A stretch of 41,421 nt of DNA from Paracoccaceae bacterium. Lineage in GTDB: Bacteria; Pseudomonadota; Alphaproteobacteria; Rhodobacterales; Rhodobacteraceae. Below are positions 1 through 41,421 of the stretch, in pieces. Under the pieces are notes generated by a model, which had not been told where the DNA came from, did not search any database, and worked only from the letters and a program-made list of their open reading frames with translations. Position 1 is the first letter of the stretch, and each line of letters begins with the position of its first letter. The DNA lies in NCBI GenBank assembly GCA_009920775.1, contig RFZI01000006.1:1-41421 (forward strand), written 5' to 3'. A program made the translations under genes and the position numbers.

Positions 1-1
1 C

Positions 2-100
2 ACGTCTCATGTAAATGTAGCAGGCTATGCTTACCCGACGCAGACCGGCTACGGCTCGGCAAACTTCAAATTGCAGCTAGACAAGACAACCCATGCGTGA
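2..100 (+). CDS. C-terminal fragment of an unknown protein (truncated by window edge)
   Basis: An open frame enters from the left edge and ends at a TGA at 98-100. The last residues read roughly VNVAGYAYPTQTGYGSANF, a low-complexity but protein-like tail rich in Gly, Tyr and Thr. The base composition resembles the AT-richer FRG gene that follows 59 bp downstream, so both may belong to the same acquired segment. No family is recognised and only 32 residues are visible, so it could be a chance frame. Confidence 0.35.
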   Translation, partial: TSHVNVAGYAYPTQTGYGSANFKLQLDKTTHA

Positions 101-159
101 AATGCATTAAAGGCAATTTCACCAACTCACAGTCTTGTGTCGCATGATAGGACAGGCAA

Positions 160-1004
160 TTGGCTCGTCCAATTACAAGTCTGACAGGATATGTTCGAAA
201 GATCTCTCTAGTGCGCGAAAGCCACAAGAGTAGACAAATCCTTTTTCGAGGGCACTCAAAAGCAAGCTACGAGGCCCTGCCTTCGGTTTTTCGAACAAAG
301 AACCATAGAAGCGCCGAGCACCTAATGCTAAGGCAGATCATCGCCGAACACCCCGGCGAATTTGCGAATGACCTTACGACTTTTGACAAATTGGTTCGCG
401 CCCAACACTATGGATTGCCCACAAGGCTTTTGGACGTGACAACCAATCCGCTCGTAGCGCTCTTTTTTGCCTGCAACACTAATCCAAGTGACAACGGAAA
501 AGTATTATTGATTACGCCAGATATTGAGAAACAAAAGTATTTTGATAGCGATTCAGTATCACTATTATCGAATCTAGCGTTCCTAACCCGCGGCCAAAAA
601 GAAGAGCTCTTTGAGGCAGCAAAGAAGATAAAGCTCAGCTCTCCCAAACTCCGGGCCGAAGCATTCTGTCAAGAGCTGATTGTCGATCGGCTGGCTCAAA
701 CCGTCAAAATGGAGAAACCCTACTTTCGACTAGAAGTAGACCCTTTTGATCTTGCATACGTCGTTTCGGTTACTCCTCGCAAGATTCACGCGAGGATCAA
801 GGCTCAAGAAGGTGCCTTCCTCCTGTTCGGAATAACCGAAAAAGAGAGTGGGAATCACATGAGCCACATGAAAGTAGAGCAAATCGAAATAAAATCGACC
901 TCAAAGGCAAAGATTATCGAAGAGCTTGAGACGATTGGAATAAGCCAGAAATCTCTCTTCCCCGAAATCTCAAGTGCCGCAGATCAAATAAAAAGAAGGT
1001 ATTC

Positions 1005-1008
<4 letters not shown>
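160..1008 (+). CDS. FRG-domain protein
   Basis: This is a 282-residue protein with an N-terminal FRG domain. The name-giving Phe-Arg-Gly lies at residues 29-31, followed by the conserved segment [20 protein letters not shown] (about 81-100) and an FFAC motif. FRG domains are uncharacterised biochemically but occur often in genomic islands and in some anti-phage or toxin-like contexts; that role is inference here. The start is a TTG at 160 preceded by AGGA (149-152). The gene is clearly AT-richer than everything to its right and uses codons such as AAA, ATA and TTT freely, which suggests horizontal acquisition. Its stop overlaps the convergent lepA stop by 4 bp. No partner gene is visible in the window. 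Confidence 0.8.
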
Positions 1009-2804
<1,796 letters not shown>

Positions 2805-2873
2805 GGGTATCTGGCTCTGTTTCAGAACGGGTCAATGACCGCGAACGCGCCATTTTGCAAGGGGAATGGCGTT

Positions 2874-2939
2874 GGTTTGGGCCTTGCGTCGTATGGTTTG
2901 GCGGATACCAATGGGCTGGCCAGAGGAAAGGCCCAAACC
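2874..2939 (+). promoter_or_regulatory. Perfect 12-bp inverted repeat abutting the DUF1989 start codon
   Basis: GGTTTGGGCCTT at 2874-2885 is an exact inverted copy of AAGGCCCAAACC at 2928-2939, with a 42-bp spacer, and the right arm ends at the base before the ATG at 2940. The right arm contains the ribosome-binding purines (AAAGG, 2927-2931), so an RNA hairpin could hide the translation start. As DNA, each arm carries GTTTGGGCC, a word also found at 6206-6214 and, nearly intact, at 8181-8189, so this may be a two-site operator. Function is inference. Confidence 0.5.
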
Positions 2940-3794
2940 ATGAAGCTGCAAAACCCCGCAACCCCTGCCCCTCACGACGCCGAGGCGCGCCGCGCGATCC
3001 GGCCGACGATCTGCTATCCGATCGACTCCCTGCCGATGCCCGACGTTGCGGCGATGCAGGCGGGCCGCAAGGGGGCGGAGAAGATCGGCGAGGTTCTGGT
3101 GCCGCCGCGCGATGCGCGGTGTATCGAGGCTCCGGCGGGCAGTTTCTTTCGCATCACCTGCACCGAAGGGGCGCAGGTGGGCGATCTCAATCTCTGGAAC
3201 GCCGCCGACCTGAAGGAACACTTCTTCTCGGGCAAGACCCGCGCCTTGCACGGCACGCACCTCTCGACCGGCGACAGGCTCTGGTCGCGCTTGCCCTTCA
3301 TGCGCCCAATGGCGACGATCATTGCCGATACGCTCGACTGGTATGGCTTTGACGCTTTCGGCGGCTCGGTGCATGACGTGATCGGCACGCGCTGCGATCC
3401 CTATACGGGGCGGCTCTTGAACGGGACGGACTATCACTATTGCTGCCATTCCAACCTAACGCGGGCCTTGGCCGATTTCGCTGGGCTGACGCTCACTGAT
3501 GCCGAGCCTTTGGTGCATGACGTCCTCAACGTCTTCATGTGCACAGGCTTTACCGCTGACACGCATCAGTATTTCATGAAGGCAAGCCCGGTGCGGCCGG
3601 GCGATTATCTCGAGTTCATGGCCGAGATTGATCTGGTCGTCGGCCTCTCCGCCTGCCCCGGCGGCGATTGCGGGGACGAGCATACGTCTGACAAGGCCTC
3701 CTGCCATCCCCTGTTGATCGAGGTGTTCCAGAACCCCGCCTTTGCCCATGAGGTGCCGCCGGTCAATGCATATGACCGCAGCCACGGGCGCTAG
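2940..3794 (+). CDS. DUF1989 / urea carboxylase-associated family protein
   Basis: This is a 284-residue protein of the DUF1989 family. Recognisable segments are APAGSFFRITC near residue 66, a GDLNLWN segment, FDAFGGSVHDVIGTRCDP, YHYCCHSNLTRAL and a C-terminal CPGGDCG. Several conserved Cys and His residues hint at a metal or thiol site, but no reaction is established for most members; some are linked to urea or amine carboxylation. The ATG at 2940 is chosen because upstream in-frame codons lie antisense to lepA, the protein matches the family from here, and AAAGG precedes it. It converges with argE (CTAG stop overlap) and sits beside the DoeA-like gene, so it probably helps process a nitrogen compound of that pathway. 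Confidence 0.8.
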   Translation: MKLQNPATPAPHDAEARRAIRPTICYPIDSLPMPDVAAMQAGRKGAEKIGEVLVPPRDARCIEAPAGSFFRITCTEGAQVGDLNLWNAADLKEHFFSGKTRALHGTHLSTGDRLWSRLPFMRPMATIIADTLDWYGFDAFGGSVHDVIGTRCDPYTGRLLNGTDYHYCCHSNLTRALADFAGLTLTDAEPLVHDVLNVFMCTGFTADTHQYFMKASPVRPGDYLEFMAEIDLVVGLSACPGGDCGDEHTSDKASCHPLLIEVFQNPAFAHEVPPVNAYDRSHGR

Positions 3795-4957
3795 CGGCTG
3801 AGGCGGTCGCCCAGTTTCACCAGCATATCGCAGCAAAGCGCAAGCTGGTCGCGGGAAAGGAATTCGTCGGGTTTGTGCGCCTGACGGATCGAACCGGGGC
3901 CACAGACGACAACGTGGCTTCCGAGCGCCTGAAAGAGGCCCGCCTCGGTGCCGAAAGGCACGGTTTCGGCGCTGTTGGCGCCGGTGAGTTCGGCCACAAG
4001 CTCGCGGGCGGCGTTGTGTTCCATCGGCTCAAGGCCCGCGACCTCGCCAATCGCCGTTGTGCTGATCGAGGCAGAAGGATGGACGCGGCGCATGGCGGGG
4101 AGGAGTTCCTCTTCGCAATAGCGGCCGATCTCGGACTTGACGAAATCGGCATCGGAAACCTGCACGGGGCGCATTTCCCAATCGACCTCGGCCTTACCGA
4201 CGATGACGTTATGGGCGACCCCGCCCGAGATGCGGCCGATGTTGATCGTCGTATGGGGCGGGTCAAAGCGGCTGGCCGCAGGCGTGCGGGCGACGAGGCC
4301 CTCGCGCAGCGACATGAGGCGGCTCACATAGCGCACGGCATATTCGGCGGCATTCACACCCAGATCGGGAGCCGAGCCGTGGCCTTCGAGGCCGGTGAAG
4401 CGGGTGGTGTATTCGTAGCAGCCCTTGTGGCCTTCGATGATCTTCATCTCGGTGGGCTCACCGATGATGGCGATATCGGGGACGATGCCGCGGGCCTCGA
4501 GGTCTTTCACGAGGTGGCTCGCGCCGAGGCAGCCGGTTTCCTCGTCATGGGTGAAGGCGAAATGCAGCGGACGCTTGAGGGCCGCGGGATCGACGCTTTC
4601 GGCCAAGGCCATGGCGGCGGCGATAAAGCCCTTCATGTCGCAAGTGCCGCGCCCGTAGAGGAGGCCCTCGGCCTCGGACAGCGCGAAGGGATCGGTCGTC
4701 CAGTCCTGATCCGTGACGGGGACCACATCAGTGTGGCCTGAGAGGAGGACACCGCCCTTCACATCCGGCCCGAGGGTCGCGAAGACATTGGCCTTCTCGC
4801 CCGTCTCGTCGCGGGTGATGATGACGCGGGCGCCGAGGGCGGCGAGGCGCTCGGCGAGGTAGTCGATCATCGCGAGGTTGCTGTCGGTCGAGATTGTTGG
4901 AAAAGCGATGAGATCGCGGAGGATCTCGACCGAGCGTTCTGTCAGGGCGGCGCTCAT
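3791..4957 (-). CDS. argE: ArgE-type M20 deacetylase (acetylornithine deacetylase family)
   Basis: This 388-residue M20 metallopeptidase has the canonical zinc motifs: SGHTDVVPV (His), GRGTCDMKG (bridging Asp), THDEETGCLGA (catalytic Glu-Glu) and a C-terminal AHKPDEF His. Family members remove acetyl groups from N-acetylornithine or related N-acetyl diamino acids. The ATG at 4957 lies 2 bp after the TGA of the DoeA-like gene, so the pair is translationally coupled. That coupling suggests the physiological substrate may be N-acetyl-2,4-diaminobutyrate, the product of ectoine hydrolysis, rather than acetylornithine; this is inference. Canonical ectoine clusters use a different fold (DoeB/EutE, AstE-like) for this step. 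A plain ArgE role in arginine synthesis is the alternative. Confidence 0.85.
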   Translation of the reverse strand: MSAALTERSVEILRDLIAFPTISTDSNLAMIDYLAERLAALGARVIITRDETGEKANVFATLGPDVKGGVLLSGHTDVVPVTDQDWTTDPFALSEAEGLLYGRGTCDMKGFIAAAMALAESVDPAALKRPLHFAFTHDEETGCLGASHLVKDLEARGIVPDIAIIGEPTEMKIIEGHKGCYEYTTRFTGLEGHGSAPDLGVNAAEYAVRYVSRLMSLREGLVARTPAASRFDPPHTTINIGRISGGVAHNVIVGKAEVDWEMRPVQVSDADFVKSEIGRYCEEELLPAMRRVHPSASISTTAIGEVAGLEPMEHNAARELVAELTGANSAETVPFGTEAGLFQALGSHVVVCGPGSIRQAHKPDEFLSRDQLALCCDMLVKLGDRLSR

Positions 4958-4959
4958 CG

Positions 4960-6144
4960 TCAATCCTTCACGAAGAGCTTGCGCGGGCGGTGGCAGAAGG
5001 GCTCGGCCGCGCCGCTTTCGCGGATCAGGATCGGCTCGGTGATCTCGAGGCCCCATGTCGGCTGCCAGATGCCGGGCATGAAGTGGAAGGCCATGCCCGG
5101 TTCGAGCACGGTCTCGTCCTCGGAGCGGAGCGAGATGGTGCGCTCGCCCCAGTCGGGCGGGTAGCTCAGGCCGATGGGATAGCCGCAGCGGGCGCCGCGG
5201 GTGATGCCCGCCTTTTCCAGAACACCGCCCAGCGCATTGGCGATATCGCAGGCGCGGTTGCCGGCGCGGGCGGCGTCAAGCCCTGCCTCGAGGCCTTCGA
5301 CCAGCGCCGCTTCGGCGCGGATCATGTCGTCAGGGGGCGTGCCGAGAAAAACGGTGCGGCAGAAGGGCGTGTGATAGCGGCGGTAGACGCCTGCCAGCTC
5401 GAAAAAGGTGCATTCGCCGCGCTTCAGCGTCTCGCCGTCCCAAGTCAGGTGGGGGGCCGAGGCATCGGCGCCGGAGGGGCACATCGGCACAATCGCGGGA
5501 TAATCGCCCCAGTGGCCTTCGGCGCCGGTCAGGGCATCGGCATAGATCGAGGCGACAAGTTCGTTCTTCTTCAGGCCCGGCTCGGCGCGGTCGATCGCCC
5601 CGTCGATCATCTTTTCCGCGATCCGCGCGGCGCGGCGCATGAAGGCGATCTCCTCGTCAGATTTCACCGCCCGCTGCCAGTTCACAAGGGCGGTGGCGTC
5701 GATGATATCGGCACTGGGGAGTTCGGCCAGAAGGGTCGTATAAGCCTTGGCCGAGAAATAGTAGTTCTCCATCTCGACACCGATGCGGGCCTTTTCAAAG
5801 CCGAGTTCCTTCAGCAGAGCGGCAAGGTGCTGCATCGGGTGGCGGACGGTCGATTGCACATATTGGTCGCCATAGGGGCGCAGGCTGGCCTCGGAAAGCC
5901 ATGCCGTGCGGCGTGCGCCGTTGGCGTCCATGTTGCGGCCCCACCAGACGGGCTCGCCCTCCATCCCGAGGATCACGCCTTGGTGGACGTAGAAAGACCA
6001 GCCGTCATAGCCGGTGAGCCAAGCCATGTTGGAAGGGTCTTCGACGAACATCACATCGACCCCCGCCTTGGCCATCGCCGCGCGGGTTTTGGCGATGCGG
6101 CGGTCGTATTCGCGGGTCGTGAACGCGGGATTGGCGGCAGGCAT
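4960..6144 (-). CDS. doeA: DoeA/EutD-like ectoine hydrolase (M24 fold, creatinase-like)
   Basis: This 394-residue pita-bread-fold protein strongly resembles DoeA/EutD: LTGYDGWSFYVHQ near 43-55, DANGARRT, IGVEMENYYFSA near 121-131, LVNWQRAVKS and GADASAPHLTW ending near 235. At the positions where metal-dependent M24 enzymes have two Asp ligands it has Glu249 and Pro260, so it should be metal-free, as in ectoine hydrolase and creatinase. His232 lies where creatinase-type enzymes have their catalytic His (inference). The expected reaction is opening of the ectoine ring to N-acetyl-2,4-diaminobutyrate in the cytoplasm. The ATG at 6144 has a GGGGGAAA Shine-Dalgarno. It is first of an operon with argE and divergent from the transaminase. 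Substrate specificity within the family could differ. Confidence 0.82.
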   Translation of the reverse strand: MPAANPAFTTREYDRRIAKTRAAMAKAGVDVMFVEDPSNMAWLTGYDGWSFYVHQGVILGMEGEPVWWGRNMDANGARRTAWLSEASLRPYGDQYVQSTVRHPMQHLAALLKELGFEKARIGVEMENYYFSAKAYTTLLAELPSADIIDATALVNWQRAVKSDEEIAFMRRAARIAEKMIDGAIDRAEPGLKKNELVASIYADALTGAEGHWGDYPAIVPMCPSGADASAPHLTWDGETLKRGECTFFELAGVYRRYHTPFCRTVFLGTPPDDMIRAEAALVEGLEAGLDAARAGNRACDIANALGGVLEKAGITRGARCGYPIGLSYPPDWGERTISLRSEDETVLEPGMAFHFMPGIWQPTWGLEITEPILIRESGAAEPFCHRPRKLFVKD

Positions 6145-6205
6145 GTCGGTTTCCCCCTTTGGCGCGCCGCTCCATCTGGTTGACCTCGGGGCAGCTTTGC
6201 TTTGT

Positions 6206-6214
6206 GTTTGGGCC
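6206..6214 (+). promoter_or_regulatory. GTTTGGGCC word in the doeA/transaminase divergent promoter region
   Basis: GTTTGGGCC lies in the 154-bp region between the divergent doeA and transaminase starts, inside a wider imperfect palindrome running from GTGTT (6204 onward) to AACAC near 6223. The same word occurs twice before the DUF1989 gene, and its first eight bases recur inverted before the AsnC and ammonia-lyase genes. Proposed as an operator half-site for the cluster's AsnC-type regulator; this is inference from recurrence only. Confidence 0.35.
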
Positions 6215-6298
6215 AACTTAACACCGATCCGCGGTTTGTCTGCAAACGGGCGACACTTGGTGGCTCGCAAGCGTCGGGAAATTCAGAAGGAAGAAGAG

Positions 6299-7669
6299 AT
6301 GCTCCACAACGACCAACTGGAAAAATGGGATCGGGAGAATTTCTTTCACCCTTCGACGCATCTGGCCGAGTTCGCCCGCGGGAACCTGCCGCAGCGGGTG
6401 ATCCGCACCGCTTCGGGCGTATTCATCGAGGATCGGGACGGGCGGAAACTGCTCGACGCTTTTGCGGGGCTTTATTGCGTGAACGTGGGCTATGGCCGCC
6501 AAGAGATCGCCGAGGCGATTGCCGAGCAGGCCCGCGAGCTGGCCTATTATCACGCCTATGCGGGGCATGGGTCGGAGGCCTCGATCACGCTGGCCAAAAT
6601 GGTTCTCGACCGTGCGCCGGATCATATGTCGAAGGTCTATTTCGGGCTGGGCGGGTCGGACGCGAACGAGACCAACGTCAAATTGATCTGGTATTACAAC
6701 AACATCCTCGGACGGCCCGAGAAGAAGAAGATCATCTCGCGCTGGCGCGGCTATCATGGGTCGGGGCTTGTGACCGGATCGCTCACCGGCCTTGAGCTTT
6801 TCCACAAGAAATTCGATCTGCCGCTGAGCCAAGTCGTCCATACCGAGGCCGCCTATTACCTGCGCCGCGCCGATCGCGGGATGAGCGAAGAGGCCTATGT
6901 GGCGCATCTCGTGGCCGAGCTCGAGGCGCTCATCGCCCGCGAAGGGGCCGATACCATCGCCGCTTTCATCGGCGAGCCGGTGATGGGCACGGGCGGGATC
7001 GTGCCGCCGCCTGCGGGCTATTGGCCGGCGATCCAGAAGGTTCTCGACAAGCATGACATCCTGCTTGTGGCCGACGAGGTGGTGACGGGCTTTGGTCGGA
7101 CGGGCTCGATGTTTGGCTCCGATCACTGCGGGATGCGCCCCGATATCATCACCATCGCCAAGGGCCTCACCTCGGCCTATGCGCCGCTGTCGGGGTCGAT
7201 CATTTCCGACAAGGTCTGGAAGGTTCTGGAGCAGGGCACCGACGAGAACGGCCCCATCGGCCACGGCTGGACCTATTCGGCGCATCCCATCGGGGCGGCG
7301 GCGGGGGTTGCAAACCTGAGGCTCATCGACGATCTGAACCTGCTCGCCAATGTGCGCGAGACCGGCGCCTATTTCCGCGCGGCGATGGCCGATGCCTTGG
7401 CGGATCATCCGCAGGTGGGCGAGGTGCGCGGCGAGGGGATGCTTTGCGCGGTCGAGTTCATGGAGGACAAGGCGGCGGGCCGCTTCTATGAGCCTGCGGG
7501 CAAGGTCGGGCCCAAACTTGCAGCGCATATGCTGGAAAGCGGCGTCATCGCGCGGGCCATGCCGCAGGGCGATATCCTCGGCTTTGCCCCGCCCTTCTGC
7601 CTGACGCGGGCGGAAGCCGATCAGGTGGTCGGTGCGACAGCCGCAGCGGTGAAGGCTGTTTTGGGCTAG
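6299..7669 (+). CDS. Class III PLP aminotransferase, DoeD-like
   Basis: This 456-residue class III (omega) transaminase starts at the ATG at 6299 after AAGGAAG. Visible features are FFHPSTHLAEFARG at 15-28, YCVNVGYGR, the cofactor segment GLGGSDANET (116-124), DEVVTGFGRTG, and Lys288 in TIAKGLTSAY as the Schiff-base lysine. It resembles the DoeD/Atf transaminases of ectoine clusters, which convert 2,4-diaminobutyrate to aspartate semialdehyde. It diverges from the DoeA-like gene, with promoters in the shared region 6145-6298, and its stop overlaps that of the AsnC regulator at a CTAG. Close relatives also use other omega-amino donors such as taurine, beta-alanine and putrescine, so the substrate rests on context. 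Confidence 0.85.
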   Translation: MLHNDQLEKWDRENFFHPSTHLAEFARGNLPQRVIRTASGVFIEDRDGRKLLDAFAGLYCVNVGYGRQEIAEAIAEQARELAYYHAYAGHGSEASITLAKMVLDRAPDHMSKVYFGLGGSDANETNVKLIWYYNNILGRPEKKKIISRWRGYHGSGLVTGSLTGLELFHKKFDLPLSQVVHTEAAYYLRRADRGMSEEAYVAHLVAELEALIAREGADTIAAFIGEPVMGTGGIVPPPAGYWPAIQKVLDKHDILLVADEVVTGFGRTGSMFGSDHCGMRPDIITIAKGLTSAYAPLSGSIISDKVWKVLEQGTDENGPIGHGWTYSAHPIGAAAGVANLRLIDDLNLLANVRETGAYFRAAMADALADHPQVGEVRGEGMLCAVEFMEDKAAGRFYEPAGKVGPKLAAHMLESGVIARAMPQGDILGFAPPFCLTRAEADQVVGATAAAVKAVLG

Positions 7670-8148
7670 ATCGGCAGGCTCAGGCCGACTTTCGTCCGCT
7701 CCATCGAGACCGATGTCCGAAATCTTCGGACATTGGAATCCTCGAAGAACAGCCGGTGGGTCAAAGCCTCGAAATCCTGCATATCCTTGGCGGTGCAGAT
7801 CAGGATGAAGTCGGCCTCGCCCGTCACATAATAGCATTGCTGCACCTGCGGCTCGCCGCGCACGCGCTTGCGGAAGGCGTCGAGCTGGACCAGCGACTCG
7901 CGCTCAAGCTCGACCAGCACAACAAAGGTCATCTTGGTATCAAAGCCGGCCGGATTGAGCACGGCGATCTCTTTTTCGATCAACTGCGCGTCGCGCAGCT
8001 TCTTGACCCGCCGCTGGACGGAAGGGACCGAGAGGGCGCAGAGCTCGGCCAGTTGTTCAAGGCCAATGCGGCAATCTTCCTGCAGCTGGCGCAGGATAAT
8101 CATATCGGCCTTGTCGAGAGGGGGCATTTCGAGTTTTCCGATCAACAT
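7666..8148 (-). CDS. Lrp/AsnC-family transcriptional regulator
   Basis: This protein is up to 160 residues, with an N-terminal winged helix-turn-helix (from LDKADMIILRQLQEDCRIG to VQRRVKKL) and a C-terminal RAM ligand-binding domain including YYVTGEADFILI. Two starts are possible: 8148, or 8127 giving MPPLDKAD. The latter has GGAAAA upstream and fits family length better (153 residues). AsnC-type regulators usually sense an amino acid and control adjacent genes; ectoine clusters commonly carry one (DoeX/AsnC), so a diamino acid inducer is plausible. It is divergent from the ammonia-lyase gene and convergent with the transaminase, a typical autoregulatory location. Confidence 0.88.
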   Translation of the reverse strand: MLIGKLEMPPLDKADMIILRQLQEDCRIGLEQLAELCALSVPSVQRRVKKLRDAQLIEKEIAVLNPAGFDTKMTFVVLVELERESLVQLDAFRKRVRGEPQVQQCYYVTGEADFILICTAKDMQDFEALTHRLFFEDSNVRRFRTSVSMERTKVGLSLPI

Positions 8149-8180
8149 TTATGGGTTTCGCGCAAGATATTCTCGTAAAT

Positions 8181-8189
8181 AGCCCAAAC
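8181..8189 (-). promoter_or_regulatory. AGCCCAAAC word between AsnC regulator and ammonia-lyase genes
   Basis: AGCCCAAAC (minus strand GTTTGGGCT) matches eight of nine bases of the GTTTGGGCC word at 2875-2883, 2931-2939 (inverted) and 6206-6214. It lies inside a TTCTC...GAGAA inverted pair (about 8170-8196) in the divergent region 8128-8290. Candidate AsnC operator, inferred from recurrence. Confidence 0.35.
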
Positions 8190-8290
8190 TAAGAGAAAAC
8201 AAAGCCAAATTTCCGTGCCAAGCTGATGAGAACCGCTCGCGGGCCTGCCAGCCCATTCGGATGAATTGGAGTGGAGACTGGGGAACTGAA

Positions 8291-9346
8291 TTGAAGCTCG
8301 TCACCAACCCTTTCCGCGGCGGATCCGAGCCGCTCCATCCCGAGGCCCCCTACCCTTCGGTCGCGGCGCAGCGGGTGGCGGACCTTCTGGGCCAGTGCCC
8401 AGTGCATATGGAAACCCCGCTCTGCGCCGCGCCTGATCTGGCGGAGGCGGCGGGCGTGGCCGGTCTCTGGATCAAGGACGAGCGCGGACGGATGGGGCTT
8501 GGCAGCTTCAAGGCGCTGGGGGCGGCCTATGTGATCGCCCGCCATGCGGCCGATAAAGGGGCAAAGCCCGGACGCGCGACCCTTAAGGGCGAGACCTATG
8601 TAACCGCCTCGGCGGGCAATCACGGGATGTCTGTCGCGGCAGGGGCGCGGCTCTTCAGGGCGAAATCGGTGGTCTATATCGCCGAAACGGTGCCCGAGGT
8701 TTTCGCCGTGCGGCTCGCCGCCAAGGGCGCCGAGGTGCGGCGCGAGGGGGTGGATTATGCGGCCTCGATGGTTGCCGCGCAGAAGGCGGCCAAGGACGAG
8801 GGGCTATCGCTGCTCTCCGACAGTTCGTGGGCAGGCTATACCGAGCTGCCGCACATCCTGATGGAAGGCTATCTGCAGATGGCCGCCGAGGCGGTGAAGC
8901 GGTTTTCGGGGGTCCCGACGCATATTTTTCTGCAAGCAGGCGTTGGCGGGCTGGCCGGTGCCGTGGCCGCCTATGCCCGCACGGTCTGGGGCAAGGCGCC
9001 CAAGATCATCGTCGTCGAACCAGAGGCGGCGGCGGGGTTGCAGGCCTCGATCGAGGCGGGGCATTCGGTGGTGGCCGCCGGCCCTGACAGCATCATGGGG
9101 CGGCTCGATTGCAAGGAGCCGTCACTCATCGCCCTGAACGGATTGGCGCGGGACGCCGACCTGTTCCTCACGCTCTCGGACGCGCAGGTGGAGGCGCAGC
9201 TCGGGGCGCTGAGGGACGCGGGCTTTGCCACGACCGCTTCGGGCGGTGCGGGGGTAGCCGCGGTGCTTGACCCGCAGGCGCGGGCGGCCGTGGGCCTCGG
9301 GCCCGAAGCGCGGATTCTCACCTTCCTGTCGGAGATGCCGGAATGA
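8291..9346 (+). CDS. Diaminopropionate ammonia-lyase-like PLP enzyme (fold type II)
   Basis: This is a fold-type-II PLP enzyme of about 351 residues. The lysine anchor is GSFKALGAAY (Lys74); TASAGNHGMSVA binds substrate carboxylate, LQAGVGGLAG binds phosphate, and SDSSWAGYTELP is typical of the YgeX/diaminopropionate ammonia-lyase branch. It should eliminate ammonia or water from a 2,3-diamino or beta-hydroxy amino acid. In eut-type ectoine clusters EutB, a related PLP lyase, is thought to act on hydroxyectoine-derived hydroxy-diaminobutyrate, and this gene may fill that slot (inference). The TTG at 8291 with upstream GGAG/GGGGA is preferred; an in-frame ATG at 8261 lacks a ribosome-binding site. 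Its stop overlaps the next start (ATGA, 9343-9346), showing translational coupling. Confidence 0.8.
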   Translation: MKLVTNPFRGGSEPLHPEAPYPSVAAQRVADLLGQCPVHMETPLCAAPDLAEAAGVAGLWIKDERGRMGLGSFKALGAAYVIARHAADKGAKPGRATLKGETYVTASAGNHGMSVAAGARLFRAKSVVYIAETVPEVFAVRLAAKGAEVRREGVDYAASMVAAQKAAKDEGLSLLSDSSWAGYTELPHILMEGYLQMAAEAVKRFSGVPTHIFLQAGVGGLAGAVAAYARTVWGKAPKIIVVEPEAAAGLQASIEAGHSVVAAGPDSIMGRLDCKEPSLIALNGLARDADLFLTLSDAQVEAQLGALRDAGFATTASGGAGVAAVLDPQARAAVGLGPEARILTFLSEMPE

Positions 9347-10497
9347 CGCCTGCACGCGGGTTCGAGCGCAGCGAATACGAAGGGCGCGTGGCGCGGGCGC
9401 AGGCGCGGATGGCGCAAGCCGGGATCGAGGCGCTTCTCCTCACCACCGAGCCGGAAGTGCGCTATTTCACTGGCTACCTCACGCGGTTCTGGGAAAGCCC
9501 GACGCGGCCGTGGTTTCTTCTTGTCCCTGCCTCGGGCGCGCCGATTGCGGTGATCCCTTCCATCGGGGCCGAGCTGATGGTGCAGACGTGGGTGGAGGAT
9601 ATCCGCACCTGGCGGGCGCCGGATCTTGAGGACGATGGCGTGAGCCTTCTGGCCGAAACGATCCGCGAGATCGTGGGCGAGGGCGGGATCGTCGGCCTGC
9701 CGGACGGGCACGAGACGCATCTGCGAATGCCGCTGGCCGATTATACACGGCTGGGCAAAGCGATAGGCCAAAGGCGGCTCGGGTCGGATCAGGGCATCCT
9801 GCGGGCGCTTCGCATGGTGAAATCGCCTGCCGAGGTTGAAAAAATCCGCTATGCCTGCGGGATCGGCGGGCGGGCCTATGCGCGAGTGCCGGAGATCGCC
9901 CGCGAGGGCGCGCCCCTCGACGAGATTTTCCGCCGCTTCCAGATGCTGTGCCTCGAGGAAGGGGCCGACTGGGTGCCTTACGTCGCGGGTGGCGCGGATC
10001 AGGGCGGCTATGGCGACGTGATCAGCCCCGCACGGCCTGTGCCCCTCAGACGGGGCGATGTCTTGATGCTCGATACCGGCCTCGTCTGGGATGGGTATTT
10101 CTGTGATTTTGACCGGAACTGGTCGATCGGCCCCGCGAGCGATGCGGTCAAGGCGGCCCATGCGGCGCTGATCGCCTCCGCCGAGGCGGGTTTCGCGGCG
10201 GCCAAGCCGGGGGCGCTGGCTTCGGACATTTACGAGGCGATGAACGCGCCCTTGATGAAGGCGGGCGGCGGCACGGATGCGGGGCGGATCGGGCATGGCT
10301 TGGGGATGTCGCTGACCGAGTGGCCCTCGCTCATCCCGACCGACCATACGCCGATCGAGGCGGGGATGGTCTTGACGCTGGAGCCGGGGATCTCCGTGGG
10401 CAGCCGTATCATCGTCCACGAAGAGAATATCCTTGTGACCGAGACAGGGGCCGAGTGGCTCACCACGCCTGCCCCCGCCGCGATACCGGAGATATAA
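9343..10497 (+). CDS. M24-family Xaa-Pro peptidase-like hydrolase (metal-type)
   Basis: This 384-residue protein has an N-terminal creatinase-type domain and a C-terminal M24 catalytic domain. The metal ligands are intact: LDTGLVWDGYFCDFDR supplies the two Asp at the usual 11-residue spacing, GHGLG the His, TLEPG a Glu and HEENI the final Glu. It should therefore be a Mn/Co-dependent aminopeptidase-P-like amidase, unlike the metal-free DoeA paralog 4 kb away. The start at 9343 overlaps the ammonia-lyase stop by 4 bp, and the EutA-like gene starts 3 bp after its stop, so the three form one operon. It may open a second cyclic or peptidic amide substrate; the exact substrate is unknown. Confidence 0.82.
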   Translation: MTPARGFERSEYEGRVARAQARMAQAGIEALLLTTEPEVRYFTGYLTRFWESPTRPWFLLVPASGAPIAVIPSIGAELMVQTWVEDIRTWRAPDLEDDGVSLLAETIREIVGEGGIVGLPDGHETHLRMPLADYTRLGKAIGQRRLGSDQGILRALRMVKSPAEVEKIRYACGIGGRAYARVPEIAREGAPLDEIFRRFQMLCLEEGADWVPYVAGGADQGGYGDVISPARPVPLRRGDVLMLDTGLVWDGYFCDFDRNWSIGPASDAVKAAHAALIASAEAGFAAAKPGALASDIYEAMNAPLMKAGGGTDAGRIGHGLGMSLTEWPSLIPTDHTPIEAGMVLTLEPGISVGSRIIVHEENILVTETGAEWLTTPAPAAIPEI

Positions 10498-10500
10498 GCG

Positions 10501-11211
10501 ATGCGCCTGCCCTATGAGGTTGATGCCGACGATCCAATGTCCCCACCGATGGGGATTATCGTCCTGCAAACCGACGAAACCATCGAGCCGGAATTTGGCC
10601 GCTATTTCGCGGATCACCCGAGCCCGCTCTACGTCAGCCGCGTGCCAAGCGGGCTTGAGGTCACAACCCATACGCTCTCGGACATGGCCGATGAGCTGAG
10701 CCGCGCGGCGAGCCTTTTGCCGGGGCCGCGGGACTATGCGGTTGTGGGCTATGGCTGCACCTCCGGCTCGGCGGTGATCGGGCCTGCCGAGGTCGAGCGG
10801 CTCGTCAAGGCGGGCTGCAGGGCCAAGGCCGTGACCAACCCGCTGACCGCCGCGGTCGCCGCCTGCCGCGACAAGGGCATCTCGCGGCTGGCGCTTCTGT
10901 CGCCCTATATCGAGGAGGTGAATATCCCGCTGATCGAGGCTTTTGCCGCCGAGGGGATCGAGTTCGCCGCTGTGGCAACGTTCGACGAGGCGGTGGAAGA
11001 GCGGGTGGTGCGGATCTCGCACAAATCGGTGGTCGAGGCGGCCTGCAAGGTAGGCGCGGACAAGAGAATCGAGGGGATATTCATGAGTTGCACGAACCTC
11101 AGAACATACGACGCAATAAGCGAAGTCGCCTCAAGATTGCAGCGCCCTGCCCTCTCGAGCAACCAAGCCATGGCATGGCACATGCGGCAACTGTCGGGAG
11201 TCGGGCGCTAA
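10501..11211 (+). CDS. EutA-like Asp/Glu racemase / maleate isomerase superfamily protein
   Basis: This 236-residue protein resembles the EutA / maleate cis-trans isomerase / arylmalonate decarboxylase group. It shows the paired-cysteine layout of the superfamily: first Cys in VVGYGCTSGSAVIG (about residue 84) and second in IFMSCTNLRT (about 197), with LLSPYIEEVN between. Members act on small dicarboxylates or amino acids by Cys-based proton transfer. EutA genes are part of ectoine/hydroxyectoine utilisation clusters, where their exact role is not settled. The gene follows the M24 gene by 3 bp, with GGAGAT upstream of its ATG, and ends the catabolic operon 151 bp before the ABC importer. Confidence 0.75.
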   Translation: MRLPYEVDADDPMSPPMGIIVLQTDETIEPEFGRYFADHPSPLYVSRVPSGLEVTTHTLSDMADELSRAASLLPGPRDYAVVGYGCTSGSAVIGPAEVERLVKAGCRAKAVTNPLTAAVAACRDKGISRLALLSPYIEEVNIPLIEAFAAEGIEFAAVATFDEAVEERVVRISHKSVVEAACKVGADKRIEGIFMSCTNLRTYDAISEVASRLQRPALSSNQAMAWHMRQLSGVGR

Positions 11212-11225
11212 CAAGAACATCCGGC

Positions 11226-11249
11226 TTCCCTTGCGTCAAATAAAGGGAA
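11226..11249. other. Inverted repeat between EutA-like gene and ABC importer
   Basis: TTCCCTT (11226-11232) and AAGGGAA (11243-11249) form a perfect 7-bp inverted repeat with a 10-bp loop, 15 bp after the EutA-like stop. There is no T-run after the plus-strand arm, so it is either a weak terminator or an operator for the importer. Confidence 0.35.
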
Positions 11250-11362
11250 AACGACTGGAAAAACCGGGTTGCACCTAAGGCACTGAGCACTTTTAATAGT
11301 TTCGATACGCGCAAAGGGCTCTGCCTGCCTGACCAGCGCCAAGACAAAAAAGGGGGAGGACT

Positions 11363-12631
11363 GTGGCCAAAAGTTCCGGCGGAAACGCCTTCGTGGAATT
11401 CCAGCACGTCCAGAAAAGCTACGACGGCGAAACGCTTGTCGTGAAAGACCTCAACCTCTCGATGCCGAAGGGCGAGTTTCTGACGATGCTCGGGCCGTCA
11501 GGTTCGGGCAAGACGACTTGCCTGATGATGCTGGCCGGTTTCGAGACCGCCACGCATGGCGAGATCATGCTTGACGGCCAGCCGATCAACAACATCCCGC
11601 CGCACAAGCGCGGGATCGGCATGGTGTTTCAGAACTACGCACTTTTCCCGCATATGACTGTGGCCGAGAACCTCGCATTCCCGCTCGAAGTGCGGAAGAT
11701 GGGCAAATCGGAGCGCGAAGAGAAGGTCAAGCGGGCGCTCGACATGGTGCAGATGGGCGCCTTTGGCGGCCGCCGTCCGGCGCAGCTTTCGGGCGGCCAA
11801 CAGCAGCGGATCGCCTTGGCCCGTGCGCTCGTGTTCCAGCCCGAACTGGTGCTGATGGACGAGCCCTTGGGCGCGCTCGACAAGCAGCTGCGCGAGCATA
11901 TGCAGTTTGAAATCACCCGTCTGGCCCATGACCTCGGTATCACGGTGGTCTATGTGACCCACGACCAGACCGAGGCGCTGACCATGTCGGATCGCGTGGC
12001 CGTGTTCAACGACGGGCGCATCCAGCAGCTGGCCCCGCCCGACGAGCTTTACGAAAAGCCGCAAAACAGCTTCGTCGCCCAGTTCATCGGTGAAAACAAC
12101 ACCTTGGAAGGTGTGATCAAGTCGATCGACGGCGACAAATGCGTGGTCAAGCTCGACAGCGGCGACGAGATTGACGCGCGGCCTGTCAACGTGACCAAGG
12201 CTGGCGAGCGCACCAAGGTGTCGATCCGGCCCGAGCGGGTCGAGTTCAACAAATCCCGCCTGCAGAAGGGCGCCCATACGCTCAAGGCCGAGGTGGCCGA
12301 GTTCATCTATATGGGCGATATTTTCCGGTTCCGCCTCAAGGTGGCCGGGAACAACGATTTCATCGTCAAGACACGCAACGCTCCTGATGCGGTCCGGCTC
12401 ACACCGGGCTCGCAGATCGAGATCGGCTGGCTTGCCGAGGATTGCCGCGCGCTGGACGCCCCTGCTTGCGACGAGCGCGCTCGTCATCACTTCGGGCTCT
12501 GCCTTTGCCGAGAGCATGACGCTCGTCAGCTGGGGCGGTGCCTATCAGGCCAGCCAGACCAAGGCCTATTCGGATCCGTACACTGCCGCGAACCCCGGCA
12601 TCACCATCATCTGGGACGAAAGCTCGGCTGA
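11363..12631 (+). CDS. ABC importer ATPase (PotA/UgpC type) with aberrant C-terminal tail
   Basis: The ATP-binding subunit of a polyamine/opine-type importer. Walker [10 protein letters not shown], signature LSGGQQQR, Walker B LVLMDEP and H-loop YVTHDQ are followed by a TOBE-type C-terminal domain. The start is a GTG at 11363 after AGGGGGAGGA. Family-like sequence ends at EDCRALDA, about residue 366 (12460). The last ~56 residues, rich in Arg and His, are the out-of-frame reading of the binding-protein gene's signal peptide and N-terminus. The native stop and intergenic spacer are absent, as if deleted at about 12450-12465. The catalytic domain should be unaffected. Context suggests import of the substrate degraded by the upstream module. 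Confidence 0.85.
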   Translation: MAKSSGGNAFVEFQHVQKSYDGETLVVKDLNLSMPKGEFLTMLGPSGSGKTTCLMMLAGFETATHGEIMLDGQPINNIPPHKRGIGMVFQNYALFPHMTVAENLAFPLEVRKMGKSEREEKVKRALDMVQMGAFGGRRPAQLSGGQQQRIALARALVFQPELVLMDEPLGALDKQLREHMQFEITRLAHDLGITVVYVTHDQTEALTMSDRVAVFNDGRIQQLAPPDELYEKPQNSFVAQFIGENNTLEGVIKSIDGDKCVVKLDSGDEIDARPVNVTKAGERTKVSIRPERVEFNKSRLQKGAHTLKAEVAEFIYMGDIFRFRLKVAGNNDFIVKTRNAPDAVRLTPGSQIEIGWLAEDCRALDAPACDERARHHFGLCLCREHDARQLGRCLSGQPDQGLFGSVHCREPRHHHHLGRKLG

Positions 12632-13538
12632 AGCCGTGGCCAAGCTCCGCGCGATGAACGAAGCCGGCAACATCACCTGGGATCTCGTGGACGTGGAAGG
12701 CGCTGACTCGATCCGCCTCTGCGACGAGGGCCTGGCGATGGAGATCGACCACGACTCGATGCTCGCCGCCGCTCCGGATGGCACCTCGGCTTCCGACGAC
12801 TTCGGCGACTCGATCGTTTCGGACTGCTTCATTCCGCAGATCGTGTTCTCGACCACCGTCGGCTATCGCCTCGACATGGTTGGCGACACCCCGCCGACCT
12901 CGATCTGTTCGCTGTTCGACCTCGACGCCTATCCGGGCAAACGCGCGCTCAACAAGCGCCCGCTCGCCAACGTGGAATGGGCGCTTCTCTGCGACGGCGT
13001 GCCGAAGGACGAGATCTATGACGTTCTGGCCACCTCGGAAGGCCAAGACCGTGCTCTCGCCAAGCTCGACACCATCAAAGACAGCGTGATCTGGTGGTCG
13101 GCTGCTGCCGAAACCCCGCAGCTTCTGGCTGACGGCGAGATCGTCATGGGCTCGACCTACAACGGCCGTCTGTTCTCGGCCATCGCCGAGCAGAACCAGC
13201 CGATCGGTATGCTCTGGGATGCGCAGATGCTCGACTTCGACGGCTGGATCGTTCCTGCCGGTCTGCCGGAAGATCGTCTGGCCCGCGTGATGGACTTCCT
13301 GAACTTTGCCACCGACACCCAGCGTCTGGCGGATCAGGCGGCCTACATCTCCTACGGCCCGGCCCGTGCCTCTTCGGCTCCGCTCGTCGGCAACCACGCC
13401 GAGCTGGGTATTCCGATGGCGCCGCATATGCCGACCGACCCGGCCAATGCGCAGAACGTCTTCGTGACCCAGTACGAGTTCTGGGCTGACTATCGCGACG
13501 ACATCGACGCGAAGTTCCAGGCTTGGCTCGCCAAGTAA
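12387..13538 (+). CDS. ABC importer periplasmic binding protein (PotD/opine type), start disturbed
   Basis: An extracellular solute-binding protein whose mature part begins ESMTLVSWGGAYQASQTKAY, typical of the spermidine/putrescine/opine binding family. The signal core LLATSALVITSGSAFA is present, but its expected short basic N-region, ribosome-binding site and spacer are missing because the gene is joined directly to the 3' end of the ATPase frame. The first in-frame ATG is 12387, inside the ATPase gene and without a Shine-Dalgarno. A TTG at 12432 would also give a plausible signal peptide (MPRIAARWTPLL...). Either could in principle be used, since the Arg-rich leader precedes a good hydrophobic core. 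Expression therefore depends on whether the junction is real. Confidence 0.78.
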   Translation: MRSGSHRARRSRSAGLPRIAARWTPLLATSALVITSGSAFAESMTLVSWGGAYQASQTKAYSDPYTAANPGITIIWDESSAEAVAKLRAMNEAGNITWDLVDVEGADSIRLCDEGLAMEIDHDSMLAAAPDGTSASDDFGDSIVSDCFIPQIVFSTTVGYRLDMVGDTPPTSICSLFDLDAYPGKRALNKRPLANVEWALLCDGVPKDEIYDVLATSEGQDRALAKLDTIKDSVIWWSAAAETPQLLADGEIVMGSTYNGRLFSAIAEQNQPIGMLWDAQMLDFDGWIVPAGLPEDRLARVMDFLNFATDTQRLADQAAYISYGPARASSAPLVGNHAELGIPMAPHMPTDPANAQNVFVTQYEFWADYRDDIDAKFQAWLAK

Positions 13539-13554
13539 TCGACTGACAATCAAG

Positions 13555-13578
13555 GGGAAGGGCCGGCTGGCCCTTCCC
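13555..13578 (+). terminator. Intercistronic hairpin after the binding-protein gene
   Basis: GGGAAGGGCC / GGCCCTTCCC forms a perfect 10-bp stem with a GGCT loop, 16 bp after the binding-protein stop and 32 bp before the first permease. There is no T-run, so it more likely slows 3' decay and keeps binding-protein mRNA in excess over permease mRNA than terminates fully. Confidence 0.7.
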
Positions 13579-13610
13579 TACCCTCTAGAAAGACCACGCG
13601 GGGAGAGACA

Positions 13611-15182
13611 ATGAGCGAGACGACCCAATCCGGGCCCATGCTTTCGGCCGACGGCGTTCCGCTGAAAACCAGCCTCGCCCGCGCCCTGCGCCGCCAGAAG
13701 ATCCGCGCGCTTTTGCTGATCTCGCCGCTTCTGGCCTTTGTTCTGATTACCTTCATCATCCCGATCGCCTCGATGCTGTTTAGGTCGGTCGGGGTGCTCT
13801 ATCTCGATATGTATCGGGCGGTTGAAGCGAAGGCGCATACGCGCCTCGGCTCCCGCCTTAATTATGAACAGTCCGGCATCTCGTCGCTCTTCCGCACCTC
13901 GGGCCGCAAACTTGAGGACGTGGGCGAGGATTTCGAGGATTTCTTCAAAGATGCCGACAGCGGGATGGTCAAAGGGCCGTTCTGGCATGGGCTGATGCAG
14001 GGCGAAGGGGGCGAGGATCTTCTCAATGATCGCCTTGGCCTTCTGACCGACCTCACCTCGCTCGAAGCCTCTAGCGATCTCGGCTTTACCCTGTCGGGCG
14101 AAACCGCAGCGCTTCTGCCTTGGGCCGCCCGTGCCTATGCCGACTGGGCGCTTTTCACCGCCATCGTCGACGAAGACGATGTGTCGAAGAAGAAGCCTTG
14201 GGCCGGTGTCTATGCTGCGCTGGCGCTTGATCTGGCCGATCCGGCAACGCAAAGCGCCGTGGCCGCCTATAGCGGCAGCGGTGCGGCAGAGCTTCAGGCC
14301 GCCGTGGCCAATATCGCCGATATGCCGGCAACCGAGTTCCGCGCCTATTTCGAAGATATCGACGACAAGTGGGTGTCTGGCGAGACCTGGGCGCTGCTCA
14401 AGGTGTTCGGCTCGCAATACACCTCGGGCTATTTCCTGAATGCGGTCGATATGAAGTTGACGCCCGATGGCATCGAGCAGCGGCCCGACAACGAGCGGCT
14501 CTATCTCAAGCTCTTCAACCGCACGCTCATCATGTCGATGATCATCACCGTCAGCTGCATCCTCTTGGGCTATCCGGTGGCCTGGCTTCTGGCCAACCTG
14601 CCGATGAGGTCGGCCAACGTGTTGATGATCCTCGTCCTCCTACCCTTCTGGACCTCACTACTGGTGCGAACCTCGGCGTGGAAGGTGCTGCTGCAACAGC
14701 AGGGGGTGATCAACGATATCTTCGTCTGGCTTGGCTTTGTGGCCGATGACGCCCGCTTGGTAATGATGAACAATTCCACCGGCACGATCATTGCGATGAC
14801 GCATATTCTTTTGCCCTTCATGATCCTGCCGCTCTACTCGGTGATGAAGACCATCCCGCCCAGCTATCTGCGGGCCGCCAAGAGCCTTGGCGCGACCAAC
14901 TGGACCGCCTTCTGGCGGGTCTATTTCCCGCAATCGGTTCCGGGGATTGGCGCGGGCTCGATCCTCGTGTTCATCCTTGCCATCGGCTATTACATCACGC
15001 CCGAGATCGTCGGCGGCACCGATGGTGTCTTTATCTCGAACCGGATCGCCTATCATATCTCGTCCTCTCTCAACTGGGGCCTCGCGGCCGCTCTGGGGAC
15101 GATCCTTCTCGCAGTCGTCATGCTGCTTTACTGGCTCTACGACCGGATCGTGGGCATCGACAACGTGAAGCTGGGGGGCTGA
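13611..15182 (+). CDS. ABC importer permease (PotB type) with large periplasmic insertion
   Basis: This 523-residue inner-membrane permease is much longer than the ~280-300 of standard PotB proteins. After a first membrane segment (about residues 30-58, ALLLISPLLAFVLITFIIPI) comes a hydrophilic stretch of about 230 residues, then the remaining helices from about residue 300 and the conserved coupling loop (RAAKSLGATNWTAFWRVYFP, the EAA motif). The extra domain lies between helices 1 and 2, probably in the periplasm, and may contact the binding protein. The ATG at 13611 follows GGGGAGAG. The second permease starts 4 bp after its stop. The reading frame is continuous, so the insertion is a family trait rather than a frameshift. 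Confidence 0.85.
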   Translation: MSETTQSGPMLSADGVPLKTSLARALRRQKIRALLLISPLLAFVLITFIIPIASMLFRSVGVLYLDMYRAVEAKAHTRLGSRLNYEQSGISSLFRTSGRKLEDVGEDFEDFFKDADSGMVKGPFWHGLMQGEGGEDLLNDRLGLLTDLTSLEASSDLGFTLSGETAALLPWAARAYADWALFTAIVDEDDVSKKKPWAGVYAALALDLADPATQSAVAAYSGSGAAELQAAVANIADMPATEFRAYFEDIDDKWVSGETWALLKVFGSQYTSGYFLNAVDMKLTPDGIEQRPDNERLYLKLFNRTLIMSMIITVSCILLGYPVAWLLANLPMRSANVLMILVLLPFWTSLLVRTSAWKVLLQQQGVINDIFVWLGFVADDARLVMMNNSTGTIIAMTHILLPFMILPLYSVMKTIPPSYLRAAKSLGATNWTAFWRVYFPQSVPGIGAGSILVFILAIGYYITPEIVGGTDGVFISNRIAYHISSSLNWGLAAALGTILLAVVMLLYWLYDRIVGIDNVKLGG

Positions 15183-15186
15183 GATC

Positions 15187-16401
15187 ATGGCAAGCACGAC
15201 GCAGGAATTCCGCCCGCCCTTCGCCACCTTCACCGCGCCTCTCTCGGCGCTTCTGGCCGCCCTCTTCGGCTTTGTCGTCGGCAATGCCTATGGCGAGCCG
15301 TGGATCGGGTTTGTCATGGGCGGCGTTCTCGGCGCGATCATCGCCTTTGCCATCGACAAGCTGCCCTTTGGCCGGACCCAGAGCCGCCTTGGCACCATCG
15401 TCATCCTCGGCCTTGCCGGACTGATGACCGGTAGCGCCGGCGGTGTTGTTTCGGGCGTTCTGATCGGCGCGGTGCTCAGCTGGTTCATCTACTGGCTCGA
15501 CCGCGGCGAATATCGCAAGAACGTGCCGCTCTATTATACTGCGGGCCAGACGCTTTGGCACAACGCCTTCATGCTGATCTGCGGGCTGATCTTCTTCTTC
15601 CTGATCGCGCCGCTCCTGCCGGTCATGTGGCTGAGCTTCAATGCGCAGGATTTCTTCACCTTCACGCCCGAGATGCTGAATTTCGAGGCCGCGGGCTATT
15701 CGCTCAAGCATTACCGCAATTTCCTCACCACCGAGGAATGGATGATCCCGCTGAAGAACTCGCTCATCATCGCCCCGATTGCGACGGTGATCTCGGTGAG
15801 CCTCGGAACGCTCGCGGCGATCGGTCTGAGCCAGAGCCATGTGCCCGCACGGCGGGCGATCATGGCGATCCTGATCTCGCCGATGATCGTGCCGCTCATC
15901 ATCTCGGCCACGGGGATGTTCTTCTTCTATGCGCCCTTGGGCAACTGGATCGAGCTGAACCTCGGGCTGAGCCAGACCTTCGTGGGCTACGTCAAGGTGA
16001 TCCTCGCGCACGCGGTTCTGGGCGTGCCCTTCGTCATCATCACGGTGACGGCGACGCTTGTGGGTTTTGACAATTCGCTGACCCGCGCTGCCGCCAACAT
16101 GGGCGCCAATCCGGTGACGACCTTCTTCCGCGTGCAGATGCCGCTGATCCTTCCGGGTGTGATCTCGGGTGGCCTCTTCGCCTTCATCACCTCGTTCGAC
16201 GAGGTGGTCGTGGTGCTCTTCGTCGGCTCGGCGCGGCAGCAGACCCTGCCGTGGCAGATGTTCACGGGCCTGCGCGAGCAGATCTCGCCCACGATCCTTG
16301 CTGCGGCAACGATCCTTGTGGTGATCTCGATCATGCTTCTGACCACGGTCGAGCTTCTGCGCCGCCGGTCCGAGCGGCTCAGGGGCATGTCGCCGGGCTG
16401 A
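15187..16401 (+). CDS. ABC importer permease (PotC type) with extra N-terminal helices
   Basis: This 404-residue permease also exceeds the usual ~270. About 110 N-terminal residues hold three or four additional hydrophobic segments (for example ALLAALFGFVVGNAY and GGVVSGVLIGAVLSWFIYWL). The standard PotC-like six-helix core follows from about residue 130, with the EAA loop (RAAANMGANPVTTFFRVQMP) near residue 300. It pairs with the preceding permease to form the channel. The start is 4 bp after that gene's stop with a GGGGGG ribosome-binding site. It closes the importer operon and is followed by a strong terminator. Confidence 0.85.
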   Translation: MASTTQEFRPPFATFTAPLSALLAALFGFVVGNAYGEPWIGFVMGGVLGAIIAFAIDKLPFGRTQSRLGTIVILGLAGLMTGSAGGVVSGVLIGAVLSWFIYWLDRGEYRKNVPLYYTAGQTLWHNAFMLICGLIFFFLIAPLLPVMWLSFNAQDFFTFTPEMLNFEAAGYSLKHYRNFLTTEEWMIPLKNSLIIAPIATVISVSLGTLAAIGLSQSHVPARRAIMAILISPMIVPLIISATGMFFFYAPLGNWIELNLGLSQTFVGYVKVILAHAVLGVPFVIITVTATLVGFDNSLTRAAANMGANPVTTFFRVQMPLILPGVISGGLFAFITSFDEVVVVLFVGSARQQTLPWQMFTGLREQISPTILAAATILVVISIMLLTTVELLRRRSERLRGMSPG

Positions 16402-16427
16402 TCCCTGCGCATTGCCGGAAACGAAAC

Positions 16428-16455
16428 GGGGGGCCAGTGGCCCCCCGATCTTTTT
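16428..16455 (+). terminator. Rho-independent terminator of the importer operon
   Basis: GGGGGGCC (16428-16435), loop AGT and GGCCCCCC (16439-16446) form an 8-bp GC-only stem followed by GATCTTTTT. It lies 26 bp after the last permease stop and also faces the end of the convergent gcvP. Confidence 0.85.
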
Positions 16456-16470
16456 GGCGCTGCGGCCTGC

Positions 16471-16533
16471 CTATTCGGCCGCTTCGATATAGTCCTCGAG
16501 CGGCGGGCAGGTGCAGATCAGGTGACGGTCGCC
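16471..16533 (-). pseudogene. gcvP: Detached C-terminal 20 codons of gcvP
   Basis: Reading the minus strand from 16533 gives [20 protein letters not shown] and a TAG at 16471-16473, the conserved end of P-proteins, in a different frame from the main gcvP frame. It directly abuts the point where that frame loses similarity, which shows a deletion rather than divergence. Confidence 0.85.
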
Positions 16534-19103
16534 AAACGGTCAAGCTCGGCCTTGGTCTCCGACTCGGTGGGTTCCACCATCAGCGTGCCGGCCACCGGCC
16601 AGCTCATGGTCGGCGCGTGGAAGCCGTTGTCGATCAGGCGTTTGGCGATATCGTCCACCGTAACGCCCGCGCTCTCGGCGAAGGGGCGGGTGTCGAGGAT
16701 GCACTCATGCGCGACGCGGCCATTGCGGCCCGAATAGGCGATGTCGTAGCCCGCCTCGAGCCGCTTGGCGATGTAGTTGGCATTCAGGATCGCCACCTTC
16801 GTCGCCTGTGTGAGGCCCCTGCCCCCCATCATCAGCACATAGGCCCATGAGATCAGCAGGATCGAAGCCGAGCCCCACGGCGCGGCCGAAACGGGGCCTT
16901 CGGCGCCGCCGGATTCAGGATGGCCGGGCAGATAGGGCGCGAGGTGCGCCTTGACGCCAATCGGGCCCATGCCGGGGCCGCCGCCGCCGTGCGGGATGGC
17001 GAAGGTCTTGTGCAGGTTGAGGTGGCTCACGTCGCCGCCCAGATCGCCGGGACGGGCGAGGCCGACCATGGCGTTCATATTGGCGCCGTCGATATAGACC
17101 TGACCGCCGAAGGTATGCGTGATCTCGCAAACCTCGCGGACGGTTTCTTCAAACACGCCGAAGGTCGAGGGATAGGTGATCATGCAAGCCGCAAGGCGAT
17201 CGCCCGCGGCCTCGGCCTTGGCGCGGAAATCGGCCACGTCGATGTTGCCCTCTTCGGTCGATTTCACCACGACCACCTCCATGCCGCACATCTGGGCCGA
17301 GGCGGGGTTGGTGCCGTGGGCCGAGACGGGGATAAGGCAGATCTTGCGCTCGGCATCGCCGCGGGCGCGGTGATAGGCCATGATCGTCAGAAGGCCCGCG
17401 TATTCGCCCTGTGCGCCCGAGTTGGGCTGCATCGACATGGCGTCATAGCCGGTGATGGTGCAGAGCTTGGCTGAAAGATCGGTGATCATCTCCTGATAGC
17501 CTGCGGCCTGATCGAGCGGCGCGAAGGGGTGCAGGAAGGCGAACTCGGGCCAGGTGATCGGCATCATCTCGACCGCGGCGTTGAGCTTCATGGTGCAGGA
17601 ACCAAGCGGGATCATGGCGCGATCGAGCGCGAGGTCGCGGTCGGAGAGGCGGCGCATATAGCGCATCATCTCGGTCTCGGCGCGGTTCATGTGGAAGATC
17701 GGGTGGGTGAGGTATTCGCTTTGGCGGTGCAGCTCTTCGGGCACGCGATAGCGATGGGTCAGATCGTCGTCCTTGCGATCAATGCCGAAGGCGCGCCAGA
17801 CGGCCTCGATGGTCGAGCGGCGGGTGCGCTCGTCGAGACTGATACCGACCTTGTTGGCGCCCACCTTTCGCAGGTTGATGCCATTCTCGACCGCAAGCTG
17901 CATGACGGCGGCCTGAAGCGGGCCGACCTCGACAGTGATCGTGTCAAAGAAGACCGCCGGCTCGACCTTGAAGCCCGCCTCCTCAAGGCCGCGGGCAAGG
18001 CGGACGGTCTTGCGGTGGATCCGCTGGGCGATGGCCTGAAGCCCTTTGGGCCCGTGGAACACGGCATACATCGACGCCATAACGGCCAGAAGCGCTTGCG
18101 CGGTGCAGACGTTGGAGGTGGCCTTCTCGCGGCGGATGTGCTGCTCGCGGGTCTGGAGCGAGAGGCGATAGGCGGGGTGGCCGTGGCTATCGACCGAAAC
18201 GCCGACGATCCGACCCGGCATGGAGCGTTTGTATTCATCTTTGCAGGCGAAATAGGCGGCGTGCGGGCCGCCATATCCAAGCGGAACGCCGAAACGCTGG
18301 GTCGAGCCAACAGCGATATCGGCACCCATTGCGCCCGGCTCTTTCAGGAGCGTGAGCGACAGGGGATCGGCCGCGACGATGGCTATGGCCTTGGCGGCGT
18401 GGAGCTTGGCGATCACGTCCGAGAAATCGCGGACATGGCCATAGGTGCCGGGATACTGGAAGATCCCGCCGAAGACGGCGTCGGCGTCGATCTCGTCGGG
18501 GTTGCCGACGATGACCTCGATGCCCAAAGGCGCGGCGCGGGTCTGGATCACGGCGATGTTCTGGGGGTGGCAATCCTGATCGACGAAGAAGGCCTTGGCC
18601 TTCGACTTCGCGACCCGTTGGGCCATGGTCATGGCCTCGGCGGCGGCGGTGGCTTCATCGAGGAGCGAGGCGTTGGCGATCTCGAGGCCGGTGAGGTCGC
18701 AGATCATCGTCTGGTAGTTCAGAAGCGCCTCGAGGCGGCCTTGGGAAATCTCGGGCTGATAGGGGGTATAGGCGGTATACCACGCCGGGTTTTCCAGAAT
18801 GTTGCGCTGGATCGCGGGGGGCGTGACCGTGCCGTAATAGCCCTGACCGATGAGCGAGGTCAGAACCTGGTTCTTCTTGGCAACCTGACCGAGGAAGAAT
18901 AGAAGCTCGCCCTCCGACTTGGGCTTGCCGAAATCCAATGGCTCGTGCTGGCGCAAGGAGCGCGGCACGGTCTCGTCGATGAGCGCATCGAGGCTTTCGG
19001 CGCCAACGACCTTGAGCATCTCGGCCATTTCCTCGGGCGAAGGGCCGATGTGGCGGCGGTTGGCGAAGTCGTAGGGAAGATAGTCGGTCGGTTCAAACGG
19101 CAT
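16518..19103 (-). CDS. gcvP: Glycine dehydrogenase (decarboxylating), P-protein, C-terminus lost by frameshifting deletion
   Basis: The P-protein of the glycine cleavage system, a PLP enzyme decarboxylating glycine onto the lipoyl arm of GcvH. Both halves are present: [15 protein letters not shown] at the N-terminus, the internal repeat, and the active site [18 protein letters not shown] with the PLP lysine. The frame is normal up to [10 protein letters not shown], then reads LATVT and stops at 16518. In another frame, immediately next to this point, the genuine family C-terminus is found: [20 protein letters not shown], ending at the TAG at 16471-16473. About 70-75 residues (roughly 220 bp, not a multiple of three) are missing between them near 16533. 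Total length is 861 against about 950 expected. Third gene of gcvT-gcvH-gcvP. Confidence 0.9.
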
Positions 19104-19132
19104 GGTGCCACTCCCAAAGGGATTACGGGGGT

Positions 19133-19155
19133 GCGGGGGCGATGACCGCCCCCGC
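19133..19155 (-). other. Intercistronic hairpin between gcvH and gcvP
   Basis: GCGGGGGCG (19133-19141) and CGCCCCCGC (19147-19155) form a perfect 9-bp GC stem with a 5-base loop, in the 75-bp gap between gcvH and gcvP. No T-run follows, so it likely protects or partly terminates the gcvTH message. Confidence 0.6.
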
Positions 19156-19178
19156 CGGAACGTTTCAACAGGCCAGGA

Positions 19179-19538
19179 TCAGCCGATGAAGTCTTTGTAG
19201 GCGGCTTCGTCCATCAGATCGTCGAGGACGGAGAGATCTTCGACCTTCATCTTGAAGAACCAGCCGTCGCCCAGCGGGTCTTCGTTCACGAGGCCCGGAT
19301 TGTCGGCGAGAACGTCATTCACCTCGACCACGGTGCCATCAAGCGGCGCGAGGATGTCGGAGGCGGCCTTGACGCTTTCGATCACGGCAACTTCGTCGTC
19401 CTTGGCGACCTCGGTATCGGCCTCGGGCAGATCGACGAAAACGATATCGCCCAGCTGTTCGCTGGCGTGCTCGGTGATGCCGACGACGATCAGATCGCCC
19501 TCAACGCGGAGCCATTCGTGTTCTTCGGTATACTTCAT
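19179..19538 (-). CDS. gcvH: Glycine cleavage system H protein
   Basis: This 119-residue lipoyl carrier is of normal length. It has the lipoylation motif IESVKAASD with the modified lysine near residue 62, GITEHASEQLGDIVFVDLP near 20-38 and the acidic C-terminal helix. H-protein shuttles the aminomethyl group between GcvP and GcvT. The ATG at 19538 follows GGAGAAA. It lies 20 bp after gcvT and before gcvP on one transcript, under the upstream glycine riboswitch. Confidence 0.97.
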   Translation of the reverse strand: MKYTEEHEWLRVEGDLIVVGITEHASEQLGDIVFVDLPEADTEVAKDDEVAVIESVKAASDILAPLDGTVVEVNDVLADNPGLVNEDPLGDGWFFKMKVEDLSVLDDLMDEAAYKDFIG

Positions 19539-19558
19539 TTATGTTTCTCCAGTTGGAC

Positions 19559-20689
19559 TTAGCGTTTGTATCCGGCCGGGCGGAATGGCATGGCCGTTAC
19601 CACCGCGGGAAGTCTTTTGCCACGGACTTCGCCCCATATTTGGGTGCCTGCGGCGGAATGTTCCGATGCGATATAGCCCATCGACATCGGGCGCCCGATC
19701 GAGGGGCCGAAGGCGCCTGAGGTCACGGCGCCAATCGGTTCGCCACCGGTTTCCGAGGCGAAAAGCGGGGTCTCGGCGCGCATGGGGGCGCGGCCTTCGG
19801 GCAGAAGGCCGATGCGCAGGCGGGTGGGGCCACCTGCCAGCTCGCCAAGGATACGGGCAGCTCCGGGGAAGCCGCCCTCGCGGTCGCCACCGGCGCGGCG
19901 GGCTTTCTGCATGGCCCAGTTGAGCGCGGCCTCAACAGGGGTCGTCGTGGTGTCGAGGTCGGAGCCGTAGAGGCAGAGGCCGGCTTCAAGGCGCAAGGAG
20001 TCGCGGGCGCCGAGGCCGATGGGGGCCACGCGATCGTCGGCCAGAAGGGCGCGGGTGAGGGCCACGGCCTGATCGTTGGCCACGGAAATCTCGTAGCCAT
20101 CCTCGCCAGAATAGCCAGAACGGGAAATCCACAACTCGCCAAAGGCGGAAGGGGCGATGATCACGTCCATGAAGGCCATATCGGCCACGGCGGGGACATG
20201 GGCGGCCAGCGCCGCCTCGGCGTCGGGGCCTTGCAGGGCCAGAAGGGCGCGGTCGGTGATCACGTCAATCTCGCAGGCGCCCGAGAGGTGGGCCGCCAGA
20301 TGCGCGGCGTCTGCCTCTTTGCAAGCGGCGTTGACGACGAGGAATAGGTGATCGCCACGATTGGCGACCATCAGATCGTCGAGGATGCCGCCCTCGTCAT
20401 TGGTGAAAAGCGCATAACGCTGGCGGCCTTCCTTGAGGCCGAGGATATCGACCGGCACGAGGCTTTCGAGGGCAAGGGCGGCATCGGCGGTAGCGCCCGA
20501 CTTCGCCCGCAGGATGATCTGGCCCATATGGCTCACATCGAAGAGGCCGGCCTTGGCGCGGGTGTGCAGGTGTTCCTGCATCACGCCCATCGGGTATTGC
20601 ACGGGCATCTCGTAGCCCGCAAAGGGGACCATTTTGGCGCCCAGTTCGAGGTGCAGGTCGTAAAGCGGGGTGCGCTTCAGGTCGGTCAT
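19559..20689 (-). CDS. gcvT: Aminomethyltransferase (glycine cleavage T protein)
   Basis: This 376-residue T-protein transfers the one-carbon unit from aminomethyl-GcvH to tetrahydrofolate. Conserved segments are TPLYDLHLELGAKMVPFAGYEMPVQY at the N-terminus, LFDVSHMGQI, SRSGYSGEDGYEI and ARDSLRLEAGLCLYG. Two ATGs lie in tandem (20692 and 20689). The ribosome-binding GGAGG directly abuts the first, so the second, giving MTDLKRTPL, is the better start. It heads the gcvTHP operon about 70 bp downstream of a tandem glycine riboswitch. Confidence 0.96.
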   Translation of the reverse strand: MTDLKRTPLYDLHLELGAKMVPFAGYEMPVQYPMGVMQEHLHTRAKAGLFDVSHMGQIILRAKSGATADAALALESLVPVDILGLKEGRQRYALFTNDEGGILDDLMVANRGDHLFLVVNAACKEADAAHLAAHLSGACEIDVITDRALLALQGPDAEAALAAHVPAVADMAFMDVIIAPSAFGELWISRSGYSGEDGYEISVANDQAVALTRALLADDRVAPIGLGARDSLRLEAGLCLYGSDLDTTTTPVEAALNWAMQKARRAGGDREGGFPGAARILGELAGGPTRLRIGLLPEGRAPMRAETPLFASETGGEPIGAVTSGAFGPSIGRPMSMGYIASEHSAAGTQIWGEVRGKRLPAVVTAMPFRPAGYKR

Positions 20690-20759
20690 CATTCCTCCAG
20701 TATCACCGGTGGCGCATGACCGTCCGGCATCGTCGCAAGGCTCCGCCTCGCTGTTCGAT

Positions 20760-20925
20760 GCCCCCTCTGTCCTTTCGCCTGAGATCGTTATCCCTTCGGC
20801 GTGCGCTGATGCGCCTCTCTCCAGAGTTCTAGGTGTGCGTCGGTCCGTTTGCCTGAGAGTTTACCGGGGCGGTTGCTCCTTCGGCACTGGCGGGTCCAGT
20901 TCTCCCGTCGCACCTCTCCGCTTTA
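20760..20925 (-). promoter_or_regulatory. Tandem glycine riboswitch upstream of gcvT
   Basis: On the minus strand two glycine aptamers follow each other. The first runs from GCGGAGAGG (about 20921) through GCCGAAGGAGCAA to CTCTCAGGCAAACGGAC (about 20845). The second runs from TGGAGAGAGGCG (about 20823) through GCCGAAGGGATAA to ATCTCAGGCGAAAGGACAG (about 20768). These are the conserved glycine-riboswitch cores. Glycine binding is expected to raise expression of gcvTHP. Confidence 0.92.
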
Positions 20926-21059
20926 GTGGATTCGGCACGCATCCGGCAAGCCCCTTTCGGCATACAGTTGAATACCGTTGCCTACAGAATTGGACTCGCA
21001 AATGTGCTAGGATGCGATTACAGATTGCGAAAGTTGAATATGAGCACGGGAGGCTCACA

Positions 21060-21974
21060 ATGCGCGTGACACGTCGGACTTTCATGAAACAGGGCGGCGC
21101 GGCCGTCGCGGCGGCGGGCGGGCTTATGCCGGTCTGGGCGCAGGCGAGCGTGACCGTGGGCGGCTATCAGATCGACACGCTGAGCGATGGCAATCTCGTG
21201 TTGCCGGGCAACATGGTGATGGGCGATCTGCCGGCCGAGGAAGCGGCGGCGATCCTTGCCCGCTATAACCTCGGGACCGAGCAATTCACCCCCGATTGCA
21301 ACGTGACCCTTCTGCGCGATGGCGAAAATACGGTCCTCTTCGATGTGGGCGCTGGCGCGAATTTCCAGTCGAGCGCTGGCCGCCTCGGCGAGGCGCTCGA
21401 CGCGCTCGGCGTGGCGCCCGAGGATGTGACCCATGTGGTCTTTACCCACGCCCACCCTGATCACCTCTGGGGCGTGCTCGACGATTTCGACGAGCCGATC
21501 TTCACGAACGCCCGCCATATGATCGGCCTGACCGAGCGCGACTATTGGCTTGATCCCGAGACGGTCAACACCATTCGCCCCGACCGTCAGGCCTTTGCCG
21601 CGGGCGCGCTTCGCTATCTCACGGCGATTGAGGGGCAGCTTGAAGTCTTCGACAGCGGCGACGAGATTCTGCCGGGCCTCGTCGGGCTTTTGCAGCCGGG
21701 CCACACGCCGGGCCATATGGTGTTCGACATCGCGCAGGGCGATCAGCAGCTGATGATCCTTGGCGACACCATCGGCAACCATCACATCGCTTTTGAACAG
21801 CCGCTCTGGCCGTCGGGCTCGGATCAGGACCAATCGACCGGCGCCACCACGCGGGCGGCGCTTCTGAGCCACCTTGCCGACAGCGGCAAGGCGCTGATCG
21901 GCTATCACCTGCCCTACCCCGGCATCGGCAAGGCCGAGCGGACCGAGACCGGCTATCGCTTCGCGGCGGTCTGA
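21060..21974 (+). CDS. Tat-exported metallo-beta-lactamase-fold hydrolase
   Basis: This 304-residue protein starts at ATG 21060 after GGGAGG. The N-terminus MRVTRRTFMKQGGAAVAAAG is a twin-arginine signal, followed by an Ala-rich core ending at WAQA, so the enzyme should act folded in the periplasm. The MBL metal motif is THAHPDHLWGV (HxHxDH), with the further His in GHTPGHM and an Asp in LGDTIGNHH. MBL proteins are common next to sox genes (SoxH in Paracoccus), and this one lies between gcv and hemA/sox, so a link to sulfur chemistry is possible but unproven. It converges with hemA, sharing a hairpin. Confidence 0.85.
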   Translation: MRVTRRTFMKQGGAAVAAAGGLMPVWAQASVTVGGYQIDTLSDGNLVLPGNMVMGDLPAEEAAAILARYNLGTEQFTPDCNVTLLRDGENTVLFDVGAGANFQSSAGRLGEALDALGVAPEDVTHVVFTHAHPDHLWGVLDDFDEPIFTNARHMIGLTERDYWLDPETVNTIRPDRQAFAAGALRYLTAIEGQLEVFDSGDEILPGLVGLLQPGHTPGHMVFDIAQGDQQLMILGDTIGNHHIAFEQPLWPSGSDQDQSTGATTRAALLSHLADSGKALIGYHLPYPGIGKAERTETGYRFAAV

Positions 21975-21998
21975 GGATTCAAGACAGACGAAACGACG

Positions 21999-22022
21999 AT
22001 GGCCGCGCTATTGCGCGGCCAT
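21999..22022. terminator. Bidirectional hairpin between MBL gene and hemA
   Basis: ATGGCCGCGC (21999-22008), loop TATT and GCGCGGCCAT (22013-22022) form a perfect 10-bp stem. It overlaps the hemA stop codon (22008-22010) and lies 24 bp after the MBL stop, so it can end both convergent transcripts. There is no clear T-run on either side. Confidence 0.6.
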
Positions 22023-23231
22023 TGGCATTCTGGAGAGCTTGCAATGCGCCCAAAGCTCTTCAAGCGCGGTGACGAGGCGATCCACGTCCTCGGCGCTGTG
22101 TAGGGGGCCGGGGGTGATCCGCAGGCGCTCGGTGCCTTTGGGCACGGTGGGATAGTTGATCGGCTGGATATAGATTCCGTGCCGGTCCATCAGGATATCC
22201 GAGAGGTATTTGCACTTGGCCGCATCGCCCACCATCACGGGAATGATGTGGCTGGGGTTGGCGATATGCGGGATGCCCGCGGCATCGAGGCGGGCGCGGA
22301 CTTCGGCCACGCGCTCTTTCTGGGCGGTGCGCTCGGCGCTTGAGGCCTTGAGGTGCCGGATCGAGGCGCAGGCGCCCGCGGCCACGGCGGGCGGCAGGGC
22401 GGTGGTGAAGATAAACCCGTTTGCGAAGGAGCGGACGAAATCCACCAGATCGGCGCTCGCGGCGATATAGCCGCCGACCACGCCAAAGGCCTTGCCGAGC
22501 GTGCCTTCGATCACCGTCACACGGTCCATCAGCCCTTCGCGCTCGGCGATCCCGCCGCCGCGCGGGCCATACATGCCCACGGCGTGAACCTCGTCGAGAT
22601 AGGTCATCGCGCCATAGCGGTCGGCTAGATCGCAGATCTCGCGGATGGGGGCGATATCGCCGTCCATCGAATAAACGCTTTCAAAGGCGATGAGCTTGGG
22701 CTTGTACGCGGGCAGCGCGGCGAGGTGGCGTTCAAGGTCTTCGAGGTCGTTGTGCTTCCAGATGATCCGCTCGGCCTTGGAATGACGGATGCCTTCGATC
22801 ATCGAGGCGTGGTTGAGCGCGTCCGACAGGATCACGAGGCCGGGGATCTTGGCGCCGAGGGTGCCGAGCGCGGCCCAGTTCGAGACATAGCCCGAGGTGA
22901 AGAGAAGGGCTGCTTCCTTGCCGTGCAGATCCGCAAGCTCGCGCTCGAGCAGAACGTGGTGGTGGTTGGTGCCGCTGATGTTGCGGGTGCCCCCTGCCCC
23001 GGCGCCCGACTGGTCGATGGCGGCGTGCATGGCGGCGATCACGTCGGGATGTTGGCCCATCCCGAGATAATCGTTCGAGCACCAGATCGTCACTTTCCGC
23101 ACCGCGTCGCCCACATGGTTGTCGGCGCTGGGGAAGGCCCCTCTGTGCCGTTCGAGATCGGCAAAGACGCGGTAGTTGCCTCCGGCTTTCAGCCGGTCGA
23201 GCTCGGTGCGGAAGAACGTCTGATAATCCAT
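22008..23231 (-). CDS. hemA: 5-aminolevulinate synthase
   Basis: This 407-residue PLP enzyme condenses glycine and succinyl-CoA to 5-aminolevulinate (C4 route), the first step of heme synthesis in alphaproteobacteria. It has the expected length and motifs: [20 protein letters not shown] at the N-terminus, [15 protein letters not shown] near 50, [16 protein letters not shown] near 81, [10 protein letters not shown] near 213, and the PLP lysine K247 in GTLGKAFG. It starts 9 bp after the DUF302 gene, so the two are co-transcribed, with an FNR-type box in front of the pair. Glycine use ties it loosely to the neighbouring gcv operon. Confidence 0.97.
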
Positions 23232-23240
23232 GCAGTGGCC

Positions 23241-23672
23241 TTACTGATCTGCAGCTTCGCGGGCGATGTCGTCGAGCAGAGCTTGCACCTTCTGCATCTC
23301 GCCTTCGGGCATGTTCCGGTAGCCGATAACCACCTCGCCCTCGCGCTCGTAGACAAAGATCGCATAGGGGCAGAAGGCGATGTTCATAAAATCGGCTTCC
23401 ATCACCTCGCGCGAGAGGGAGGCCGAGCAGAACATGAAAATATCGGCGGCGTCAAAGATCACTACGTCGCTGCCCACATCGGCGGCGGTGCGGTTGAGCA
23501 TCTCGCCCGAATGGCTCACCCAGTCGATCACGAGGCCACGACCGACGATGGCGCTTTCGAGGCTGAAGGTTGCATCATCGAAGCTGCCGTCGAAGGCATA
23601 GGTGGTCGCGATGTCGGCGGCGGCCGGCAGCGCGGTTCCAATCATAAGGGCAGTCAGAAAGGCTTTCGTCAT
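23241..23672 (-). CDS. Exported DUF302-domain protein
   Basis: This 143-residue protein has a Sec signal (MTKAFLTALMIGTALPAAA) and a DUF302 domain: residues around FDDATFSLESAIVGRGL, then FDAADIFMFCSASLSREVM and CPYAIFVYEREGEVVIGYRN. DUF302 proteins are small periplasmic proteins of unknown activity that recur near sulfur-oxidation and thiol genes; the two cysteines (in MFCSAS and AFCPYA) are typical. It is first in an operon with hemA and lies just after the terminator of the sox operon. Function is unknown. Confidence 0.85.
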   Translation of the reverse strand: MTKAFLTALMIGTALPAAADIATTYAFDGSFDDATFSLESAIVGRGLVIDWVSHSGEMLNRTAADVGSDVVIFDAADIFMFCSASLSREVMEADFMNIAFCPYAIFVYEREGEVVIGYRNMPEGEMQKVQALLDDIAREAADQ

Positions 23673-23726
23673 GATGGATCCTCCCGTGATCTATCCCGCT
23701 TATCCGCGGTTTGTGGCCCCTATACC

Positions 23727-23740
23727 TTGATCTGGATCAG
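23727..23740 (-). promoter_or_regulatory. FNR/FnrL-type box upstream of DUF302-hemA
   Basis: TTGATCTGGATCAG matches the FNR consensus TTGAT-N4-ATCAA at nine of ten defined positions. It is centred about 60 bp upstream of the DUF302 start. In Rhodobacter relatives hemA is known to be controlled by FnrL, so oxygen-responsive control of this operon is likely, though CRP-family relatives could use the same box. Confidence 0.65.
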
Positions 23741-23754
23741 GCCAAAAAGCGAGA

Positions 23755-23780
23755 CACCCGGCCCTTTTCAGGGCCGGGTG
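23755..23780 (-). terminator. Terminator of the sox operon after soxD
   Basis: CACCCGGCCC / GGGCCGGGTG, a perfect 10-bp stem with loop TTTTCA, lies 10 bp downstream of the soxD stop on the minus strand. A TTTTT run follows about a dozen bases later. It separates sox from DUF302-hemA. Confidence 0.7.
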
Positions 23781-23790
23781 CTGTCAAGTC

Positions 23791-25011
23791 TTAATTGCTG
23801 GCGTGCTGCAGGTAGGCCAAGAGGGCCGCCCTGTCATCCGCCGAGCGAAGCCCCGCGAAGGACATCTTGGTGCCAGACATCGCGCCCTTGGGGTTCTCGA
23901 GGAAGGCCGAAAGGGATTCCTCGGTCCAGACCTGGCCGGCGGCGTTGGCGTCATTAAAGACGTTGGAATAGCCGAAGCCTTCGACCGAGCCGATGGTGCG
24001 GCCGATCAGACCGTTGAGCTGCGGGCCCGAGCGGTTGACTGCGCCTTCGCCGACCTGGTGGCAAGCACGACACTTCTTGAACACGCCTTCACCGTCTTCG
24101 ATCAGCGCCATATCGACACCGCCGGTCTCTTCGGCAGCTGCGGCTTCTTCCGAAGTGGCAGGCTCTTCGGCAACCGGAGCAGCCTCGACCGCGCCTTCAG
24201 CTGCCGGAGCCGCGCGGACAACGCCGCTGTCGGGGGTCACGTCGAGCATCGAGGCGTGCATGGTGATCTCGACCGCGTCCTTGCAGTTCGTCATGCAGGC
24301 TTCCTGCGTGAAGAGCGGGAATTCGGTCTCCATGCGGTCGTCCATGAAGAAGTTATCTTCGTTGCGAAGCCGGACTTCGGTGAAGTTTTCGTTCGACAGA
24401 ACGAACTCGTCGTCCACCAAATCGTTTACATACATGAGGTAGGCGACGAGGGCGTAGGTCTCGTCATTGCTGAGCGAGGCGGCCTCGCCGAAGGGCATGG
24501 CGCGCTGGACATAGTCATAGACGGTCGACAGATAGGGCCAGTAGGAGCCGATCGTCTTGACCGGATCTTTGTGGGTCAACGTCCCGTAGCCGTTCGAGAG
24601 AACCGGCCAACGGCCGACGGCTTCGCCGAATTCGCCATGGCACATGGAGCACTTCTCGATAAAGAGCTCCTCACCGGTCAGCACATCACCCGAACCGACC
24701 GGAAGGCCGAGGCCATCGGGGCGGATATCGGTATCCCATGCGGCAACCTCTTCGGCCAGCGCTTCGCGACCGAGGCCGTAGCCGCCGGCCATCGACGGCG
24801 CGGGGGAGAGTTCGGCGGTCAGGGTGGCGACGGGTGCTGCGGCTTCGGCGGCAGGCGCGGCTTCTTGCGCCATCGCCGGCTGGACGGCAACCATCTCGCG
24901 GATCGGCGCGGGGAGGTCGATCACGAACTGGTCGGCAGCGACATAGGCGAGCGCGAGGACAGAGGCGACGCCGGTGCCTGCGGGCACGAAAATCTTAAGA
25001 AATTTCAACAT
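23791..25011 (-). CDS. soxD: Sulfur dehydrogenase diheme cytochrome subunit SoxD
   Basis: This 406-residue diheme c-type cytochrome has a membrane or signal segment (KIFVPAGTGVASVLALAYVAA), a first heme motif CSMCH at 121-125 and a second near the C-terminus (CRACH), separated by an Ala/Glu-rich linker. With SoxC it removes electrons from the SoxY-bound sulfane sulfur (six-electron step), in the periplasm. Start 25011 is chosen over 25038 because AAGGGA precedes it. It overlaps the soxC 3' end by 17 bp, implying coupling. Last gene of the minus-strand sox operon. Confidence 0.93.
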   Translation of the reverse strand: MLKFLKIFVPAGTGVASVLALAYVAADQFVIDLPAPIREMVAVQPAMAQEAAPAAEAAAPVATLTAELSPAPSMAGGYGLGREALAEEVAAWDTDIRPDGLGLPVGSGDVLTGEELFIEKCSMCHGEFGEAVGRWPVLSNGYGTLTHKDPVKTIGSYWPYLSTVYDYVQRAMPFGEAASLSNDETYALVAYLMYVNDLVDDEFVLSNENFTEVRLRNEDNFFMDDRMETEFPLFTQEACMTNCKDAVEITMHASMLDVTPDSGVVRAAPAAEGAVEAAPVAEEPATSEEAAAAEETGGVDMALIEDGEGVFKKCRACHQVGEGAVNRSGPQLNGLIGRTIGSVEGFGYSNVFNDANAAGQVWTEESLSAFLENPKGAMSGTKMSFAGLRSADDRAALLAYLQHASN

Positions 25012-26269
25012 TTTCGGCGATCCCTTGTTCGTTAACATACCAGGTGTGGATGGCGTTGTTGTGGTAGATGGAATTCTCGCCACGGATCTCGCGCAGCTGG
25101 TTCTTGGTCGGCTGGACATAGCCGGTCGAGTCATGCGCACGGCTCTGCAGAAGGAGCGGTTTGCCGTCCCATTCGAACTCGAAATAGAAGCGGTGCATCG
25201 ACTTGGTGAAGGACGGACCCGAGATCCGCGCCTGATGCCAGTTCTTGCCGCCATCGAGGGTCACGTCGACACGCGGGATGGTGCCGCGACCCGACCAGGC
25301 GAAGCCCGAAACGACGGTCCAGCCTTTGCCGTGGGTGATCGGCGCTTGCGGGCTGGGGGTGGTGATGACCGACTTGGCGTCCATCTCCCAGGTGAAGCGG
25401 CGGGCCTGACCGTTGGCCAGAAGGTCGGTGTATTTCGAGGTTTCCTCGCGGTGGTGCCAGGGCTCGTCACCCACTTCGAGGCGGCGCAGCCACTTGATCC
25501 ACATATTGCCTTCCCAGCCTGGGACGACGAGGCGGAGCGGATAGCCCTGCTCGGGGCGCAGCGCTTCGCCGTTCATCTTCCAGGCAACCAGACAGTCGTC
25601 GAGGGCCTTTTCCATCGGGATCGAACGGGTCATGCCCGAGGCATCGGCACCTTCGGCCAAGAGCCACTTGCCGTTCGGCTTGACGCCGGCTTCTTCGAGG
25701 AGAAGGCGCAGCGGAACACCGGTATACATGACGTTGTGGATCATGCCGTGGGTGAACTGAACACCGTTCAGCTGAGCACCCGCCCATTCCATGCCCGAGT
25801 TGGCGGCGCATTCGAGGAAGTAGACGTGGTTCTCGCGCGGGAAGCGCATGAGGTCTTGCATCGTGAAGACGAGCTGCTTGTCGACGAGACCGTTGATCAT
25901 CAGACGGTGCTCGGCCGGGTCGATATGGGCCGTGCCGCCGTGGTGACGTTCGAAGCAGACACCGTTGGGGGTGATGATGCCATCTAGCTCGTGGATCGGC
26001 GTAAAGTTGATCGACGAGACGTTGTCGGCGGTCAGCCATTCCACGCCGCGGCGCACGACGTGCTTCTCGTGCTCGGACGGGACACCATAGGGGCGGGCAT
26101 CGACGCCATCGCCGAGGAAGGTCCGCCAAGGCTGAATTTCCGTGATTACTTTTTCAGGAGCAGCCTGTGCGCGGGCCATCGAAGCCCCCGCGATTGCGCC
26201 ACCAGCTGCCAATGCGCCAGACAAAAAGGATCTGCGCGAGGGCTTGGCGCCCTTGTACAAAGTCGACAT
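24995..26269 (-). CDS. soxC: Sulfur dehydrogenase molybdenum subunit SoxC
   Basis: This 424-residue protein of the sulfite-oxidase fold has a Tat signal (KPSRRSFLSGALAAGGAIAGA). It carries the molybdopterin-binding region with YFLECAANSGMEWAG, whose Cys ligates Mo, followed by VVPGWEGNMWIKWL and an Ig-like dimerisation domain. The SoxCD complex oxidises protein-bound sulfane sulfur and so prevents accumulation of sulfur globules. The ATG at 26269 has AAAGGAAAA upstream, and 20 bp separate it from soxB. Presence of soxCD predicts complete oxidation of thiosulfate to sulfate. Confidence 0.96.
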   Translation of the reverse strand: MSTLYKGAKPSRRSFLSGALAAGGAIAGASMARAQAAPEKVITEIQPWRTFLGDGVDARPYGVPSEHEKHVVRRGVEWLTADNVSSINFTPIHELDGIITPNGVCFERHHGGTAHIDPAEHRLMINGLVDKQLVFTMQDLMRFPRENHVYFLECAANSGMEWAGAQLNGVQFTHGMIHNVMYTGVPLRLLLEEAGVKPNGKWLLAEGADASGMTRSIPMEKALDDCLVAWKMNGEALRPEQGYPLRLVVPGWEGNMWIKWLRRLEVGDEPWHHREETSKYTDLLANGQARRFTWEMDAKSVITTPSPQAPITHGKGWTVVSGFAWSGRGTIPRVDVTLDGGKNWHQARISGPSFTKSMHRFYFEFEWDGKPLLLQSRAHDSTGYVQPTKNQLREIRGENSIYHNNAIHTWYVNEQGIAENVEIS

Positions 26270-26289
26270 GGATTTTCCTTTTGAACTAC

Positions 26290-27993
26290 TTAGGCACCGG
26301 CCACCTGAACGGAGGTATTGGGTGTCACAGAGACTGTGCCCAGCTTACGAATGTGGTTTTCGACCACGTCCCAAATCTGCGGACCTTCCGTCCCCTGATT
26401 GACGCTTGCCCAGCCCGCAACAACATAAGTCTTTGCAGGATCAAGCTTTTCGCCAGTCTTAAGGAGGGTCAGTTCACTGATACGGCTACCGATCGGCTGA
26501 TTGATGTCGATGCGGTATCCCATGCCCCCGATGCGAACCATGTCGCCACCCTGCTGATAGTAGGGGTCGGGGTTGAAGAGGTTGTCGGCGACGTCTTCCA
26601 AGACGGTGTGGATGAACTCGCCGGTCATCTCGACGCGATAGGCTTCACCATAGGTCATCGAGGTGACGTTCCAGATGTCCTCGCGGGTGATAGCGCTGCC
26701 CGGAAGGATCGAGGGGCCCCAGCGGACGCCCGGCGACATGGCGATATCGGCCTCGCGCTCAGACATGAGCGCGTCGCAGATCAGATCGTCCCAGGAGCCG
26801 TTGAAGTTGCCGCGACGGAAGAGAAGCGCGTCATCGGCGGTGTGACCGATGACTTCGGAGAGCTGTGCCTCGTAAGGCGCGCGCTCGGCGTCGATCACGG
26901 CGGCCACCTCGGCGTCGGGGGTGATGACATCCGAGAAGATCGGGATCAGCTTGTGGCGGAAGCCCATCATGCGGCCGTCGCGCACGTCGAGGTCGACGCG
27001 GCTGACGAATTTGCCGTTGGAACCTGAGGCGATGATAATTGTCTCGCCCACCAGAACCGGCTCGGGAAGCGCATCGTGGGTGTGGCCCGAGAGGATCACG
27101 TCGATGCCCCGAACGCGGCTTGCCATCTGCTTGTCCACGTCAAAGCCGTTGTGCGACAGGACGACCACAAGCTCGGCCCCCATGCCGCGCACTTCATCGA
27201 CCATCTCCTGCATCCGCTCGTCGCGGATACCGAAAGAGTATTCCGGGAACATCCAGCGCGGGTTGGCGATCGGGAGGTAGGGGAAAGCCTGACCGATCAC
27301 GGCAATCTTGACGCCACCACGCTCGAAGAACTTGTAGGGAGCAAAGTCTTCAGTGGGCTCGTTCCATTCGGAGTCGAAAATGTTCTGGCCGAGCGCTGCA
27401 AAGGGGAGATCTGCAACGATATCGCGAACACGGTCGCCGCCGAGGGTGAATTCCCAGTGGAAGGTCATGGCGTCGGGCTTGAGCGCGTTCATGACATTGA
27501 CCATGTCCTGCCCCTCGGAGTGGTAGCAGGTGTAAGAGCCGTGCCAGGTGTCGCCGCCGTCAAGGAGGAGAGCGTCGGGACGTTCGGCGCGGATCGAGTT
27601 GATCACGGTCGCAACACGATCAAGGCCACCCATCTTGCCGTAGGTGCGGGCAAGAGCGGTGAAGTCATTGTAGGACAGCGCGTAGTGGGACGCGCTGCCG
27701 TCGGCCACGCCGTAGAGCTTACGGAAATCGGCGCCGGTGATATGCGGCACTTGGCCGACATTGCTGCCGACGCCGAGGTTGATCTCAGGCTCGCGGAAGT
27801 AGATCGGCTTCATCTGTGCGTGGATATCGGTGACGTGGATCAGGGAGACGTTACCGTAGGTATCGAATTGCAGAAGCTGATCCTGGGTCAGGGCCTGCTG
27901 GGCGGCAAGCCGTCCCCAGGCGCCAAAACCAGACGCACCGTAGATGGCGGAGGCGGCCATCGAGGCTTGCAGGAAGTCGCGGCGAGAGATCAT
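26290..27993 (-). CDS. soxB: S-sulfosulfanyl-L-cysteine sulfohydrolase SoxB
   Basis: This 567-residue dimanganese hydrolase of the 5'-nucleotidase/calcineurin fold releases sulfate from SoxY-bound thiosulfonate. It has a Tat signal (ISRRDFLQASMAASAIYG). Metal and active-site motifs are HVTDIHAQ, LDGGDTWHGSYT, VVLSHNGFD and ILSGHTHDALPEP. The ATG at 27993 with AAAGG eight bases upstream is preferred; an in-frame TTG 21 bp further upstream is less likely. A strong hairpin separates it from soxA, and TTGAATATT, like part of the SoxR operator, lies in the same gap, so soxBCD may also have its own promoter. Confidence 0.97.
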   Translation of the reverse strand: MISRRDFLQASMAASAIYGASGFGAWGRLAAQQALTQDQLLQFDTYGNVSLIHVTDIHAQMKPIYFREPEINLGVGSNVGQVPHITGADFRKLYGVADGSASHYALSYNDFTALARTYGKMGGLDRVATVINSIRAERPDALLLDGGDTWHGSYTCYHSEGQDMVNVMNALKPDAMTFHWEFTLGGDRVRDIVADLPFAALGQNIFDSEWNEPTEDFAPYKFFERGGVKIAVIGQAFPYLPIANPRWMFPEYSFGIRDERMQEMVDEVRGMGAELVVVLSHNGFDVDKQMASRVRGIDVILSGHTHDALPEPVLVGETIIIASGSNGKFVSRVDLDVRDGRMMGFRHKLIPIFSDVITPDAEVAAVIDAERAPYEAQLSEVIGHTADDALLFRRGNFNGSWDDLICDALMSEREADIAMSPGVRWGPSILPGSAITREDIWNVTSMTYGEAYRVEMTGEFIHTVLEDVADNLFNPDPYYQQGGDMVRIGGMGYRIDINQPIGSRISELTLLKTGEKLDPAKTYVVAGWASVNQGTEGPQIWDVVENHIRKLGTVSVTPNTSVQVAGA

Positions 27994-28032
27994 TGAGTGG
28001 CCTTTCGAGATCAAAGACGTATTCGTCTTTTT

Positions 28033-28039
28033 GAATATT
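28033..28039 (-). promoter_or_regulatory. SoxR-like half-site upstream of soxB
   Basis: The plus-strand TTTTTGAATATTACC at 28028-28042 repeats the TTGAATATT half of the palindrome at 30163-30178. It lies 40 bp before the soxB start and after the soxA-soxB hairpin. Next to it is AAAGACG-TATT-CGTCTTT (28013-28030), a 7-bp inverted repeat. Only one half-site is present, so regulation here is a weak inference. Confidence 0.3.
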
Positions 28040-28053
28040 ACCAGATACAGAAA

Positions 28054-28078
28054 ACCCGCGCCAGAGGCTGGCGCGGGT
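28054..28078 (-). terminator. Terminator-like hairpin between soxA and soxB
   Basis: ACCCGCGCCAG / CTGGCGCGGGT is a perfect 11-bp stem with a 3-base loop, flanked by AAAA on the left and TTTTT on the right, so it can act on either strand. On the minus strand it follows soxA by 9 bp and ends in TTTTCTG. It probably attenuates readthrough, giving more soxXYZA than soxBCD message. Confidence 0.75.
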
Positions 28079-28087
28079 AATTTTTAG

Positions 28088-28939
28088 TTAGTTGCGGACC
28101 GAGACGCCTTCGACCGAGAGCCCGTTGCCGCGCGAGGCGACATAGAGCTCGAGAGCGACAAACTCAGCGCTGTCGATCTTGTAGGTTTCGGCGCGGGTGT
28201 CACGAACACAGCCCACGAAACGGCCAGCAGCCGACGTCAGCTTGGTGTCCTTCAGACGATACACCGGGAAGCCGTTGGTCTGGCCCTGCGACAGGTGGTC
28301 GGCCCGGATGTAGTTGTCGTAGTTGTCCTCATGGCAGTTGGCGCAGCTAAGTTCGAGCTGACCAGTGCGCGCGTAGTACATCTCTTTACCCTGCTCCCAT
28401 GCGGAAGCAGCCGGTCCGTCGATCGCCACGTTCATCGGCATCCCGCGCGATTGCATCGAGATATAGGCCTCCATCGCGTTGATTTCGTCCTTGCCGTATT
28501 TGAACGCGTCGGCGCCCTGGTTTTCGGTGCGGCACGCATTGATCTGCATCTGCAGACTGCGGACCTCACCGGCAGCCTCGTTCCACTTCGGATAGACCGT
28601 GCGGACACCTGCCATGCTTTCCGAAGCGTCGCCGTGGCAATCAGCACAGGACTTTTCAGAGGTGCCGGCGGGGGCATTCCACATGCCTTCACCCTGGTCT
28701 ACGTAAAGCATCCCCGGGTTGTCGAAGTCGTCCATCTGCATGGCCTGGGTATCAACGTCACGGAAAACCCAGCCCGAGTAGACAGTCGTGAGGCTACCCT
28801 TGAGGTGATCTGCGGCCGGAGCCTCGATGATCATTTCAAGTTCGCCGTTGATCACGAGGCCACCCTCGGCAAGGGCCACTTGGGCCCCGGCCAGGACGGC
28901 GACCGCTGCGATCGCTCCTTTCAGAACTGTTTTAGTCAT
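28088..28939 (-). CDS. soxA: L-cysteine S-thiosulfotransferase diheme subunit SoxA
   Basis: This 283-residue diheme cytochrome has a Sec signal ending at VALAEGG, two CXXCH motifs (CADCH about residue 112, CANCH about 210), and the catalytic/ligand cysteine in GRFVGCVRDTRAE. SoxAX attaches thiosulfate to the SoxY carrier cysteine in the periplasm. The ATG at 28939 has GGGAGGA upstream; longer in-frame extensions read antisense to nothing plausible and overlap soxZ. Its partner SoxX, encoded in the same operon, appears damaged here. Confidence 0.95.
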   Translation of the reverse strand: MTKTVLKGAIAAVAVLAGAQVALAEGGLVINGELEMIIEAPAADHLKGSLTTVYSGWVFRDVDTQAMQMDDFDNPGMLYVDQGEGMWNAPAGTSEKSCADCHGDASESMAGVRTVYPKWNEAAGEVRSLQMQINACRTENQGADAFKYGKDEINAMEAYISMQSRGMPMNVAIDGPAASAWEQGKEMYYARTGQLELSCANCHEDNYDNYIRADHLSQGQTNGFPVYRLKDTKLTSAAGRFVGCVRDTRAETYKIDSAEFVALELYVASRGNGLSVEGVSVRN

Positions 28940-28964
28940 TCGCGTTCCTCCCTGTGGCCGAAGA

Positions 28965-29294
28965 TCAGCCGATCGCGATGTCTTTGGTGTCGGTGTAGAC
29001 GGAACCATCGTCGTCATACCAGGTGAAGGTGTAGGTGCCGGCTTCCGGAACCATGGCCTGGAATTCAAAGTACGGGTTCGTCGAAATCGCGGGCTCGAGC
29101 GTCACGTCGATGACGTTCTGACCGTTAAAATCGCAGGTGAAGCGATTGATGATCGAACGCGGGATCAGGGTGCCGTCGCTGTTCTTGCGCTGGCCCGATT
29201 CCATGACGTGGCTGATGAGCGTTTTGATGGTGATCACTTCGCCTGCTGCTGCAGAGCTAGGGACACGAACGCGGGGTGTTACGTTTTCTGCCAT
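28965..29294 (-). CDS. soxZ: Thiosulfate oxidation carrier complex protein SoxZ
   Basis: This 109-residue Ig-like protein, full-length and without signal peptide, contains the family segments VRVPSSAAAGEVITIKTLISHVMESG and NRFTCDFNG. SoxZ pairs with SoxY and is co-exported with it by the Tat system, presenting the SoxY swinging arm to the other Sox enzymes. It starts 17 bp after soxY. Confidence 0.97.
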   Translation of the reverse strand: MAENVTPRVRVPSSAAAGEVITIKTLISHVMESGQRKNSDGTLIPRSIINRFTCDFNGQNVIDVTLEPAISTNPYFEFQAMVPEAGTYTFTWYDDDGSVYTDTKDIAIG

Positions 29295-29311
29295 TTGTCT
29301 TTACTCCTGAC

Positions 29312-29728
29312 TCAGCCGCCGCAGCCGCCGATGGTGACCTTGACCTCGCTCGAGGCCTGCGCGAACGAGCCGTCGGCCATCTTTGCAATGGCGGTAACAG
29401 TCTGCGTCTTCGACAGACGGATACGGGTCGAGCCGTACTGGGCACCGGCGAGCGGGCCGAAGTTGAACGTGCAGACGCCAGGGTTCGGGTTGCCGAGCGC
29501 AAGCACCATGATCGAAACGGCGCCGGGGGCGTTCACTTCGACCGGAACAGTGTTGCCGTTCTCGGCGATTTCCGGGGCGGTCAGAGTGACGCCGCTGTCG
29601 CCGATCGCAGCACCACCGGTGAAGGCTGCAATCTCATCTTCGCCGGCGGCGAAGGCGCGCATCGGGAGCATGGCTGTCGCCGTCGCACCCGCCGCAATGA
29701 GAATCGTATCTCTACGCGTGAATTTCAT
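29312..29728 (-). CDS. soxY: Thiosulfate oxidation carrier protein SoxY
   Basis: This 138-residue carrier has a Tat signal (MKFTRRDTILIAAGATA) and ends with the diagnostic GGCGG motif, whose cysteine carries the sulfur intermediates. Its Ig-like core includes SIMVLALGNPNPGVCTFNFG and TRIRLSKTQTVTAIAKM. SoxYZ cycles between SoxAX, SoxB and SoxCD in the periplasm and is reactivated by the thiol-transfer proteins SoxS/V/W encoded nearby. Intact. Confidence 0.97.
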   Translation of the reverse strand: MKFTRRDTILIAAGATATAMLPMRAFAAGEDEIAAFTGGAAIGDSGVTLTAPEIAENGNTVPVEVNAPGAVSIMVLALGNPNPGVCTFNFGPLAGAQYGSTRIRLSKTQTVTAIAKMADGSFAQASSEVKVTIGGCGG

Positions 29729-29755
29729 TGGTTCTCCTCGTAAGGCCCAGGGCCA

Positions 29756-30088
29756 CTATTCTGTGAGTGTCAGAAGGTAAGCTACGATGTCTTCGATCTC
29801 TTGCGCGGTCAGAAGCGGCGGCAAGGGCTCGGTACCAGCTTTACCGGTGAAGGCGTCGCCCGGACGGATGTAGCCGCTCGTCTTGTAGAAGCTCGGCATC
29901 ATTGTATCGGGGAACGTGATTTTCGCGTTGGCGACGATCCCGCGGAGCTGAGCTTCATCCCAGCGAGAACCGGCTCCGTCCAACATCGGGCCGATGTTGC
30001 CCTGGAACGGAACGCCGGGCTGCGATGAAACCTGGTGACAGGCAGCAGCCAATGCCACACCTGCGGTGATTGGTATGATGCGCTTCAT
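29756..30088 (-). CDS. soxX: SoxX monoheme cytochrome, internally deleted (first heme Cys missing)
   Basis: This 110-residue SoxX should be about 150. The N-terminus MKRIIPITAGVALAA is the start of the signal peptide, and from ACHQVSSQPGVPFQGNIGPM onward it matches SoxX through the heme-ligand region (TMMPSFYKTSGYIRPGD) to the C-terminus. The two parts are joined in frame, so the signal cleavage region, the mature N-terminus and the first heme cysteine are gone. The CXXCH position reads A14-A15-A16-C17-H18. Such a protein could not attach heme c normally or be processed normally. The start has a good GGGAGGG site. The deletion of roughly 40 codons is either real or an assembly artefact. Confidence 0.85.
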   Translation of the reverse strand: MKRIIPITAGVALAAACHQVSSQPGVPFQGNIGPMLDGAGSRWDEAQLRGIVANAKITFPDTMMPSFYKTSGYIRPGDAFTGKAGTEPLPPLLTAQEIEDIVAYLLTLTE

Positions 30089-30162
30089 GAACCCTCCCTC
30101 AGTTCATCATATGCTTATCATTGCATACCATAGACCACCGAGGTCGAGGATAGCAATGACAA

Positions 30163-30178
30163 ATTCAAAATCTTGAAT
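30163..30178 (-). promoter_or_regulatory. Probable SoxR operator between soxW and soxX
   Basis: ATTCAA-AATC-TTGAAT is a perfect 6-bp inverted repeat in the 125-bp soxW-soxX gap, upstream of soxXYZA. In Paracoccus-type clusters the ArsR-family repressor SoxR is known to bind this intergenic region. The site resembles the soxS-soxV repeat at 31563-31580. Confidence 0.65.
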
Positions 30179-30213
30179 ATTCTGCGTTGCGGCAATCAGG
30201 TTTTCCAAATGTA

Positions 30214-30783
30214 TCAGTTTCCGCCCCGCCCCATTTCGAGCATACGGGCATGATATTTTTGGAAGTTTTCGCCATTTTCATAGATCTTCTCGTTCACCCA
30301 GGTGAGCATGTTCAGGGTCATGCCTTTGCTCAGGGCGCCCGGAATTAGGCCGACCGCCACCTGGGGTGCGGGCTTGGATTCGGCGACCTCTTCCGGGAAG
30401 AACAGAATCGTCGGCGTGAACATCACGCCCCACTTCATGATCATCTCGCGCTCGGGGAGGGTCTCGCCGTCAAAGTCCGCCACTTCGACATCGCCGAACA
30501 TATTGAGCTGAATGACGAAAAAGTTCTCTTCGATGTAGCTCTCGATCTCGAAATCGGTAAAGACCTCTTCGTGCATCTTGGTGCAGTAGATGCAGCCGCG
30601 CTGCTCGATCATCACCATCAGACGCAGGCCAAGCTCGCTCGCCTCGGCCAGATCCTCGTTCAGATCCTTGAACGTGTCGCGCATCCAGGTGGTCTTGTGC
30701 AGACCGTCATCCCCCATCCACGGCTCGGCCGAAACAGCGACGGGCAGGAGAAGGGCGAAGACGAGGATCAGGCGTTTGAGCAT
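30214..30783 (-). CDS. soxW: Periplasmic thioredoxin SoxW
   Basis: This 189-residue thioredoxin-fold protein has a Sec signal (MLKRLILVFALLLPVAVSA), the active site EQRGCIYCTKMHEEV (CXXC about residue 65) and the cis-Pro region VMFTPTILFF. SoxV passes electrons from the cytoplasm to SoxW. The ATG at 30783 is preferred over an in-frame TTG 9 bp upstream, with AGAGGT as ribosome-binding site. It follows soxV by 15 bp and precedes the probable SoxR operator of soxXYZ. Confidence 0.92.
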   Translation of the reverse strand: MLKRLILVFALLLPVAVSAEPWMGDDGLHKTTWMRDTFKDLNEDLAEASELGLRLMVMIEQRGCIYCTKMHEEVFTDFEIESYIEENFFVIQLNMFGDVEVADFDGETLPEREMIMKWGVMFTPTILFFPEEVAESKPAPQVAVGLIPGALSKGMTLNMLTWVNEKIYENGENFQKYHARMLEMGRGGN

Positions 30784-30798
30784 TGTCGGCAAAACCTC

Positions 30799-31536
30799 TT
30801 ATCCGAGTTTGACCAGCGACGGGACGTGGTCGATGAGCCATTGGGCGATGTAGTTGACCGAGTTGGTGGCGATCAGGATCGCGAAGAGAATGAGCATCGC
30901 GCCCATCACTTTCTCGACATGGCCCAGATATTTGCGGTTGCGGGCCATCCAGCCGAGGAACGGTTTGGCAAAGAGCGCGGCAATGACGAAGGGTGTGGTC
31001 ATCGCCATGCCATAGACGAAGAGCAGAAGACCCCCGCGCCAGATATCGCCCATGCCGCTGGCGATCATCAGGATCGACGCGAGGGCGGGGCCGACGCAGG
31101 GGGTCCAGCCAAAGCCGAAGGCAAGGCCCATGACATAGGCGCCAAGCATGGTCGAGGGCTTGCTGTCGCTCTGGATGCGGGCTTCGCGGTGGAACAGCGG
31201 GATGTGCAGGACGCCCATGAAATGCAGGCCAAAGAGCGCAAGGATCCCCGCCGCCACATAGGAAAGCGGTTGTTTCCATTGGGCAAAGACCTGGCCAAGT
31301 GCCGTAGCGCCCATGCCGAGAAGGACGAAGATCGTGGTCACGCCAAAAGCGAAGGCGATCGCGGAAAGGATGAGGCGCTTTTGCGCACCCTCCGGGATTT
31401 CCTTATGGCCGTGCAGTTCGGCCATCGACACGCCTGCCATATAGCAGAGGTAAAAAGGCACCATCGGCAAGACACACGGCGTGAAGAACGACAGGATCCC
31501 GGCAAAGGCTGCACCGAGATAACTCATGTCGAGCAT
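30799..31536 (-). CDS. soxV: CcdA/DsbD-type thiol electron transporter SoxV
   Basis: This 245-residue six-helix membrane protein of the CcdA family has the conserved first-helix motif FFTPCVLPMVPFYL and the paired cysteine in FGFGWTPCVGPAL. It moves reducing equivalents from cytoplasmic thioredoxin to periplasmic SoxW/SoxS to keep SoxYZ active. The start at ATG 31536 (MLDMSYLG) is supported by AAGGA upstream; a GTG at 31558-31560 would lengthen it. First gene of the minus-strand operon, divergent from soxS across a SoxR-type operator. Confidence 0.94.
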   Translation of the reverse strand: MLDMSYLGAAFAGILSFFTPCVLPMVPFYLCYMAGVSMAELHGHKEIPEGAQKRLILSAIAFAFGVTTIFVLLGMGATALGQVFAQWKQPLSYVAAGILALFGLHFMGVLHIPLFHREARIQSDSKPSTMLGAYVMGLAFGFGWTPCVGPALASILMIASGMGDIWRGGLLLFVYGMAMTTPFVIAALFAKPFLGWMARNRKYLGHVEKVMGAMLILFAILIATNSVNYIAQWLIDHVPSLVKLG

Positions 31537-31562
31537 GATATGTGTCCTTGTAAAATTCACAT

Positions 31563-31580
31563 ATTCAAATTATGAAGAAT
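31563..31580. promoter_or_regulatory. Probable SoxR operator between soxV and soxS
   Basis: ATTCAAATTATGAAGAAT contains TTCA-N5-TGAA and flanking ATTC/GAAT halves. It sits in the short divergent soxV-soxS region and resembles the soxW-soxX palindrome. The soxS-soxV region is the second known SoxR target in relatives. Confidence 0.6.
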
Positions 31581-31615
31581 GAAATGATCTTCGTCAATTG
31601 GTGCGCGGTCTCGCC

Positions 31616-31987
31616 ATGCGGTTACTGATGCTTGTCATCTCGCTTCTTTGGGCAGGCCTGGCGGCCTCGGCAGAGACGCGTCTTGTGATGGCCGAAGCTG
31701 AAGGCTGTATGTGGTGCGAGAGATGGGAAGCACAGATCGGTCCGATCTATCCCAAGACACCCGAAGGCAAGACCGCGCCATTGATGATGGTCAATGCGAG
31801 GGCCCCTCTGCCGGAGGGGATCACGCTGAAGCGCCCGATTGTCTATACGCCGACATTTATTCTGACTGTCGACGGGCAAGAGATCGAACGGATCGAAGGC
31901 TATCCGGGAGAGGATTTCTTTTGGGGGCTTTTGGGAATGATGCTCAAACAAGCCGGACTTCTTTCGAGCATCCTTCCGAGCAGTTGA
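31616..31987 (+). CDS. soxS: Periplasmic thioredoxin SoxS
   Basis: This thioredoxin-like protein of about 123 residues has a Sec signal (MRLLMLVISLLWAGLAASA), the active site EGCMWCERW and the cis-Pro loop IVYTPTFIL. SoxS reductively reactivates SoxYZ in Paracoccus. Three starts are possible (TTG 31598, GTG 31601, ATG 31616); ATG gives the most natural signal peptide although no strong ribosome-binding site is visible. Transcribed divergently from soxV, with soxR and soxT downstream. Confidence 0.88.
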   Translation: MRLLMLVISLLWAGLAASAETRLVMAEAEGCMWCERWEAQIGPIYPKTPEGKTAPLMMVNARAPLPEGITLKRPIVYTPTFILTVDGQEIERIEGYPGEDFFWGLLGMMLKQAGLLSSILPSS

Positions 31988-32093
31988 ACTAGGAGGGAAT
32001 TTCTTCCGGTGTTGCGAGGTGCATGGTTTGATTTTTCTCCGGAATGTGCGAAAAGCGCAAAAAATGTTTGGATTTGATTGAGCAGAGGCTCCA

Positions 32094-32429
32094 ATGGGTA
32101 TTCCGATTATTGATGACAAGATTTGCGCGGCCGATCTCGATCGGATGATGGATAGCGCGACCGATGCATCCAACTTCCTCAAGGCGATCAGCCACGAGGG
32201 CCGGCTGATGATCCTCTGTCACCTCGCCACGGGCGAGAAATCAGTAACCGAACTTGAAGAGCTTCTTGCTGCCCGCCAAGCCGCTGTGTCGCAGCAGCTG
32301 GCGCGTCTGCGTCTTGAAGGGCTGGTAACGCCGCGCCGTGACGGCAAAGCCATCTACTATCGGTTGACGGATCAGAAGCCGCGGCAGATCATTGATCTAA
32401 TTTACGATATGTTCTGCCGGGTCGCCTGA
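32094..32429 (+). CDS. soxR: ArsR-family transcriptional repressor SoxR
   Basis: This 111-residue winged-helix repressor contains the ArsR DNA-recognition helix ARQAAVSQQLARLRLEGLV. Cysteines lie at 11, 42 and 108; the 42/108 pair (spacing 66) suits the two-cysteine sulfane-sulfur sensing described for SoxR-type repressors, while Cys11 is extra. It should repress sox genes at the two operators in this window until thiosulfate-derived sulfur forms a sulfur bridge. The ATG has AGAGG upstream. The 106-bp gap from soxS suggests a second promoter. Confidence 0.93.
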   Translation: MGIPIIDDKICAADLDRMMDSATDASNFLKAISHEGRLMILCHLATGEKSVTELEELLAARQAAVSQQLARLRLEGLVTPRRDGKAIYYRLTDQKPRQIIDLIYDMFCRVA

Positions 32430-32472
32430 GCTCTCGCTCCGCCCGAAAAGCGGAACCATAAGAGGGGCGCCC

Positions 32473-33525
32473 ATGCTTGATATTCTTGGTGACGGCAATG
32501 CAGCTGCAATTGTCGGTGTTCTGAGTGGCCTTCTGCTTGGGCTCGCTTCGCGCTTGGGCAGATTCTGCACCCTTGGCGCCATCGAAGACTATCTCTATGC
32601 CGAATCGGATTTGCGCCTGCGGATGTGGGGCATCGCCATCGGCGTGGCCGTGACCGGCAGCTTTGCGCTTGTTGGCGCAGGTCTTTTGAACCCCGAGGAG
32701 ACCATCTATCTCGGCTTTGCCTTTGCCCCCATCGCCAGCATCGTTGGCGGCCTTGTCTTCGGCTATGGCATGGCGCTGGCCGGCAACTGCGGCTTTGGCG
32801 CACTCGCCCGCCTCGGCGGCGGCGACTTGCGGAACTTCGTAATCGTTTTGGTGATGGGTATTGTCGCCTATGCAACCATTTCTGGCCCGCTGGCCTATTT
32901 CCGCGTCTGGGCCTTCCCGCAAAACGAGGCCACCGGCACGCCGCCGGGCATCGCCCATTGGCTGTCGTCGGTCACGGGGGTTTCGCCCAGCCTGATCGGC
33001 ATCGTTATCGGGCTTGCTATCCTTCTGTTCGTTGCCGCTCCAGCGAGGGTGCGCCAATCGCCCTCGACCCTTTTCTGGGGGGCGATGGTCGGTCTTTCGG
33101 CTGTCTGTGCATGGGCCGGCACGCAATGGATTGCCACCAACGGTTTCGATGGCATTCAGGTTGCCTCGCACACTTTCTCGTCGCCGCTTGGGGAAACCAT
33201 CCTCTGGACCATGACCGCTTCAGGCCAGACCCTTTCCTTTGCCATAGGCTCGGTCGCGGGCGTCTGGATCGGCGCTTTCGTTGGCTCGCTCATCAAGGGC
33301 CATTTCCGCTGGGAAGCCTGCGAAGACCCGCGCGAGCTGCGCCGCCAGATTTTCGGCGCGGGGCTCATGGGCTTTGGCGCGGTGGTGGCGCTGGGGTGCA
33401 GCGTCGGTCAGGGGCTTTCGGCCTTCTCCGTGCTCGCGTGGTCGGCGCCGCTGACGGTGGCGGCGATCCTTGCGGGCGCGGCACTTGGCCTGCGCCACAT
33501 GATTGCGGGCTTCCAGCCCGAGTAG
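32473..33525 (+). CDS. soxT: YeeE/YedE-type sulfur-compound transporter SoxT
   Basis: This 350-residue membrane protein of the YeeE/YedE family has about ten hydrophobic segments. The characteristic short Cys loops are visible: SRLGRFCTLGAIED near 30, GMALAGNCGFGALARLGGGD near 100 and VALGCSVGQGLSA near the C-terminus. Relatives import thiosulfate or another sulfane-sulfur species; SoxT near soxR is thought to supply the signal or substrate to the cytoplasm. It is the last gene of soxS-soxR-soxT and ends 3 bp from the convergent dipeptidase. Confidence 0.9.
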   Translation: MLDILGDGNAAAIVGVLSGLLLGLASRLGRFCTLGAIEDYLYAESDLRLRMWGIAIGVAVTGSFALVGAGLLNPEETIYLGFAFAPIASIVGGLVFGYGMALAGNCGFGALARLGGGDLRNFVIVLVMGIVAYATISGPLAYFRVWAFPQNEATGTPPGIAHWLSSVTGVSPSLIGIVIGLAILLFVAAPARVRQSPSTLFWGAMVGLSAVCAWAGTQWIATNGFDGIQVASHTFSSPLGETILWTMTASGQTLSFAIGSVAGVWIGAFVGSLIKGHFRWEACEDPRELRRQIFGAGLMGFGAVVALGCSVGQGLSAFSVLAWSAPLTVAAILAGAALGLRHMIAGFQPE

Positions 33526-33528
33526 GCG

Positions 33529-34529
33529 CTAGCGCAGGGTCCGGTCGAGGAACGAGAGCCAGTTCTCGCTGGCGATCTTAGCGACAAGGTCGCGGCCAAA
33601 GCCATGCGCCAGCATCGCATCGCAAAGCGCAGGCAGGCCAGCCACATCGCCGATCCCTTGCGGCATGGTCGCGCCGTCATAGTCCGAGCCAAAGCCCACG
33701 CGGCTTTCGCCCAGTATCGACACAAGGTGATCGAGGTGGCGCATGACCGGATCCCATCCCATCGCCGGATCCTTGCGGCCATCGGGGCGCAGGAAGATCG
33801 TCGCGAAATTGAGGCCGACGATACCGTCGGAGTCGGCGATCACCTGAAGCTGGCGGTCGGTGAGGTTGCGGGTCGAGGGGCAAATGGCGTGGGCGTTGGA
33901 ATGGGTGGCGACCATTGGGCGGCTCGAGACGCGGGCCACATCGTCAAAACCCTTTTCGTTGAGGTGCGACAGGTCGATCTGGATGCCGAGCCCGTCGCAA
34001 GCGCGGACAAGTCGCATCCCCGCCTCGGTCAGGCCATCGCCGGTGTCGGGCGCGCCGGGGAAGCGGAAGGGGACACCGTGGCCAAAGACGGTCGGGCGGC
34101 TCCAGACAGGGCCGATCGAACGCAGGCCGGCGGCGTGCCAGAGGTAGAGGCCTTCGAGATCGGGGTCGATGGCCTCGGCCCCTTCCATATGCAGGATACC
34201 CGCTACGGCATCGTCGGCGATGGCGTCCACTGGAAATGGCAGGCTTCGGACCATGCAAAAGGCTGGCCCTCGATATGGTCGATCAGCGGGTCGAGCGGAA
34301 GATCATAGCTCGGCTGGTTCATCAGCGCGTCGTGGTCGGTCTTGGGATCGTCCGGCGAAGGGATATACATGGCGAAGAAGCCGCCGACAAAGCCGCCCTT
34401 GCGCATCCGTGGAAGATCGAGGTGGCCCAAGCGGTCGCCATTGGGCCAAAGCGCCGAGCGGCTCTCGGGGTGCTTTTGAAGGCGGTAGAGGAAATCGTTG
34501 TGGCCGTCGAAGACCTGAAAGTCGGGCAT
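33529..34529 (-). pseudogene. M19 membrane dipeptidase family gene, split by internal frameshifting deletion
   Basis: Two frames make up one renal-dipeptidase (M19) gene. The N-terminal part starts at ATG 34529 (MPDFQVFDGHNDFLYRLQKH, with the HxD zinc motif) and stays family-like to DHIEGQPFA before stopping at 34203. The C-terminal part, in another frame to 33529, begins around IADDAVAGILHMEGAEAID and contains the remaining ligands (ILHMEGAE Glu, IDLSHLNEKGF His, VATHSNAHA His, GSDYDG Asp). At least about 20-30 residues between them are missing near 34220-34255. All active-site residues survive on one half or the other, so the damage is a single event. M19 enzymes cleave dipeptides; many bacterial ones have unknown substrates. 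Confidence 0.85.
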
Positions 34530-34612
34530 GGGGGACCTCTGGGTTCTCATGCCGACCATAGTTGCGCGGCGGGCGCTGGCAAGGGGCGGCAAGGGCCGCC
34601 CCTGCCCTTTGC

Positions 34613-36040
34613 TCAGTGCTTGAGCATGACGTGACGGACCACGGTGTAATCCTCGAGCGCATAGGCCGACATATCCTTGCCATAGCCCGATTGCTTTAGG
34701 CCGCCGTGGGGCATCTCGTTACAGAGCATGAAGTGGGTGTTGATCCATGTGCAGCCGTAGCGCAGCCGTGCGGCGGTCGCCATAGCGCGGCCTACGTCCT
34801 TGGTCCAGACCGAGGAGGCAAGGCCATAGTCGCTGTCGTTGGCCCATTGGACGGCGGTATCGACATCCGAGAAGGGCGTGATCGAGACCACGGGGCCAAA
34901 GACCTCGCGGCGCACGATCTCGTCGCTTTGCTGGGCGCCGGCGATGACGGTGGGCTTGTAGTAATAGCCCTTGTCCATCACATGGCCGCCGGTGGTGACC
35001 TCGATGTGGTTGAGCTCACGCGCGCGGTTGACGAAGCTCGCCACGCGGTCGCGCTGGCGCAAGCTGATCAGCGGTCCGATGTCGTTGGTGGTGTCGTCGT
35101 CATTGGCAAGCTGGATGCCTGCGACGGCGCTGGTCAGATCGGCCACGAGTTTGTCATAGACCTTCTTGCCCGCATAGATGCGGCAGGCGGCGGTGCAGTC
35201 TTGACCTGCGTTGTAGAAGCCGAAGGCGGTGAGCCCCTCGACGACCTCGGAGATATCGGCGTCGTCGAACACGATCACGGGGGCTTTGCCGCCAAGCTCG
35301 AGATGGGTGCGCTTCACCGATTTGGCGGCGGCGTCAAGGATCTTCTTGCCGGTCGCCACATCGCCTGTGATCGAGATCATGTCGACCTGCGGATGGTTGA
35401 TGAGATAGTTGCCGACCGAATGACCGCGGCCAGTGATGACGTTGACCACGCCCTCGGGCAGCTCTTCGGCAAGGATCTTGGCCATCTTCAGCGCGGTGAA
35501 GGGCGTTTGCTCGGAGGGCTTGAACACCACCGTGTTGCCGCCCGCAATGGCGGGGGCGAGTTTCCAAGCCATCATCATCAAGGGATAGTTCCACGGCGCG
35601 ATAGAGGCCACGACGCCGATCGGATCGCGGCGGATCATCGAGGTGAAGCCTTCGAGGTATTCGCCGGCGACCATGCCGTGCTGGGTCCGCACCGCGCCCG
35701 CAAAGAAGCGGTAGCAATCGACAATGGCTGGGATCTCGTCGCCGCGGGCGGCGTTGATCGGCTTGCCGCAGTTGAGCGCCTCGAGGGCGGCGAAACCATC
35801 CGCCTCGGCCTCGACACGATCCGCGATCCGCAGAAGCGCGGCGGCGCGTTCGCCGGGGGTGGTGCGCGACCAGCTGTCAAAAGCCTTGCGGGCCGCGGCC
35901 ACGGCGCGGTCGACCTGTGCGGTCGACGCCTCGGGCACGTCGAGGATCACCTCGCCGGTGCGCGGGTTGAATACCTGTTCGGCGGCGTCCTGTCCCGCTT
36001 CGAAGCTGTTGCCGATCAGAAGATTGGTGTCGATTTTCAT
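34613..36040 (-). CDS. patD: Gamma-aminobutyraldehyde dehydrogenase
   Basis: This 475-residue NAD-dependent aldehyde dehydrogenase closely resembles E. coli PatD (YdcW): [40 protein letters not shown], catalytic Glu248 in LELGGKAP, nucleophile Cys282 in [11 protein letters not shown] and the C-terminal [15 protein letters not shown]. It oxidises 4-aminobutyraldehyde, from putrescine transamination, to GABA. The start at 36040 has GGAGC upstream. It is last in an operon of ydcSTUV-like transporter genes, the same order as in E. coli, which supports putrescine use. Confidence 0.93.
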
Positions 36041-36057
36041 GGGGCGTGCTCCTTGGA

Positions 36058-36867
36058 TCATTTCCCTCCGCCGGCGGTCTCCGAGCCGCCGCGCGTGAGG
36101 TAATAGGCGATGAGAATGGGGAAGAAGGTGGTGACGAAAACGACGATGGCCACCACGTTGGTCACGGGCCGCTGGCGCGGGCGGACAAGCTCGTTAAGCA
36201 TCCAGATGGGCAGGGTCGATTGCTGGCCCGCGGTGAAGGTCGTCACGATCACCTCGTCGAACGAGAGCGCAAAGGCCAGCATACCGCCCGCCAGAAGCGC
36301 CGAGCCGAGGTTGGGCAAAAGCACATAGCGGAAGCTCTGGAAGCCGTTGGCGCCGAGATCGGCCGAGGCCTCGAGAACCGCACCGGAAAGGCGGCGGAAG
36401 CGGGCGACCGCGTTGTTATAGACGATCACGATACAGAAGGTCGCGTGGCCCATGACGATGGTCAACGTCGAGAAGGGGATATCCATGATCGCGAAGGCGG
36501 AGCGCAGCGACATGCCGGTGATCACACCGGGAAGCGCGATGGGCAGGATGATGAGAAGCGAGATCTGCTCGCGCCCGAAGAACCGCGAGCGGGCCATGGC
36601 GGCGGCGACGAGCGTGCCGAGGACCATCGCCATCGCCGTCGAAATCGCGGCGACCCGGAGCGAGAGATAGAGCGGCGGCCAGATATCGGCGCGGTTCCAC
36701 GCAACGGCGAACCACTTGGTGGTGAGGCCAGGTGGCGGGAACTGATAGGTGCGGTCCTCGGTCGTGAAGGCATAGAGGAAGATCAGAAGGATCGGCAGGT
36801 GCAGGAACAGCAATCCGCCAATGGCTGCCGCTGTCAGGCCTTTGGAGGGGCGCGCTTCAGAGTGCAT
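36058..36867 (-). CDS. Putrescine-type ABC importer permease (YdcV/PotC-like)
   Basis: This 269-residue inner-membrane permease has six predicted helices and a PotC-type EAA loop ([20 protein letters not shown]). It starts with [11 protein letters not shown], overlaps the preceding permease by 11 bp, and precedes patD by 17 bp. Standard length, in contrast to the enlarged PotC-like permease at 15.2 kb. Position corresponds to ydcV in the ydcSTUV-patD arrangement. Confidence 0.9.
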
Positions 36868-37795
36868 CGAAGGCCCCTCCTCTCTTTGCCAAGGATAGAT
36901 AGACCAGCATGATCAGGATCGGCACGACCGCGAAGGCGGCGGCGAGCGGGATGTTTCCGGCGGTGCCCTGTAGCTGATAGACGGCTTGGCCAATGAAACG
37001 GGCAGAGGTGCCGACGATCTGTGGGATGATGTAATCGCCCATGGTCAGCGAGAAGGTGAAGATCGAGCCCGCGATCACGCCCGGCATGGCGAGCGGCAGG
37101 ATCACGCTGCGGAAGGTCTGGCCGCGGGTGGCGCCGAGGTCGGAGGAGGCTTCGAGCATCGAGACCGGCACGCGCTCGAGCGAGGCCTGCATCGGCAGGA
37201 TCATGTAGGGCAGCCAGACGTAGACGAAGACGAGCCATGTGCCGATGAACGAGGTCGAGAGCGAATTGCCCCCGACCCCCGGCAGCGCCAGAACGGCGTC
37301 GAGCAGGAAGCCAAGGCCAACGCTATCGGCGGCCCATGTGATGATGCCTTCCTTGGCGAGGATCAGCTTCCACGCATAGACCTTGACCAGATAGGACGAC
37401 CACAGGGGCAGCATGATCCCGAGATAGAACACCGCCTTCCAGCGGCCACGGGCAAAGCGGGCGGCGAAATAGGCGACCGGAAAGCCGATCACCGCCGAGG
37501 CGAGCGTGACCGAGGCCGACATGGTCAGCGTGCGCAGGATGATATCCATATTGGCGGCGCGGAAGAGCTCGCCATAGGTCTTGAGCGTGAATTCCTCGAC
37601 AACGACGCCCGAGAATTCGTCGATCGAATAGAAGCTCTGCAGCAGAAGCGCCCCGAGCGAGCCGAGGTAGACCACGCCCAGCCAGAGAAGCGGCGGGGTG
37701 ATCAGCAAAAGCAGGAGCACGCGCGGGCGGCGCCAGAAAAGCGCGCTCAACCGGTCGGCAAGGCCGCGGTTTGGAAGGATCGCGCTGCGACTCAT
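36857..37795 (-). CDS. Putrescine-type ABC importer permease (YdcU/PotB-like)
   Basis: This 312-residue permease has a first helix after a basic N-terminus ([20 protein letters not shown]) and an EAA loop ([20 protein letters not shown]). The ATG at 37795 overlaps the ATPase stop (ATGA), so translation is coupled. Standard PotB length. It forms the channel with the next permease. Confidence 0.9.
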
Positions 37796-38784
37796 GATCC
37801 GGCCATGACGTGAAGGGCCGAGGTCTCGAAGGTGATCCCCACCTCGGCGCCGGCTTCGGGCGCAGCTTCGCCCGCCGGAACCAGTGCGGCGATTTCGGTC
37901 TCTCCGACCATGACGCTCACACGGCTGCCCGCGCCGAGATAACGCAGTGCCGCAACTGTGCCGTTCATCTTGCCTTTGCCCTTGGCCACGAGGCGGATCG
38001 CCTCGGGCCGTAGGCTCGCCCACGCAGCTGCCCCGCCGAGTTGAGCCGTGAGTGATGGCGGCAGGACATTCGAAGAGCCGACGAAATTGGCAACGAAGGG
38101 CGTTGCAGGGCGGTCGTAGACTTCGGAAGGAGACCCGATCTGGGCGATCTTGCCCTCGTTGAACACGGCCAGCTGGTCGGCCATGGACAGGGCCTCGTGC
38201 TGATCGTGGGTAACGAAAACAAAGGTGATGCCAAGGCGCTTTTGCAGGGCTTTCAATTCGTCCTGCATGGCCTCGCGCAGCTTGAGGTCAAGCGCGCCGA
38301 GGGGTTCGTCGAGAAGAAGGACGCGCGGCTCGTTGACGAGTGCGCGGGCCAAGGCCACGCGCTGGCGCTGGCCGCCCGAAAGCTGGCCCGGCTTGCGGTC
38401 GCCATAGCCGTCGAGCTTGACAAGCGCGAGCATCTCTTCGGCCTTGGCATAGCGCTCGGTCTTGCCGACGCCCGCGACCATCGGGCCATAGGCAACGTTA
38501 TCGCGCACATTCATGTGCGGGAAAAGGGCATAGTCCTGAAAGACCGTGTTCACGCTGCGCCGGTTCGGGGGCGTGTCGCTCACGTCCTGCCCGAAGATGC
38601 GGATTTCGCCCGCCGTGGGTTTTTCAAAGCCCGAGATCAGGCGCAGGCAGGTGGTCTTGCCCGAGCCCGAGGGGCCGAGCATGGCAAAGAAGCTGCCCTC
38701 GGCAATCGAGAGGTCAACGGCATCGACCGCCTTCACCTTGCCATAGTGGCGCGAGACTTTGTGGAACGTAACAGCGTTGGTCAT
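37792..38784 (-). CDS. Putrescine-type ABC importer ATPase (YdcT/PotA-like)
   Basis: This 330-residue ATPase has Walker [11 protein letters not shown], signature LSGGQRQR, Walker B VLLLDEP and switch VTHDQ, followed by a TOBE domain. It is intact, unlike the ATPase at 11.4 kb. It follows the binding-protein gene after a ~96-bp gap holding two hairpins and overlaps the first permease by 4 bp. Energises import of a polyamine-like substrate. Confidence 0.93.
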
Positions 38785-38796
38785 TTCTTATCCGTG

Positions 38797-38817
38797 CGGC
38801 CCCGGCGGTCGGGGCCG
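38797..38817 (-). other. Second intercistronic hairpin before the ATPase gene
   Basis: CGGCCCCG (38797-38804) and CGGGGCCG (38810-38817) form a perfect 8-bp stem with loop GCGGT, 12 bp upstream of the ATPase start. It follows the stronger hairpin at 38839-38868; the two together should lower ATPase and permease expression relative to the binding protein. Confidence 0.55.
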
Positions 38818-38838
38818 TCGAAGGGAAATTGGGGAAAA

Positions 38839-38868
38839 TGGCCCCGCCCTTCAGGGCAGGCGGGGCCA
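38839..38868 (-). terminator. Hairpin/attenuator after the putrescine-type binding-protein gene
   Basis: TGGCCCCGCC / GGCGGGGCCA is a perfect 10-bp stem, 12 bp after the binding-protein stop on the minus strand, followed by TTTTCCCC. It is a terminator-like structure that probably allows partial readthrough into the importer genes. Confidence 0.7.
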
Positions 38869-38880
38869 GTACCAGTGAGA

Positions 38881-40038
38881 TCAGCGGCCGCCGATCACAC
38901 CGATGTAGTCGGAGACCCAGCGATAGTAGGGCACGCATTCGCCCTGGCTCTCGCACTGGCTGACCGGGGTCGTCCAGAAGTTGATCTTCTCGAAGTCATC
39001 CAGACCGTTGGCGGTACAGCCCTCGGCGGTCTGCATGCCCGAGCCATCGGTACAGGCCGACAGGACAACCGGGTTGGCCCCGAACCAGACCGAAAGGTCG
39101 GCCTGAAGGTTCGACGAGAGGGTGTGCTCCATCCACAGATAGGAACAGGTCGGGTGCGGCGCATCGACATGCATCATCGTGGTGTCGGCCCAGCCGGTCG
39201 CGCCCTCTTCGGGGATCACGCTCGAAACCGGGAAGCCCTCGGATTGCAGGAGGCCCACCTGGAACGGCCAGGAGCCGGAGGCGACAACGCCTTCGTTCTT
39301 GAAGTCGTCCATCTGGATGAAAGCATCGTGCCAGTAGCGGCCGACGAGCTTGCGCTGGGCGCGCAGAAGGTCGAGGGCGGCGGCGTATTGCGTTTCATTC
39401 AGCTCATAGGGCGAGGTGATGCCCAGCTCAGGCTGGTGCGCCATCAGGTATTGGGCGGCGTCGGCGATGTGGATCGGGCCGTCGTAGGCCTGAACGCGGC
39501 CGACGTTCGACGAGCCGTCCGGCAGGGTCTGCTCTTCGAAGACGACGCTCCACGAGGTCGGCGGCGTGTCGCCGAAGGCCTCGGTGTTATACATCAGCAC
39601 GTTCGGACCCCACTGATAGGGCACGCCGTAATGGACGCCGTCCACAGTATGCCACGGGGCATTCTTCAGGCGGTCATCGACATTAGCCCACGAGGGGATC
39701 AGGTCGATGTTGACCGGCTGGACGCGCTTACCAGCGACAAGGCGCAGCGAGGCGTCGCCCGAGGCGGTGACGAGGTCGAAGCCGCCTTCGTTCATCAGGG
39801 CCACCATCTCGTCGGAGGTGTTGGCGGTCTTGACGACAACCTGACAGCCAGTGGCCTCTTCAAACTTGGTGACCCAGTCGAACTCGGCCATGGTCTCGCC
39901 GCGCTCGATATAGCCCGGCCATGCGACGATGCTCACCTGGCCCTCGGGGGTTCCAAGCGAGGCGACCTGCGCCAGCGCGGGGGTGACAGCCATCGCGACG
40001 GCGACGGCGGTAGTGCCCATAAGTCGAATTGATTTCAT
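38881..40038 (-). CDS. Putrescine-type ABC importer binding protein (YdcS/PotD-like)
   Basis: This 385-residue periplasmic binding protein has a Sec signal (MKSIRLMGTTAVAVAMAVTPALA). The mature part begins QVASLGTPEGQVSIVAWPGYIERG, typical of YdcS-like proteins, with PYQWGPNVLMYNTEAF in the ligand region. Pairs of Cys near the C-terminus (LSACTDGS and AEGCTANG, SQCESQGEC) suggest disulfides. The ATG at 40038 has GGGAG upstream. First gene of the ydcSTUV-patD-like operon, downstream of the LysR gene in the same orientation. Confidence 0.9.
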   Translation of the reverse strand: MKSIRLMGTTAVAVAMAVTPALAQVASLGTPEGQVSIVAWPGYIERGETMAEFDWVTKFEEATGCQVVVKTANTSDEMVALMNEGGFDLVTASGDASLRLVAGKRVQPVNIDLIPSWANVDDRLKNAPWHTVDGVHYGVPYQWGPNVLMYNTEAFGDTPPTSWSVVFEEQTLPDGSSNVGRVQAYDGPIHIADAAQYLMAHQPELGITSPYELNETQYAAALDLLRAQRKLVGRYWHDAFIQMDDFKNEGVVASGSWPFQVGLLQSEGFPVSSVIPEEGATGWADTTMMHVDAPHPTCSYLWMEHTLSSNLQADLSVWFGANPVVLSACTDGSGMQTAEGCTANGLDDFEKINFWTTPVSQCESQGECVPYYRWVSDYIGVIGGR

Positions 40039-40145
40039 CTTTTTACTCCCTGACGATCCTGGCCGCATTCAAGCTGCGGCCTTGGTAATCGCCGCCACGA
40101 TAGGAAGCCCGCGAGAAATCGCAAATTCAAAACGCAGAATAAGGT

Positions 40146-40162
40146 TATCGGTTTTTCCGATA
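40146..40162. promoter_or_regulatory. TATCGG-N5-CCGATA palindrome between LysR gene and importer
   Basis: A perfect 6-bp inverted repeat with a TTTTT spacer, of the T-N11-A type bound by LysR proteins, lies in the 144-bp gap between the LysR stop and the binding-protein start. It may be the operator of the importer operon; alternatively it is a small terminator for the LysR gene. Confidence 0.4.
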
Positions 40163-40182
40163 CCTTTGGGAGCCCTGAAAAA

Positions 40183-41085
40183 TCAGTGGTTCGGGATCGC
40201 GCTTTGCGCAGAACGGACAAAATTCAGGGCCGGCGGCGAGAGCGGCGCGCCACGCCGCCAGGCAAGGCCGACCTGCACATTGGGCAAATCCCCCGAGACA
40301 TCGCGAATCTCGATCCGGTCGCCCTCGAGCGACCAGGGGCGGTAGACGAGGCCGGGCAGAATGGCGATGCCTGCGCCGGTGGCCACAAGGCTGCGAACCG
40401 CCTCGACCGAGCGGGTGCGGAAGCTGATCTCGGGCCGCGAGGCCATTGCGCCCATGAGCAGCTTGGTGCTTTCCTCAATCTCGTCGACCATCAGCTGGAT
40501 AAGCTGCTCGCCCGCCAGCTCCTCAAGCTCGATCGCCTCCTGTTGGGCCAGCGGATGGCCGAGCGGCAGCCAGAGGCGGTAGGGCGAGACGAGGAGCGTC
40601 TCGACATGAAGGGCAAGGCGATCCTTGACCGAGGAGGTCAGGAGCACGGCCACGTCCAACTCGCCGCCGATCAACAGGTGCTGGAGATATTCGCCGCTGT
40701 CCTCGATCACGTTGAGCTCGACCTGCGGATAGGCGCGGCGGAAGCGGGCGAGAAGGTCTGAGAGGACATAACCCGCGACGAGCGAGGTGACGCCGAGCGA
40801 GAGGCGGCCGGTGGCCTGTTCGGCCTCGTCGCGGAATGCCTGACGGGCGCCCGCGACATCGGACAGGATCTGGCGGGCGTGGCGCAGAAAGGCCGAGCCC
40901 TTGTGGGTGATCTCAAGCCCCCGCGCCTGACGCTCAAAGAGGGTCACGCCCAGATCATCCTCAAGCGCACGGATCGCCTCGGTCACCGAAGATTGCGAGA
41001 TCGAGAGCATCCGCGCAGCCCCCGAAACCGAGCCCTGCTCGGCCGCGGCGACGAAGAACTGAAGCTGGCGCAGGGTGAATGCCAA
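40183..41085 (-). CDS. LysR-family transcriptional regulator
   Basis: This 300-residue LysR regulator is of usual length. The winged helix-turn-helix is at 3-62 (FTLRQLQFFVAAAEQGSVSG, then LSISQSSVTEAIRALEDDLG), followed by a linker helix and an inducer-binding domain with ATGAGIAILPG near 240. It is oriented the same way as, and upstream of, the putrescine-type importer and patD, so it most likely controls that operon in response to a polyamine or breakdown product; this is inferred from position only. Confidence 0.9.
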   Translation of the reverse strand: MAFTLRQLQFFVAAAEQGSVSGAARMLSISQSSVTEAIRALEDDLGVTLFERQARGLEITHKGSAFLRHARQILSDVAGARQAFRDEAEQATGRLSLGVTSLVAGYVLSDLLARFRRAYPQVELNVIEDSGEYLQHLLIGGELDVAVLLTSSVKDRLALHVETLLVSPYRLWLPLGHPLAQQEAIELEELAGEQLIQLMVDEIEESTKLLMGAMASRPEISFRTRSVEAVRSLVATGAGIAILPGLVYRPWSLEGDRIEIRDVSGDLPNVQVGLAWRRGAPLSPPALNFVRSAQSAIPNH

Positions 41086-41165
41086 GGGGGCCTCCGGGCT
41101 GGATGGCCCCAGTTGAACGGGATTTGGGCGGGAGTGTCACCCCAAAAGGTGGGGCCGAAACGAAA

Positions 41166-41189
41166 CCGGGCCGCGCGAGGGCGGCCCGG
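41166..41189. terminator. Hairpin upstream of the LysR gene
   Basis: CCGGGCCGC (41166-41174) and GCGGCCCGG (41181-41189) form a perfect 9-bp GC stem with a 6-base loop, followed on the plus strand by AAGACGATTTTT. It may be the terminator of a gene since displaced by the IS element to the right. The rest of 41086-41320 shows no convincing gene. Confidence 0.45.
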
Positions 41190-41323
41190 AAGACGATTTT
41201 TCGGTAGATTACTTTTGGCTCGCCAGCAACGGAGCAAGTGCACAGGATAGGCAAGCCTCGCCTTGACCATGGATCGCGACATTATAGCCGAAGATTGTAT
41301 CCTCTCTAGCCGTGCTAAGGAGT

Positions 41324-41421
41324 TGGTCGGCCCCACTTGAGTGGTCCAGTTTGAGTGTTAGTGCATGACTGGCCTTCGGTCCATCGGGACGATGGTTTCG
41401 GGGGCCGGCGGGCGGTAGCCC
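41324..41421 (-). mobile_element. 3' end of an IS3-family-like insertion sequence (truncated by window edge)
   Basis: The segment holds a transposase C-terminus on the minus strand and, outside it, TGGTCGGCCCCACTTGAGTG beginning near 41324, which looks like the terminal inverted repeat of IS3-type (IS407-group-like) elements. The other end lies outside the window, so the boundary is approximate. Confidence 0.6.
41358..41421 (-). CDS. Transposase C-terminal fragment (integrase core, DDE type)
   Basis: Reading the minus strand from the window edge gives GYRPPAPETIVPMDRRPVMH and a TAA at 41358-41360. The GYRPPAPE motif is the standard C-terminal signature of IS3/IS481-type transposases with an rve integrase core. 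Only the last 20 codons are visible. Confidence 0.75.
   Translation of the reverse strand, partial: GYRPPAPETIVPMDRRPVMH

Follow-up and report, generated by a model that had tools for sequence, protein, structure and literature searches.

A recurrent DoeA–ArgE variant of a putative ectoine-catabolism cluster in a Marivivens genome, with an attached lyase/M24/EutA-like triad

Gene content and organization of the locus

The window, that is, the whole stretch of 41,421 nucleotides analysed, comes from a metagenome-assembled genome (MAG) of a Paracoccaceae bacterium (Marivivens), which is 82.6% complete and belongs to a marine organism; genome G129, of the same genus, is 95% complete. All genes named in an earlier note on this DNA were recovered in place as open reading frames, its DoeA, DoeD-like, AsnC, EutA-like, second M24 and DUF1989 genes among them. 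Gene identities, conserved residues, adjacency and co-occurrence were read directly from the sequences and their genomic context. The features of the locus are as follows:

2940–3794, plus strand: DUF1989 protein, convergent with the M20 gene (PF09347, 160.4 bits, over the cut-off of 27)
3791–4957, minus strand: ArgE-type M20 deacetylase (TIGR01892 and NF005710, both over cut-off)
4960–6144, minus strand: DoeA/EutD-type M24 ectoine hydrolase of the ArgE-linked branch (6twk match, TIGR02993 and tree)
6145–6298: divergent intergenic stretch separating DoeA from the aminotransferase, 154 bp (from coordinates)
6299–7669, plus strand: class III aminotransferase of the Atf/DoeD type (2,4-diaminobutyrate transaminase; NF005684)
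7666–8148, minus strand: AsnC/Lrp regulator, divergent from the lyase (PF01037 and PF13404)
8261–9346, plus strand: PLP fold-II lyase related to diaminopropionate ammonia-lyase; first gene of the triad (NF006058)
9343–10497, plus strand: metal-type M24 hydrolase (M24b), triad gene 2 (PF00557, 113.3 bits)
10501–11211, plus strand: EutA-like protein of the arylmalonate decarboxylase/Asp-Glu racemase/maleate isomerase fold, triad gene 3 (TIGR02990)
11363–16401, plus strand: whole block of a Pot-type ABC importer (TIGR01187, over cut-off), with PotA at 11363–12631, binding protein at 12387–13538, PotB at 13611–15182 and PotC at 15187–16401, all on the plus strand

G129 shows an identical gene order, and versions of it with genes added or missing recur in G141, G024, G082 and several Ruegeria genomes, so the arrangement is not due to chance. 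The DoeA/M20/aminotransferase genes and the lyase/M24/EutA genes make up two modules, each with a distribution of its own. No inverted repeats of at least 8 bp were found in three promoter regions, including window positions 6100–6340. Ectoine synthase (PF06339) was present in two of eight genomes (G024 and G141) and was not found in the window's own genome or in G129, and thus there is no sign of ectoine synthesis by Marivivens.

DoeA and the adjacent deacetylase

The window DoeA scored 588.6 bits against TIGR02993, just under the curated cut-off of 613, compared with 621.2 bits for the DoeA of sister genome G141 and 783.4 bits for a canonical control. It matched the solved DoeA 6twk with 516.8 bits across residues 7–393, the GYPIG, FHFMPG and AGVY blocks being near-identical. 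Of the 148 alignment columns that do not vary among EutE-side DoeA in the tree, it kept 138. ArgE-side and EutE-side DoeA are distinguished by six nearly fixed positions.

The gene next to DoeA was recorded in 126 loci, mostly picked by likeness to the window DoeA. It was of the ArgE type in 84, of the EutE type in 12, neither in 30 and both in none; these proportions are not natural frequencies, because 80 loci are the best-matching of 355 (the named loci) and 46 were chosen to cover lower identities. Three identical pairs were included, leaving 123 distinct DoeA (ArgE 82, EutE 12, none 29). The ArgE gene lay directly downstream of DoeA in 68 of the 80 named loci (best 80 of 355), and the lack of EutE in all 80 is partly a selection effect, the set being enriched for window-like DoeA. 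In the tree, the 84 ArgE-linked DoeA all fell on one branch of 104 rows with no EutE-linked member (SH-aLRT 99, quick search), and rows with neither deacetylase were scattered over both sides. Seven of the 30 loci of this last kind were shorter than 12 kb; the rest were longer and still had no deacetylase directly adjoining DoeA. The pairing is therefore not universal, as 30 of 126 loci, most on long contigs, have neither enzyme beside DoeA.

Judged by score, roughly half of the family-sample genomes with DoeA (50/96, neighbours checked in part) resembled the ArgE type. The 96 are 104 genomes less eight with weak or broken copies (G014, G017, G033, G042, G051, G090, G091 and G123). The 50 window-type DoeA are simply the 50 best-scoring, and this split is approximate, because the tree puts the lower-scoring G004, G146, G066, G059, G057, G107 and G011 on the ArgE branch.

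The M20 protein exceeded the cut-offs of TIGR01892 (365.1 bits; cut-off 297.7) and NF005710 (454.6 bits; cut-off 412). The His, Asp and Glu positions that we take to be its ligands were kept across 85 aligned cluster members, save for one row that is gapped at two of them. EutE (TIGR02994, cut-off 402.7) was not reached in any of 13 genomes, the window's own and G129 included; the best match in the own genome was 66.9 bits, against 583.4 and 538.5 in control clusters. The ArgE-type enzyme in the place of EutE, as claimed before, is thereby confirmed. Neither the own genome nor G129 yielded a second DoeA-like gene above 70 bits, and EutC was not found in the Marivivens genomes (own-genome best 173.9 bits; cut-off 471.65). 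On these three results a canonical doe/eut cluster elsewhere in the genome was rejected, for a MAG that is incomplete.

The juxtaposed eutD–eutE of canonical eut/doe clusters is absent here, the M20 gene following DoeA instead. The earlier note had described a rewired module, but an idiosyncratic rewiring is not supported; given its recurrence, DoeA followed by an ArgE-type M20 is better regarded as a recurrent variant of predicted ectoine catabolism than as a one-off. The M20 protein is proposed as an N-alpha-acetyl-2,4-diaminobutyrate deacetylase replacing EutE/DoeB.

Ectoine-pathway companions

The aminotransferase scored 818.5 bits against NF005684 (cut-off 687; Atf of the canonical control L125, 832.5 bits) and was 79% identical to that control Atf, which places both in the same subfamily. 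DoeA, ArgE, EutB, EutC, Ssd and Atf occurred together in 15 of the 80 named loci (best 80 of 355), and an EhuB/EhuC-like importer was present in 13 of the same 80. In the two loci scanned with NCBIfam models, EhuB, EhuC and EhuD (L160) and EhuB (L204) were over the cut-offs. Because EutB, EutC, Ssd, Atf and an Ehu-like importer stand beside DoeA–ArgE, the substrate pathway is most likely that of ectoine rather than that of some other diamino acid.

No EutB was matched in the window gene map (window only), and no close Atf, EutB or EutC was seen in the Ruegeria fusion loci. Sister genomes G141, G024 and G082 carry EutB and EutC within the same cluster, beside the lyase, and in sister clusters L057, L059 and L060 both genes lie between DoeA and Atf. 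The lack of EutC noted earlier thus holds for the own genome, where nothing passed the cut-off, but is a local state.

The closest solved chain to the DUF1989 protein was 3di4_A (458.8 bits). A relative was found within 12 kb of DoeA in 22 of 84 ArgE-type loci versus none of 12 EutE-type loci; the family includes carboxyguanidine deiminase subunits. The lyase had a divergent AsnC homologue next to it in 7 of the 63 loci looked at, the window and G129 counted, and some triads that stand alone likewise have an AsnC regulator at the lyase. EnuR was present in 4/12 EutE-type and 0/84 ArgE-type loci.

The lyase/M24b/EutA-like triad

The lyase scored 253.9 bits against the diaminopropionate ammonia-lyase model NF006058, under the cut-off of 276, and 124–129 bits against solved diaminopropionate ammonia-lyase (DAL) chains. 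The PLP lysine is retained, and Lys84 and Ala118 were conserved in 53 of 53 distinct triad-type relatives; at the position of Ala118 the solved DAL chains carry the Asp of the TDGNHG motif, which we take to be catalytic. One lyase outside the triad has Asp at this position. In M24b the five metal ligands Asp244, Asp255, His318, Glu347 and Glu360 were kept in all 52 distinct relatives, and the best solved match was prolidase 5cde (111.7 bits). A DddP-like identity of M24b was rejected (26.3 bits; cut-off 600). The EutA-like protein reached 146.3 bits against TIGR02990, under the cut-off of 318 (control EutA, 367.2), with Cys86 and Cys197 present in 48/48 distinct relatives and arylmalonate decarboxylases as nearest solved chains.

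The triad is a separate conserved unit. Lyase genomes of the family were those with at least 285 bits (52, the 22 weaker of 74 being dropped), and 40 were used for the adjacency count, in which the lyase was immediately followed by M24b in 39 loci, with EutA in place in 38 (tblastn). In raw counts, which ignore shared ancestry and use thresholds set after looking, DoeA was present in 10/10 lyase+M24b genomes versus 19/279 others in the class-wide sample, in 8/8 versus 17/277 outside the own family, and in 45/52 lyase genomes versus 51/97 others in the family sample. Genome G055, with a lyase and no M24b, is outside the ten. Seven of the 52 lyase genomes, among them G123 with its broken copy, were without DoeA, and the lyase lay within 10 kb of DoeA in just five of the 52 lyase loci. 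In another family, lyase, M24b, EutA and DoeA are consecutive in G341 and G434; EutE follows DoeA directly in the former and at a distance of about 1 kb in the latter.

The lyase was absent from all 13 genomes with a canonical-scoring EutC (at least 471 bits: 12 that exceed the cut-off, and G009 with 471.1) versus present in 14 of 18 with a lower-scoring EutC; 31 of 33 matching genomes were counted, G089 and G121 (<280 bits) being dropped. The EutC of G027, among the 18, has an internal stop. In five of the 14 named loci with M24b and EutA (L161, L166, L168, L172 and L183; best 80 of 355) the lyase was missing. The cluster of Ruegeria atlantica CECT 4292 likewise lacks the lyase, whereas R. 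arenilitoris and R. denitrificans are culturable carriers. Triad, EutB and EutC were found together in three clusters, so simple replacement of EutB and EutC is not the whole story. The lyase had been placed in the position of EutB: as a one-for-one exchange this was rejected, three sister clusters holding both, but the lyase and the EutA-like protein together may take the part of EutABC.

The Pot-type importer

PotA scored 389.9 bits against TIGR01187 (cut-off 355.6), in agreement with a Pot ATPase, and the binding protein 229.3 bits against 8jv1, deposited as a spermidine/putrescine-binding protein, which suggests a polyamine as ligand. At the potA/binding-protein junction of the window, 105 bp are missing at about position 12459 relative to G129. 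The binding protein was present in 129 of 149 family genomes, and its tree mixed DoeA-linked and unlinked copies, the linked ones falling in two deep subfamilies. Of the 50 best-scoring DoeA places, 27 had a Pot system no more than 10 kb away, versus 1 of the 47 others (107 binding-protein places used). Among 61 loci the importers were Pot (34), Ehu (13) and TRAP (1), and no locus shared two types. The Pot-type genes reported previously are present, and ectoine import is a candidate role for them.

Proposed pathway and alternative readings

The locus is read, with a probability of about 0.68, as an ectoine-catabolism cluster of the recurrent ArgE variant to which an accessory triad is attached; every reaction of the route is predicted from sequence and context. 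The DoeA-type M24 would open the ectoine ring to N-alpha-acetyl-2,4-diaminobutyrate, from which the ArgE-type M20 would remove the acetyl group in the stead of EutE. The ArgE family deacetylates N-acetylornithine, a homologue one carbon longer. The Atf/DoeD transaminase would then convert diaminobutyrate to aspartate semialdehyde, to be oxidised by a dehydrogenase presumably encoded elsewhere.

The triad is probably an alternative, EutABC-like module for the hydroxyectoine branch. Hydroxyectoine would yield 3-hydroxy-diaminobutyrate through DoeA and ArgE, the two-cysteine EutA-like protein may fix the stereochemistry of this product, and the PLP lyase could eliminate water from it; imine hydrolysis would then give 4-amino-2-oxobutanoate, a possible Atf substrate. 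One candidate task of the metal M24 is the hydrolysis of N-gamma-acetyl isomers, which DoeA reportedly also makes. A more far-reaching proposal, offered tentatively, is that of a second, EutABC-independent hydroxyectoine module, common to several alphaproteobacterial families and pairing with either an EutE- or an ArgE-type core; here the EutA-like protein would reset the stereochemistry, the lyase would dehydrate and deaminate, and M24 hydrolysis would replace the EutC reduction.

The triad and the Pot importer could also be passengers, brought by chance rearrangement to a cluster in which DoeA, ArgE and Atf act on ectoine only. Their own substrates would then have nothing to do with ectoines, such as small peptides or D-amino acids for the triad and polyamines for the importer. 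The usual stand-alone position of the triad, the closeness of M24b to prolidases, and a Pot binding protein that is widespread, mixed in its tree and nearest to a spermidine/putrescine-binding relative are what this reading would predict. It leaves unaccounted for the association of triad and DoeA across the class, their adjacency in another family, the lack of the lyase where EutC scores as canonical, the concentration of Pot near the best-scoring DoeA and the mutual exclusion of Pot, Ehu and TRAP, and it is considered unlikely.

Far less probable is that the whole cluster acts on another cyclic or acylated diamino acid, as the earlier note had allowed, for example a five-membered ectoine analogue yielding 2,3-diaminopropionate for the YgeX-like lyase. 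The likeness of the lyase to diaminopropionate ammonia-lyases and the six positions that set apart ArgE-side DoeA are in its favour, but the lyase accompanies just 15 of the 84 DoeA–ArgE loci and lacks the Asp of the solved enzymes, the Atf belongs to the canonical subfamily, and EutB, EutC, Ssd, Atf and Ehu-like genes lie beside a good part of the DoeA–ArgE loci. The reading as an ectoine-catabolism cluster with an accessory triad is preferred over both.

Comparison with known systems

Neither the DoeA–ArgE variant nor the triad was found described among the matches listed in the open-licence PMC literature, in the portions of text available. The ectoine-consumer catalogue dataset of PMC8739950 is based on juxtaposed eutD and eutE, and that of PMC13188858 focuses on genomes with EutD, EutE and EutB; the ArgE-type lineage would escape catalogues with such requirements. 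The EutABC steps of hydroxyectoine breakdown are stated as uncertain in PMC8739950, and a set of unrelated-looking enzymes that replaces EutABC in part of the genomes would offer a separate way to approach them. Ectoines are nitrogen-rich nutrients, and their users therefore matter for marine carbon and nitrogen cycling.

Putative eut clusters of Gram-positive bacteria and Thermodesulfobacteriota, called tentative in PMC13188858, resemble the window, by description, in lacking eutE and having a pair of EutD-like genes; those of Gram-positive bacteria also carry an amidohydrolase gene (abgB). Both kinds differ from the window, again by description, in phyla, gene order and regulators. With YgeX the window lyase shares PLP fold-II and the PLP lysine, but it is under the family cut-off and has Ala for Asp. 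The M20 protein matches the ArgE acetylornithine deacetylase 7rsf (201.7 bits) in family and in His/Asp/Glu positions, whereas its predicted context is ectoine catabolism, not arginine synthesis. Compared with canonical eut clusters (ehu–eut of Sinorhizobium), the locus shares a DoeA/EutD-type hydrolase beside a deacetylase gene, Atf, AsnC, a EutA relative and an importer; it differs in the ArgE-type M20 for EutE, the triad, the Pot importer and DUF1989, and EutC was not found in the genome, nor EutB in the window, nor Ssd in the cluster. On comparative evidence, the locus is read as a variant form of the known ectoine-catabolism system.

Gene content and organization of the cluster

The cluster and the adjoining importer comprise, among others, the following genes:

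3791-4957, minus strand: ArgE-type M20 deacetylase (ArgE), proposed in the EutE/DoeB place
4960-6144, minus strand: DoeA/EutD-type M24 hydrolase (DoeA)
6299-7669, plus strand: class III aminotransferase, Atf/DoeD type (Atf)
8261-9346: lyase, first gene of the triad
9343-10497: second, metal-type M24 hydrolase (M24b), triad
10501-11211: EutA-like protein, triad
11363-16401: Pot-type ABC importer

Eight ORFs, all open, and a four-gene ABC importer lie at the place given in the earlier note, and each gene name was backed by family scans (DUF1989, ArgE-type M20, DoeA-like M24, class III aminotransferase, AsnC/Lrp, DAL-like lyase, second M24, EutA-like and Pot-type importer). ArgE, the aminotransferase and PotA scored above the curated NCBIfam cut-offs, and DoeA, the lyase and EutA below them. 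The window belongs to a metagenome-assembled genome of 2.44 Mb, 82.6% complete; G129, of the same genus, is 95% complete, and a 99% match to the window DoeA was found in a Marivivens sp. record (L126). At 160-1008, adjoining lepA, the window encodes an FRG-domain protein (PF08867, 73.5 bits); the counterpart position of G129 holds a different protein, also FRG-like by eye.

The cluster is a fusion of two modules, DoeA-ArgE and the triad, rather than one operon. Around the lyase, in 40 wide loci fetched from its own family, M24b followed in 39 and a EutA-like gene in 38, and the flanks usually had no other conserved genes. ArgE often lay directly after DoeA and the Pot importer was often divergent from DoeA, with the triad present or absent. 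The same fusion was found in G129, in the sister genomes G141, G024 and G082, in Ruegeria arenilitoris and R. denitrificans, and in part of R. atlantica.

In L116 (G123) several stops break DoeA, about 10 kb from a triad. In L242 (G315) relatives of Ssd (68%) and Atf (72%) adjoin the triad and Pot importer in a fetched stretch without DoeA, which lies on the same contig a few kb outside it. L055 and L058 have the triad and Pot importer with no DoeA beside them; in both, LLM-class flavin monooxygenase-like, alpha/beta hydrolase, aldehyde dehydrogenase and DUF1185-like genes (mostly assigned by eye) adjoin and may form an additional oxidative branch.

ArgE at the EutE position and probable role in ectoine catabolism

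The gene after DoeA at 126 loci was ArgE in 84, EutE in 12 and neither in 30, and ArgE and EutE occurred together in none of the 126. In the DoeA tree (quick search) all 84 ArgE-linked rows fell in one branch of 104 rows (SH-aLRT 99), which held no EutE-linked row; rows with neither deacetylase occurred on both sides. Six nearly fixed positions distinguish ArgE-side from EutE-side DoeA. The M20 His/Asp/Glu positions were kept in 85 aligned ArgE rows, save for one row that is gapped at two of them. EnuR was seen in none of the ArgE-type loci versus 4/12 EutE-type loci, and DUF1989 in 22/84 versus 0/12. The DUF1989 family includes carboxyguanidine deiminase subunits (PMC11271267) and zinc-binding members (PMC12560246). 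EutE was not detected at cut-off in the 13 genomes searched, including the window's own and G129.

In Alisedimentitalea scapharcae and Rhodobacteraceae bacterium M382, the plasmid loci L206 and L207 hold a window-type DoeA that has no adjoining deacetylase and is annotated only as M24 metallopeptidase. By tally, 28 Klebsiella plasmid records carry a DoeA-like gene, annotated doeA and about 60% identical to the window DoeA among the matches listed.

The DoeA-ArgE unit most likely serves ectoine catabolism. EutB and EutC lie between DoeA and the aminotransferase in G141, G024 and G082; in G141, EutB was over the NF005680 cut-off (427.1 vs 413) and under that of TIGR02991 (405.8 vs 413.35), and EutC likewise over NF006141 (447.7 vs 408) and under TIGR02992 (412 vs 471.65). 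Among 80 named loci (the best 80 of 355, picked by DoeA similarity), ArgE was directly downstream of DoeA in 68 and EutE was seen nowhere; DoeA, ArgE, EutB, EutC, Ssd and Atf were all present in 15, and an EhuB/EhuC-like importer in 13. The Ehu family scan covered two example loci, Hoeflea marina L160 (EhuB 192.8, cut-off 190.9; EhuC 249.8, 196.95; EhuD 276, 205.2) and Mesorhizobium sp. L204 (EhuB 209.5, same cut-off). In a canonical control cluster (L125, G013) EutA to EutE were all above cut-off; the window aminotransferase scored 818.5 bits versus 832.5 for its control counterpart, is of the same subfamily and is 79% identical.

Distribution of the triad

The triad and ectoine catabolism go together. 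Across 289 genomes sampled class-wide (calls at E up to 1e-55 for the lyase and 1e-100 for DoeA), the lyase was found in 14 and DoeA in 29, with DoeA in 12 of the 14. M24b adjoined the lyase in 10/14, and DoeA was present in all 10 of these versus 19/279 others (Fisher p ~2e-11); these fall into five families and six genera and so do not amount to 10 independent cases. Outside the window's own family, DoeA occurred in 8/8 lyase-M24b genomes versus 17/277 others. In the family sample (149 genomes) the proportions were 45/52 lyase genomes versus 51/97 others, an excess confined to the 50 genomes with best-scoring DoeA (31/52 vs 19/97) and not seen for other DoeA genomes. There the lyase was found in 0/13 genomes with canonical-scoring EutC versus 14/18 with the lower-scoring EutC (Fisher p ~2e-5), the kind seen beside ArgE-linked DoeA.

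Two genomes of another family, G341 and G434, showed the consecutive order lyase, M24b, EutA, DoeA, with no EutB or EutC in the fetched stretches. EutE comes right after DoeA in G341; in G434 it lies about 1 kb farther on. Of the named ArgE loci, 61 exceed 17 kb; in these, EutB and EutC were present in 17, M24b and EutA in 14, and both sets in none, unlike G141, G024 and G082, which have both.

Importer and downstream genes

The Pot binding protein was present in 129/149 family genomes, within 10 kb of 27/50 best-scoring DoeA versus 1/47 other DoeA places. Importers at the 61 long ArgE loci were mutually exclusive (Pot 34, Ehu 13, TRAP 1, none 13). DoeA-linked and unlinked copies were intermixed in the binding-protein tree; in 20 stretches surrounding unlinked copies, no enzyme partner was conserved beyond the importer itself. 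The closest solved relative was deposited as spermidine/putrescine-binding. Compared with G129, 105 bp are absent at 12459, precisely at the junction from potA to the binding-protein gene; as a result potA reads on beyond the point where it normally ends, and the normal start of the binding protein is missing, owing to either a strain-level loss or an assembly error.

Immediately after the importer come the glycine cleavage P and T proteins (16518-20692), and the P-protein likewise adjoins PotC in G129. A third M24 gene, weakly PepQ-like, was seen just past PotC in L057, L058, L060, L150, L159, L168, L183 and L250; L058, L060 and several Ruegeria loci also have an agmatinase-family gene close by. 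The stretch at 22008-33525 resembles a sulfur-oxidation (Sox) region. It encodes a SoxC-like molybdopterin oxidoreductase, a SoxB-like protein of the 5-nucleotidase type, c-type cytochromes and a sulfur transporter; gene names beyond the Pfam matches were given by eye. A second Pot-like ABC importer, which may take up a polyamine or related amine and has a separate binding protein (SBP_bac_8), lies at 34613-41085 together with an aldehyde dehydrogenase and a gene that by eye is of LysR type.

Proposed chemistry of the triad

The lyase keeps the PLP lysine and has Ala at the position of Asp in the TDGNHG motif of the solved diaminopropionate lyase (53/53 distinct relatives), which presumably makes it more similar to serine/threonine dehydratases. 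The triad would act after deacetylation, because a PLP lyase requires a free amino group. Its substrate may be 3-hydroxy-diaminobutyrate, whose stereochemistry the two-cysteine EutA-like protein would set before the lyase eliminates water; we infer these steps from the sequences. M24b keeps five metal ligands in 52/52 relatives, and one possible role is the clearing of gamma-type ADABA isomers. One study reports that DoeA yields alpha- and gamma-ADABA at 2:1 and that gamma-ADABA is apparently no substrate of DoeB (PMC5924519).

Comparison with known systems

A published catalogue of ectoine consumers required juxtaposed eutD/eutE (PMC8739950) and a 2026 survey focused on genomes with EutD, EutE and EutB (PMC13188858), so that the ArgE lineage would be excluded. 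The latter also describes, as tentative, clusters from Gram-positives and Thermodesulfobacteriota that lack eutE and carry two eutD genes. Among the matches listed from the open-licence PMC literature, none described the ArgE variant or the triad. Ectoine catabolism itself is known; its ArgE variant and the triad, within the part of that literature seen, are apparently new.
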